A program made the translations under genes and the position numbers. Below the pieces are notes generated by a model. The model was not told the origin of the DNA. It ran no database searches and worked only from the letters and a program-made list of their open reading frames with translations. From the NCBI GenBank assembly GCA_039583875.1, contig CM077162.1, positions 58,386,822 through 58,450,821 on the forward strand: a stretch of DNA of 64,000 nucleotides, in the 5' to 3' direction. Below are positions 1 through 64,000 of this stretch, one piece after another. This DNA is from Platanthera guangdongensis. Lineage: Eukaryota; Streptophyta; Magnoliopsida; Asparagales; Orchidaceae. Positions within the stretch are counted from its first letter, which is position 1. Every line of letters starts with the position of its first letter.

Positions 1-321
1 CCCTATTTATTTAGGGACCATACCTTCCAATGTTGCACTTATATAAAATTTTCTCTTTATTTGCACCTAAATTAAAATTTGATCCAATTAACTTAGCGGC
101 GGTGTGCATTGTCGCGACATCCTAGTACTGTATGAATTTCTTTTCCGGCCATCATTAATATTTGTTCATTGTTAGAATAGCAAAAGCCTTTGTATTCATA
201 TGTGAAAGAAGGACCATTGGGGTCTACATATAGGAGAGGAGGAGAAGGAGAGAAACACCACAGGGGGTGTGGGACTAATCCTAAAAGCAATAAAGAATAA
301 TAAATACATTTATTATTAACA
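1..321 (-). repeat. Element F 3' LTR (inner end; outer end not delimited)
   Basis: Its right edge is set by the polypurine tract that follows on the minus strand (positions 322-335, read TTTGAGGGGAGA) and by the CA-type end (plus strand ...TTAACA at 316-321). The left edge is unknown: the LTR may start inside the window or beyond it. No palindrome array is visible, unlike the LTRs of A, B, C, E and G. A matching second LTR was not found near 62353-64000, where the 5' end of F should lie. Confidence 0.5.
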
Positions 322-1790
322 TCTCCCCTCAAACTCACAGTGGATCATGAACCGAGAGTTTTCCAATAAGATATAAGAATCTAGCAGAAGTGAGAGACTT
401 GGTGAGAAAGCCCGCAATATATTCTTCAAAGGCAATGAATGGTAGAGAAATATTGTTGGCGAGAAACTCTTAGGGAATGAAGTGACAATCAACTTCGATG
501 TGTTTCGTTCGTTCATGAAACACCGGGTTGGAGGCAATTTGTATAGCGCTTCGATTGTCACAGAATAACGGAGTGGGTCTGGATATCGATACACCAAGAT
601 CGTCGAGAAGATTGCGAAGCCAAACGATCTCAGCAGTAGTGGAGGCCGTGACACGATACTCAGCTTCAGTGCTGGAGTGCTCAATGAAGTCCTATTTCTT
701 GCTACGCGAGGATATAAGGGAGTCACCCAGGAAGATACAGAAGCCAGTAGTGGAATGATGACTTGTAACATCCCCCGCCCAGTCAACATCTGAGAATGCT
801 CAAAGGGTGAGTGTAGAAGTGGCAGAGAAAAATAGAGACCGGGTGACGGAGGTGCGCAAGTAGCGGAGAATCCAGAGGACTGCGACATAGTGAACCAAGC
901 CAGGGGCTTGGACAAATTGACTGACATAGATGACAACATAGGTAATGTGAGGTCTAGTCATAGTGAGATAAACCAGCATCCTAACAAGATGCGGATAGCG
1001 GGTGACATCTGAAAGAGGTTCGCCGTCCGTGGGGACGAGTTTCAGATTGAGCTCAATCGGAGTATCAACTGTCCGGGTGTTAGTGAGAGCTGCAACATAT
1101 AGGATGTCTGAGATGTACTTCTATTGGGAAACCAGTATGCCACATTACGATCGGGAGATTTCCAGGCCGAGGAAATATCGGAGAGGTACCATATCCTTCA
1201 TTTCGAACTGACTGCGGAGGTGTTGTTGAAGAGAGGCAATGGTAGCATGGTCATCGCCAGTGATAATCATGTCATCTACGTAGAGAAGGAGGATGGCACA
1301 ACCCTGAATAGAAGTGCGAGTGAACAAGGCATGATCAGTTTGTCTCTCAATGAACCCGACTTTGAGAATAGCCGTGCGGAAGTGCACAAACCAGGCACGT
1401 GTGGCCTGTTTTAGGCCATAGAGAGCTCGACGAAGATGATAGACATGGTCGGTGGGAACCGAGAGTCCTGGAAGAGGAGCCATATACACCATGTCGGGAA
1501 GGTCACCATACAAAAATTCATTAGTGACATTCATCTGATGTAACAGCCAATCTCGGGTAGCAACAACTGCAAGTGATGTGCGCACGGTTGTCATTCGGGA
1601 AACCGGTGCAAAAGTTTCATCATAGTAGATGTCATGCTCTTGTGATAACCCACGGGCAACCAAACGGTCTTTGTGTCGCTCAATAGACCCATCTGGTCAA
1701 GTCTTAATCTTTAAGATCCATTTGCAGTTGATAGGAGTCATGCCAGGATGGCAAGGGACGAGGTCCCAAGTGTGGGTTCTGTGGAAGGCC
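322..1790 (-). pseudogene. Element F pol, RT and RNase H part (Ty1/copia), degenerate
   Basis: Read on the minus strand, about 1790 to 1145 encodes copia reverse transcriptase: the ETFAPVSRMTTVR block, the [13 protein letters not shown] block and the catalytic LYVDDMIITG. About 810 to 330 encodes copia RNase H (DVDWAGD, STEAEYR, LFCDNRSAIQIA, HERTKHIEVDCHF), but it is spread over frames with several stops, for example one inside the SRSKK-DFIEH stretch. The tail ends at the polypurine tract, as expected for pol next to a 3' LTR. It once copied element RNA to DNA in the particle and is now inactive. Upstream codons continue into the integrase piece at 1791-2481. The copia assignment is secure; the lineage is not. 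Confidence 0.85.
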
Positions 1791-2481
1791 TAAAGTTCAA
1801 CTATCATGGATTGCTTCCATTCGAGATGTGCAACTGCTTCTCGGTATGACTGAGGCTCCTGATGGAGTGGAGTGCAGTGAGAAAGGCCTGAAATGCAGGG
1901 TAATAGGTGGTGGCTGTGCTGAGAGCAAAGGGTTGATACCTGGCAGGACTGTGGTCATAGCGAGCAAGTGGGTGTAGAGGGCGAGCTGGGATATGCCGAG
2001 GCGGAGTAGGATCCATGTGCGGAGCGTCATGCGGAGTGTCAGCCTGTGCCGTATTAGAAGGAGCAGGAGCGGGAGAGGGAGCTGTTGTGGAAGGAGAATC
2101 CTCGGTCGGAGAGTTGGGTGGTAATGGTGTAGGGGGAGCAATGTGGGTCCTAGGACAGGTGGGTATAGGAGGAAGTAGAGGAAGAGTGAGTGGTGGAGCT
2201 GTAGCGATTGGTGTGGGAGGTGTTGTTGGGTGTGGCGTGGAGGAAGAGAAGAATATTTCATGTTCAAGGAAGAAAACATGACGAGAAATACAAATGCCAC
2301 GAGTCATTGGGTCATAGCAACGATATCCTTTGTGGTGAGGACTGAGGCCCAAGTGGACGCAACGAGCCAAGCGAGCAGAGAGTTTAGTGTGCTCAGGACC
2401 AGGAAGAAGCACAAAGTAGGTGTACCCAAACATAGGGAGAGTGGCGTAGGTTGGTGGGCAAGAGTACAGTCGTTCATAAGG
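1791..2481 (-). pseudogene. Element F pol, integrase C-terminal part and linker
   Basis: Minus-strand translation gives the copia integrase C-terminal block (TPYERLYSCPPTYATLP, FGYTYFVLLPGPEHTKLSAR, GYRCYDP), then a Pro/Ser/Thr-rich linker before RT. The reading frame stops abruptly at 2487, where element A is inserted, and resumes without a shift at 13282 once A and one AGTTA copy are ignored (ISEV then TPYERL). That continuity shows this piece and 13282-14130 were one integrase gene. Non-functional. Confidence 0.85.
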
Positions 2482-2486
2482 AGTTA
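2482..2486. other. Target-site duplication of element A (left copy, AGTTA)
   Basis: AGTTA at 2482-2486 is repeated at 13277-13281, directly outside the two ends of element A. Removing A plus one copy restores the integrase reading frame of F. Confidence 0.9.
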
Positions 2487-4291
2487 TGTTGGGTACATTG
2501 GAATATATGTACCTGATTTGAAATAAGCCTCACCCTACTCAATGATATACATCAAGGTGTATTTGATGTGTTTTGAGTTTATTGGTGTAGGTTAAGTAAT
2601 TGCAGGGAAAGTAGAAAAGTTTATAAGTCCATGTGTCGACACCTAGAAGAAAAGTTTCGACACTTAAGAAGGCTTGTGTCGACACCTAGAGAAGCAGTGT
2701 CGACACTTGGAGAAATTGTGTCGACACCAGGAAGGCAGAGTCGACACCAGAAGCAAAGTGTCGACACATACAGGCAGTGTCGACACACAATGAAGAAATG
2801 TCTAAAGAATTAGTGTCGACACTTATAAGCAGTGTCGACACCCAGAGAAACTTTGTCGACCTCAAAAGTGTCAACACTAGGAGGCTGTGTCGACACTCAG
2901 CAAAACTTCAACAAAGTTTAAGTACAAGTGTCGACACAAAGGAGATGTGTCGACACTCAGCAAAACATCAACAAAGTTCAAGTACAAGTGTCGACACTAG
3001 AAGGCTGTGTCGACACCCAGCAAACTTCAACAAGTTTAAGTACAAGTGTCGACACAAAGGAGATGTGTCGACACTCAGCAAAAGTCTCAACACATGAAGA
3101 TGTGTCGACACAAAGGAGATGTGTCGACACTCAGCAAAAGTTTCAACATAGAAGGCATGTGTCGACACAAAGAAGATGTGTCGATACTTAACAAGTTTCA
3201 ACACAAGAAGATGTGTCGACACAAAGGAGTTGTGTCGACACTTAGAAGAAATCAACTAAGTATTGAAGAAGGACTTGTGTCGACACACAGGATCATTGTC
3301 GACACATTCTAAAGAAGCAGTGTCGAGAAGTAGTTTCGACAACACAAGGAGTTGTGTCGACACAAATAGACCAAGTGTCGACATAAGTAGACTAAGTGTC
3401 GACACTAGCCTTCATGGTGTCGACACAACTCCTTGTGTTGTAGAAACTACTTCTCGACACTGCTTCTTCAGAATGTGTCGACACTGATCCTGTGTGTCGA
3501 CACAAGTCCTTCTTTAATACTTAGTTGATTTCTGCTAAGTGTCGACACAACTCCTTTGTGTCGACACATCTTCTTGTGTTGAAACTTGTTAAGTGTCGAC
3601 ACATCTTCTTTGTGTCGACACATGCCTTCTGTGTTGAAACCTTTGCTGAGTGTCGACACATCTCCTTTGTGTCGACACATCTTCATGTGTTGAGACTTTT
3701 GCTGAGTGTCGACACATCTCCTTTGTGTCGAGACTTGTACTTAAACTTGTTGAAGTTTGCTGGGTGTCGACACAGCCTTCTAGTGTCGACACTTGTACTT
3801 GAACTTTGTTGATGTTTTGCTGAGTGTCGACACATCTCCTTTGTGTCGACACTTGTACTTAAACTTTGTTGAAGTTTTGCTGAGTGTTGACACAGCCTCC
3901 TAGTGTCGACACTTTTGATGTCAACAAAGTTTCTCTGGTGTCGACACTGCTTCTAAGTGTCGACACTGATTCTTTAGACATTTCTTCATTGTGTGTCGAC
4001 ACTGTCTATATGTGTCGACACTTTGCTTCTGGTGTCGACTCTGCCTTCCTGGTGTCGACACAATTTCTCCAAGTGTCGACACTGCTTCTCTAAGTGTCTA
4101 CACAAGCCTTCTTAAGTGTCGACACTTTTCTTCTAGGTGTCGACACATGGACTTAGAAACTTTTCTGCTTTCCCTGCAATTATTTAACCTGCACCAATAA
4201 ACTCAAAACACATCAAATACACCTTGATGTATATCATTGAGTAGGGTGAGGCTTCTTCAAATCAGGTACATATATTCCAATGTACCCAACA
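2487..4291 (-). repeat. Element A 3' terminal repeat: 1.8-kb inverted repeat packed with GTGTCGACAC
   Basis: The left arm 2487-3363 and right arm 3417-4291 are reverse complements of each other, with scattered substitutions and small indels, separated by a 53-bp unique loop (3364-3416). The outer end reads TGTTGGGTACATTGG and the inner end CCAATGTACCCAACA. Between them lie roughly 22 copies per arm (hand count) of GTGTCGACAC or one-base variants, spaced about 15-45 bp, partly in a higher-order unit containing AAAGGAGAT and TCAGCAAAACTTCAACAAAG. Many short open frames here merely translate the repeat (CRHSAK/VDTQQ) and are not genes. Confidence 0.92.
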
Positions 4292-4306
4292 ATCTCCCCC
4301 TATTTG
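4292..4306 (-). other. Element A polypurine tract
   Basis: The minus strand reads CCAAATAGGGGGAGAT directly before the 3' repeat. The same core adjoins the LTR of element B at 27000. It is the expected primer site for plus-strand DNA synthesis. Confidence 0.85.
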
Positions 4307-4564
4307 GAGAAGTCATAACCCTTAGTCAATGATATACACCATACATAACAAATTCTCAGTATGATGTAAAACAGTAATATTTGACAGGGAAAATACTTAA
4401 ACATGCATGAACAGAACATGTATATACCATAAGCTCAGAATAATTAATGTAATAAATGAACATATAATATTGTTCTTACAAATTCCAACATTTTCATTAG
4501 TCAAAAGTTTACATAGAATTTTAATACAAATGATTACAATATTTAAACTAAAGAAAATGCTATC
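4307..4564 (-). other. Element A 3' untranslated spacer
   Basis: AT-rich sequence between the stop of the extra ORF and the polypurine tract. No open frame or repeat of note. Confidence 0.6.
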
Positions 4565-7400
4565 CTAAGGCTTCTCTGGTTCCTTGATTACAATCCCTTT
4601 TCCAGATTGAATCTTTGCTTGAAATTGAGCTTCAGTGTCATCAACAGCAGCAGGCTTCTTCCCTTTAAGATCTTTCTTTTTCAACTCTTCGGCCTTTATC
4701 TTCTGCCTTTCAAAATAGTGATAAGGCTTGAGAAAATACTTGCTAGGCTCCTGTGCATTAGGAGGTAGCTTTCCCAGTTTAGCCTTTCTTCTATACTGTA
4801 CTATGCCCTCTTGCCTATTCTCATGCTTCCTCCACTCCAGGTCAGAATACCACTTGACTCTATCCAGGACATTGTCCTTAGCAGCCTTCCATGCAGTCAA
4901 GATGATATTCCTGGAAGTGAGGCTCCATTGTTCAAAATCAGGCCTCAATTCAGCTTGCTCTCTGAATCTTTTCTTAGACAATTGAGCCTCTTGTTCCTTT
5001 AATTGTTCCTTTAATAAGGCATCTTGCTCTTTGAGTATTGCCTCTGGCACAGGCTGGACAACTTTCTCTATGATGACATTCTGATTTCCCTCAGGAGGAC
5101 TATACATAGACTGTATCTCTTGATGTATCATGTCAAATTCTGGTGGAGGGTATATCACCTGAGCTACTTCAGCTTGCTCTCCTCCAAGATATGCAGGATT
5201 GATTCCAGACTCTGCAATATTATCATCATCACATAAGGGTGGATATCCAAGGGTGGCTCTGATGGAATTTGAAATCCATTTGGCATGACAGAGCCTGCCT
5301 TGACTAATAACCTCTCCCCCTTTATGACTTCTCTCTCTATATGATCCCTCAGATCATCTTTCTGAAATCTAATCTGTGCATTCAGATAGTTAACTCCATC
5401 TTTATAAAAAGGTTTTAACCTTTGGAGCTTATCAGTAATTGCCTTCTGAGAGTCTTCAATGACAATTTTAACAGCAGTTAGGCTCTCTTGTAATTGCTTG
5501 TCAAATTCTTCTTTGGCAGTGGCACTTTGTGCAGTCTGGGCAGTAGCTAGATTCTTTATTTCAGTTATAATAGCATTATGTGAAGCTGTCAAATTATCAT
5601 TCATCCTTATCTGGTTTTCCAGGACATAGCCTTGCTTCACTTCTAGCTCATCAAGTTTTGTCTTTATTTTCACTTGATGTGTCGCCAGATAGACTACTGC
5701 ATTTCCTCCCTTATGGAAACAATCAGTCATTTCCTTCTTGTTAAGATTCACTTCAAATCTGATAGATTTGATGTCTTATGCAAGATCAAACTGCAGTGAC
5801 TTATGCCCTTCATCCACATACTTTTCTAGAGCTTGCCTTTGCTCATCCAGCTTAATTTGTAAAGTCACCATCAGTGAACTGTAATCAGTAGATGGGGAAG
5901 GTTGTGGAGCAATTGTTTGTAGGGCTTTCTTATAGTTCTGGCTTCTTCTCTTGAAGACCTGGAACTTCCTCTTATTGGCCCTAACAGCCTCTTCATCCTC
6001 TGAAGCAGATGTGCTGACTATGTCTACTCTGTCTTTAGGACTAGGAGGTAACTCCTTCTCAGTCCTTTGTGGTTCCTAGGCATCCTTTGGCTTCTCAGTC
6101 TTTTGTGTAGCAGTTTCCTCTATATTCTCCATATACTCACCCTCAATATCTACTTTCTCCCCCTCAGCAGCAGCTTTCTCATTCTGAAAATTAGTTTGTA
6201 GAAGATCAGGGAATAGCTCTTCTAAGGTAAATTCCTGTTGGGAATGAGCTGGAGAATCTCTTATCTCATCAACCACTTTATCAGCAACAGATGTGTCCTC
6301 CATGACAACATCTTGGGGTTGAGGTTGTATATGTGTTTGCTGATGAATATCAGGTAAGAAATCAGTCAAAACTTCTTCCTCAATAGTGAAATCTAATTGA
6401 CTAATTTCAGTGATTACCTCTAGGATTGTTTGAGTAGCCCTTTCACTCTCTAGAGGAGTTGGCTCTTCCATAAGTAGAGGCTCCCCCTGGATTGGATCCA
6501 GGTGAATTGAGCTAGCTGAGGGTAGCTCCCCTGCCTCTGTGTATCTTCTTGTCTAGCTGGAGACTGTCCAGCATTTCCAGTTTCTTCATCATCAGGAGTA
6601 AAAACAACTTGCTCTACAGAGCTGCTTGAGGATTCTTGAGCCACAGTGGTTGTCTTCTTCTTCTGTGGTGTGTCCTTTACTGGAGTTGGCATTTCTTTTG
6701 TCAAGACTCTATCCCACCTAGAGAAGATTCTTAAATCCATTCTCCTCATGTGGTTTATCTTGGAACCAGCTGCTTGATTCATCACCTCTGGAATACTTCC
6801 AGCTAGGTATAAACTCAGAATTCTTCCCAGATTGGGCTTCTTCATACTCTCTTTTATCTTTTCAAACATAACTGTAGACCAATCAGTATTAAGTTTGAAG
6901 ATAATCCTTGTCATCAAACTGAACATATAAGCTGAAATCCTGTCATGTCCTCCAGGCTTGCTCAGGATGACCTTGCCAACTATTTCAGACAGAAATTTTC
7001 CTTGGATGTTCATTCCTTTTCTGTTGAAAACAGATCCAATTTTCAGATTTGAATCCAGTCCACACCATCTCAATGCCTCTCTAGTCTTAGAAGCAGATAT
7101 ATCTTCTACCTCCTTTGTTCTTGGTAGTTGAAGTACTTTCCTGAGACTCTTTGGTGTGACCTTGACTTTGGTCCCATGAACTCTGGACTTAATCTTAAGT
7201 CCAGTATCATCAACTGAAGCTGCACTCAAAAATTCCAGGACCACCTTCTTTCAGATCTTGATGGGTTCTGAAACAAGGTATTCCAGTCCAGTTTCGGCAA
7301 TTAGGGTTACCACACCTTTGATTTCAGGTTCCGCGTCATCAAAGGCATGTCGCACGAGTTCATATCCTTCATTAACATTCTCTTCTAGCTTGGGAGCCAT
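4565..7400 (-). pseudogene. Element A extra ORF downstream of pol (historically 'env-like'), broken
   Basis: The likely start is the ATG at 7398-7400 (MAPKLEE), about 100 bp after a TATA box. An in-frame TGA interrupts it at 7251-7253, then a 264-residue stretch (7244-6450) aligns with the N-terminal domain of the extra ORF of element B (GKVILSKPGGHDRIS against GKVLLAKHSAHDTIS; FSRWDRVLTK against FGKWDRQISK). A frameshift near 6470 leads into an acidic Glu/Gln/Pro-rich part, stops near 6076 and 5770, and a long probable coiled coil (about 5750-5400, LDELEVKQGYVLENQIR), then a frameshift to a Lys/Glu-rich C-terminus (5158-4565). The N-terminal part resembles the 'putative plant transposon protein' domain. 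I see no convincing envelope signature; function unknown. Confidence 0.8.
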
Positions 7401-7912
7401 TAGGGTTTGAAGAAATTTTGAATTTAGACGAGAGAGATGTCGACACACAAGTTTGGTCTCGAAACTTGGGTGAGCGTGTCGACAAACAATGGGGAAAACC
7501 TATTTATACCTTTCTAGAATTGAAGGTGAAAAGGCGCGTCAAAATACTTAAATTGTGTCGACACTGTTGAAAAGTGTTGACACTTACTTATAATGTCTCG
7601 ACAACTATGTGTCGACACAAGTATAGTAGACAGAATATATGTATCGACACTTGTATATGTGTCGACACCACTCAGCTCGATACTTAGTCGAGACTTTACT
7701 AGACTAATTCTGTGTAAAGCCTAAGTGTCGACACCACCTTGGATGTGTCGACACCTACACTGCATGTGTCGACACAAATTCTCTGAAGTGTCGACACAGA
7801 CTTCCTAGATGTGTCGGCACCATTTCTCAGAAATGTCGACACCCCTTCTATGTGTCAACACAGACAACTCTGTGTGTCGACACCATTTTACTTAGCCAAT
7901 TTTTTTTGTAAA
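7401..7912 (-). promoter_or_regulatory. Element A spacer: GTGTCGACAC array plus TATA box before the extra ORF
   Basis: Between pol (stop at 7913) and the extra ORF (ATG at 7400) lie about 10 or more copies of GTGTCGACAC and variants (about 7435-7890). These are the same 10-mer that fills the terminal repeat at 2487-4291. Near the ORF-proximal end the minus strand reads TATAAATA (7501-7508) and then a leader of about 100 bp to the ATG. Array, TATA box and ATG spacing fit an internal promoter. This is inference; no transcript was seen. Confidence 0.6.
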
Positions 7913-10900
7913 CTATTCTAAGTTTATCATCCCTAATTCAATTTTAAATTTATTGAATTTGGTTTCATCTAAGGGCTTAGTATACATATCAGCTAACTGA
8001 TTTTCTGTCTTAACATACTCTAGGGAAATATCTTCTTTTTCCACATGTTCTCTTAGAAAATGATATTTTATTTCTATGTGCATAGTCCTACTATGGGAGA
8101 CAGGATTATTTGCAATAGAAATAGCACTTGTAGAATCACAAAATAAAGGTGTTCTACTTACTTGAATACCATAATCTTCTAGCTGGTGTTGTATCCATAG
8201 TAGTTGTGCACAGCAGCTTCCTGCAGCAACATACTCTGACTCAGCTGTGGAGATAGCCACACTGGTTTGCTTCTTGCTACTCCATGAAATTAGTCTTCCA
8301 ACTAGAAATTGACAGGTTCCAGTTGTACTTTTCCTATCTTCCTTGCAGCCTACAAAATCTGCATCTGAATAACCTGTCAGTTCAAAATCTCCATTCCTAG
8401 GGTACCAAAGGCCTAGATAAGGAGTGCCCTTAAGATATCTCAAAATTCTTTTGACTGCTGTCAAGTGAGATTCTTTAGGGCAAGCTTGGTACCTAGCACA
8501 GACACATGTAACATACATGATATCTAGTCTACTTGCAGTCAAATATAGTAGGGAGCCAACTATCCCTCTATACAAAGTTTCATCTACAGGTTTCCTTGCA
8601 TCATCTTTGCATAAAGACATTGTTGACCCCATAGGAGTTCTCATGGTAGTAGATGTTTCCATACCATACTTCATTATTAATTCAAGGGTGAACTTAGACT
8701 GGCATATGGATAAACCATCCTCAGTCTGTCTAACTTGGAGACCCAAGAAGAACTTCAGTTCCCCATACTGCTCATTTCAAATTGTCCTTGCATTAGTTTT
8801 GCAAACTTCCTGCAAAGACTACTTTCTGTAGACCCAAATATGATGTCATCTACATATATTTGGACTAAGATGATCTTACCTCTGGATTCCCTAAGGAATA
8901 GAGTCTTGTCTATTTTCCCCCTTGTGAATTTATTCTCAATGAGGAAACTAGACAGAGTTTCATACCGAGCCCTAGGGGCTTGTTTTAACCCATACAAAGC
9001 CTTCCTAAGTCTATAAACATAATTAGGTTTAGTAGAATCAACAAAACCTGATGGCTGTTCTACATAGACTTCTTCCTTCAGATTTCCATTCAAAATAGCT
9101 GACTTAACATCCATTTGGTATACCTTGAATCCTTGGAATATTGCATAGGCAAGGAACATCCTTATTGCTTCCAGTCTGGCTACTGGAGCAAAGGTTTGAT
9201 CAAAATCAATAACTTCTTCCTGCATATATCCTTTAGCAACTAGTCTAGCTTTGTTCTTTATAATTACTCCATTTTCATCCAACTTATTCCTAAAGATCCA
9301 CTTAGTTCCAATAATATTGTGGCCCGTTGGTTTAGGAACAAGCTCCCAGACTTTGCATCTTTTGAACTGGTTCAGCTCCTCTTACATAGCCTCAATCCAA
9401 TGAGGATCTAGGATTGCTTCTTCAAATTTCTTTGGCTCTATTTGGGATAGAAAGCTGGAGTAGAGAACTGAACTTAGATTCCTGCTCCTTATTTATACCC
9501 CTTGTCTGAGATCTCCAATAATTTGATTGGCTGGATGATCTTTTAAATGCCTATTTGCTGGAGGCAGCCTGTCTTCTGGTTGTACACCTTCAGCTTCTTC
9601 ATTCAGCTGCTCCTCTTGGTCTTATTCAGCAACATGAGTATCTTGTACTCCCCCTGGACAGCAGCCACCTTCTTCTACTTGCTGACTTGCAGTAGGACCT
9701 TCTGCAATAGTAAGCTTTTCCATCTTCTCAGTCACGCCTGTGGAGCTGCAAACACTTCTAGACAATTCATTGTTAATGAGTCTAGCTTCATCAAACACTA
9801 TATGTACTGACTCTTCTACAACTTGAGTAGTCAAGTTGTAGACCCTATAAGCCTTACTGTTGTTGTTGTACCCAACAAAGATCCCCTCTTGGGATTTGGC
9901 AGCAAACTTGGTTAAATAAGACTTACTATTGTTAAGTATATAACATTTACAACCAAAGATCCTGAAATAGGATAGATTTGGTTTTCTGCCCTTCACAATC
10001 TCATAGGGGGTCTTATTGTGGCTCTTGGTGATAGTAGCCCTATTGATTATATGACATGCAGTATTAACTGCCTCAGCCCAGAAATATTTTGGGAGAGATG
10101 TATCACTCAATAGGGTTCTACCAGCCTCTATCAAGGTTCTATTTTTTCCTTTCAGCAATACCATTTTGCTGAGGTGTTCTTGGTGAGGAAAATTCCTAAA
10201 ATATCCCAAACTCTTCACATAGCTTTGTCATGCTATCAGACTGGAATTCAGTACCATGGTCACTTCTTAATTTTGCCACTATACTGTTTAACTCATTCTG
10301 AATTTGTTTGACAAAACTATAAAAGATACTAGGAGTTTCAGATTTTTGCCTTAGGAAGAATACCCAGGAAAACCTTGAATAATCATCTACAACCACAAAT
10401 GTGTAGACCTTCCTACCTAGGCTGTGAACTGGCATAGGACCAAAAAGATCCATATGCAAGAGGTATAGGCATCTCACAGCATCTTTGTTCTCAATGCTAT
10501 TAAAGGTGGATTTGGTCTGCTTGCCCTTTTGACAAGCTGAGCATATCCCATCCTTTATACACTTAACCTGAGGACCATTCCTCACTAACTCTTTGCTAAA
10601 GAGTTGGCCAATTGTCTTATAGTTAAGATGAGCCAGCCTCTTGTTCCATTTAACACAATGTGAGACTTTCTCATCAGCTACAAGACAAATAGGAGAAACT
10701 ATGTTCTCACACATAATGTCTAGACAATAGACATTTCTCTTCCTATATCCAGTCAAAATGATCTTTTGATCACTAGACCTACTGATATGACAACCATCCT
10801 TGACAAATGAGATGTCATATCTTAAATCACTCAGCTGACTTGTGCTAATGAGGTTTTGTTTCAAACCCTTTACATAAGCCACTTGAGTAATTGTAATTAG

Positions 10901-11080
10901 GTTGCTAGAAATGTTACCAAAGCCTTTGATGATTCCTTTTTCTGAAGCACCAAAGGTAACCTTATGACCATCCTTGATTGGTGTATAGTCCTTCAGCAAT
11001 CCCCTAGTTCCAATCATGTGCCTGGAACATCCACTGTCCAAGTACCATATTGGGGCATGGCCACTTGGACTCACCTGCAA
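7913..11080 (-). pseudogene. Element A pol (PR-INT-RT-RNase H, Ty1/copia)
   Basis: From 11080 downward: protease motif WYLDSGCSRHM (catalytic Asp present), GAG-pre-integrase (HLNYKTIGQL, CSACQKGKQTK), and integrase core (HMDLFGPMPV, LRSDHGTEF with the second Asp). A frameshift near 10200 continues the core (9622-10218, PKYFWAEAVNTA), then come stops in the linker (9500, 9384). RT is 8755-9282 ([37 protein letters not shown]). A frameshift near 8750 leads to RT end and RNase H (7913-8746, DADFVGCKEDRKST, STAESEYVAAG, ADMYTKPLDE). The order INT-RT is diagnostic of copia. The frame is the same as gag, separated only by one TAA. Needs several repairs to work, so inactive. Confidence 0.9.
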
Positions 11081-11086
11081 AACAGA

Positions 11087-13126
11087 TTACTTAACCTTAG
11101 AACCCAAATAATTCTTGGGTCCTTGGTGCAAGTTAGTCTGATTCTGAACAAAACTACCTGTAGCTTTTCTAGCAGGCAGTTTGCTACTCACCTTGGCACT
11201 TGAGTTATGCCAACAATCTATGGCAAAGTGGCCTACCTTGCCACAACACCAGCACTCAAATCTATTGTATCTTTGTTTAAGTACAACCCTGGCTGTTTTA
11301 TCTACATCAGGCTTCTTGTTGAGTACTGGGGCTTTGCCCTTAGACTTGGACTTTACTGTCCAGGCAGGTTTTGTAAAACCCAATCCAGTTTTACCCTTAT
11401 GAGGTACAAACTCATCTATCAAAGGTAGAACAGATTTTGGTTTAGAAAAACTTGCTACAATATCTCTCTCCTTCTGAAGACTAATCTCCAGATTTCTAAT
11501 TTGATCATTTTTAAATGTAATAGTCCCCATCTGAATAACTGTAATATTCTTCAGTCTGGCTATTTTATTTAATTTCTGATCTAATAACTTGTCAAAATCT
11601 GTTGCAGCCACTTTAAGACTAGCAATCTCCTTAGCCTGAGTTTTGGCCAAGAGTTTGCTTTTCTTCAAAGCCTGCAACAATACTCTATATTCATCAATTA
11701 ACTGATGAATGTCTCCTTCAGATTCAGATCCACTCACATCACTTGATGCAGATGTATCTGATTCTGATCCAGCACTAGAAATTGAACTTGAAGAACAATT
11801 TTGTACCTGACTAGGTCCAGGCTGATCCTGGATTTTGTCTCCTTCTGATAAGGCCATTAGTCCCTTGCACTGAATGTCCTCCTGCTCATAAATTGAGTTC
11901 ATTAGCTGCATGAACTCATTTTCTTCTTCTTCAGCAAACAAGCCAATATATGCTTCAGCTTCTGAATCTATTTCTGAAGATGATATATCAGTCAGACTTT
12001 TATCCTTCTTGGCAACAAAGGACCTTTCCTTTTTGCCCTTGAACTGTGTCTTCTTCTTGTCCGTAGACTCTTTCCTCTTTTCTGGACAATTAGCTATTAC
12101 ATGTCCTTGTCTATTGCAATAATAGCATACTATCTTTGAGGATGTAGTTTTACTAGACTTGGACTTTCTCCTGTCATTCCTTGAAGACTTCCTGTTCTGA
12201 TAATAGTCATCTTTTGTCTGTGAAGTGGATGGCTTGGACCTCCACTGCTTCTTCTTTAGAAACTTCTGAAAATGCCTAGTAAATGCAGCATAGTCTTCAT
12301 CACTTTCACTGCTTTTTGACTTCTTGCTATTTGAAGTATCTGATACTATCTCAGTAACTATTTATGGTGGAGATGGAGACATGCTTCTATATTTCTTAGT
12401 GGCTTCAATCTTGAAGGCCACAGCTCTTTCTTTGTGCTCCACCCTAGTAGTCTTTTCTTCCTCCTTCCTTACCATTAACTGCATCTCATAAGATAACAGT
12501 TTTCCAAACAAAGTTGGAGGAGGAATGTCTGCTAATTTGGCCATTTCCCTTATGACACAAATCTTAGTATCCCAGTCCTTTGTCAGGGATCTCAAGAACT
12601 TATCATTCAACTCATAATTGCTGAACTCTCTTCCATAGGACATCAATTCATTGACTATCCTATAAAATTTCTTATAGCATTCAGTTATGCTATCAGACCT
12701 TCCTTGTCTGAAGCTTTCATACTCTTGGTTTAACAAAGACTTCCTGTCTTGTCTTACCTCTTCTGATCCTTCCATATAGACTATCAGTGTGTCCCACATT
12801 TCTTTTGATGTTTTACAATGAATCAGATTCTGAAATGTGGCATCATCAATTGCACTTACTATAATATTCTGAGCCCTCTCGTCCATAGTGGCCAGAATTA
12901 TTTCATCCTTGGTCATTTCTGAATAGTCTTTGGGTGTTCTCTGATTGGCATCTAGAACAGATACTCTTATTAGCACATATGGCCCTTCTTTAACAGTAAT
13001 ATATATTCTTGGGTCTGAGGCTTCCATAAAAAGTCTAACCCTTTCTTTCCAAATGCCAAAGATCTCCTTTCTGCAGATTGGAAACTTCATGGATCCTAGC
13101 TCTTTGTGATTCTCAGTTGAACCCAT
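11087..13126 (-). pseudogene. Element A gag with two CCHC zinc knuckles, one in-frame stop
   Basis: The ATG at 13124-13126 opens a 680-codon frame with a single internal TAA at 12362-12364. The N-terminal about 250 residues are a copia UBN2/gag-type capsid domain (FGIWKERVRLFMEASD, MWDTLIVYMEGSEEVRQDRKSLL). After the stop the same frame carries CYYCNRQGHVIANC (about 12125-12085), an acidic stretch, a coiled-coil-like region (about 11700-11450), and a second knuckle CWCCGKVGHFAIDC (about 11250). It should package element RNA in the particle. The frame runs to a TAA at 11087, and pol follows in the same frame. Two knuckles and the long C-terminal extension match large Sirevirus-like Gag proteins. 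Confidence 0.85.
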
Positions 13127-13201
13127 TTTCTTGATTCTTGATTATACTGATTCTGCCTACAGGATCTTGACTCAGACTGTTATGTCCTTTTTTAGTAACC
13201 T

Positions 13202-13214
13202 CCCTCTGATACCA
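13202..13214 (-). other. Element A primer-binding site
   Basis: The minus strand reads TGGTATCAGAGGG, two bases after the 5' terminal repeat. This resembles the usual plant initiator tRNA-Met PBS and is shared with element B (36032-36044). Confidence 0.85.
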
Positions 13215-13216
13215 CT

Positions 13217-13276
13217 TGAAAGAACTAGTGCCTATTCACCCCCCCCCCTCTAGGTGTTTAGGCACTAGTTCTTTCA
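13217..13276 (-). repeat. Element A 5' terminal repeat reduced to a 60-bp hairpin
   Basis: The arm at 13217-13234 (TGAAAGAACTAGTGCCTA) and its perfect reverse complement at 13259-13276 enclose a 24-bp loop with a run of C. It sits where a full 5' LTR should be, between PBS and target duplication. Its inner end (minus strand ...AGTTCTTTCA before the PBS) corresponds to the LTR end of element B (...GCACTTTCA). It has no similarity to the 1.8-kb repeat at the other end of A. Confidence 0.85.
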
Positions 13277-14130
13277 AGTTACCTCTGAGATGACCGGGGA
13301 GGGAGTGATGTTGATAAGGTGGACTACAATGAGAACAGCTTCAGCCTAGAGGGAATGGGGAGCCGGGGTAAAGAGGAGAAGGGCATAGGAAGTTTCGATG
13401 ATGTGACGATGTTTTCGTTCGGCGACCCCATTTTGTTCGTCGGTGTGCGGGTAGGATGCTGATGGAGGGGGCCGTGAGATTGGAGGAGGTCACGCATGGT
13501 GGAAGAGAGAAACTCTTGAGCGCAGTCAGAACAAAAAATTTTAATGCAACACACGAACTAAGTATGAATCATAGTGGTAAACATGTGATAAACAATGGGT
13601 ATTTCAGAGCATTGTCGTAATAAGTAAACCCAGACGCAGCGAGAGAAGTCATCAGTAAAGCTAACATAATAAAAATATCCAGAATGAGAGGCAATGGGGG
13701 CGGGGCCCCAAATATCAGAATGCACTAGATCAAAGGGGGTTGTGGTTTGAGAATCACTACTGGAAAATGGTAGAGCAAGGTGCTTTGCGAAATGACAACC
13801 CGTACAGACAGATAAGGGGAATAGGAGACATGACCCAAAGCTCTAGAGTGGATAACACTTTGAAGTTGGTCAGCAGACAAATGACCTAAACATTTGTGCC
13901 ATAAGTCGGCATCAGATGTAACAGAAAGAACAAACGGTGATGAAGATACTGGTGGTAGGACATGAAAATACTCCAGCTGATACAGGCCACCAGTTATACG
14001 ACCCCGTCCAATCCTCTAAGCCGTCCGTAAATCCTGTACAACACAATCAGAGGAGGAAAATAAAATAGTTAGGCCAAGATTACAAAGAAAACTAACAGAA
14101 ATGATGTTCATGTGTAGACGAGGGGCATGA
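13277..14130 (-). pseudogene. Element F pol, protease end to integrase core
   Basis: The first five bases (13277-13281) are the right AGTTA duplication of A. Read on the minus strand from 14130: the end of the protease region (LHMNIISVSFLCNLG), GAG-pre-integrase (LWHKCLGHLSADQLQSV, CTGCHFAKHLALPF), and integrase core (FDLVHSDIWGPAPI, FTDDFSRCVWVYLL), then a degraded stretch with frameshifts around the second catalytic region (13324-13554). It abuts element C at about 14131, where roughly the N-terminal 100 residues of the protease region are missing. It joins 2481 on removal of A. Confidence 0.85.
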
Positions 14131-14863
14131 TTTTGCGATTTATTCCTTGTCAATTTGGTGATTTATCAGCCAAACATGCGTTGGTCGATCTAGGCGCTTC
14201 GATTAATTTGATGCCTTATTCATTATTTAAAAAAATGGGATTAGGAGAGCCGAATCCCATAAAAAATGAGTATCCAATTGGCGGATCGGTCTATTAAGTA
14301 CCCTATGGGTATTGTTGAGGATGTGCTTGTCAAAGTTGACAAATTTATCTTTCTGGTAGATTTTGTCATCCTTGACATAAAAGAGGACACCGAAGTTCCA
14401 CTTATTCTCGGTCGCCCTTTTCTCGACACCTCACGTGCTATTATAGATATTAGTAACGGTAAACTTCACCTTAGAGTCGGAGATGACGAAGTTACCTTTA
14501 TTATTGAATCATCTATGAAAAATATGCTTGCAAATGACGACTCATGTTTCTTATTGGAGGCTTCTCCCGATGAATACTCCATTTTAGTTTCTGAAACTTT
14601 TCATTCACTTATTGTTCATGATGAAAATTTTGAAACTTTAAATTTAATTTCTCATGAAATAAGCAATAACAATTTGGTCACACACGCACCTATTGAAGAA
14701 ACTCTAGATTTAGGTAGTGACCATTTCAAATGTTTGTGTGAGGAACATCCAAGTTTAGAACTTAGACAACTTCCAGATCATATACAATATTTATCTCTAG
14801 CGGACGGTTCCAAACTTCCCATATTTGTGTCGGCTTATCCATCTGAAAAGCCCATAACGTAGT
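14131..14863 (+). pseudogene. Element C protease region; RT-RNase H-INT deleted
   Basis: Similar in order and sequence to residues about 540-770 of the E polyprotein: IPCQFGD, the catalytic block [16 protein letters not shown], then after a one-base frameshift near 14262 MSIQLADRSIKYP, FVILDIKEDTEVPLILGRPFL, and LELRQLPDHIQYLSL. The frame ends in TAG just where E continues into RT. The following bases (ACGACTATAAACAAAGCGCT, 14892-14911) match those after the pol stop of E (57433-57452). RT, RNase H and integrase are therefore missing by an internal deletion of about 2.5-3 kb. Inactive as a polymerase source; C would have needed helper enzymes. Confidence 0.8.
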
Positions 14864-15380
14864 AAGTACAGACCACAAAGGTCGAGCTCAACGACTATAA
14901 ACAAAGCGCTTGTGGGAGGCACCCCATAGTTATCCTTTTTTTTCATTTTCTATTTGGGTCTTTGCAGGTTTGAAAATCTTTGCGGCGTGACGATCGATCG
15001 GGTTCGAACGTCAACTTCATGAGATCCCTTCATGTCGGTAATTTTTATTTACTTTATTTTATCTCTGTCAAAAATATAAACAAAAAAAATTTTATGTTCG
15101 TACACGCCCATGTCACGACCGTGTCCTATGGGTCACAAGCGTGACATAGCCGTGTTTAGTTCATCTTGCGAAACCCGAGAGTGGTTTCGTCGAGCGTAAT
15201 TTTTCGTTCGTCTTCTGTTACAGTCACGAGCGTGACCTTCAGTGGTCACGGGCGTGATAAGCATGGAATCCCGTACGACGAAATGTTCTGGGGAAAACGA
15301 ATTTTTCTCCCCAATCACACCCGTGGAAATTAGTGCCATGCCCGTGACATGGGAAAGTCACGGCCGTGACCTGCCTGGGG
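14864..15380 (+). repeat. Element C post-pol spacer with first GTCACGGGCGTGAC array
   Basis: After the pol remnant come an AT-rich stretch and, from about 15105 to 15375, six or more copies of the degenerate palindrome GTCACGGGCGTGAC (forms such as GTCACGAGCGTGACC, GTCACGGCCGTGAC). The array is cut by element D at 15381 and continues at about 20770-20990. The same motif fills the 3' LTR of C. Confidence 0.75.
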
Positions 15381-15808
15381 TGCGAACAGAAAATAACAGA
15401 CCGAAAAACTGGAGTAATGTAAACTTTATTATCCAAAAAAGGTATCAATTACAATGGTATAGCCTCCCTTTTATAGAATGGAGGAGATGAGAGAGATTAC
15501 AATTAAGCAATGTGAGACTAAAAATTTACAAGTATATGCGGCTTTACAAAAAGACAAACAGGACAAGCCGTGCGGTTAGACAAACTGGTTAACCGCCCGA
15601 CCACCAACAGGAGGAGAGAACAAGCACACAGAGAGCAAGCCGTCACAGGAGACCGCTAGACTGCCCGGTCTCCAAGTTGTCTGAGACAAGCCGCATGACC
15701 GCTGGGATACCAAACAGCAACAGGCCGACACACAGACCGGCTAGGAGAAACCGCCAGAATTCCCGGTCTCCAAACAGCAACAGACAACCCGGCCTCCATC
15801 CTGCAACA
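15381..15808 (-). repeat. Element D 3' LTR
   Basis: 428 bp, beginning TGCGAACAG and ending CCTGCAACA in plus orientation. It is nearly the same as 20281-20708, with a few percent mismatches by eye. It contains repeats of CCGCCCGGTCTCC-like sequence and a probable polyadenylation region. Confidence 0.9.
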
Positions 15809-15821
15809 CTCCCCCTCAAGC
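15809..15821 (-). other. Element D polypurine tract
   Basis: The minus strand reads CTTGAGGGGGAG immediately before the 3' LTR. It overlaps the stop codon of pol (15816-15818). Confidence 0.8.
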
Positions 15822-17264
15822 TGGAGCATAGATATCAATCATGCCCAGCTTGTCGTAGATGTGGAAAAAGGAAGTGGACACCGGCTTGGTGAAGACGTCT
15901 GCCAACTCATTGTCGGAAGTGACGAACGGAGTGCAAATCTATTTCTTCAATATCTCTTCCCGAATAAAATGACAGTCAACTTCTATGTGTTTTGTTCTCT
16001 CATGAAAGACCAGATTTTTGGAAATGTATATCGCAGCCTTGTTATCACAGAACATAGGAAGAAGATAGTTGTAAACCTCTCCTAAATCAAGTATGAGAGC
16101 CCGCAACCATTTTAACTTACATGTAGTCGACGCCATGCTGCGATATTCCGCCTCTGCACTAGACCTAGAAACCACAGACTGTTTCTTGCTCTTCCAACTC
16201 ACAAGATTACCTCCAACAAATGTGCAGAAACCTGATGTCGATTTGCGGTCCCCTTTATCATCAGCATAACTTGAATCAGAGTATGCTTCAACCCTTAGGT
16301 GACCATTCTTATGAAAGAGGAGTCCTGTCCCTGGTGCTGCTTTAATATACTCTAATATCCTCAGGGCAGATTGTAGATGACACTCCCTAGGAGCTTGCAT
16401 GAACTGGCTCACCTTGCCAACAGCATAGCAGATGTCGGGTCTGGTTACCATGAGATAAATGAGCTTGCCCATCAAACGCTGGTACCTTGTAAGATCGGAT
16501 AAAAGAGACGAGTCATCTGTCAAAGTTTTGTCTTCTCCAGCAGCCATAGGACAACGTGCAGGTTTAGCACCAGTCAATCATGCCTCCTTTAAAAGATCAA
16601 GAGCATACTTCTGTTGGGAAAGGACCATGGAGTTGGGCTTCCTAGAGATTTCAATCCCCAGAAAGTATTTCGAGGAGCCCATATCCTTTGTGACCAGGTG
16701 TTGATGAAGGTGTTTCTTTGTCAACAATACCCCATCCTGGTCATTGTTAGTAAGAAGAATGTCATCAACATAAACCGCAAGAACAACCAGACCAGAGGCA
16801 GTTTTCCGAACAAATAAGGAGTGATCTGCTGAGCTTCTTGTAAAACCATTGGCAACAATAATGCCACTAAACTTTTCAAACCAGGCACGAGGACTCTGCT
16901 TGAGGCCATAAATAGTCTTCTTTTGACGGCATACTCATGTCTCCCCCTGAGGAACATACCTAGGAGGTTGCTCTATATAAACATCTTCCTGTAGATCACC
17001 ATAGAGGAAAGCATTCTTAACATCCAGCTGCGAAATGAGCCAGTCCCTGTTGATAGCGACAGAGAGAAGGACCCGAATGGTGCTGAGACGAGCCACGGGA
17101 GAGAAGGTATCGAAGTAATCAACACCGTAAGTCTGAGTGAAACCTTTGGCCACCAGGCGGGCATTGTAGCGATCCACACTGCCATCGGGATGGAATTTTA
17201 CAACAAAGACCCAACGGCAGCCAACAACATCCGTGCCCAACGGTGGGGGAACCAGGGTCCAGGT
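15816..17264 (-). pseudogene. Element D pol, RT and RNase H
   Basis: One minus-strand frame with in-frame stops at about 17265, 16935 and 16578 and one near 15936. [47 protein letters not shown], and catalytic VYVDDILLTNND (about 16760). RNase H: EAYSDSSYADDKGDRKSTSG, SSAEAEYRSMA, LPMFCDNKAAIYIS, HERTKHIEVDCHFIR, ending NELADVFTKPVS about 120 bases before the LTR. Most breaks are single nonsense changes, so the gene decayed in place. Copia type; lineage not assigned. Confidence 0.88.
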
Positions 17265-17267
17265 CCC

Positions 17268-18781
17268 TCATTCAGTGAGGGTAGCAATTTCCTCATCCAT
17301 GACAGTCTTCCAATGAGGAATAGTGAGAGCCTCCTGGTAGGTGCGGGGAGTGGCGGTCTCAGAGATAGCCAATGCAAATGCTCTGCGAGAAGGAGTCAGA
17401 CGATCATATGAAACAACAGCAGCCAGCGGGTGCTGGGTACACGTCCGCACCCCTTTGCGAAGAGCAATGGGTATTTTCAGGTCGGCATGTTCCTCAATAA
17501 CCGGAGCATCCGTGGCGGAGAGAGCTGGCCTGGGAGAGGAGAGAGAGAGCCACGAAGAAGAAGGAGAACGGGGTGGTGATAAGGAAGGGAGGGAAGGAGG
17601 AGACGGTGGAGGTGATGGTGGGAAAAGCTCGACGAGAGTAGACGGGGTGGAGGGGATGGTGAGAGAAGGAGGTGGAGGTGGAGTGGGGTTGGAGGAGAAA
17701 TAAGAAACATTCTCGAATAAAGTGACATCCGCGGAGACGAATTGTTTCCGCTGAACGGGATCAAAATAACAGTAGCTTTTTTGGGTAGTTGAGTAACCCA
17801 AAAAGATACATTTGGTGGCATGGGAGTCAAGTTTGTCATGGGTTGCAGAAGGAATGTGCACAAAGACCGTGCACCCAAAGATACGCAGAGGAAGAGGAAA
17901 TGCATCCTTGCCAGGATAGAGAAGAGAGAATGGAGTTTGGCCGTGGAGAATTATGGACGGAATGTGATTAATTAGGTAACAGGTGAGGAGGACAGCGTAT
18001 CCCCAATATGAGCGAGGAACGTGCATTTGTGTCATCAAAGTGCAGGCGACATCAAGAAGGTGACGGTTCTTGCGTTCCGCCACCCTATTTTGTTGCGAGG
18101 TATATACACATGTAGTTTGATGAATAATACCATGTTGCACACAAAAGGAAGTGAAGGCATGACTAAGATATTCTTTAGCATTATCACAACAAAAAATTTT
18201 AATAGACGCATCAAATTGAGTTGTAACCATATGATAGAAAGCTGTCCATACAGAAAAAGTTCTGGGCGATATTTTAAAAGATACACCCATGTACATCTAG
18301 AGAAATCATTGATAAATGTTACAAAATAAGAACTACCCCAACCAACGGTGAGGGTAGGAGCCGGACCCCAAATGTCGGAGTGAATAAGTTCAAACGGCTG
18401 GGAAGATTCACGGCCTTGCTTTGGTGGGAAGGTAGAGCGGTGATGTTTGCCGAGTTGACATGCTTCACAGTTGAGCGGTGGGCCTTGCAGAGGGAGATGT
18501 GGTAGAAGCTGACGAAGAAGACGGGGAGGAGCATGACCAAGGCGAAGGTGCCATTGGAGAAGATCAGTAGAAGATGTAAAGAAGGTGGAGAATACATACA
18601 CGTTGTCGAGGAAGTAGATGTCGCCGCTCTTATTCCCAGTAGCAATCGTCCGCTTGGTGTCCGGATCCTGAAAAGAACAAGAAGTAGACGTAAATGTAAC
18701 AGAGCATTGTAGTTGTTTATAAAGAGAAGTGACAGATAACAAGTTGCATGAGAACTTGGACACATAGAGGGTATCCGCCAA
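17268..18781 (-). pseudogene. Element D pol, GAG-pre-integrase and integrase
   Basis: 18781-18290 carries LLQWHLRLGHAPPRLL, CEACQLGKHH (zinc-binding part), FELIHSDIWGPAPTL and FINDFSRCTWVYLLK. After a frameshift near 18290 the second frame (18296-17268) carries KIFCCDNAKEYLS (second catalytic Asp), SQQNRVAERKNRHLLD (catalytic Glu), PRSYWGYAVLLTCYLINHIP, LRIFGCTVFVHIP and CIFLGYSTTQKSY. A Ser/Pro-rich linker to RT follows. The integrase triad is visible but split between two frames, so no active enzyme is encoded. Confidence 0.88.
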
Positions 18782-19854
18782 TCAAAGAGACGGAGTAACT
18801 TGAACAACCCCTGTTCCATTGACCGGTGAGGGAGAGCCATCCGCAGCAAGGACCGGGGGTAACCGATCATGCTGTTGTAGGAGAGAAAAAGAGTGTTGAT
18901 TGCCGGTCATATGATTGGTAGCACCAGAATTGATCAACCATTTACCTTGATTAGCAACGTGGGCACTACCTGAAGATGTGACCACAGAGGCGGACAGCCT
19001 CGTAGAGGAAGAGGAAGCGTCGCCAGACGGGCGAAGGTGAGGATGTTTCTTCCAACAATGATCAATCGTATGGCCAGTGCGGCCACAATGAGAGCACAGG
19101 AAGCGAGCATCACCATGTTTGCTGGAGGGGAGATGGCGGCCAACAGAGCCACTGCGCTGAGTATGGTGAGCAGAGTTGTCCAATTAAGGAGGGGAGGATA
19201 ACAGTGGATGTTGGAGCAAAGAAGTGACAGTGGCAATGCGGGCAGCGGTGGCATCCAGGGTGGGAGACTCAGCCTCACTAAGGATTTGTTGACGGATAAT
19301 GTCATAGGACTCTAGAAGGCAGAGAAGATAACACACAACCAGAAGCTCCTGGAAGTGTTGTGTTGCTCAGCGAGATCATCAGAGAAGGGGCAGTTTTGAA
19401 GAATTTCGGTTCCGAGAGCTAGAACTTGTTGGTAAGCGACTACGGGAGACATGGAGGGACGGGCAAAGAGGTCCGCATATAAAGTATAGATGCGAGACGT
19501 CTGGCCCCCTTTGGATTAGAGAGTGGCAAGATGTAGCCAAGCGGCCTTGACGGTTTCATCGTGATGGATGACAGGAAGACATTCATCAGAAAGGTTGTTA
19601 GCCAGACATGTGCAGACAAGAGCATCGCTGGCATCCCAGTCATCAAAGAGAGGGGAATGAAGTGGAGGAGGGTCATTGGTGAGATGATGACGTTTGCATT
19701 GAGAGCAGAGGAGGAAGGTGAAGGAGCCACTTTAATCTGGATAGTTGGGACCAATAAGCTTGGAAGCGATGCCCAGATTACCAGAAGGAGTGGGAGGAGT
19801 AGGAGGAAGAGCGGCAACGAGAGTATTGGTGGTGGTGATATCGGAATGGGCCAT
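18782..19854 (-). pseudogene. Element D gag and protease, degenerate, catalytic Asp replaced
   Basis: The likely start is the ATG at 19852-19854 (MAHSDITTT). Capsid-like sequence follows (LVCTCLANNLSDECLPVIHHD, SRIYTLYADLFARPS) with stops near 19735 and 19515 and at least one frameshift. The C-terminal frame (19183-18782) has the knuckle CSHCGRTGHTIDHC and the protease block WLINSGATNHMTGN. Copia proteases normally have Asp in D-S-G; here the codon is AAT (Asn), a single G-to-A change that would abolish catalysis. Gag and protease lie in one frame, as usual for copia. Confidence 0.8.
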
Positions 19855-20264
19855 AGAAGAAAATAGCAGAAGAAACAAGTCGCAACTAGAAGGAGGGCAG
19901 CTAACAAGATCTCGGCGACAAGAAACAGGTCGCGTCGACTAAGAAAAGTAGAGCGGCTAGAACAGTTCGCGGCGACTTAAAGGACAGGTCGCAGTAACAA
20001 AGAAGAGGACATTTCGCGGTGACTTAAAGGACAGGTCGCAACAACAAAGAAGAGGAGTGTCTAGGGAAGGGAAGAAAGTAAACAAGCCACGAAGACAGGT
20101 CGCGGAAAGCAGAAACAATCCGCGAGAACAGGTCGCGGGAAGGAACAAGTCATGCGAACAGTGCAACGGGCAGAAGAGGAATCAAGCCACAAAAACAGGT
20201 CGCAGAAAGAAGGAATAAGCCGCGAGAACAGAGAGAGCGCACATAATCAGGAGGAAAGGACTGA
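19855..20264 (-). repeat. Element D leader with repeated ACAGGTCGC motif
   Basis: The 410-bp untranslated leader between PBS and gag. The plus strand carries about 8 spaced copies of ACAGGTCGC(G/A) or close variants between 19925 and 20210, including an imperfect tandem unit containing GACTTAAAGGACAGGTCGCA (20020-20040 and 19975-19995). No open frame. Confidence 0.7.
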
Positions 20265-20278
20265 GTCCTCAGATACCA
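20265..20278 (-). other. Element D primer-binding site
   Basis: The minus strand reads TGGTATCTGAGGAC, two bases after the 5' LTR. It resembles the initiator tRNA-Met type with one or two mismatches. Confidence 0.75.
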
Positions 20279-20280
20279 TG

Positions 20281-20708
20281 TGCGAACAGAAAATAACAGA
20301 CCGAAAAATTGGAGTAATGTAAACTTTATTATCCAAAAAAGGTATCAATTACAATGGTATAGCCTCCCTTTTATAGAATGGAGGAGATGAGAGAGATTAC
20401 AATTAAGCAATATGAGACTAAAAATTTACAAGTATATGCGGCTTTACAAAAAGACAAATCGGACAAGTCGTGCGGTTAAACAAACCGGCTAACCGCCCGA
20501 CCACCAACAAGAGGAGAGAACAAGCACACAAAGAGCAAGCCGTCACAGGAGACCGCTAGACCGCCCGGTCTCCAAGACATCTGAGACAAGCCGCCTGACC
20601 ACTGGGATACCAAACAGCAACAGCCCGGCACACAGACCGGCTAGGAGAAACCACCAGACCGCCCGGTCTCCGAACAGCAACAGACCGCCCGGCCTCCATC
20701 CTGCAATA
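20281..20708 (-). repeat. Element D 5' LTR
   Basis: A 428-bp partner of 15381-15808. It ends CCTGCAATA, i.e. the terminal CA is mutated to TA. Confidence 0.9.
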
Positions 20709-21106
20709 CTGTGATTCCGCAAACCCAAAAACCCCAAACTTTTTATCGTATTTTGTTACACACCCCAGGGTCACGGGCGTGACCCTGGGCCGTGTCCAGC
20801 GAATCCGAGGCAGTGACTCGGTCAATGACTCGGATTCCCGCTAATCCGCATTTTTTAGGTGACACGCCCCAGAGTCACGGGCGTGTCTCTGGGGCGTGAC
20901 CAGCGAATCCGAGGCAGGGAGCCTCAGATTCCCTTTTTTTATTTTTTTTATAAGTACGCGCCCCTTGTCATGGGCGTGACAGGGGGGCGTAACCGACCCG
21001 TGAATTCCTATAAATAGGATTTCTCCTCTTTATTTTCTCCACACCATCCAGCCTTCCCTCCTTGCCTTAGCTTACCAGAACACTTGTTTTCTTTCCTTTT
21101 TCCACA
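20709..21106 (+). promoter_or_regulatory. Element C internal array and TATA box before the extra ORF
   Basis: Three blocks of the GTCACGGGCGTGAC type (about 20768-20800, 20860-20905, 20955-20995) alternate with a repeated CAGCGAATCCGAGGCAG unit. They are followed by CCTATAAATAGG (TATAAATA at 21009-21016) and a pyrimidine-rich leader of about 90 bp to the ATG at 21107. The 3' LTR of C has the same order: array (24510-25080), then CCTATAAAT (25090-25097). Array plus TATA box fits an internal promoter for the extra ORF; no transcript evidence. Confidence 0.6.
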
Positions 21107-22273
21107 ATGCATCGCCACCACCCTCACTCCACTACTTCCTCCTCCGAGCACCATGTGGATCCCGCCGCGGCGGAAGCCATGCTCCTTTTTGAGAACCCTA
21201 CCCAGCAGGATCGGAGCGATCGCCTACGCGCCAAACCCCTTGGCGTATTCCGCATCTTGGATTGGGCGATCCTCGCCACCTTTGGAGCTGTGGATTTGGT
21301 TCGAGAATTTCTATCCACCCCTGGATGGAGTTCCCTCTTCTCTATTTCAGAGCATGATTTCCTTGAGCTCACCGTCGAGTTCTTGGCGTCATTTGAGTTC
21401 CGTTGGGCGGTGAATGACGATTTCATCGTCTTTCGCATGGGTGGGGTGATGCATCAGCTCACCATCCGCCAACTCAATGTCGCTATGGGCTTTTGCTCGG
21501 AGGCCTTGTCCCAATCTCCCTCCTATCTCGATCTCCTTACTGATTTCCCTCTCGATGTCGCGTCCTACACCCCAAAGAAATATAAAGGCATCCACCTCAT
21601 ATCCCCCGCCTTACGCATTATCCATAACCTACTCTCCTTTACTATTTCTGGTCACGACGACAACCATGGGGTGGTGACTCGGGCAGATTTACTATATTTA
21701 TATAGTATGTTTTACCGAGCCTCACTAAACCTTGGTTATATGCTAGCAATTTTCTTGCGGCACCAAACTGAAAATGCGAGGTTGGGGTCGGTCCACGACG
21801 GGAACTTCATCACTTATCTCGCCAAGCAGATCGGTCTTTGGGATACTCTTCCGCGACTGAGCTGCATTCAGACGCTGCAAGTCATTCAGTTCCAGACTCT
21901 CAAGGCCCTCGGCTTAGCGTGGTGACGTGATGGTGAGTTTGAGGCTATCCCCCCAGCGGTCGGTGGCGGAGATCTTGATCTTGATTTTGGTGCCGGTACC
22001 AGCGGTGCTCCTCACTCTCCCCCAATTCTGCCACCTCCTATGCACTCTACCCCAGCGCCCGGTCCTTAAAACTATTGGGATCATCAATTTGTGTTGATTC
22101 ACACTCGCCTGGATCAGATGCAGACAAATTTTGACGACCGTTTTACTCAGTTTGATGCTCGCTTTGCCGCACTGGAGCAGAGTCACGCTTCTTCTGTGGC
22201 ACATATTACACGAGAGTTCACGGATCTGCGAACTCATTATCCTCCACGAGGGGATGCTAGCGATGAGGAATAG
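21107..22273 (+). pseudogene. Element C Athila-type extra ORF, two in-frame stops
   Basis: The ATG at 21107 begins a single frame of 389 codons to a TAG at 22273, broken only by TGA at 21923 and TAA at 22067. The central region (about residues 50-130: ILDWAILATFGAVDLVREFL, DFLELTVEFLASFEF, QLTIRQLNVAMGF) matches the general pattern of the Athila ORF-1 family, found downstream of pol in Athila elements. Residues 320-375 form a probable coiled coil (RLDQMQTNFDDRFTQFDARF), followed by an acidic end. I see no signal peptide or membrane segment, so 'envelope' is only a historical label. Possible role in particle or transcript control unknown. Confidence 0.75.
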
Positions 22274-24313
22274 TTCTTGTCTTTGGGGTTGTAGTCGGGT
22301 GTCATGTATCTTTTCTTTGTATCTTTTCTTTTCACTTGTCATGTATCTTTTATTTCTATTAAAAATATCAAAATTATGTTTTGCTTCAGTCATGTCTTAC
22401 AAGTACATTTTGGTGCTGATTTGACCTCTTCAGGGAAGTCTCCTTGCCTTTTCTTTATTTATTTTTCCATTGGGGACAATGCATTGTTTAAGTATGGGGG
22501 GAAATTTCTCAAACAAAACATAAAAAAATCATAAAATTTTTCAAAAAAATCATAAATTTTTTTTTTCAATTTTTCAATTTTATTTTTATTTAGTATTCAC
22601 AAAAATAGAAAAAACTTAAAAAAAGAACAAAAATATTAAAAAATTCCAATAAAAGTATAAAATCAAAATAAAATTTCTTAGAAAGGGACGTTTGAGATAT
22701 CACCCCATCTTACCTCCTAGTACCGGTGAGAGCCCTTCACAGGGTATACCTCAGGAAGTCTAAGAAATAACAAAAATTAGGGTTAATTTAAAAATTAGAG
22801 AAATCTTTATTTCTATATTTATTCACATGCGACATCCATAATATTCAACTTTTACATAATGTTTAGAAGATTTTGATGCTTTAATTGAATTTTGAAGATT
22901 GGATTAGAACTGTTGGCCATGTTATGTTTCTAGTTAAGTGCACATGTTTGTAGAATTAAAAATTCAGCATATAATTAGAATTTTTTTTCTAAATGCGTAT
23001 AAACAGTTTATTTTACTTTTATTTTGAAACCGGTATAATCTAAAACTAATTTAGTAGAGTGTGTAGAAGTTTACTAGAGAGATATTTTGCGCATCAAGAA
23101 AGAGGTATTCTTTCTCGAAGAAGAGCCAGAAATTGGAACAAAAATATTATTGGATTCGTCGATCCTCAAAAAAAGAAATCAGGGCCTAACTCCATTGCAT
23201 TGCCAGAATCCATGTTGTAATCTGATGAATTGATCAATTCATTTCTCTTTTTTCCGTGAAAGGTGGGACGAGGAACTAAATAATCTGGTCTTTCACAATA
23301 AAGTGATAGATGGAACTGCTATGAAACGACTTATTAGCAGATTAATAGATCATTTCGGAATGGTGTTTAGAACTTGCCCTCTAGATATTCTCAAGACTTT
23401 GCATAGGATAAACTTATTAGCATAAATATGATTTAGGCACTTTTTTGGCAAGTTTGAGCCTTTGCACCCTCACCTAACGTTTTATCTTTGCTAAGCCAAT
23501 TTGAGCCTATACCCTTCCTTTTGTTTTAGCTCCACCAACATTTTACCAAAGCCTAAAAAGCATCCTAATTACACACCTAAGACCGAGCTTGAAATAATAT
23601 ATACAAAAACAGTTTATGAGTGATTAGGAGCCAATCTATTTTGGTGGCTAATTGAGAAGAGTTGTTTTATTTTTCCTTCCTCCTCAAAAAAGAGAAAAAA
23701 ATATAGATAAAAAAATGAAAATAAATAGAGAAAGTTGAAAAATCTTCAACATGTTAAGAAAAATAAACAAAGGGATTTAGGAATTGGCGGAGTTCTTCAA
23801 TTTAATTTTTTTTGTGCAAGCTCTTATTAGGTTTTGGTGTGTCTACCCATCATTTTTATCTTTGATTTTCCAAAACAAACAAAAAAAACCTAAGCATACA
23901 TTTCAACCTAGCCCTACTGATTTGTGCTTATAAGTTAAACTAGTGTCGTGGCGAGAGTGTGAAAGGGCAAGCCTATGGCCATCGACATTGATGGATTTCT
24001 TTGGAGGGTATCTTGATCTTCGATTTGTGCAATGTTATCTTAATAAGCACGTTATTTCCTCCCTAAATGTGATTTTAAGATTTACCGAGTTTTCATTTTT
24101 GAAGTAAAAATAATAAGTGAAAACACATTCTAGAAAAGTAAAAACTAATTTGTATGCTGAGTAGGTTTTTCTATAAAAATAACTACGCACATAGGCATAA
24201 GACTTCGCATTCTACTCCTTAGGTTCAATTTTCTTTTTTTGCGTTAAAACTTTTCTACTCCTTATGAAAAGTTGTTTACTCGGGATGAGCAAACGAGTAA
24301 GTATGAGGGTATT
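22274..24313 (+). other. Element C 3' region: AT-rich, internal PPT-like motif, plastid fragment, terminal PPT
   Basis: About 2 kb without a gene. TTGGGGACAATG and TTTAAGTATGGGGGG at 22470-22501 repeat in element E (57637-57670). After a poly-A/T-rich stretch (22500-22680) and weakly structured AT-rich DNA lies a plastid-like insert (23279-23362, possibly from about 23080). The terminal polypurine tract, GTAAGTATGAGGGTATT, is at 24297-24313 just before the LTR. No promoter or open frame stands out. Confidence 0.6.
23279..23362 (+). pseudogene. rpoC2: Nuclear fragment of plastid rpoC2 (5' end)
   Basis: Plus-strand translation of these bases gives [15 protein letters not shown] and then [12 protein letters not shown], which I recognise as the N-terminal segment of the plastid RNA polymerase beta'' subunit. 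Similarity stops after the codon for GM, replaced by unrelated sequence. The first residues of rpoC2 are also not recognisable. Upstream, 23080-23230 has a 50-codon open frame (EVFFLEEEPEIGTKILL...) that I could not assign; it may be organellar too. A short non-functional plastid-to-nucleus transfer, carried inside element C. Confidence 0.8.
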
Positions 24314-25489
24314 TGATAACTATAATTTTATCCATAATTTTATCTATTTTTATTTAATAATTAATTAGATTATAATTATATTTTATGAATTTATTATCTA
24401 ATTTCTTTAATTTCTTATTTTAGGTTCAATCTGGGCTGCAGATTTCAATATGGAGTTTACAGGATTAATCAGGAGACAAAGCTGGATAAAGCTGAAAAAA
24501 TGCAAAGTACGCGCCCTGGTCACGGGCGTGACTGCCAGGTCACGAGCGTGACAGACAGGTGTGACCCTGGCTAGTGCTCCAAAGTTCATTGCCACGTCAG
24601 TTAAAATTGCACGCCCATTAGTCACGAGCTTGACCATTCTGACTCGGGCGTGTCAACCAGGCGTGATACGCAAATGACGATCCAGGCCTCCACTCCACGT
24701 CAGTTTAGAGTTACACGCCTGGTCATGGGCGTGACCTATTTGTCACGGGCATGACTGCGAGCCGTGACATCCAGGTGTGTCAAAGTTAATGCAGCAGTTT
24801 CAAGACCTAGCGGTTTTTGCCCTACACGCCCTTGGTCACGGGCGTGACCACGGGCGTGAACCTTCCAACAACGGCCAGAATTACTCTTGTTGTTTCTGCT
24901 TCTCGCCGTTTCCAGCAACCGACATGACACGCCCTAGGTCACGGGCGTGACCTAGTTGCGTGACCCGCCAATTAATGATTTTTGGCAATTTCGCGCCAAC
25001 GTTCCCCGGACTTGAAGGTGATGGTTCCGAACCTTACACGCCCATGGTCACGGGTGTGACCTTGGGGCGTGTCCCTCTAGCAAACTTACCTATAAATTCC
25101 AGTCAATTACAGAAGCTAAGAAGGAGATTTTGGGAGCTTTAGTTCTGTTTTCTTTACTTTATTTCGTGCATTTTCAATTCATAGTGTAACTTTTTATTTC
25201 AGTCTTTTTTTATAATCACGTCTCTCTTCAACCTTTCATGTAATTCTCCCATCATGATGAGTAGCTAATTTCCAATTAGCACTTGATCATGATGAACTTT
25301 GGAATGGAATAAATTTCTTCTTTTTGTCTCAAATTATTAAGCACTCTATTTTTATATATTTCGGTTTATCTTTGATTATAATTTCATTGAATTCATAAGT
25401 TTCAAATTATGTTTATTCGATCTTAAATCTGTATCCTATATTTACCGAGAGGTTATGGATACGAGTACATCACTCAAGGATAAAGAGAG
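24314..25489 (+). repeat. Element C 3' LTR, first part, with palindrome array and TATA box
   Basis: Starts TGATAACTATAATTTT after the polypurine tract. From about 24510 to 25080 it carries about ten GTCACGGGCGTGAC-type palindromes, then TATAAATT at 25091-25098 (probable promoter). At 25485-25489 (GAGAG) it is interrupted by element B and continues at 37561. Confidence 0.82.
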
Positions 25490-26999
25490 TGAAAGTGCAG
25501 CTAGATCTGATATACTCTAGAGGGGGGTGAATAGAGTATATGGTGCTTTGAAACTTTTTACAATAATTGTTGTAATAAGAGTGAGCAGGGAAGCAGTTGA
25601 AAATCTAATCACATAACTAAACTATACAAAAACTAATCACAGAAAAATCAAGGCCAGAAACAAACATAAAGACAAGCAAAACCAGAGGACACAAGGAAAT
25701 ATAGTGGTTCCCCTAAACTTGGGTACATCCACTCTTCTACCACCCTAGGTAGGAATCCACTGCAGGATGAGTTGATCATGTGTCCTGGGCACCAATGAGC
25801 TTTTGATAAGGTGCTCAAAAACCAAATCAGATTTTTTGATCAGGTGTCTTGCTACCAATGAGCTTTTGACAAGGTGCTCAAAAACCAAGCTCAAACTTTT
25901 GAAGAGAGCTTGAGAAACCCTTTACAGAGAGGGGGTGAGAGAGTGATGGAAGTCTTCTCTTTCTCAAACAACTGAGAAGACTATGTGGATTGTTGATGTC
26001 AAAGCTCCCCCTGAATCCTTGAGATCTTCAGGAAGAAAAGCTTTGCTGAGGGTGATAGGCCTTCAAAGATTGAACTCCAGCAATAGATGATTTCAGCAAT
26101 GACTGAAATGTTGAATGTCTGGAGTCTTGAAAGTATGTTGGCCTTGAACACTTTGAAACTAAAGAGATCTGAAGATTTCTGAAAAGATTGATCTCCTTGG
26201 ATGAGTGTTCTTGAGAATTCTTTGAGACAGAAGATTTTGTTAAAGATTATTGATGTCTGTCTGTGTGTTTGTAAAACTGTAATCTGTCTCAGAGATTCAA
26301 AAAATTCATCTCTTTTATTCTCTGATACTGAACAAAACATTCTCTCTGAGAAGAATAGCCATTGGCCAGCATTAATGGCATCCTTAATTGCAGAATCTCT
26401 TCAAGAGGAAAGTCCATAGAAATATTTCTTGAAACTTGGTCCAGAAATGAATGAAAACGGCTAGGAAATCTCTGAATTAATTGCAGAATAACTCCTTAAC
26501 TGATTTGAATTTGAATCTAGAAACATCCTTGAAGTTATCTGAAATCGTCGAACTGAGCTCTGCTATCGTCGAACTGAGCTCAGCGATCTGGAAATTTACA
26601 GCCGCAAAATATCGTCGATCTGAGCTCAAAGATCGTCGAACTGAGCTCAGAGATAAAGATCCAAAGCAGAGTCAAGATCGTCGACCTGAGCTCACCGATC
26701 GTCGAACTGAGTTCGACGATATGATGAAGTTGAGCTCAGCGATTGTCGAATGGAGTTCGACGATCTGTCGAAGTTGAGCTAGACGATCGTCGATCGGAGT
26801 TCGATGAATCGTCGTGCTGAGCTCAACGGTATGACTTAGTCTCCAAAAACAAATCTTGTTCTTCAGGGCAGCTTCCAAACCTAGACTTCTAACCCTTAGA
26901 CTCAATTCTAATTGACCTATTGAGCTATACAGGAGGTCAAGCATTGATTCCTAGAGACATAGTGATCCTGACCCAAATTAGTAATAGGGTGTTTCAACA
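25490..26999 (-). repeat. Element B 3' LTR with ATCGTCGA/TCGACGAT array
   Basis: Begins TGAAAGTGCAGCTAG and ends TGTTTCAACA (plus strand). The array at about 26540-26835 consists of GATCGTCGA and GTTCGACGAT half-sites separated by ACTGAGCTCAG-like spacers. A small hairpin, ATATACTCTAGAG...GTGAATAGAGTATAT, sits at the PBS-side end (25508-25543). Confidence 0.92.
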
Positions 27000-27014
27000 A
27001 TCTCCCCCTATTTG
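27000..27014 (-). other. Element B polypurine tract
   Basis: The minus strand reads CCAAATAGGGGGAGAT next to the 3' LTR, identical in core to element A. Confidence 0.88.
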
Positions 27015-27166
27015 GGTTAGGATTACTATTTACAAACTTTGGAAAAATTTAATAACAACATACAAGCAGCAAAACAGAAAAACAACAAGCTAGACATTGC
27101 AGAACCACAGAGATATATAACATCATCCAGATAGTCAGAAAACACAGAGAATGTCACCTTACATTA

Positions 27167-30100
27167 TCATTTCTTTTCCTTGCCCTTAACAAGTTTGATT
27201 TCTCTGTTAGCATTGAGGGCTTCCTTCTTTGATCTGGTATCATCTGCTGCACCTAAAGATGTTTGCTGTTTAGGCCTGGGAACCACAGCTTCAGGATGTA
27301 ATTCCATATACCTGTCAGAATCAAAGAACTTGCTTGATGCATATCTCTCTAGCTCTTTCTTTCTTTGTTCAGACATTGTTGAGATATTAGATGAATCTAT
27401 TCCTTGCTCTCTAGCCTTTTTGATCTGATCCAGTGCAGCTAGTTCTTTTAATCTTGCAGTCCAAGCAGCTGGATTGTTCTCAGGATCCTCAAAAGGTACA
27501 GGTGGCTCATATCTGTTAGAGGGATTGTCTTGAGAAGGTCTGGAAGACACAGTTTCTTTCAATTTGTAGGGAAAAGGACCAGATGTTGTATCAGATGAAA
27601 TTTGTCCTCCCCTGGAATATGGGTGTTGCCTGGAGTAACCTTTGGAGTAGACTTGGATATCTCTTTGATTTCCACTGTATCCTCCTCTCCTGGATTGAGA
27701 TCCCCTAGATTGGCTTCCCCTATTATAAGATCTAGCATGAGGCTGATAGGGAGCCTGACTTCTGGCTGGGGGTTGAGCAGCAGAGCTTCCACCTGCACCT
27801 GCATCAGGAGGAGGTGGTGGAGGAGGATGAGAGTGTTGGAATTGGGAGGAACCCTTCTCATATTTTCTCTTCTTTTTCATTGCCTTCAGTTGGTTCTTGG
27901 AGTACTGCATCCAGTGCTCAGAAATAGGGCAGTCATGTAGAATGTAGTATGGAATATCATTGTTGTCTTTGACCTTAGCAGGAGGTACTCTCTTCATAGC
28001 TTTGCTCCTTGCCTTTCTTTTCCTGGCAATGGTAGCAGAAGAGTCATCAGAGTCTGTTCTAAATTCATCACTTTCAGAACTCTGGTCATCATAAAGAGCA
28101 TCAATTTTCTTCATCAGATCCTTCTTGAGCTGTACAGAAGCAGATGTGGTAGCAGATGGTGTAGCAGCAGTTGTTGAAGCAGAAGCAGAACTGACAGCAG
28201 CAGATACAGTAGAGGCAGTAACAACAACAACAGCAACAGTAGGCTCTGGAGAGGTGGCAGCAGCAACAACTTCACTAACAACAGCATTAACAGGAGGAAT
28301 ATCATCAGAAACTGCAGAAGGCTCAAATTCAGGTGCCTCTGACATAAGAATTTCCTTGGAAATAGGCTCAATAGCAATGACAGAAACTTCAGCAGCAGTA
28401 TCAGAAGGTTCAGCAGCAGTATCAACATTTTCAGCAGCAGCATACACTGAATTGACAAAGGAGGTGATAATGCTTGGGTCACAGCAAGAAAATGGCACAA
28501 GTGCCTTGGATAGATCCTCTAAAGGCTGGACAACATTGACCTCTGGCAGACAGCTGAAGTAAAACTGATTAAAATTTGATAGCAAAGACCTGAGGTCTAT
28601 TGCAAGGACTGCAGCAGGAGGACTTGCTGCTTGAGGCACAGCAACAGCAGCAAAAGCAGAAGCAGAAGAAGCAGCAGTAACAGCAGCAGCAGACAGGCTT
28701 ACAGAAACAGCAGCAGCAGCATGAAGACTCACTTCATAGGGCATCTCCCCCTGCCTAGATTCAGACAAGTCTGGATCAAGGCACACTGCTGTAGGGGCTG
28801 CCTGAGGGAATAGGGAAGAGAGCCTGACAGAGAGAGCTGCCACTGACAGGTGTAGTGGAGCCAAGGAGGTCTCCAACAGAAGAGAGAGCCTGGGGGCAAG
28901 AAACTCATACAACCTGTCAGCAAGGGCTGGGAGGTCTACTTGCTCAAGGGTGACTGGAGCAGAGGTAGAAGATAGAGGAGCAGCTGATGGTGAAGGTATT
29001 GGAGAGCTGGAGAATGGTGGAAGGGATGGCTGAGGTGTTGGTAAGGTGGAGATGGAGGACAGTGGGATGGAGATAGATGGGGTGAATGTTGGTTGGTCAA
29101 TGATTTGGTGTAGAAGGTCTTGAAAGGAAGTGGAGGATGAGGGTAGCTCAGGAGGAGAGGATGGTGAATCATCCATAAAGGAATCATCAATGAGGGTGAA
29201 GGATGGATGAGAGGGTGATGAAGTGACATCTGGTGGAGGGTAGGAGAATAATGGATGGAATTGTTCTTCTGATGTTGGAAGAATAGGTACTGGAGATGGT
29301 GTGGATGTTGGAGAGGGGCTGGATATGATGATGGTGGATGGAGTTGGGATGGTAGATGGTATGGGAAGGGATGGAATTGGAGGAGGAGGAGGAGAGGCAA
29401 CAACAGCAGGCAGGTCATCTGCAGGGGCAGAGACCTGTGGAGAAGTGACTTTTAGAGTCCTTGTGCCTGAAGGAGTGCTGGAGGAGGGCCTGCTGGGCTT
29501 GCTGATTTGTCTGTCCCACTTTCCAAAGAGGGCACAAGACAGTCTCTTGGAAGCATTTATATGGATTCCAGAGGAGACCAGCAAAGCAGGGCACCTGTGC
29601 TGTAGAAACACCCCAATGATCCTTTCAAAGTTTACAAAACTTTTGTTGATTTTCTTTTTGATAAGGTCAAAGAACACTTCTCCCCAATTCAGATTTTTTC
29701 TGTCCACAAGAGCTCCCATGAGGCAGAGCTGATACCTTGAAATTGTATCATGGGCAGAGTGCTTAGCCAGTAGCACTTTCCCAACAACATCTGCCATAAA
29801 TCTGTATTCCACAGATAGGTTCCTTTTAAAGAGCTTGCTAGGGTTTCCCTCTGAATGACCCATTCTGGCAAGCAGTGCAGAATACTCTTCTCCAGATAAG
29901 TCAGCAGTATCTTCACCATTCCTCAACTCAAAAACTTCTGTTAAAATTGCTGGGGTTAAGGGTACCTGAGTTCCAGATATAGACCCAACAATGGTGTTGT
30001 TATCTTGATTGAGGGCAGTGTAGACCCACTCCTTTATCTCATCAGATGCCAGCTTGATCCTTGTGGTCATTATTGCAGTCAGGTTCTGCTCTTTGAATAA

Positions 30101-30208
30101 CCCCAGGATATCCTGAAAAGCCTGGTCAGTTGTGCTGAATGATTCCATGTCAATATCGAAACCAGCATCAAACTTCATGGCAGCAAGAACAGCAACATAC
30201 ACGGCCAT
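27167..30208 (-). CDS. Element B extra ORF downstream of pol, intact, 1013 codons
   Basis: The first ATG is at 30206-30208 (MAVYVAVLAAMKF); a second candidate start is MESFSTTD about 20 codons later. Residues about 20-260 form a globular domain shared with the extra ORF of element A (MADVVGKVLLAKHSAHDTIS, NLNWGEVFFDLIKKK, LSCALFGKWDRQ), resembling the 'putative plant transposon protein' family. Residues about 260-500 are very rich in Pro/Ser/Thr, 520-760 are Ala/Val/Ser-rich low complexity, and the C-terminal about 250 residues are basic with an Arg/Gly/Ser/Tyr-rich patch (RGSQSRGSQSRRGGYSG) that could bind RNA. No clear membrane anchor beyond a short hydrophobic N-terminus. It lies between a palindrome-array spacer and the polypurine tract. 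Function unknown; an open frame of this length suggests recent activity. Confidence 0.82.
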   Translation of the reverse strand: MAVYVAVLAAMKFDAGFDIDMESFSTTDQAFQDILGLFKEQNLTAIMTTRIKLASDEIKEWVYTALNQDNNTIVGSISGTQVPLTPAILTEVFELRNGEDTADLSGEEYSALLARMGHSEGNPSKLFKRNLSVEYRFMADVVGKVLLAKHSAHDTISRYQLCLMGALVDRKNLNWGEVFFDLIKKKINKSFVNFERIIGVFLQHRCPALLVSSGIHINASKRLSCALFGKWDRQISKPSRPSSSTPSGTRTLKVTSPQVSAPADDLPAVVASPPPPPIPSLPIPSTIPTPSTIIISSPSPTSTPSPVPILPTSEEQFHPLFSYPPPDVTSSPSHPSFTLIDDSFMDDSPSSPPELPSSSTSFQDLLHQIIDQPTFTPSISIPLSSISTLPTPQPSLPPFSSSPIPSPSAAPLSSTSAPVTLEQVDLPALADRLYEFLAPRLSLLLETSLAPLHLSVAALSVRLSSLFPQAAPTAVCLDPDLSESRQGEMPYEVSLHAAAAVSVSLSAAAVTAASSASAFAAVAVPQAASPPAAVLAIDLRSLLSNFNQFYFSCLPEVNVVQPLEDLSKALVPFSCCDPSIITSFVNSVYAAAENVDTAAEPSDTAAEVSVIAIEPISKEILMSEAPEFEPSAVSDDIPPVNAVVSEVVAAATSPEPTVAVVVVTASTVSAAVSSASASTTAATPSATTSASVQLKKDLMKKIDALYDDQSSESDEFRTDSDDSSATIARKRKARSKAMKRVPPAKVKDNNDIPYYILHDCPISEHWMQYSKNQLKAMKKKRKYEKGSSQFQHSHPPPPPPPDAGAGGSSAAQPPARSQAPYQPHARSYNRGSQSRGSQSRRGGYSGNQRDIQVYSKGYSRQHPYSRGGQISSDTTSGPFPYKLKETVSSRPSQDNPSNRYEPPVPFEDPENNPAAWTARLKELAALDQIKKAREQGIDSSNISTMSEQRKKELERYASSKFFDSDRYMELHPEAVVPRPKQQTSLGAADDTRSKKEALNANREIKLVKGKEKK

Positions 30209-30710
30209 GAGTACCTGCAAAACTTCAACAAACAAAACGACCAAGTGTAGAACTGTTTGGAGGGAAAGAAAATTCTTTCAGAGAAATCGAAAGCGCAAAG
30301 GAGAACGACGGCGAAAAATGAATTTTATATTAGGGTTCGACGCAGAATTGGAAAGATCGTTGAACTCAGTTCGACGATCGAGGCTTCTAAAGGAATCTGA
30401 AGAGTCTTCAACATCGTCGATCTCCGTTCGACGATATTGGAGAGCGTCGAGCTCCGTTCGACGATCGTTCAGAGAACAAAATCGTCGAGCGTCGTTCGAC
30501 GATCGTTGACCGGAAGAGATAGTTCATACTATCTGAGAGACGCTGAACTCAGTTCGACGATTTCGGAAATCGTCGATCTCCGTTCGACGATCTTGGGGCA
30601 AATCGTCGAGCGCAGTTCAGAGACCAGAAATACACTCTAGACACTAAGAAAAATCAGAATGTTTGCCTAGTCTTGGTCAATTTTTAAGCTTTCAAAATCT
30701 TGGATATTAT
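30209..30710 (-). promoter_or_regulatory. Element B spacer: ATCGTCGA array plus TATA-like box before the extra ORF
   Basis: Between the end of pol and the extra ORF. At 30345-30625 lie about eight near-palindromic pairs of ATCGTCGA(A) and (T)TCGACGAT, the motif of the LTR array. The minus strand then reads TATAAAAT (30322-30329), and the ATG is about 115 bp further on. A T-rich tract ending TTTTGCAG (about 30218-30211) just before the ATG looks like a splice acceptor, an alternative route of expression. Inference from layout only. Confidence 0.55.
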
Positions 30711-33700
30711 TTAAGACTTCCTCCATCTAACATTCCTAACTGATTTAGGAAGAAGGTGTGTTTCTTTTCATCCAATGGCTTGGTGAAAATATCTCCCCTT
30801 TGTAAATCAGTTGGGATATAGTGTAGTTCAATTTTATTATTTTCAACATTATCCCTTAAGAAATGATGCCTAATCTCTATGTGTTTGTCCTACTATGGAG
30901 GACTGGATTTTGAGCTATAGAAATAGCACTGGTGTTGTCACAGAAGATTTTAGACTTCTCTAAGTTGTAGCCATAGTCTAGGAGTTGGTTTTGAATCCAC
31001 AAGATTTGTGAACAACAACTGCCTGCAGCCATATATTCAGCTTCAGCAGTTGAAGTTGACACAGATGTTTGTTTCTTACAAAACCAAGAGACAAGTCTGT
31101 CACCAAGGAACTGACAAGTTCCACTGGTGCTTTTCCTGTCAATTCTGCATCCAGCATAATCAGCATCAGAGAATCCAGTTAAATCAAATGCTGAATCTTT
31201 TGGATACCAGAGACCTAGATTTGGACAACTTTTAACATACCTGAGAATCCTCTTTACTAGTGTTAGGTGGGACTCTCTAGGGCTTACTGGGAACCTAGCA
31301 CGGATACATGTGGCAAACATTATATCTGGTTTACTAGCTGTAAGATACAGTAAAGAGCCAATCATTGCTCTATATGTTGTCTGATCAATAGGTTTCCCAT
31401 GTTCATCAGCATCCAATACATCATTAGTAGGCATGGGTGTTTTCATACAAGATGCTTCAGACATGCCAAATTTCTTAACCAATTCATTTGCATATTTGGT
31501 TTGAGAAATGAAGATGCCTTCAGCATGTTGCTTGACTTGCAATCCTAGGAAGAAGGATAGCTCACCCATGCTACTCATCTCAAATTTAGAATGCATTAGG
31601 TTGGAAAACCTTCTGCACAATTTGGAGTCAGTAGAACCAAAAATAATATCGTCTACATAAATCTGTACTAGTAGGGTATGGGACTTATGGGTTCTAATGA
31701 AAAGAGTTTGGTCTACTCTACCCCTTATAAAACTATTTTCCAAGAGAAAGCATGCTAGGGTCTCATACCATGCTCTAGGAGCTTGCTTGAGACCATATAA
31801 TGCTTTATTCAATCTAAAAACATAATCAGGAAAAGTAGGAGAGATAAAACCTGGAGTTTGTCTGACATATACTTCCTCTTTGATGTCTCCATTTAGAAAT
31901 GCACTTTTGACATCCATCTGATATACCTTGAAGCCTTTGTGTGCTGCATAAGCTAGAAATATTCTGATGGCTTCTAATCTTGCAACAGGTGCAAAAGTCT
32001 GGTCGTAGTCTATTCCTTCTTCTTGAGAGTATCCCTGAGCAACTAGCCTTGCCTTGTTCCTTATAATTACTCCTTGATCATCCAATTTGCTTCTGAATAC
32101 CCATTTTGTTCCAACAATGGAGTGATCCTTAGGCTTTGGCACTAGTTCTCATACTTTGTTTCTCTCAAATTGATGCAACTCCTCTTGCATTGCAATGATC
32201 CAGTGTGGATCTTGCTCTGCATCTTGAATGGATTGAGGTTCAATTTGAGATAGGAAGCAGGTGTGCAACAGGTTTTGGTTGACCTGATTTCTGGTTTGCA
32301 CACCAGCTGAGATGTCTCCAATTATTTGGGAAATTGGATGGTCTCTTGATGTTACTAAATCAACAGGGGGTGTTGATTGTTCACCAACTTGTGTTGTTGT
32401 TTCCTCTTGTGGTACAACAACTGGCTCTTCAAGTTGTTCTTCAATATGTTGAGCATTTTCTTCATCTTCACTGCTTGTATCCCCTTGAGTGACCTGTAGC
32501 TTGTTCAAGTCTTCAACTAGAGAATGTTCCTGTAAGGGTTCTATGGTAGAAGAAATCTTCTCCTTGAAAGACATGTTAGATTCATCAAATGATATATGAA
32601 CAGATTCCTCAATTTTTAAAGATGATTTGTTATAGACCCTATAAGCCTTGCTGATCATGGAGTATCCCAGAAACACTCCTTCATCAGCTTTAACTTGAAA
32701 TTTTGCTAAATATTTCTTGTCATTGTTGTGAATGTAGCAAATACAACCAAAGACCCTAAAATAATCAACTTTAGGTTTCTTCCCTTTGAGTAATTCATAG
32801 GGAGTCTTTACCTTTAGTTTATGTATCAGAATTCTATTCAGCACATAGTTGGAGGTGTTCACTGCCTCTGCCCAAAAGGATAGAGGAAGGTGAGCATCTG
32901 ATAACAATGTAGTGGCAGATTCAATAAGGGTTCTATTTTTCCTTTCAGCTATCCCATTTTGTTGAGGAGTTCTAGGAGCTGAGAAAGTATGTCTGATCCC
33001 TTCACTCTGACAGAACTCTTGCATAAGAAGAGCATCAAACTCTGTCCCATGATCACTTCTGATCAGGGCAATGTGAGTATTGAACTCAATCTGTATACAT
33101 TTCAGAAACTCTGTCAGACACTTAAAGTTATCAGACTTCTTCCTTAGAAAGAACACCCAAGTGAATCTAGAGAAGTCATCTACAACTACTATAGTGTAGG
33201 ATTTCCCTCCTAGGCTTTGTACTGTGATGGGTCCAAAAAGATCCATGTATAACAGATACAATATCCTAGGTGAATCGCTCTTATTAAGTGACTTAAAGCT
33301 GTTTTTAGTTTGCTTGCCTAATTGACAAGCCCTGCAGAGTCCTTCCTTCTTGTAGGGGCCAGAAGGTAGTCCTCTAACAAGGTTGTCCTTGGATAGACTA
33401 GCAATAGTTCTAAGGTTTAGGTGTCCTAGTCTCTTATGTCATAAGATATTTGGTCTACAGACAGAATTAAACAAGCAGATATCTACATCAGTTGAAAGAA
33501 AATCTACTAGATAGATGTTACCTTTCCTTTTACCTGTTAACACAGTTTTGTTGTCCTCTGACTTGATTTTGCATAAGGCTTTGCTGAAGGTCACCTGGTA
33601 GCCTTCATCACACAGCTGACTGATGCTAATTAGGTTGTGCTTCAGTCCTTCCACATAAGCTACCTTCTTGAAAGTTACTGATCCAATCTGGACTGCACCA

Positions 33701-33819
33701 TATCCTTTAGTCTGTCCAAAGTTTGAATCACCAAAGATAACTTTGGGTCCAAGCTTGGCTCTAAAGGAAGTGAGGTTGTCCTTATTCCCTGTCATGTGCT
33801 TAGAGCACCCACTATCCAA
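30711..33819 (-). pseudogene. Element B pol (PR-INT-RT-RNase H), three lesions
   Basis: One minus-strand frame. Protease LDSGCSKHMTG at the start (33819); GAG-pre-integrase HKRLGHLNL, with its Trp codon changed to TGA at 33439; CRACQLGKQT; integrase MDLFGPITV, LIRSDHGTEFD, TPQQNGIAERKNRTLIES (Asp and Glu present), LSFWAEAVNTSNY. A TGA at 32149 again replaces the Trp of [51 protein letters not shown]. RNase [42 protein letters not shown] one-base deletion after HSRT (about 30880) shifts the frame, with the end KPLDEKKHTFFLNQLG recoverable to a TAA at 30711. All three lesions look recent. Confidence 0.9.
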
Positions 33820-33871
33820 ATATCATTTCTGGTTAGATGTTGGATAGGTCTTCACCTGCACATAAGACAAT

Positions 33872-35914
33872 TCATTTATTTTTGACCCAGTTTACCTTGG
33901 GCCTAGGTTGATAACCTTTAAATTCTGAAATGAAAGACATCCCAGGTTTACTCTTATATCCTTCAGGATGATATCTCCTTGGAGGTATAATCCATTCAGT
34001 ATAAGGGTTAAAGATTTGAGATGAAGGACCCTTAGGATTCAATTTTGATTTGCCTTTGAAAAATTTTCCAGAGCTCTGACCTCTGTTCGATGATCTTGGA
34101 GCTACGTTCGACGATCTTGGGTCAGATCGTCGAGCTCCGTTCGACGGTCGACTATGGCTGAGGTCAGGTATTTGAGATCGTCGACCTGCGTTCGACGACT
34201 TTGGCTGAGATCGTCGATCTGCGTTCGGCGATCGTCGATCTTCATTCGGCGATCGTCGATCTCCGTTCGACGATTTCTGCTGGGACTTAGTTTTCTGAGG
34301 CAGATCAGAATTTTTCCTAGCAACCTCTACAACTCCCTTTCCTTTGTCAGAAATGAATTTGATTGGAGTTGTTAGAACTATGGGTTGGCTGGATGAAGCA
34401 CCCAAGCCCAGTGTACTGTTGAATCTGGAGTTCACTGTGCTTGTGATGTCCATCAGCTTGATGCTTCTCCCATTGAGGGATTCTTTAAGCTTCTTGGCCT
34501 CAGAGAGCTCACTTTTCAGTGAAGCTATCTATTCCCTACAACACTCCAACTCCTGAGAGAGTTTGAGGTTTTCTGACTTTAAAGTATTGTGTTCAGATAA
34601 TTGATTTCTGAGAGAGATAATTTCTTTCTCAGACTTTAGCAGGTCTAAACACAATGCTTTAAATTCAGATTTAAAATCCTCTGAACTAAAATCAAAAGAA
34701 CCAATTACCTGATCTTCTTTAGGTTGAGTCTCTGAATCTGACTCTGACTCTTCTTCTTCTGAATTATGCTGTGAGGCATTGATTGCCATCATGCAGAACT
34801 CTTTCTCTTCTGCATCATCTTCATCATCACTAGAGCTGGATGATGCTTCTGACTCTTCTTCAGTCTCACTCCAGGATTCAGCAACAAACCCTTTTCTTGT
34901 ATGTTTGTTTTTGCTTGATGAGGGTTTTCCATTGCCATTCCTTTTGGAGTCTTTCTCCTTTCTTCTTTCTTTCCTGTCCCTTCTGTCCTTGTTTTTGTTC
35001 TCTAGACAGTCAGGAACTATGTGCCCTGGTTTCCTGCAACCAAAGCAAATAATGTCTTTATTGTTATTAATGGACTTGTCATACCTTGGCTTATCCTGCT
35101 CCTTGTATGATCTCCTTCTGAAGTCCTTTCTGGCCATTTTGTAAAATCTTTTGGCCAACAGACTGAGTAGTTCATCATTGCCTGTGGCTTTGTCTTCAGG
35201 CAGATCTTCAGTTGCCTTGAAGGCTATGGTCTTCTCTTTTCTTGTGGCTGGTAAGGCAGCCTTCTGTTCTTCCTCTCTATTTTTGATGAGTAGCTCATAA
35301 GATTTGAGCTTACCCAATAGAGCTTCAGTTGTGATCTTATTCAGACTTCTAGCATCTTTAATTGGCCAGATTCTTGAATCCCAAGTACTAGGGAAGCACA
35401 TTAGGATCTTGTCATTGAGTTCAGTTAGAGAGATCTCTTTGTCCAATGTCCTGAGTTCACTGACAATTAGACTTAGCCTGTTGTACATATCTCCCACTGA
35501 CTCAGTTTCTCCCTTCTTGAAATTCTCATATTGGGAGATGAGATGGGATCTCCTATCCTTTCTCTCATCAACTGAGCCTGAGACTATTTCTGAGAGTTTG
35601 TCCCAAATTTCCTTTGCTGAATTGCATTCAGCCACCTTTTGAAATATGTCATCAGACATTGTCTGGGCCAAGATGTTCATAGCCTTGGCATCAGCTACCT
35701 TCCATCTCTTGATATCAGCATCTGTTCCTGATGGAGGTGGAACAGCATTTGTACTGGTGTTCTCTGGGGGTCTTGGACACACTGTCAAAACAGAGTTACA
35801 AATATCTTCGTCAATAGAATTCATGTACAGTCTGATCCTTGCTTTCCAAAGTGCAAACTTGGATAGATTGCACACTGGAGGTCTGGTGCTAGCATAATCT
35901 TTATTTTGGGCCAT
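33872..35914 (-). pseudogene. Element B gag with repeat-encoded Arg/Ser tract, one in-frame stop
   Basis: ATG at 35912-35914 (MAQNKDYAS). Residues about 10-230 form the copia capsid domain (FALWKARIRLYMNSIDEDI, EIWDKLSEIVSGS, RSHLISQYENFKKGE). Next come a Lys/Arg-rich part, the knuckle CFGCRKPGHIVPDC, a long acidic Ser/Glu tract (about 34880-34710) and a coiled-coil-like stretch. An in-frame TAG at 34529-34531 splits it. The same frame continues to 33872 and holds the tract NGDRRSPNEDRRSPNADRRS (34285-34060), which is a translation of the element's own ATCGTCGA/TCGACGAT repeat. The C-terminus ends about 50 bp before the protease motif of pol, which is in another frame. Confidence 0.85.
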
Positions 35915-36031
35915 GATTTGTGAAAGCAAAATCTAATAATAAAATACAAAAGAAAGCAGATCTAACTTGGGATCTTTGGGTTCAGGTGTTAGCCTGTACA
36001 ACCAATCAGGTATGGTATGTTTAACCAACCT

Positions 36032-36044
36032 CCCTCTGATACCA
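36032..36044 (-). other. Element B primer-binding site
   Basis: The minus strand reads TGGTATCAGAGGG, two bases inside the 5' LTR. Initiator tRNA-Met type. Confidence 0.88.
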
Positions 36045-36046
36045 AT

Positions 36047-37555
36047 TGAAAGTGCAGCTAGATCTGATATACTCTAGAGGGGGTGAATAGAGTATATGGT
36101 GCTTTGAAACTTTTTACAACAATTGTTGTAATAAGAGTGAGCAGGGAAGCAGATGAAAATCTAATCACAGAACTAAACTATACAAAAACTAATCACAGAA
36201 AAATCAAGGCCAGAAACAAACATAAAGACAAGCAAAACAGAGGACACAAGGAAATATAGTGGTTCCTCTAAACTTGGGTACATCCACTCTTCTACCACCC
36301 TAGGTAGGAATCCACTGCAGGATGAGTTGATCAGGTGTCCTGGGCACCAATGAGCTTTTGATAAGGTGCTCAAAAACCAAATCAGATTTTTTGATCAGGT
36401 GTCTTGCCACCAATGAGCTTTTGACAAGGTGCTCAAAAACCAAGCTCAAACTTTTGAAGGGAGCTTGAGAAACCCTTTATAGAGAGGGGGTGAGAGAGTG
36501 ATGGAAGTCTTCTCTTTCTCAAATAACTGAGAAGACTATGTGGATTGTTGATGTCAAAGCTCCCCCTGAATCCTTGAGATCTTCAAGAAGAAAAGCTTTG
36601 CTGAGGGTGATAGGCCTTCAAAGATTGAACTCCAGCAATAGATGATTTCAGCAATGACTGAAATGTTGAATGTCTGGAGTCTTGAAAATGTGTTGGCCTT
36701 GAACACTTTGAAACTAAAGAGATCTGAAGATTTCTGAAAAGATTGATCTCCTTGGATGAGTGTTCTTGAGAATTCTTTGAGACAGAAGATTTTGTTGAAG
36801 ATTATTGATGTCTGTCTGTGTGTCTGTAAAACTGTAATCTGTCTCAGAGATTCAAAAAATTCATCTCTTTTATTCTCTGATACTGAACAAAACATTCTCT
36901 CTGAGAAGAATAGTCGTTGGCCAGCATTAATGGCATCCTTAATTGCAGAATCTCTTCAAGAGGAAAGTCCATATAAATATTACTTGAAACTTGGTCCAGA
37001 AATGAATGAAAACGGCTAGGAAATCTCTGAATTAATTGCAGAATAACTCCTTAACTGATTTGAATTTGAATCTAGAAACATCCTTGAAGTTATCTGAAAT
37101 CGTCGAACTGAGCTCTGCTATCGTCGAACTGAGCTCAGCGATCTGGAAATATACAGCAGCAAAATATCGTTGATCTGAGCTCAAAGATCGTCGAACTGAG
37201 CTCAGAGATAAAGATCCAAAGCAGAGTCAAGATCGTCGACCTGAGCTCACCGATCGTCGAACTGAGTTCGACGATATGATGAAGTTGAGCTCAGCGATCG
37301 TCGAATGGAGTTCGACGATCTGTCGAAGTTGAGCTAGACGATCATCGATCGGAGTTCGACGAATCGTCTTGCTGAGCTCGACGATATGACTTAGTCTCCA
37401 AACAGAAAATCTTGGACTTCAGGGCAGCTTCCAAACCTAGACTTCTAACCCTTAGACTCAATTCTAATTAACCTATTGAGCTATATAGGAGGTCAAGCAT
37501 TGATTCCTAGAGACATAGTGATCATGACCCAAATTAGTAATAGGGTGTTCCAATA
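36047..37555 (-). repeat. Element B 5' LTR
   Basis: A 1509-bp partner of 25490-26999, a few percent different by eye. The ATCGTCGA array is at about 37098-37395. It ends GTTCCAATA before the GAGAG duplication, i.e. terminal CA mutated to TA. Confidence 0.92.
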
Positions 37556-37560
37556 GAGAG

Positions 37561-38054
37561 TTTCATGCACCCCTCGAGAGAGGAACGCATAATTCTTCCG
37601 CAATCGAGTCAATTCCATTAGTGAGGTTCACCGCCTAAAGCAAGCATAGATTTTTCGACTCGCCGAGAGGTCTTAATTGATCAACCTAAGGTTAGTCAAA
37701 TGCGTATTCTCGAGAGAGGTGCTTCGTAGTTATGTAACCTCCGCGGTCGAAGTTAATAATTTAGATGCGTGTATTTTATAATTTCATGGAAATTTATTCT
37801 AGCCCAAAGGGATTCTAAATCAAGTGCTAGCTTTCCTATCATTGTATTTCTCCATTTAGTTTAACGTTTTATTTACCAAAATCACAAAACCAATTTGCAT
37901 TCGATAAAATAATAGCTCTTACTTGTGAGTACAAGTACTCAATGGTCCCCAAGTTTAAATACAACATTTTTTATACTATATTTTGATAGGTGCACTTGCC
38001 TAGTTTGATATATTAGTTTGGATTTAATTTAAAACTATATTAATTTTCTCATCA
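37561..38054 (+). repeat. Element C 3' LTR, second part
   Basis: Continues 25489 after removal of element B. It carries the CCCTCGAGAGAGGA and GATAGGTGCACTTGCCTA blocks also found near the LTR end of element E, and ends TTTTCTCATCA (E: ...GCACATCA). F gag sequence follows directly at 38055. Confidence 0.8.
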
Positions 38055-38857
38055 AGTTGGTGGAAACTGAACAACAGTACTACCAGTAGCAACAAACAGA
38101 CTTTGAGCTGCAGCGGTGGCGCGTTGAAGCAGGGGTGACTGAAGGAGTAATTCCTCTATATGTTGAAGTCGATCTATAGCAGCTGCAGCAGTGGTAGTTG
38201 AACTTGGGCCACGACCACACCCCCGACCATGGTCGTTATGATGGTTGTCATCAGGGCGCGGGGGACAAGTGGGGCATTCAAACTTCATGTGGCCCACCTT
38301 TTTACAGTAGTTGTATGTAATATTTCCTTCTTGTGGCCGAACTGCAAGAACTGTATCAGTCCCATGAGGAGGCAGAGGATCCACAGGAGGACGGAGGCGA
38401 GTCTCTTCATCAATTAGGGCAATCAAGGCTTCATCCAATGTAAGGAGAGGAACCCGATGAAGGAGTTAAGTTGTGAGAAGAGCAAACTGGGTCACATGGC
38501 AGCAAGGAACTGATGGAGATGGCCCTCAGAAAGATGGCGCTGAAACTCCAGTGAGCGAGCACAACTGCAGGGAAAAGGGATCATGGAATCAAATTCATGC
38601 CAGAAGGTGCTCATCATGGTGAATAAATACTGAATGGACCACCATTCCTGTCGTGCAGACCGAGAATCACAGATAAGATGATGATGGCGAGCTCCACTGC
38701 GGGGAACAAAACGATCCCGAAGATATTCCCACATAGCACGGGCGGAGGAGAGGCGATCAATGGAGGTGAGGAGAGGACCTGCGACAGACTCCAGGATGTA
38801 AGCCTAAATGGCCTGACCGCGACATCGCCAAAGATTTGTGTCATCAGTGGTAGTTGT
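38055..38857 (-). pseudogene. Element F gag, C-terminal part
   Basis: Minus-strand copia capsid blocks: AYILESVAGPLLTSIDRLSSA, AMWEYLRDRFVPRSG, FWHEFDSMIPFPC, FQRHLSEGHLHQFLAAM. A knuckle reads YNYCKKVGHMKFEC, in which the first Cys is replaced by Tyr (TAC). A Gly/Arg stretch (HGRGCGRGP) follows. Several stops (about 38802, 38490, 38468). It ends at the border with element C (38054) and is interrupted on the other side by element G at 38858 (last five bases GTTGT are the duplication). Orientation, order and family fit the gag of the F copy whose pol lies at 322-2481 and 13282-14130. Confidence 0.75.
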
Positions 38858-41482
38858 TGTAACGCCCCAAAATTTTGAAAGAGGGATGATCAGCGTTTTT
38901 GGCCAAGATTGGGTCTTGGTAAGGGGTGACACGGCTAAGGACACGGGCGTGTCCAAGGCCGTGTCTCGGTCGGGTTCAACAAAGAGCCTGGGAGATCGTC
39001 GATTTGAAATCGACGAAGTGTGGTCGAGTCTGCGTTTGACGATTTTGGTTCGACGATCTCGCCAGAGATCGTCGATCTCTCCAGCGATCGTCGAGCTCGC
39101 CAGCGATCGTCGATCCGGCCAGCGGTCGACAATCTTGGGTCGACGATAAGGCCAGCGATCGTCGATCTGGCCAGCGCTCGATGTTCTGGCAAGCGATCGA
39201 TGAACTGCGCTCGACGATTTGCACGGTCGACGATTTTGGTTCGACGATCAAGCCAGTGATCGTGGTTCTGGCCAGAACTCGACGTTCTGGCCAGCGATCG
39301 ACGATCTGCGTTCGATGATCTGGCTTGTGCTCGACGATTTTGCGCTCGTTGATTTGTGCGTTCGACGATCGTCAAGGCTTCTAATACGGCCTGAGACATG
39401 GGCGTGTCCCAGGTCGTGTCGTTCTCGGGTCTTGAGCCGGGACGTATAAGGGGTTGGACACGGCCTGGAGCCCAGGCGTGTTCAGTTTGGACACGGCCGT
39501 GTCAAATGTGACACGGGCGTGTCAAGGCCCCGTGTCTTATTTTGGGTGCGATGGTTTCGGCGTCGATTGGGGAACATGGCCTTGGACACGGGCGTGTCAC
39601 AAGCTGTGTTCGGCCCAGCTGTTTTGATTTTCAGTTCGAATCATGGTCGTTCTTCCCTTTCTTTTGGGATCTGATGGTCCAGGATTTGCTCTTGATGAGT
39701 TAAGTCCGAGAATAGGGTTAGAAACCCTCATTCTTCTCCAAGCTTTCTCTTACTAAAGTTCTAGAGAGAGGGGAGAGCTAGGAAGAAGGTGAAGAAGAGA
39801 TCCGGCTGTTGGAGAGGCTTCGGTGCTCCAAATCGCGAGCCGAGTCCAGATCCATGGAGGCTAGATCGTTGCGAAGGTTTTCATCCGGCTATTTTTCCAT
39901 GGCTAGGAAGAGGAGTCAGAAGGTAACGACACTTCTCCTCTTGGTTTTAGGATGCGTGTCTTGTATCTCTTATTTCCATGGTTTTTGGGCACCAATCTCT
40001 CATATGAGAGGGGTTTGGGTAGCCAAGGTTCAAGAGGAACCTCCGGGTCGATTGAGTCCGTCCCCGACATGTTTTTGCATTATAGATCCACTTCGTTAGT
40101 GGATTAGGCATGGTGGGTGAAGCCATAGTCGCGACCGTTAGTCCGACTCGGTGATGTTGCATACGAGGTTTAAGGATTCGTAGAGATTCGTTGCGGCAAG
40201 AGGCCGTTTGTGATGTTTTTGATGTTTGTGATGTTCTTCCCTTTATCTTGCGTGAGTACGTGTGGCCGGTACCGGACAAGGTTAGCTCCTCATTGGCGGT
40301 AGATGGTTTTCTTGGTGGACAAGGTTAGCTCCGCATGGGTGGTAGATGGTTTTCTTGGTGCACGGGAACGCTGCAGTACGAATGAGGGATTAGGGTGGAA
40401 TTGTCTTGGTTTGTGATGTGCCAAGATGTGGTTGTGTCTCTGTGGTCGGCTGGCTATCCCGTGACGTGCAAGTCATGTGTGGAAAGTGTCCCGGCGAGAC
40501 TAGTCCCCTTTTTGTGAGACTGACGAGAACGCCAAGCATGTGGCAAGCCCGGGCAATGAGGCCATGAGCGGGTGGGGTCCAGCAAGGGTTCTTAGAATCG
40601 GTCAGTGTGTTGGACGGAATCCTGACATGAGAAGTCAGAGTTTGTCGGCAAGCTTGGGTCTACGATTGTGAGCGGGTGGAGCCTTGGCAAGAGTACTGTG
40701 TAGCATCTTGTATTCCGTTGGGGGATTGTTGTTCCCCTTTATTTGTGGCTTTATGCCAATGGGAAAATGATGAGTACCCATGTGATGTGATGATGTGCTA
40801 GATGCATATGCGATAGGGTGCCTTGGGTAAAGCCCGGGTTGTTGCATACATGCTGCATAAGTAGGTACCTTTTATTATATGCTCAACAATAGAGAACATG
40901 TATGTTGTTTGAGACATCCAAGCCTGTTCTTAGTGCATTACTTGTTTATATATAAATTGCATATAAAGTGCTGACTTGTAGGTTGGAGGGTTCCCGGGGT
41001 CCGTTAGGGGCGGCCGGGAGGAGATGTGTTGGTTACACAGTTTGAGGTCAGCCTTTGCTGACCCACGTTACTAATAATTTTTACAGGGCAAGGATCGCAA
41101 GCAGGAGCTAGCTCGCCGGCCAAAAAGGTCTAAGCCTCATGAAGTGTTACCTTTTTTTGTAGCTCTACTTTTATGACCTTGTATGTTTGATGCCCATATT
41201 GATCGGCTTGCATGCCGAGGTAGACTAGGAGTGCTTATGCACTTTTATGACTGATGTATTATTTGAGTTTGGACTCACTTTTATTGTAAGGCCATAAGGC
41301 CATTTCGTTACTCTTATAGGTGTGGATAACTTCTAGTCTTGCTTGTTGTTTCCGCTGTGTTGTATTATGAGTTTTGAGATTGTGTAGCTATATCATCTTA
41401 TAATATCGAAGCTGTGGCATCTGTATGTTGTGGGGCCCCGGCCGGACCCATATTATACGGCCATTACAGGGGAGGTGTTACA
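38858..41482 (+). repeat. Element G 5' LTR with two classes of palindrome array
   Basis: 2625 bp. About 38925-39610 holds GACACGGGCGTGTC-type palindromes (for example 38938-38970, 39475-39540), and about 38990-39380 holds GATCGTCGA/TCGACGATC half-sites alternating with CTGGCCAGCG. Downstream is ordinary mixed sequence with a second AT-rich TATATATAAA at about 40945. Translations of the array are not genes. Confidence 0.92.
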
Positions 41483-41485
41483 ATT

Positions 41486-41497
41486 TGGTATCCGAGC
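41486..41497 (+). other. Element G primer-binding site
   Basis: TGGTATCCGAGC, three bases after the 5' LTR, close to the initiator tRNA-Met type with one mismatch. Confidence 0.8.
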
Positions 41498-41579
41498 AAG
41501 GTTAGATTCAAGTTCAGTGCATAGAGAAGTTATCCACATAAGAGTAACGCGGGACCATGGGTGTCCTTATGTTTAAGTC

Positions 41580-42840
41580 TTGAGATTAGAGACTGATTCC
41601 TTTTTTCTTATTTTCTTGAAGAGTGCAAGCAATGAGGCGGGTACGTCGAGAGCAAGAGAAGAGCTTTCGGTGAGCAGCGCTACTACTCAAGGTCAGGTGG
41701 GCATGGGTGTAAACCCGGCCGACTTCTGCCGCATGCTTGCAGAAGAGATGGTGGCAGCCCAAGCTGCAGCGACAGCTCATGTAGCAACGCCGGTTGCTCA
41801 GGTAGCAACTCCTGCTACCTCGGATACGGCGACGGCCGTTCCAGGCTGAGAAGTCAGGCGAGTAGAGCCTTTTGGCAGAAAGAGTTGTGTTCGGGCATGG
41901 GGACCGGCAGATGAAGTACTTTCTGAGCTTCCATCCCCTATCGTTCAAGGGAGTTGATACGCCAACTGATGCAGAGGATTGGTGGGCTCGGATTCAAGAG
42001 CTTTTGAGGGCGGCAGAGACGCCAGAAGAGAAGAAATCTGAGTATGCGGCGTTCATGTTAGAAGGAGACGCCAAGTTGTGGTGGGTGAGCCATAGCGGCC
42101 GCCAATTTTCTGGATGCACCCCGTCGATGGAAGAATTTGGGGATGCTTTTCTAAAGAGGTACATTCCCATTTCTACATGGTTGGCCCTTCAGAGGCAGTT
42201 TCTGCACTTAATGCAGCGAGACAAGATGGTGGACGAGTATGTGCAGGAGTTCACCTGTTTTGGTCGTTACGCGGGAACGACGATGACAGATGATGTATAG
42301 AGGGATAACCTCTTTTATCAAGGGCTGAGGGAGAATCTAAGACAACCCCTCATTGTCATGAAGAGGGCGGGTTTCAATGAGCTAGTGGAGGATGCCAGAA
42401 CTTTGGAAAGTGATCTAGAGCGAAGCCAACATCATAAGGGCTTTGCGCCCAAGCAAGGAGAAGGGAAGCCTTCTCAATCCCAAGGAAAGTCGGAAGGGAA
42501 TAGATGGAGGAAGAAGCCTCACCCATACAAGTCCGGTGAGAAAATCAAGTGGACGTCTGGAGGTTCTCACTCTAGGGGACCATCGACGTGTTTCAACTGT
42601 GGAAAGGTGGGACACATTGCTCGCTTTTGTAATCAAGGAGGTGCAGAGAAGGAGCCAAGGCAAGAGCAGATTGTGCGATTCGGCCCCAGTGCCGCAGAAA
42701 AAGGAAAGATGGCGGAATCGAGCGCTTCTCGGTTCCAACCGGTGCAACCAAGGGCTTACAATCATGGACAGCAGGAAACGATCCGCCAACCCGATGTGGT
42801 GACAGGTATGAGGAAGTTTAAGTTTAACATTGTGCTTCAT
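41580..42840 (+). pseudogene. Element G gag
   Basis: N-terminal Ala/Thr-rich part (41580-41849), then after a frame change the Retrotrans_gag capsid core (41872-42300: LSFHPLSFKGVDTPTDAEDWW, EYAAFMLEGDAKLWW, FGDAFLKRYIP, DEYVQEFTCFGRY) ending in a TAG at 42298. The same frame resumes (NLFYQGLRENLRQPL) to 42840, with knuckle CFNCGKVGHIARFC at about 42591-42632. Typical single CCHC gag of plant chromoviruses. At least one frameshift and one stop. Confidence 0.85.
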
Positions 42841-43076
42841 ACTTTTAGACCTTTATGTGTGATGTCTATGTTATAGGCTTCGTATTAGTTTTCGGATACC
42901 CCGATAGGGTATTGTTCGATACGGGAGCATCACACTCCTTTCTTGCGGAGAGCTTCATCCAGAGAATAGGAGTTGAGTCATTTTCGGCGTATGCGGAGCT
43001 GAAAGTGCGCATGCCTAATGGGTCTTCCATGACACCGGGGCCAAAGGCGCATTTGTTGGGAGCTGGACGGAGTTGA
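42841..43076 (+). pseudogene. Element G protease
   Basis: VLFDTGASHSFLAESF contains the D-T-G-A active site of Ty3 proteases at about 42917. It lies in a different frame from gag and RT and ends in TGA at 43074; RT begins eight bases later. About 75 residues are recognisable. Confidence 0.82.
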
Positions 43077-43083
43077 CTTCATA

Positions 43084-44805
43084 TTGGTAACAACGGTTTT
43101 ACCATTGGTTGAATTTGATGTGATATTGGGAATGGATTGGTTTACCGAACAACATGCTAGTATTGATTGCCTATCCAAGGTAGTGACCCTAAGGAGCAAA
43201 GGGCAGATGGAAGTCAAATTTGAGGGCCTTTGTGAAGTGGCCTATTCCCTGATATCGGCCATGCAGTTGATGCGGGCGGTTAACCAGGGTGGTGTAGCGC
43301 TTGTAGCATTATTGGAGGTTCTCTTCTCCCAGTTGTCTATTGAGGAAGTGCCCGTAGTGGCAGAGTTCAAGGATGTGTTTCCGGATGAACTTCCTAGAGC
43401 GCCTCCTCGGCAGGAGATCGACTTCTCGATCGAGTTTGTGCCGGAGGCTAGGCCGGTGTCACGTCCTCCATTTAGAATGGCACCAAAAGAGTTGGCTGAG
43501 CTCAAAGTACAGTTACAGGAACTGTTGGAACAGGGGTATATCCGACCCAGTTCTTCACCGTGGAGAGCGCCGGTGTTGTTCGTGAAGAAGAAAGATGGTA
43601 GTATGTGGCTGTGCATAGACTATCGAGAGCTGAATAAATTGACCGTTAAGAATAAGTATCTGATTCCTCGGATAGACGACCTGTTCAACCAGTTGGTGGG
43701 GTCGGTGGTGTATTCAAAGTTGGACTTAAAGTCGAGATACTATCAGTTGCGAATTCGGGACGAGGACATACCCAAGACTGCATTTGGTACGAGGTATGGA
43801 CACTTTGAGTTTACGGTGATGCCGTTCGGGCTGACGAACGCACCATCTGTATTCATGGATTTGATGAATCGGGTGTTCCGACAATACTTGGACTCTTTTG
43901 TAGTTGTCTTTATTGACGACATCTTGGTGTACTCCAAATCAGAAATGGAGCATGAGACTCACTTGCGAATGGTCTTGCAAGTGTTGAGGGAGAATCAGTT
44001 GTATGCAAAGTTCTCGAAGTGCAAGTTCTGGTTAGAGAAGGTGGTATTTTTGGGCCACGTGATTAGTAGGGATGGGGTGGCGGTTGATCCAACAAAGGTG
44101 GAAGCCATCAGAGATTGACCGATTTTGAGAACCTTGGCGGAAGTCCGAAGTTTTCTTGGACTAGCCGGGTACTATAGGAGATTCTTGGAGAATTTTTCGC
44201 GGATAGCTCTACCCCTCACCTCACTCACTCGTAAAGATTATAAGTTTGTGTGGATTTAAGAGTGCAGTCAAGCATTTGAGGCATTGAATGAGAGACTGAT
44301 GATGACTCCAATCCTAAGTCTACCGTAAGGGACCGAGGGATTTCAGATCTTCAGTGACGCATCGGGATGCGGTTTGGGTTGTGTTTTGATGCAACATGTC
44401 AAGGTGATAGCTTTTGGGTCTAGGCAGCTGAAGCTTCATGAGAGGAATTACCTTGTCCATGATTTAGAGTTGGCGGTGGTAATTTTTGCGTTGAAAATAT
44501 GGCGACACTATGTTTATGGTGCAAAGGTGGAGATCTTCACGGATCATAAAAGCCTGAAGTATCTCTTGGATCAAAAGGACTTGAACATGCGGCAACGCAG
44601 GTGGGTTGAGTTCCTTGGAGACTACGAGGTGGCGATTCAATACACGCCAGGAAAAGCTAATGTGGTGGCAGATGCCTTGAGTAGAAAATACTTTGGGCAA
44701 GGGAATTGGATAGAAGCCCATAATGAGCGGTTGGTGCTAGAATGGGAGTCCCTTGGTTTGGAATGTGTGGCGAGAGACGAGTCCAGCATGGCTCGGTTGA
44801 ACTAG
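43084..44805 (+). pseudogene. Element G RT and RNase H
   Basis: One frame with stops at 44116 (TGG to TGA), 44257 and 44326. [64 protein letters not shown], catalytic [11 protein letters not shown] (about 43905-43937), [16 protein letters not shown]. Connection: SFLGLAGYYRRFLENFS. RNase [62 protein letters not shown] well-preserved Ty3 arrangement; loss of function is due to point nonsense changes. Confidence 0.9.
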
Positions 44806-44811
44806 ATTGAA

Positions 44812-46230
44812 ATGCAGAACGACTTATCCGATCGTATTCGGGAAGCGACCCGTTTGGATGTGGAGTTTCAACCATATGTGGTGGATGCTCAAAAGGGCGA
44901 GATCAGTGCCTGGGAGATGATTGATGGGATTCCGAGGAAGGACGGAAGGATTTGTGTACCGCAGTTCGGCAAGCTCCGCGAGGAGTTGATGTTTGAGGCT
45001 CACTTCACAAAGTACTCCATTCACCCTGGCAGTACAAAGATGTACTTGGATATGAAGAAATCCTTTTGGTGGCCGGGGCTGAAGCGGGACGTAGCTTTGT
45101 ATGTGAATCGATGCCAAACTTGTTCCTTGGTGAAGGCCGAGTGTCAGAAGCCGGGAGGGTTCCTGAAGCCTCTTCCAATCCCTAAGTGGAAATTTGATGA
45201 CATCTCCATGAACTTTGTACATGGTTTGTCTAGATCGCAGCAGGGCAATGATGCTATTTGGGTGATCGTGGATTGCTTAACCAAAGTGGCTCACTTCATC
45301 CCAAATCAGAACGAGGACAGAGTAGAGAAGCTGGTGGAGTTATATGTTCGCAACATTGTGCGACTGCATGAGATTCCTAAAAGTATAGTCAGCGATCGTG
45401 ATGGATGTTTCATGTCCAAGGACTGGAGGTTGGTTCAGAAGAGTTTGGGCACGAAGCTAAAGTTCAGTATGGCGTTTCATCCTCAAACTGACGGGCAAAC
45501 TGAAAGAACGAACCGTACTATGGAGGATATGCTGAGAATGTGCATTCTTGACTTCGGCAAGAAGTGGGAGGATCACCTCTTCATGGTGGAGTTCGCGTAC
45601 AATAACAGTTATCAAGCAAGTATAAAAATGGTGTCATACGAAGCTTTGTATGGGAGACGGTGTCGAACACCGATGTCTTGGACAGAGGCGGGAGACAGCA
45701 AAAGTTTGGGAAAGGAGGTGGTAGTTGATGCTTCTGAGTTGGTACGGACCATTCAAGAGCGTATGAAGGTGGCGCAAGACCGGCAAGCAAAATCCTTAAC
45801 GCTCGTCACAGGAACTTGGAGTTTGCGGTAGGTGATTGGGTCTATTTGAAGATCAAGCTGTTCAAAGGCGTCTCACGGATTCGCTGACTCAAGAAATTGA
45901 GTCCAAGGTTTTTGGGACCTTTTCAAGTTGTTGAACGGGTGGGAGAAGCAGTCTATTGGTTGGCGTTGTCCGCGGAGCTGAGTGGATTGCACGATGTCTT
46001 CCATGTCTCCGTCTTGAGGAAAGCGTTGGTGGAGGCTAGTGTGGTGATCGAGCCGGCATCGGTGCCGATAGAGGAAGATTTGAGGACTTGAGTCCGTCCA
46101 ATTGCTATAGAGGATTCGGAGATTTGGCAGTTGCGGAATAAAGAGGTCAAACTCGTGAAAGTTCGATGGGACAATTGCGGTCGTGAGGAGCTCTCTTGCG
46201 AGGGAGAACAAACCATGCTGGAAGAGTATC
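44812..46230 (+). pseudogene. Element G integrase with C-terminal chromodomain remnant
   Basis: Same frame as RT through 45831: zinc finger H...H...CQTC (HFTKYSIHPG, VNRCQTCSL), core WVIVDCLTKVAHF, SIVSDRDGCFMSK, HPQTDGQTERTNRTMEDML (D, D and E visible), VEFAYNNSYQAS. A frameshift near 45820 leads to the GPY/F-type block SPRFLGPFQVVERVG (45897-46091) and, after a TGA, to VKVRWDNCGREELSCEGE and MLEEYPELF, a degenerate chromodomain-like tail as in Tekay/Del elements. Such tails are thought to steer insertion to particular chromatin; several key positions are changed here. Confidence 0.85.
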
Positions 46231-46300
46231 CAGAGCTCTTCAGTTCAGGTACCATTTACGTTTTGTTCCCTTTTTGCTTTGAAATTTCGGGATGAAATTC

Positions 46301-46318
46301 TTTTAAGGGGGAGAGAGT
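46301..46318 (+). other. Element G polypurine tract
   Basis: TTTTAAGGGGGAGAGAGT just before the 3' LTR. Confidence 0.85.
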
Positions 46319-48916
46319 TGTAACGCCCCAAAATTTTGAAAGAGGGACGATCAGCGTTTTTGGCCAAGATTAGGTCTTGGTAAGCGGTGACACAGCCAAG
46401 GACACAGGCGTGTCCAAGGCCGTGTCTCGGTCGGGTTCGGCAAAGAGCCCGGGAGGTCGTCGATTTGAAGTCGACAAAGTGTGGTCGAGTCTGCGTTCGA
46501 CGATTTTGGTTCGACGATCTTGCCAGAGATCGTCGATCTCTCCAGCAATCGTCGAGCTCGCCAGCGATCGTCGATCAGGCCAGCGGTCGACGATCTTGGG
46601 TCGACGATCAGGCCAGCGATCGTCGATTTGGCTAGCGCTCGATGTTCTGGCCAGCGATCGATGATCTACGCTCGACGATTTGCGCGGTCGATGATTTTGG
46701 TACGACGATCAGGCCAGTGATCATGGTTCTGGCCAGCGCTCGACGTTCTGGCCAGCGATCGACGATCTACGTTCGACGATCTGGCTTGCGCTCGACGATG
46801 TTGCGCTCGTCGATTTGTGTGTTCGACGATCGTCGAGGCTTTGAACACGGCATGAGACACGGGCGTGTCCCACATCGTGTCCTTCTCGGGTTGTGAGTCA
46901 GGACGTGTAAGGGGTTGGACACGGCCTGGAGCCCAGGCGTGTTCAGGTTAGACACGGCCATGTCAAATTTGACACGGGCGTGTCAAGGCCCCGTGTCTTG
47001 TTTTGGGTGCGACGGTTTCGGCGTCGATTGGGGAACACGGCCTTGGACACGGGCGTGTCACAAGCCTTGTTCGGCCCAGGTGTTTTGATTTTCAGTTCGA
47101 ATCGTGGTCGTTCTTCCCTTTCTTTTGTGATCTGTTGGTCCAGGATTTGCTCTTGCTGAGTTAAGTCCGAGAATAAGGTTAGAAACCCTCATTCTTCTCC
47201 AAGCTTTCTCTTACTAAAGTTCTAAAGAGAGGGGAGAGCAAGGAAGAAGGTGAAGAAGAGATCCGACTGTTGGAGAGGCTTCGGCGCTCCAAATCGCGAG
47301 CCGAGTCCAGATCCGTGGAGACTAGATCGTTGCAAAGGTTTTCATCCGGCTATTTTTCCATGGCTAGGAAGAGGAGTCGGAAGGTAACGACACTTCTCCT
47401 CTTGGTTTTAGGATGCGTGTCTTGCATATCTTATTTCCATGGTTTTGGGCACCAATCTCTCATATGAGAGGGGTTTGGGTCGCCAAGGTTCAAGAGGAAC
47501 CTCCGGGTCGATTGAGTCCGTCCTCGGCATGTTTTTGCATTAGAAATACGCTTCGTTAGTGGATTAGGCATGGTGGGTGAAGCCGTAGTCGCTACCGTTA
47601 GTCCGACTCGGTGATGTTGCATACGAGGTTTAAGGATTCGTAGAGATCTGTTGCGGCAAGAGGCCGTTTGTGATGTTTGTGATGTTCTTCCCTTTATCTT
47701 GCGTGAGTACGTGTGGCCGGTACCAGACAAGGTTAGCTCCTCATTGGCGGTAGATGGTTTCATTAATGGACAAGGTTAGCTCCGCATGGGTGGTAGATGG
47801 TTTCCTTGGTGCACGGGAACGCTGTAGTAAGAATGAGGGATTAGGGTGGAATTGTCTTGGTTTGTGATGTGTCAAGGCGTGGCTGTGTCTCTGTGGTCGG
47901 CTGGCTATCCCGTGATGTTCAAGTCATGTGTGGAAAGTGTCCCGGCGAGACTAGTCCCCTTTTTGTGAGACTGACGAGAACGCCGAGCATGGGGTAAGCC
48001 CGGGAAATGAGGCCATGAGCGGGTGGGGTCCATCAAGGGTTCTTAGAATCAGTCAGTGTGTTGGACAGAATCCTGACATGAGAAGTCAGAGTTTGCCGGT
48101 AAGCCCGGGTCTACGACCGTGAGCGGGTGGGGCCTTGGCAAGAGTTCTGTGTGGCAGCTTGTATGCCGTTGGGGGATTGTGGTTCCCCTTTATTTTCGGC
48201 TTTATGCCAATGGGGAAATGATGAGTACCCATGTGATGTGATGATGTGCTAGATGCATACGCGATAGGGAGCCTTGGGTGAAGCCCGGGTTGTTGCATAC
48301 AAGCTGCATAAGTAGGCCTCTTTTATTATATGCTCAACAATAGAGAACATGTATGTTGTTTGAGACATCCAAGCCTGTTCTTAGTGCATTACTTGTTTAT
48401 ATATATATATTGCATACGAAGTGCTGACTTGCAGGTTGGAGGGTTCCCCGGGGTCGGTTAGGGGCGGCCGGGAGGAGATGTGTTGGTTATACAGTTTGAG
48501 GTCAGCTTTTGCTGACCCACGTTACTAATAATTTTTACAGGGCAAGGATCGCAAGCAGGAGCTAACTCGCTGGCCAGAAAGGCCTAAGCCTCATGAAGTG
48601 TTACCTTTTTGCTGTAGCTCTACTTTTATGACCTTGTATGTTTGATGCCCATGTTGACCGGCTTGCATGCCGAGGTAGACTAGGAGTGCTTATGCACTTT
48701 TATGACTGATGTATTATTTGAGTTTGGACTCACTTTTGTTGTAAGGCCATAAGGCCATTTCGTTACTCTTGTAGGTGTGGATAACTTCTAGTCTTGCTTG
48801 TTGTTTCCGCTGTGTTGTGTTATGAGTTTTGAGATTCGGTAGCTATATCATCTTATAATACCGAAGCTGTGGCGTCTGTATGTTGTGGGGCCCTGGCCGG
48901 ACCCATATTATACGGT
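46319..48916 (+). repeat. Element G 3' LTR, first part
   Basis: Matches 38858-41461 with the same palindrome arrays (about 46385-47065). Interrupted by element E after ACGGT (48912-48916). Confidence 0.92.
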
Positions 48917-49084
48917 TGATGAATTGTAAATATGCGTATTTTTATGCACATTAATTTAGTCATTTTCATTTATTTTCGTCGTTTTTACTTATTTTTGTTC
49001 AATAAAATGCTCTTATTCTTGTAAATTTTCTCCTAACTTGTTTTATTTTATTTTGCAGAAAAATTCCTAAATCTGCCAAAATTG

Positions 49085-49666
49085 GGCAGTACACGCCCGT
49101 GACACTTTGGTCACGCCCGTGACCGGGCCGTGACATTGCATTTCCCATGAAATTACAAAATTTCTGAAGTTAAAGCTTGACACGCCTGGCGACACGCCCG
49201 TGTCACCCGACACGGGGCGTGACCCAAGCCCGTGTCCTCTCCTCTCGACGAATTCCGCTCGACGATCGTCGAGTGTCGACAACAACAGTCACGCCCAGTG
49301 TCACGCCCGTGACCGAGGGCGTGACCCAATTTCAGCTCAACGATTTCGACTCGACACTTTCCGCTCGACATTCGTCGAGTGTCGACCCCAACTGTCACGC
49401 CCATAGTCACGCCCGTGACATGGGGCGTGACCTTTCCAGCTGGCCCGACAAGATGCTGCCGAGGACATTTGACGCAACCCGCGCCCGGTTCTACCTCCCC
49501 GACACGCCCAGAGTCACGCCCATGACCTGGGGCGTGACTGCTGCGAACTCAGCCCGTAGTCAACTTTGCTGTCCAATCGCCAGCCGCCTTCATGAATAGT
49601 ACTGTCACGCCCCCCCTACACGCCCGTGACCGAGGGCGTGTACTTAGAAATTTTTTCCTATAAATA
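49085..49666 (+). promoter_or_regulatory. Element E LTR promoter: mixed palindrome array and TATA box
   Basis: Ten or so GTCACGCCCGTGAC palindromes (and the GACACGCCCGTGTC variant at 49191-49204), interspersed with TCGACGATCGTCGA (49260-49275) and GAGTGTCGAC (49270-49280, 49377-49387). All three motif classes of the window occur here. TATAAATA follows at 49659-49666. The right LTR repeats the layout (59397-59978). Confidence 0.7.
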
Positions 49667-50664
49667 GCCCAGTTCTGTAAGGTCCAAGGGTTCAGATTTT
49701 TGGGCCAATTTAGTGTCTTTTTGTGGGCTGCATCCGTGATTTTCAAGGCTATGTAAGGAGATTTCTCCCTTTTTTTATTTCATTTCTTGTTTTGTCTTAG
49801 CTTTAGCCGTTGTAATAGCTTGTAATAGTTTCATTTTAATCAATAAAATGTTAAATTTTCTCTTCATATATGGCTTTGGAATGAACACTTGTGCCCCACT
49901 TTCCTTCTCCTTTTTATCCTTGGTTTTATCTTTGTTCTTCATTTAGTTCTCCTTTTATGAAAAGTGTGTGTGTGTGTATGAGTGTAATTTTTTTCCTTTA
50001 CATGTTTTTTTTTACTTGTTTTCATGCTTAGGGATGATAGGTTTTCCTCTTTACATGTTTAGTACTTTACATGCCTTTAATTTTTCTCAAGTTAGGTTTT
50101 GTTAGAAACTCATGAAATGATGAATTACAAACCTTTTCCATGTCTTCTTTTAATTTCTTCAACATCTTCACTCTTATGAGTGTGTAAAAGAGTTAAAGTT
50201 TCTTTTATTTTTTTTTTACTTAGCTTTATTTTGGAATGAAAACCTTTTTTCTTTTTTCTCTTTTATTTCAACTTTTTTTGCTCTTTTATGAAATCCTAGG
50301 AATGAAAATGTTGAAATTTTTATTTTCCAAAAACTTTGGTTTTTAATTTGTTTTGAAAAACTTTTGTCTTCTAAAATTATAATTTCTTCTTTTTATTTGT
50401 TTTTGGCAAAACCTATGCTTGAAAAAGTAAAAGTTTTAATTTTTAGGTAACTTTGATTTTTCATGAAAAGTGTGTGTGAGTGTAGGTGTGTTAACTTTTA
50501 TGCTTTGATTTAAATTATGTAGAGTGTGTGAGTGTAGGTGTATAATTTTCATGCTTTGTTTTAATGCTTTCTTTTAATGCTTTGTTCAATTTTGTAGAAT
50601 GTGTGAGTGTAGGTGTTAACTTTATTGCTTTCTTGAATTTCATATGGAGTGTGTGTGTTTGTGT

Positions 50665-51025
50665 GCATTTATTTCCGCCTACTCGTTAAGAGTTAAATTG
50701 CGCATCGTTTTCATTTTCAGTCCTACTCGTTTGAGTAGGACTTGTAATTTTTCTTTCTTTATTTTTCCGCCTACTCACTTGAGTTTAAATGGCCGGACCT
50801 TATTTCAGTTCTACTCGTTTGAGTAGGACTTGCAAATTTTCTTTCTTTATTTTTTCCGCCTACTCACTTGAGTTAAATGGCCGGACTTTTTAGCCCTGTA
50901 ATCGCATTTATTTTCTCCTACTCATTTGAGTAGGACTCGCTTTCATTTCAGTCCTACTCGTTTGAGTAGGACTTGCAATTTTCAGCTTTTATTTACCGCC
51001 CCCACTCGTTTGAGTGGGACTCGCA
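50665..51025 (+). repeat. Element E LTR hairpin cluster
   Basis: Eight spaced copies of CTACTC-N4-GAGTAG type inverted repeats, the fullest reading TCCTACTCGTTTGAGTAGGA. They lie downstream of the TATA box and polyadenylation signal, i.e. in the R/U5 part expected in RNA. The right LTR has the same cluster at about 60985-61340. Confidence 0.8.
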
Positions 51026-52014
51026 AATTTGAATTATGCAAATTTCTTTTTATGTGTAACTTAGTTCCTTTCTAATTTATAATTTGGAGTGTGCGTGAGT
51101 TCTTGTTTTAGCTAACTTTTTAGCTTTCTAAATGTTGTTATTTTTTCTTTTGTCCCTTTCTTATAAACGTTTAGTGTTTAATTTCGAACTCGCGCCTCAC
51201 TAAATTATAAGTCGTCCCCATACCGATGTGTGGCTAATCTCTATTAGCCTCGGCATCGAAGAGCATTGGGACATTTAAAATGATTTATAATAATTAAAGT
51301 TCTTTATTTTCATTTTAATTTAAGCACTTAGGGTTTACCCCGGGTTTACGACGCGTAGGACCACATATCGATGTGTGGGCCCTATTTCCGTAGTCCATAT
51401 GCTAGCTAGCCGAGAGGCCGTGCATATGGACCGATCACCCCTGGGTAAATGGAGTTGCGTGCATACCCTCGAGAGAGGACAAGCGTAATTCTACCGGATT
51501 GGGTTCCCCACCCAATAGCGGGGTTCTTAGCGTAAAGCGGGCGTTAAGAGGAATCCTTCGTCGGACTAACGTTCGGTCGAATAGTCTTAACGTTTAGGTG
51601 AGCGATATCCCTATAGCTAGGTGAGCTCACATTTGTGGAACCTCCACGGCCAAGTTGCCTTATTATTAATTTGAAAACTAAGTGTTTTTATTATTAAAAA
51701 TTGTTTTAGTCTTAATCCGATTCGATGCCGAGCGTTAACCCTTCATCGAATATTGTCTAAATCGTTTTTTCGCTCCTTTGCTTTTCCGTCTTTTATTAAG
51801 TAAAAAAAAAATACATCTTTCTTTCAGTAAAATAATAGTCCTCCCGAAGGAGTAAGAATAGTCAACGCGACCCCGAGAACAATACGACCTCGGTATTCCC
51901 CCGAATATCGAGTACTACTTGCGATAGGTGCACTTGCCTACCCGAGCAAGCCCGCGGCGATCGACTCACCGAACCAACCACACTAAGAGTCTGTTCGCGG
52001 GCACATCAAGTTTT

Positions 52015-52032
52015 TGGCGCCGTTGCCGGGGA
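52015..52032 (+). other. Element E primer-binding site (tRNA-Asp type)
   Basis: TGGCGCCGTTGCCGGGGA, six bases after the LTR, the usual Athila/Tat PBS, assigned to tRNA-Asp from general knowledge. Confidence 0.88.
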
Positions 52033-52167
52033 CTCTCTTTTCGAGTTACTATTTCGAATTCCGGAGTCTATTAATTTTACTTATTTTCTACAAAAAAAGA
52101 AAAACTAAAAACTTTATTTTAAAAACAAAAAAAAAAGTTTATTTTTGTTTTATTTTTGTTTGGGTGT

Positions 52168-55100
52168 ATGACCCGAGGACAACCCTCAGAGTCTGAAGAT
52201 TTAGACTTCGACCCTGAGATCGAACGCTCTCTTGCGCGTATCCGATCTCATCGCTGAAATCCTTCTTTAGATCCCGAGGAATCTATCGGAGAACCCACTG
52301 TTGTAGTTATGGCCGCGCCTAACCTTCCCCCGGCGGCCGAGCGTACTATGTCCTATTACGCCCGGCCTAACCTGGATGATTCTGGGTCGAGTATTGTTCG
52401 CCATGCGGTGGCCAATAATAATTTTGAAATAAAGTCAAGTGTCATTCAAATGGTCGAAAACACCATGCAGTTCGATGGACTGCCGGATGAGGACCCGAAT
52501 GTCCACTTGTCCAATTTCTTGGAGATATGCGACACCTTCAAGATCAATGGCGTCACTGATGACGCCATTCGTTTGCGCTTATTTCCTTTTTCCCTTAAGT
52601 CCAAAGCCAAGGCGTGGTTGAATGCCCTCCCCCGAGGATGTATCACCACGTGGGCTGAGTTGACGGAACGGTTCCTAACGAAGTACTTTCCGCCCGCCAA
52701 AACTGCAAAGTTGCGGGCGGACATTTCTTCGTTTGTGCAGAACGATCCTGAGTCTCTATACGAGACTTGGGAACGGTTTAAGGAATTCCTCCGCCGTTGC
52801 CCGCACCACGCGCTGCCAACGTGGTTGCAAGTTCAAATTTTTTATAATGGGCTGAATTTTCAGACGCGTCAAATGATTGACGCGGCTGGCGGGGGTACGC
52901 TTAACAACAAAACCCCCGAGGCCGCCCAGGCTTTATTCGAAGAGATGGCTATGAACGCCTATCAATGGAACGTCCCGCGGGGACGGCCAAAGCCAGCGGC
53001 TGGTCTTTTTGAAGTGGATGCCACTGCTCTCTTGACCCTTCAAGTTGAAAGGTTAACAAAGCAGGTGGCGGAGATGTCTGCTGCCTCCTCCACTCCGCCT
53101 TGTTTTATTCCCCCTAACGTCTGCGTAGCTGAAGAGTTCGTGGACTTCATGGGAAATTCGGGTCGTCCTCCCTTCAACCCCAACAACAACCCTTATAGTA
53201 ATAACTATAATCCGGGTTGGAGGAATCACCCCAACTTCTCGTGGAGCAACCCGAATAATGCTCAGCGTCCCCCTATTTCTTATGCGCCCGGATTTCTTCC
53301 TCCCCCTCCTCTTCCGAAACCCTCCCCGATGGAGGAAAATTTTTCGAAGTATATTGCGTCCAACGAGTCAAATATCCGGAACATCACCGGATCGCTAAAA
53401 ACACTCGAACAACAGGTTGGACAGCTGGCGAGGATGATGTCCGAGCGCGCGCTCGGGGCACTGCCGGGAAACACGGAGCCCAATCCGCGGGAAAATGCCA
53501 ACGCTATAACCCTCTGTAGCGGAAAGGAGGTGGTCGATCCAAAACGAACCGACCCTCAGGTACATATTTCACCTCCGACCCCTCTTCCTCTTTCTTCGCT
53601 CACGCCGCCTTTACCTATTATAAAAGAAAAAATTATTTTAAACAAGGCTCTTCCGTATCCGCATAAGTTAGAAAACGAGCGTAAGGACGCGCAATATGAA
53701 AAATTTATTTTATTATTAAAACAAATTCACATTAATGTTCCTTTTTGCGAGGCTATCTCGCAAATGCCCAAATATGCGAAATTTTTAAAAGAACTACTTT
53801 CTAATAAACGCAAATTAGAGGATATTTCGCATGTATCTCTCAACGCTGTCTGCTCGGCGGCCCTTACTAATAAATTGCCCGCAAAACAAAATGACCCGGG
53901 ACGGTTTTCCATCCCGTGCCTTTTTGGCGATATATTAGTAAAGTACGCCTTAGCTGATTTAGGGGCTAGCATTAATCTGATGCCGTTCTCGCTCTTTTCG
54001 CGTTTAGGTTTGGGTACTCCTAGTCCTACGAATATGCGCATCCAATTAGCGGATCGCTCGGTTAAGTTCCCTATCGGGGTAGTGGAGGACGTCCTTGTCC
54101 GAGTCGACAAGTTTACCTTCCCGGTAGACTTCGTCATCTTAGATATCGAGGAGGACGCCGAGGTACCAATAATACTCGGTCGCCATTTTCTCGCCACCTC
54201 CCGCGCACTAATAGATGTTAGTAATGGTAGCCTTCTCCTCCGAGTAGGCGATGACCAAGTTACTTTCTCTATTAATCCCTCGATGGACAATTTGTCATCG
54301 AGCGACGATTTCTGCTATTCTTTAGATACTTTTTTCGGAGATCGTTCTTCTCTCATTTTCGAGTCCGTATTTTTAAATGACGATATTTATGCGCTCGAAA
54401 ATTTTAACTGCGATGAGGATACGTCTATAGACTTACCTTTCGAACCAATTGGTAAGAAAGACATAGGAATTAAAACCTCCCTAGAAGAACCGCCCATCCT
54501 AGACCTCAAACCCTTACCCGCCTCGCTCAAGTACGCTTTTTTGGGAAAAGGTGATACGCTCCCCGTTATCATTTCTTCGGACTTGAGTGATTCGGAGACT
54601 TCCGATCTATTGGAAGTTTTATTTAAACATCGCCACGCAATTGCGTGGCAAATCTCTGACCTAAAGGGGATTAGCCCCTCCTTTTGCACCCATAAGATTT
54701 TCCTTAACGATAATTGCCGCAAAACGATACAGCCGCAACGTCGTCTTAACCCAAACATGAAAGACGTCGTTAAAGCCGAAATCATTAAGTTATTAGATGT
54801 GGGGATTATCTACCCTATTTCGGACAGTGCATGGGTTAGTCCCGTGCATGTCGTGCCCAAGAAGGGCGGTCTTACCGTAGTGGCGAATGAGCATAAGGAG
54901 CTTGTCCCAACTCGTACTGTTACGGGTTGGCGAGTGTGCATCGACTATAGGAAACTTAACGACGCCACCCGCAAGGACCATTTCCCTCTGCCATTTTTAG
55001 ACCAGATTTTAGAGCGTTTATCCGGTCATCCGTATTATTGTTTTCTTGATGGTTTATCGGGGTTTTTCCAAATCCCCATTTCCCCCGATGATCAAGAGAA

Positions 55101-57423
55101 AACAACTTTTACTTGCCCGTTTGGCACCTTCGCCTATCGAAGAATGCCATTTGGACTCTGCAACGTGCCAGCTACATTCCAAAGATGTATGCTAGCGATC
55201 TTTGGCGAGCTAGTAGAAGACATTATGGAAGTCTTTATGGATGACTTCTCTGTTTTCGGATGCTTTTTTCCCGATTGCCTTCACAATTTAGATCGTGTCC
55301 TTCAACGGTGCGAGGACACAAGCCTTGTTTTAAATTGGGAAAAATGCAACTTTATGGTTCGAGGAGGTTTGGTCCTCGGCCATATGATTTCGTCTAAGGG
55401 GATAGAGGTGGATAAGGCCAAGATAGAAATTATAGAAAAACTTCCGCATCCAACAAACGTAAAATCTATTAGGAGTTTCTTAGGCCATGCGGGCTTTTAT
55501 CGACGCTTCATTCAAGACTTTTCAAAAATAACAAAGCCGCTAACTCACCTCTTGGAAAAGGAATCACGTTTCATCTTTAGTAGCGAATGCGAGTCCGCCT
55601 TTAATTTGATAAAACAAAAACTTATCTCTTCACCAATTTTAGTGGCCCCTAATTGGTCCCTTCCGTTCGAAATAATGTGCGACGCTAGTGATATTGCCTT
55701 AGGTGCCGTTCTTGGCCAACGCGTAGAAAAACATTTTCATCCTATTTATTACGCTAGCAAGACGCTCACTTCCGCACAAGTAAATTACACAACAACGGAA
55801 AATGAACTCTTAGCCGTCGTTTTCGCTTTCGATAAGTTTCGCTCGTATATCACGCTTTCTAAAGTTATCGTTTTTACCGATCACTCCGCGCTTAAATATT
55901 TATTAGCTAAAAATGATGCGAAGCCCCGCCTTCTTCGATGGATTCTCCTCCTACAAGAATTTGATTTGGAGATCCGAGATAAGCGGGGAGCGGAAAATCT
56001 AGCGGCGGACCACCTCTCCCGTTTAGAAAATCCGGGTGCGGAAGCGCTCGTCGAATCTGAAATAAATGACAGATTCCCCAAGGAACGCCTTCTTGCCATT
56101 AATAAATCTTCGTCATCTTCGCCTTGGTTCGCAGATTTTGCAAATTTTTTAGTAGCGCGGGTCCTTCCAAAAGAATTTTCCAGTCATCAAAAGAAGAAAT
56201 TCTTTTCTGACTTGAAAAATTTCTTTTGGGAGGACCCATTTCTTTTTCGTATATGCGCGGACCAAGCGGTTCGACGATGCGTTGCGGGTGTGGAGTGCTT
56301 ACAAATTCTTAAGCACTGCCACGAGGGTCCAGCCGGTGGGCATTATCAAGCCAACCGGACCGCTCGGAAGGCGCTAGAGGCGGGCTACTTTTGGCCCACT
56401 CTCTTCAAAGACGCGCATAATTTTGTGCGCGCATGCGATAGCTGTCAACGGTCGGGTAACATCTCTCGTCGCGACGAGATGCCCCTAAACATGTTTTTAG
56501 AGTGCGAAGTCTTCGATTTGTGGGGCATAGATTTTGTTGGCCCCCTACCTCCGTCTTTCAAAAATATGTATATTTTAGTGGCGGTCGACTACGTATCGAG
56601 GTGGGCGGAAGCGCAAGCTCTCCCCACCAACGATGCGCGAGTCGTCGTTACATTTCTTAAAAAATTATTTTCTCGCTTCGGCACGCCTCGTGCAATTATT
56701 AGTGATAGGGGAACGCATTTCTGTAACGCTCTTATGGCTAAGACGTTAGCTAAATACGGAGTCACGCACAAGCTTGCCACCCCCTACCACCCGCAAACAA
56801 GTGGCCAAGTCGAGGTAGTAAATCGAGAGATTAAGCGAATTTTAGAAAAAACCGTTTCGCTAAATAGGAAAGATTGGTCTGTTAAACTCGACGATGCGTT
56901 GTGGGCGTATCGGACGGCATATAAAACCGCTATCGGATGTACGCCATTCCGGTTAGTCTACGGCAAAGCGTGTCATTTACCCGTAGAATTAGAACATCGC
57001 GCACTTTGGGCTTTAAAACTCTTAAACCTCGACTCCAACTTAGCCGCTCAGAATAGAAAACTGCAACTAAACGAGGTCGATGAATGGCGTGCGAACGCTT
57101 ACGAGAGCAATAAATTCTATAAGGAGCGCTCTAAGTTATATCACGATCGAAAAATCAAGTCCCAAAAATTATTTTCTCCGGGCGATCTTGTCCTTCTTTA
57201 CAATTCACGTCTTAGGCTTTTTCCAGATAAATTAAAATCTAGATGGTCCGGTCCCTTCCTAGTTGAAGAAGTTTTTCCTTATGGAACCGTGCTCATCTCC
57301 CACCCGGACAAAGGCTCTTTTAAAGTAAACGGTCATCGGTTAAAGTCTTACATCGCGGGCGACCCAGTGATCGGTTTTAGCGAAACCATAACTTTCCTCC
57401 ACATTATAAACCCGCCAAAATAG
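52168..57423 (+). CDS. Element E gag-pol polyprotein
   Basis: The open frame from ATG 52309 gives 1704 residues. The same frame starts earlier at ATG 52168 ([11 protein letters not shown]) but is cut by a TGA at 52255-52257, probably a CGA (Arg) to TGA change, so translation may now use 52309. Residues counted from 52309: gag capsid about 60-190 ([30 protein letters not shown]); no zinc knuckle seen; protease D550 in [12 protein letters not shown] about 780-1010 with VFMDDF (D978, D979); RNase H with [14 protein letters not shown] (D1125); integrase zinc region HEGPAGGHY...CDSCQRSG and triad D1408, D1466, E1502 (35 residues between the last two). Ends in TAG at 57421. All catalytic residues are present; probably a recent functional copy. 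Confidence 0.92.
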
Positions 57424-59210
57424 TCAAGCTACACGACTATAAACAAAGCGCTCCTGGGAGGCACCCCTCGCTTATCTTTTTCGCCCTTTCCTCATTACCT
57501 TTGCTGCTTTTTCTAATAAACGCAGGGTTTCTGATCGGCCTCCCCCTCCGCATTTCAGGGAAGCTTCTACCCCCTTCCCTTTCTTTTCTTTGTACATATT
57601 GTTTTTTCATTCTGTTCCGCATACTTACGATACAACATTGGGGACAATGTTGGACTTAAGTATGGGGGTATTTTCGTGCTTTACTTTCTGCACTTCAATT
57701 TTTCTGCATTTCAAAAAAAGAAAAATACAAAAAAAATACATATAACAACAAAACAAAAACAAAAAAATTAAAAAACATCTTAAAATGAAACAAAAAAATT
57801 TTTAAATGAAAAAACAAAAAAAATTTAAATGAAAAAACAAAAATCCAAAAAATTTTGTTTCTTGTTTTGTTCTCTTTCTCTTTTCCAAAAACTCAAAAAA
57901 CAAAACAAAAAATTATTTTGTTTAGTTTCACTTTGTATATATTTTTTGTTTTTTCTCTCTCCCCCTTCCTCATTCTTGTACAAACATTTTTCTTTTTCTC
58001 CCTTATTTTTGTACATATTATGAAAATTCTCTTAAAAAATACAAAAAAAAAGATAATAGTTCAAAAAATTTTTCAAAAAAAAAAATTGAGAAAAACAAAA
58101 ATACAAAAAAAAGGATAATAAATGAAAAACAAACAAAAAAAATGATAACAAAAACTATAAAAATAAAAAAAAAATGTTTTGAAATAAATAAATTAAATAT
58201 TCCATACTTAACTTTTCTGCTATCCAAAAATTCTGTTCTGAGTTTATTTATATGTGAATACTATTAATTCTCTGTTTGCTACCCGTTTGTTAATTATTGA
58301 TTGAAACATTTAAATAGCCGGGGATAAGTTTTAAAGAATTCTTTATGCTTTGTTAAAACTAGCGGACTCGTTTTAGGCACTACTTCTAATTTTTCATTAA
58401 TAGGAGCACGTATATTATGTTAGGAAATAACGACTATAGAATTCAATTATACTTACTTTTAGCTTTCTGAAAAAATTGGGACGTACAAATTATTAAGGTT
58501 GCTCTCAAAAATTTTTAGGATTACAATCTAGTTTTCCTTTCTCCCCTTACTTTTCATGACCTACTTGGCATGAAAAATTTTATCCTTAAAAGATCTTATG
58601 TCAATGGGAACAAGATTTTGTTCCGTCAACATAGGCACCCAATAATTTTAAAAGATTATATAGGGAGTAAGAGGATAAAATTCATTACTCCTACAAATAT
58701 ACATTGGGTTAATTTTTCTTATGAAGTTGAAAAACAAAAATCATATTAGGAAAATAAGATTTCATTTTCCTAATAATCCAAAAGAAAAAAAAAACATGGA
58801 GGTTCGAGAAAAAATTACCTCACCTCAAATATCAAAACCCTCTTCATAAACCCACTACCCCCTTAGCCAATTCCACGATTCTAGAATTAATTCAAAAATC
58901 TTTTTGAGAGCATAATTAGTAAATTGTATTATTTCCGGTAGCACTCGTATAAGCTAGAGTTCTTATAATTCCAAACTATTTTCGTTAATCTAACCATTTC
59001 AAATGTTGCCTTCTATTTGATTACATCAAGAAGTCTTTTGGCCAAAACTTTTGCGCTATTTAAATCATCTACATAATTTTAGGACTTAACTCTTACACCC
59101 CGTATACTTATTTTGATCTCTCTTATAATTGATTAAGCGATAGCCAAAACTTAGAGTTTTTTTTATTCCTTATAGATTCACCTCAAACTTTTGCTCTGGA
59201 ATAGCAAAAG
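57424..59210 (+). other. Element E 3' untranslated region
   Basis: 1.8 kb without a gene. It holds the post-pol block shared with C (57433-57452), an internal polypurine-like TTAAGTATGGGGG (57656-57669) after TTGGGGACAATG, a strongly A-rich low-complexity stretch (57710-58160), then AT-rich sequence. In C the extra ORF lies before its matching PPT-like block; here there is no extra ORF. Confidence 0.65.
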
Positions 59211-59228
59211 CCTAAGTATGGGGGTATT
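59211..59228 (+). other. Element E polypurine tract
   Basis: CCTAAGTATGGGGGTATT directly before the 3' LTR, the same core as the internal copy at 57657. Confidence 0.85.
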
Positions 59229-62200
59229 TGATGAATTGTAAATATGCGTATTTTTATGCACATTAATTTAGTTATTTTCATTTATTTTCGTCGTTTTTAC
59301 TTATTTTTGTTCAATAAAATGCTCTTATTCTTGTAAATTTTCTCCTAACTTGTTTTATTTTATTTTGCAGAAAAATTCCTAAATCTGCCAAAATTGGGCA
59401 GTACACGCCCGTGACACTTTGGTCACGCCCGTGACCGGGCCGTGACATTGCATTTCCCGTGAAATTACAAAATTTCTGAAGTTAAAGCTTGACACGCCTG
59501 GCGACACGCCCGTGTCACCCGACACGGGGCGTGACCCAAGCTCGTGTCCTCTCCTCTCGACGAATTCTGCTCGACGATCGTCGAGTGTCGACACCAACAG
59601 TCACGCCCAGTGTCACGCCCGTGACCGAGGGCGTGACCCAATTTCAGCTCAACGATTTCGACTCGACACTTTCCGCTCGACATTCGTCGAGTGTCGACCC
59701 CAACTGTCACGCCCATAGTCACGCCCGTGACATGGGGCGTGACCTTTCCAGCTGGCCCGACAAGATGCTGCCGAGGACATTTGACGCAACCCGCGCCCGG
59801 TTCTACCTCCCCGACACGCCCAGAGTCACGCCCGTGACCTGGGGCGTGACTGCTGCGAACTCAGCCCGTAGTCAACTTTGCTGTCCAATCGCCGACCGCC
59901 TTCATGAATAGTACTGTCACGCCCCCCCTACACGCCCGTGACTGAGGGCGTGTACTTAGAAATTTTTTCCTATAAATAGCCCAGTTCTGTAAGGTCCAAG
60001 GGTTCAGATTTTTGGGCCAATTTAGTGTCTTTTTGTGGGCTGCATCCGTGATTTTCAAGGCTATGTAAGGAGATTTCTCCCTTTTTTATTTCATTTCTTG
60101 TTTTGTCTTAGCTTTAGCCCTTGTAATAGCTTGTAATAGTTTCATTTTAATCAATAAAATGTTAAATTTTCTCTTCATATATGGCTTTGGAATGAACACT
60201 TGTGCCCCACTTTCCTTCTCCTTTTTATCCTTGGTTTTATCTTTGTTCTTCATTTAGTTCTCCTTTTATGAAAAGTGTGTGTGTGTGTGTATGAGTGTAA
60301 TTTTTTTCCTTTACATGTTTTTTTTACTTGTTTTCATGCTTAGGGATGATAGGTTTTCCTCTTTACATGTTTAGTACTTTACATGCCTTTAATTTTTCTC
60401 AAGTTAGGTTTTGTTAGAAACTCATGAAATGATGAATTACAAACCTTTTCCATGTCTTCTTTTAATTTCTTCAACATCTTCACTCTTATGAGTGTGTAAA
60501 AGAGTTAAAGTTTCTTTTGTTTTTTTTTTTTACTTAGCTTTATTTTGGAATGAAAACCTTTTTTCTTTTTTCTCTTTTATTTCAACTTTTTTTGCTCTTT
60601 TATGAAATCCTAGGAATGAAAATGTTGAAATTTTTATTTTCCAAAAACTTTGGTTTTTAATTTGTTTTGAAAAACTTTTGTCTTCTAAAATTGTAATTTC
60701 TTCTTTTTATTTGTTTTTGGCAAAACCTATGCTTGAAAAAGTAAAAGTTTTAATTTTTAGGTAACTTTGATTTTTCATGAAAAGTGTGTGTGAGTGTAGG
60801 TGTGTTAACTTTTATGCTTTGATTTAAATTATGTAGAGTGTGTGAGTGTAGGTGTATAATTTTCATGCTTTGTTTTAATGCTTTCTTTTAATGCTTTGTT
60901 CAATTTTGTAGAGTGTGTGAGTGTAGGTGTTAGCTTTATTGCTTTCTTGAATTTCATATGGAGTGTGTGTGTTTGTGTGCATTTATTTCCGCCTACTCGT
61001 TAAGAGTTAAATGACGCATCGTTTTCATTTTCAGTCCTACTCGTTTGAGTAGGACTTGTAATTTTTCTTTCTTTATTTTTTCGCCTACTCACTTGAGTTT
61101 AAATGGCCGGACCTTATTTCAGTTCTACTCGTTTGAGTAGGACTTGCAAATTTTCTTTCTTTATTTTTTCCGCCTACTCACTTGAGTTAAATGGCCGGAC
61201 TTTTTAGCCCTGTAATCGCATTTATTTTCTCCTACTCATTTGAGTAGGACTCGCTTTCATTTCAGTCCTACTCGTTTGAGTAGGACTTGCAATTTTCAGC
61301 TTTTATTTACCGCCCCCACTCGTTTGAGTGGGACTCGCAAATTTGAATTATGCAAATTTCTTTTTATGTGTAACTTAGTTCCTTTCTAATTTATAATTTG
61401 GAGTGTGCGTGAGTTCTTGTTTTAGCTAACTTTTTAGCTTTCTAAATGTTGTTATTTTTTCTTTTGTCTCTTTCTTATAAACGTTTAGTTTTAATTTCGA
61501 ACTCGCGCCTCACTAAATTATAAGCCGTCCCCATACCGATGTGTGGCTAATCTCTATTAGCCTCGGCATCGAAGAGCATTGGGACATTTAAAATGATTTA
61601 TAATAATTAAAGTTCTTTATTTTCATTTTAATTTAAGCACTTAGGGTTTACCCCGGGTTTACGACGCGTAGGACCACATATCGATGTGTGGGCCCTATTT
61701 CCGTAGTCCATATGCTAGCTAGCCGAGAGGCCGTGCATATGGACCGATCACCCCTGGGTAAATAGAGTTGCGTGCATACCCTCGAAAGAGGACAAGCGTA
61801 ATTCTACCGGATTGGGTTCCCCACCCAATAGTGGGGTTCTTAGCGTAAAGCGGGCGTTAAGAGGAATCCTTCGTCGGACTAACGTTCGGTCGAATAGTCT
61901 TAACGTTTACGTGAGCGATATCCCTATAGCTAGGTGAGCTCACATTTGTGGAACCTCCACGGCCAAGTTGCCTTATTATTAATTTGAAAACTAAGTCTTT
62001 TTATTATTAAAAATTGTTTTAGTTTTAATCCGATTTGATGCCGAGCGTTAACCCTTCATCGAATATTGTCTAAATCATTTTTTCGCTCCTTTGCTTTTCC
62101 GTCTTTTATTAAGTACAAAAAAAATCCATCTTTCTTTCAGTAAAATAATAGTCCTCCCGGAGGAGTAAGAATAGTCAACGCGACCCCGAGAACAATACGA

Positions 62201-62321
62201 CCTCGGTATTCCCCCGAATATCGAGTACTACTTGCGATAGGTGCACTTGCCTACCCGAGCAAGCCCGCGGCGATCGACTCACCGAACCAACCACACTAAG
62301 AGTCTGTTCGCGGGAACATCA
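59229..62321 (+). repeat. Element E 3' LTR
   Basis: A 3093-bp partner of 48917-52008 with about 1% mismatches by eye. TATA box at 59971-59978; hairpin cluster at about 60985-61340. Ends GGGAACATCA before ACGGT. Confidence 0.95.
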
Positions 62322-62326
62322 ACGGT

Positions 62327-62347
62327 CATTACAGGGGAGGTGTTACA
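62327..62347 (+). repeat. Element G 3' LTR, last 21 bases
   Basis: CATTACAGGGGAGGTGTTACA, split here as CATTACAGGGG and AGGTGTTACA, equals the end of the 5' LTR of G (41462-41482) and is followed by the GTTGT duplication. Confidence 0.9.
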
Positions 62348-62482
62348 GTTGTGGCGTCGGTGGTGCTGGAAGAGCCGGCAATAGTAGAACTTGTAGAGGT
62401 GGGGGAGCACCGATGATGTGATCCCCGAGATCACGAGTGGAGAGGGCGGCTTCGACAGTAAGGGCCTAGTCCGATCAGTCAC
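62348..62482 (-). pseudogene. Element F gag, presumed N-terminal remnant
   Basis: Removing G joins this stretch to 38857. The minus strand then reads through the junction in frame (SSTTDA, then TTTTDDTNLW). Further upstream the reading is uncertain and no start, PBS or 5' LTR of F was recognised. A frame from 62482 (MTDRTRPLLSKPPSP) is open but of doubtful meaning. Confidence 0.4.
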
Positions 62483-63200
62483 TGGCGATATGATGCAGGC
62501 ACAAGGTTTCTACAGTTTAAACTACGCGCACTGGGATTTTGACAGTAAAATTAGGGTACGTAGCAAGCAATTTTTTTTCTAAACAATTCTAACGACTATT
62601 CAACTAATTTAGAAACACACAAAACAAAGGGTCGTTACCCCTTTTATAGATTGAACAAGGGTTATAGGCCAATGTTCGCTCAAGCGAATGGAACCCACAC
62701 AATCCGAACAATTAGCTATTCAAGTTAAATTATTCGCAAACATTCACAATTCCAATAAGAGAAAATCCAAGCTAAATTAGTGATTTAAAATTAAGTCCAA
62801 AATTAATCCCAAAAATAATTAATACGAGGGTATACCAAAGCTTTTGAACTCAAGGGAAAATCAAGGGTGATGAACCCGATTTATTCAAGTATTCACGAGA
62901 TCTACCCGCTCCAAATTATGTGAGAATATTCGGGAGAAAACACGCTTAAAATTCAGATTTACTTAAGCACAAATTTCAATATAAATCAGGACAATTATCT
63001 AGCCTTCTATTCCACCAATTCTCACAAATATATAGAAGAGGCACGCAAAGAGTTGGTTTAGAAATCGTTACCCAAATCCCAAGAAGTCCATCCACGATAT
63101 TGAGTGGAGGAAGCGCTCACGACGGTGATTGATTTCTATTTCCATGCAAACCACGGATCCGCACCAGACGATACAATCGCAAGCCGTTATCCTTTTTTGC
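62483..63200. other. Unassigned AT-rich DNA
   Basis: No open frame, LTR end, PBS or known motif recognised. It could be flanking genomic DNA or an unrecognised element. Confidence 0.4.
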
Positions 63201-63660
63201 AAGAACCCTAGAAGAGGGTGTCACCTTGAATGGCCCAATATATGTATTCAATGGAGAGATAAAAGGTGGTGGGAATAAACCAAGGAGGGAGGAGGGAAAC
63301 AAGGGGGTCGATTTTTTTCTTTTCTTGCATTGGGGTGGCTCGGGTTGGAGGGGAGTGGCGGCTAAAGGGTGGTGGAAGGGTGGCCGGAATTAAAAGAATG
63401 GGAAGTGGTGGTTGACAGCTAGGAGGGAGGGGCTCAGGTTTGGTGTTGAATGTGGTGGCTGATTTTGTTGAAAAGGGAGAGGAGGGCTGATTAGTTGGAG
63501 AACTTGTCGAGGGAGGAGGAGGAGGAGAGGGAAGAGGGAGGGCCGAACTAGGCAAGGGGGACGAGGAAAATCTCAATAGATTTAGGGTTTCAATTTTTTT
63601 ATTCATTCTCTACTAAAATCCTTCATAACATGACTATATATAGCCTACACCACTCCATCT
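63201..63660 (-). other. Pyrimidine/purine-skewed stretch with TATA-like box, possible leader of an unknown element or gene
   Basis: The minus strand reads GGCTATATATAGTC (63634-63647), then GAAACCCTAAA (63582-63592), then a long C/T-rich run (63570-63250). An open frame from 63606 (MNKKIETLNLL) is Pro/Ser-rich (SSPLPSSALPLPSPPPPPST), 132 codons. TATA box plus pyrimidine-rich leader resembles the start of a transcription unit, but the protein is low complexity and unlike anything I recognise. Treat as doubtful. Confidence 0.3.
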
Positions 63661-64000
63661 CCAATTCAAAATGAAACTATGATGGTTATATGCACCCATC
63701 ATGAAATAAAAACAATACAAAATTTAAATGCATGAAATTAAAACACTCTTTATGGTTATAGGCACCCATCATTACATGAAATTAAAATAATAATAAAATG
63801 CTTGGAAATAAAAATGCTAAAATATAAATGATAAAATATATAATTATAATTATGTAATTTATAATTATATATTTCATTTATTGGCGGCGGCGGACGTCGA
63901 GCAAAGCATGTAGTGGCGACGGCGATGGCGAAGAAACATCGTGGTAGACTTCCATCCTTGAGCTTGCGGCAACGACCGTCCCAATCCTCGAACTCTCTAT
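63661..64000. other. AT-rich end with a short spaced direct repeat
   Basis: ATGGTTATATGCACCCATCA (63681-63700) recurs as ATGGTTATAGGCACCCATCA (63753-63772), followed by similar ATGAAATTAAAA sequence. The last 120 bp turn GC-rich (GGCGGCGGCGGACG). No gene seen. Confidence 0.5.

Follow-up and report, generated by a model that had tools for sequence, protein, structure and literature searches.

A Ty1/copia insertion with two unlike fold-back ends in Platanthera guangdongensis, probably formed by self-priming of both strong-stop DNAs

The window analysed here is a 64,000-nucleotide stretch of contig CM077162.1 (assembly GCA_039583875.1) of the orchid Platanthera guangdongensis. Positions 2487–13276 of this window are occupied by a single Ty1/copia (SIRE-like) element bounded by a 5-bp target duplication. 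Its ends are unlike, with a 1,805-bp palindrome on the side of the polypurine tract (PPT) and a 60-bp hairpin on the side of the primer binding site (PBS). The features, in window coordinates, are as follows.

2482–2486, no strand: first copy of the target duplication, AGTTA (from the sequence)
2487–3363, minus strand: outer arm (877 bp), an inverted back-copy of U3 ending at the U3 terminus CCCAACA (sense strand)
3354–3363, minus strand: fold point, the self-complementary decamer GTGTCGACAC, folded onto the decamer at 3417–3426, 63 nt upstream in U3
3364–3416, minus strand: loop, 53 bp, with U3 in normal order and orientation (matches the sister LTR order)
3417–4291, minus strand: inner arm (875 bp), the ordinary 5′ part of U3 (TGTTGGG...; sister comparison)
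4292–4305, minus strand: polypurine tract region, AAATAGGGGGAGAT on the sense strand, adjoining U3 (sequence and sister comparison)
4565–7250, minus strand: additional open stretches downstream of pol, broken (profile matches)
7913–11086, minus strand: pol remnants split by stops, namely Pol_BBD, GAG-pre-integrase, integrase core, retroviral SH3-like, RVT_2 and the frame after RVT_2
11087–13141, minus strand: gag (Retrotran_gag_2) and CCHC zinc knuckle region, two open stretches
13204–13214, minus strand: primer binding site TGGTATCAGAG (from the sequence), with an AG spacer at 13215–13216
13217–13230, minus strand: 14 nt (sense strand CACTAGTTCTTTCA), interpreted as the extension product of folded-back strong-stop DNA
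13231–13276, plus strand: 46 nt in minus-strand strong-stop orientation, in which the ordinary LTR 3′ end runs opposite to the rest of the element (34 of 34 sister LTR ends)
13277–13281, no strand: second copy of the target duplication, AGTTA (from the sequence)

The insert begins with TG at 2487 and ends with CA at 13276, directly inside the two AGTTA copies. Joining the flanks by script leaves one host copia integrase frame open through the insertion site, with a stop present farther away, which bears out the single insertion with an AGTTA duplication proposed in a sequence-only reading of this DNA. The first two letters of the second AGTTA copy equal the AG spacer, so positions 13277–13278 could alternatively be an untrimmed end. 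The insert lacks a direct, identical LTR pair, and its ends are inverted fold-backs of different LTR parts. One insertion with two unlike fold-back ends is thereby confirmed as a real structure.

A profile search finds the coding domains in copia order (PF14223, PF22936, PF13976, PF00665, PF25597 and PF07727), with a copia-type gag and, as in other Ty1/copia elements, an integrase upstream of RVT_2. The same class is indicated by a PBS adjoining an LTR end, a PPT adjoining U3, the 5-bp duplication and the TG...CA termini. We take the PBS to be of the initiator tRNA-Met type, and the SIRE lineage name is likewise our assumption from general architecture. The open stretch at 6450–7250 gives a weak match to PF20167 (Transposase_32), with a score under the cut-off. 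Related loci were found neither in scans of viral contigs nor in a gag protein search, which returned 4 matches among 288 candidates. The insert is a single copy and probably dead.

For comparison we used sister copies from the same genome, namely the first 20 of 39 scored copies, where a further figure of 8,372 counts candidate matches unconfirmed as copies. Sister LTRs are ordinary: they are about 2 kb long, contain each LTR piece once, start with TGTTGGG and end with CTTTCA. Normal LTRs holding both halves once had been predicted. The earlier claim that the new outer ends of the insert are genuine LTR inner ends is likewise supported. A 5-bp target duplication is present in 11 of the 16 sisters with both outer ends readable. 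Relative B in the window also has an ordinary LTR pair (25490–26997 and 36047–37553), although the LTR start ascribed to it, TGTTGAAAC, holds for the PPT-side copy, whereas the outer copy has TTGGAACA instead. LTR pieces in opposite orientation occur farther out in the flanks of L039 and L043, and weakly (about 80%) in that of L021; we take these for separate insertions.

The PPT-side palindrome (2487–4291) shows the geometry first described for it, an outer arm of 877 bp, a loop of 53 bp and an inner arm of 875 bp. It is detected as a 1.8-kb inverted BLAST match, and therefore is not a chance resemblance. Normal U3 sequence extends for 938 nt before the fold at GTGTCGACAC, and the back-copy reaches the U3 start exactly. 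Sister U3 regions at this point mostly continue with ATAAAGA or TTAAAGA. The orientation of the loop was established by direct comparison with the first 10 sisters, which replaced an assessment from composition alone that had given contradictory signs. A sister LTR has its TATA-like box downstream of the position of this fold, which suggests that neither end includes the promoter core or R.

The PBS-side hairpin (13217–13276) likewise has the dimensions claimed earlier, 60 bp with arms of 18 and 18 bp and a loop of 24 nt. On the sense strand its outer 46 nt correspond to the 3′ end of an ordinary LTR in antisense, as judged from all 34 sister ends. Accordingly, the loop reads GGGGG on the sense strand, whereas the normal orientation would place CCCCC there. 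The sequence turns back exactly at TAGG and then enters the PBS. This arrangement is that of a self-primed minus-strand strong-stop DNA, with minus-strand sequence that starts at the U5/PBS border, turns back and is copied as far as its own 5′ end. When the 48-nt strong-stop is folded as single-stranded DNA, its 3′ TAGG is predicted to lie on CCTA, in a hairpin that is weak (−4.2 kcal/mol, equalled by 24 of 200 shuffles). The 3′ anchor on this side is only 4 nt long. The PBS directly adjoins the hairpin, with letters that fit a tRNA copy and an RNA copy alike; after TGGTATCAGAG the sequence reads GGAGG, and so it does not prove copying from tRNA.

Each copied arm ends precisely at the border between LTR and internal sequence, and these two borders coincide with the primer sites used in reverse transcription. 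We consider it likely that integrase inserted, in one event, a faulty cDNA whose two strong-stop DNAs had both self-primed, and that this cDNA belonged to a high-copy family of SIRE-like Ty1/copia elements. In this model, tRNA-primed minus-strand strong-stop synthesis would have reached about 46 nt of LTR plus the 2-nt spacer, whereupon the 3′ TAGG paired with CCTA near the 5′ part. Reverse transcriptase would then have copied the 5′ end of the folded strand and, subsequently, the 3′ end of the attached tRNA. The product, now carrying a 3′ PBS, could have replaced the plus-strand strong-stop in the second strand transfer and so have supplied the plus strand with its 5′ end. On the PPT side, 938 nt of U3 would have been synthesized from the PPT primer before the 3′ terminal decamer GTGTCGACAC of this plus strand paired with the identical decamer 63 nt upstream; the strand would then have copied itself as far back as its 5′ end, at the border of PPT and U3. 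A strong-stop that never reached R makes the usual first transfer impossible, so the minus strand would have come from elsewhere (a second RNA or other priming), traceless here. The outer ends would be genuine attachment ends, of U5 type on the left and U3 type on the right, so that integrase could join both and leave an ordinary 5-bp duplication. Opening of the PPT-side hairpin may have preceded integration or come about through host gap repair and replication.

The earlier interpretation held that each LTR of a linear cDNA was broken or incompletely made and then snapped back. Its core stands, in that each end is part of one LTR folded back, and 'incompletely made' is closer to the truth; breakage of a finished cDNA LTR is not supported. 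If a finished linear cDNA had been broken inside each LTR and the broken ends had snapped back and been copied into hairpins, both ends would indeed consist of folded-back LTR pieces that turn at short complementary stretches, and the PPT-side loop would have the orientation seen. The PPT-side fold by itself is compatible with such a fold-back of broken cDNA. However, if a 5′ LTR broke and the 3′ end of its minus strand folded back, the PBS-side loop would carry CCCCC on the sense strand, against the GGGGG observed, and only a later flip of the 24-nt loop could rescue the model. Furthermore, a broken duplex offers no cause for arms that end exactly at both LTR/internal borders. Breakage is thus quite improbable, and self-priming of the strong-stop DNAs fits better.

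The two arms of the palindrome differ at 27 sites (25 substitutions and 2 indels). These were polarized with an alignment of U3 from the first 10 of the 20 sisters, for which 17 of 20 LTR ends were kept as rows (the L023 PBS side was left out for an insertion, and the L013 PPT side and L019 PBS side for having no U3 start). The change is assigned to the outer arm at 14 sites and to the inner arm at 11, with 2 undecided; dropping five sites with almost no sister letters gives 12 to 10. Eight letters common to both arms occur in none of the 17 sister rows. The arms were identical or nearly so at birth. The rarer letter is also present in a sister at 5 of the 27 sites, so a small part of the divergence could predate the fold. 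Arm divergence (25/875, 2.9%) lies inside the LTR divergence of 12 sisters (0.67–10.49%, with 10 of the 12 at 1.9–4.3%), taken from the 13 with both LTRs after L023 was left out for length. This comparison, which the sequence-only reading had proposed, indicates that the palindrome is as old as the insertions of its family.

Two RNAs are probably packaged in each copia particle, and the inverted junctions could have arisen when synthesis switched templates from one cDNA or RNA molecule to another inside a particle, with no folding of a single strand. The self-complementary decamers could equally join two U3 strands. The arm-shared letters and the 14:11 split demand an identical or near-identical source, a demand that two identical co-packaged RNAs would satisfy, while the 63-nt offset between the decamers naturally gives a hairpin loop. 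We regard template switching as unlikely.

The arm differences also bear on two further explanations. Long-read libraries are known to produce long palindromes artificially, but a chimeric palindromic read or an assembly error is extremely improbable here: the arms carry 27 differences with changes in both, the outer ends are exactly TG and CA within a matching 5-bp duplication, the host frame is open, and no target duplication would stand at the far end of an artefactual palindrome. A normal insertion altered later by chromosomal rearrangement (nested insertion, inversion, gene conversion or fold-back repair) has some precedent in the truncated, interrupted and tandem copies among the 20 sisters. 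Such a history would nevertheless require TG/CA ends and a 5-bp duplication to be restored independently at both sides, and the arm divergence falls inside the sister LTR range, making it very improbable.

The sequence-only reading had itself named sister LTRs already built in this way as evidence against it. Among the 20 sisters, inverted PPT ends were found in 0 of 17 readable cases (L013, L033 and L039 lack the element 3′ end in the stretch taken), and inverted PBS-side LTR ends in 0 of 17 (a deletion spans the LTR end and the PBS of L029 and L035, and the LTR of L047 reaches the stretch end). Genome-wide (4.25 Gb), the PBS-side hairpin junction (exact pattern, gap 25–55) and the PPT-side junction (at most 2 mismatches) each match once, at this copy, compared with 802 exact LTR/PBS junctions of the ordinary type. 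A first fold-back pattern allowing 2 mismatches was unspecific, with 1,222 matches; nearly all places listed read GGTGATTAGG, probably an ordinary LTR variant, and the sole exact match among those listed is this copy. That an active subfamily replicates in a way of its own and normally carries unlike, palindromic ends has a probability close to nil: we found no support for it, the counts exclude it for copies sharing these fold points, and the promoter core and R are seemingly absent from both ends. Other members with fold-back loops of 0–24 or 56–117 could exist.

The insert shares with plant SIRE-like Ty1/copia elements its copia domains, PBS TGGTATCAGAG, PPT GGGGGAGAT, 5-bp duplication and sister LTRs of about 2 kb, but has unlike palindromic ends in place of an LTR pair. 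DIRS-type retrotransposons also have inverted repeats at their ends; they rely on a tyrosine recombinase and leave the target unduplicated, whereas the insert has a DDE integrase remnant, a 5-bp duplication and two unrelated ends. Parvovirus-like genomes have two differing hairpin ends as well, although the insert is a single copy with no sign of hairpin-dependent replication. DNA synthesis begins by self-priming in Tf1-type retrotransposons, where RNA primes regular replication, in contrast to DNA strong-stops folding by accident, as proposed here. The self-priming route requires two rare events within one particle, and one copy is known.

Strong-stop self-priming was reportedly described by Guo et al. 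(1997) and Golinelli & Hughes (2001). Self-priming of minus strong-stop DNA is an established side reaction of reverse transcriptase, termed suicidal for HIV and suppressed by nucleocapsid (PMC4668388, PMC3141651). There too, the strong-stop 3′ end pairs with a hairpin and is elongated with its own strand as template; the suicidal product differs from the present one, which was seemingly completed and integrated, with the plus strand folding likewise. An integrated self-primed strong-stop element was not found in the portion of the open-licence literature searched.

This genomic fossil suggests that self-primed molecules can be completed and integrated in plants, leaving a readable in vivo record of reverse-transcription errors, and that all integrase requires is an end of U5 type and an end of U3 type, whichever position each takes. 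A bolder and doubtful proposal is that self-priming of both strong-stops constitutes a working, integrase-accepted bypass of normal strand transfer, in which each copies its own primer (tRNA or PPT RNA) and roles are swapped, giving an element that lacks LTRs and has a U5 end and a U3 end. Such an insertion yields a 1.8-kb LTR palindrome in a single step, making this insert a candidate source of a silencing hairpin. Should the bypass be real and turn up repeatedly among the SIRE elements of plants, LTR inverted-repeat loci able to start family-wide small-RNA silencing would arise from it in one step. LTR hairpins have been proposed to trigger the silencing of retrotransposons. In a 2024 study of Arabidopsis EVD, close inverted LTR pairs were sought and none was found within reach of short-insert reads; one antisense nested insertion was reported instead (PMC11624286).

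Element A (2487–13276), a SIRE-like Ty1/copia insert lying in minus orientation within a host copia element, starts with TG, ends with CA and is flanked by AGTTA at 2482–2486 and 13277–13281. When the flanks are joined with a single AGTTA, the host integrase frame is open across the insertion site. The gag and pol domains of the insert are of copia type and in copia order, and are interrupted by stops. Both ends are palindromic:

2487–4291, minus orientation: PPT-side palindrome, 1,805 bp (877 + 53 + 875), adjoining the PPT
13217–13276: PBS-side hairpin, 60 bp (18 + 24 + 18), adjoining AG and then the PBS TGGTATCAGAG

The anatomy proposed in the sequence-only reading (TSD, TG/CA termini, two palindromic ends and an open host frame) is thus present. 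The structure is real, and it very probably represents one insertion.

The reverse-transcriptase stretch 9000–9600, used as a query in the 4.25-Gb genome, gave 8372 candidate matches, of which 40 were scored (element A and 39 others at 96–97% identity), and both ends were fetched for the first 20 of those 39 sisters. LTR start and end are in direct orientation at both sides in 13 of the 20 and at one side only in seven. Among the seven remaining sides, three (PPT) show no element 3′ end within the sequence fetched, two PBS sides (sisters L029 and L035, loci L030 and L036) have a 5′ LTR deletion that spans the LTR end and PBS and extends into internal sequence, L047 has one LTR cut off by the end of the fetched stretch, and L019 has lost the U3 start and kept a direct LTR end. 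No inverted end occurs among the 17 readable PPT ends or the 17 readable PBS-side LTR ends of these sisters. Because 13 sisters are direct at both sides and none is inverted, palindromic ends are not the normal structure of the A family, and sister copies carry ordinary direct LTRs as had been foreseen. Complete sister LTRs measure about 1.8–2.1 kb, and a 5-bp TSD flanks 11 of the 16 sisters whose outer ends can both be read.

Genome-wide, a search for the PPT-side junction allowing 2 mismatches and one for the exact PBS-side hairpin pattern (TGAAAGAAC, 25–55 nt, GTTCTTTCAAGTGG) each gave a single match, at element A, against 802 exact LTR/PBS junctions; this uniqueness holds for element A's own fold points and for a PBS-side loop range of 25–55 nt.

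Some sisters show further peculiarities. The L029 and L035 deletions reach similar places, about 70–80 bp inside. In L037 and L047 the 3′ LTR is followed directly by AGTGGTAT (PBS), which in L047 runs on into internal sequence; these are tandem elements with an LTR in common. L043 has an oppositely oriented LTR about 260 bp outside its 5′ LTR (locus L044).

Between the palindrome arms there are 27 differing sites, 25 of them substitutions and 2 indels; they were polarised with 17 U3 rows drawn from the first 10 sisters. The change lies in the outer arm at 14 sites and in the inner arm at 11, with 2 undecided; five sites at the far arm end have almost no sister letters, and leaving these out gives 12 to 10. 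A sister carries the rarer letter at 5 of the 27 sites, and 8 letters common to both arms are absent from every sister row in columns where 12 or more sister letters are available. The split and the private letters together indicate that the arms started out identical or almost identical. In the comparison suggested earlier, arm divergence (25 of 875, 2.9%) falls inside the range between the LTRs of the 12 sisters measured (0.67–10.49%, with 10 of the 12 between 1.9 and 4.3%) and close to that of B, a relative in the window with an ordinary LTR pair (35 of 1506). Alongside these figures, an assembly or read artefact is unlikely, as is a later chromosomal rearrangement.

At the PPT end, the 938 nt from the PPT are normal U3, with the 53-bp loop in normal order relative to the first 10 sisters. 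Sisters mostly continue past the decamer GTGTCGACAC with ATAAAGA or TTAAAGA; element A instead folds there onto an identical decamer 63 nt upstream, and U3 is then repeated backwards, stopping exactly at the U3 terminus. Because GTGTCGACAC is its own reverse complement and has many copies in U3, any 3′ end that halts on it is able to pair with a copy farther upstream. The exact stop is as expected if the plus strand was primed at the PPT and its 5′ end lay at the U3 terminus. A TATA-like box lies downstream of the fold (fold point 979, box at about position 1136 in the L011 LTR), so the promoter core and R seem to be missing from both ends, and element A was probably already inactive when it inserted. 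Within element A, the GTGTCGACAC spacer repeats of U3 recur at 7725–7862, just downstream of pol.

At the PBS end, the sense (coding) strand of element A reads TGAAAGAACTAGTGCCTAAACACCTAGAGGGG...GGTGAATAGG from outside inward, which is the antisense reading of all 34 sister LTR 3′ ends found by motif search, in a comparison that tolerates scattered sister mutations and differing G-run lengths. Beyond this stretch sisters go on with variants of TGCACTTAATC, whereas element A switches to CACTAGTTCTTTCA, followed by AG and the PBS. TAGG marks the turning point and is able to pair with CCTA at positions 15–18. The antisense orientation and this turn point to a minus strand that ran from the U5/PBS border, folded back and copied itself. 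The sequence-only reading had instead supposed that each LTR of a linear cDNA was broken or incompletely made and snapped back. Fold-back at the 3′ end of a broken duplex 5′ LTR predicts the same arms but the opposite loop orientation, a difference visible only through sister LTRs, and the comparison with them speaks against it. In the predicted fold of the 48-nt molecule as single-stranded DNA, TAGG lies on CCTA; 24 of 200 shuffled versions fold equally well, so folding energy itself is no evidence. In the ordinary cycle, it is the plus-strand strong-stop DNA whose 3′ end carries a copy of the PBS. The newly made 3′ part of the self-copied minus strand would run into the PBS, and the self-primed minus strong-stop may have stood in for plus-strand strong-stop DNA.

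Just before the PBS, the LTR 3′ ends of both the A family and B contain a C-run-loop hairpin (TTCACCCCC...TC):

13217–13276: C-run-loop hairpin, element A
25500–25540: C-run-loop hairpin
36060–36095: C-run-loop hairpin
LTR ends of the sister loci L009–L048: C-run-loop hairpin

Its stems differ in letters yet pair (CACCTA/TAGGTG versus ATATACTCTA/TAGAGTATAT), a pattern pointing to some conserved role near the PBS.

We infer that both strong-stop DNAs were self-primed in one particle. If this model is correct, the plus strand would start with the self-primed minus strong-stop, and on the right side the PPT-primed segment would fold back, the base of its stem being itself a U3 end. The outer ends would then be genuine LTR ends, one of U5 type and one of U3 type, hence acceptable to integrase, and target-gap filling could have made the duplex palindrome from the PPT-side hairpin. 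Since the first transfer is closed to a strong-stop that ended short of R, the minus strand would have to come from another source, most simply a second packaged RNA. Of the original explanation the single insertion stands, whereas the timing moves to strong-stop synthesis and the PBS-side polarity changes to that of a swapped strong-stop.

Available text of HIV-1 studies (PMC4668388, PMC3141651) describes self-priming of minus strong-stop DNA as suppressed by nucleocapsid and calls it suicidal. Literature searched mostly at title or abstract level, and mostly outside subscription journals, yielded no integrated element of this kind; within it, element A is apparently the first record of a known side reaction as a completed, integrated element. 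LTR hairpins are discussed as possible silencing triggers in available text of PMC11624286, which looked for close inverted LTR pairs and found none as far as its reads could show. The element A locus illustrates one single-step route to such a hairpin and is a candidate small-RNA source.

Elsewhere in the window, a match pair (38856–41460 / 46317–48915, 93.7%) stops exactly at the start of another element:

48916–62322: element with LTRs 98.8% alike, TTGATG...CATCAA

Past 62322 similar sequence seems to resume (CGGTCATTACAGGG, versus ACGGCCATTACAGGG after 41460), and this younger element is probably nested in an older repeat (38856–48915). Inside the 48916–62322 region, 52707–52814 (minus strand) gives a borderline Rfam match to plant snoR71 (40.2 bits against a gathering threshold of 40).
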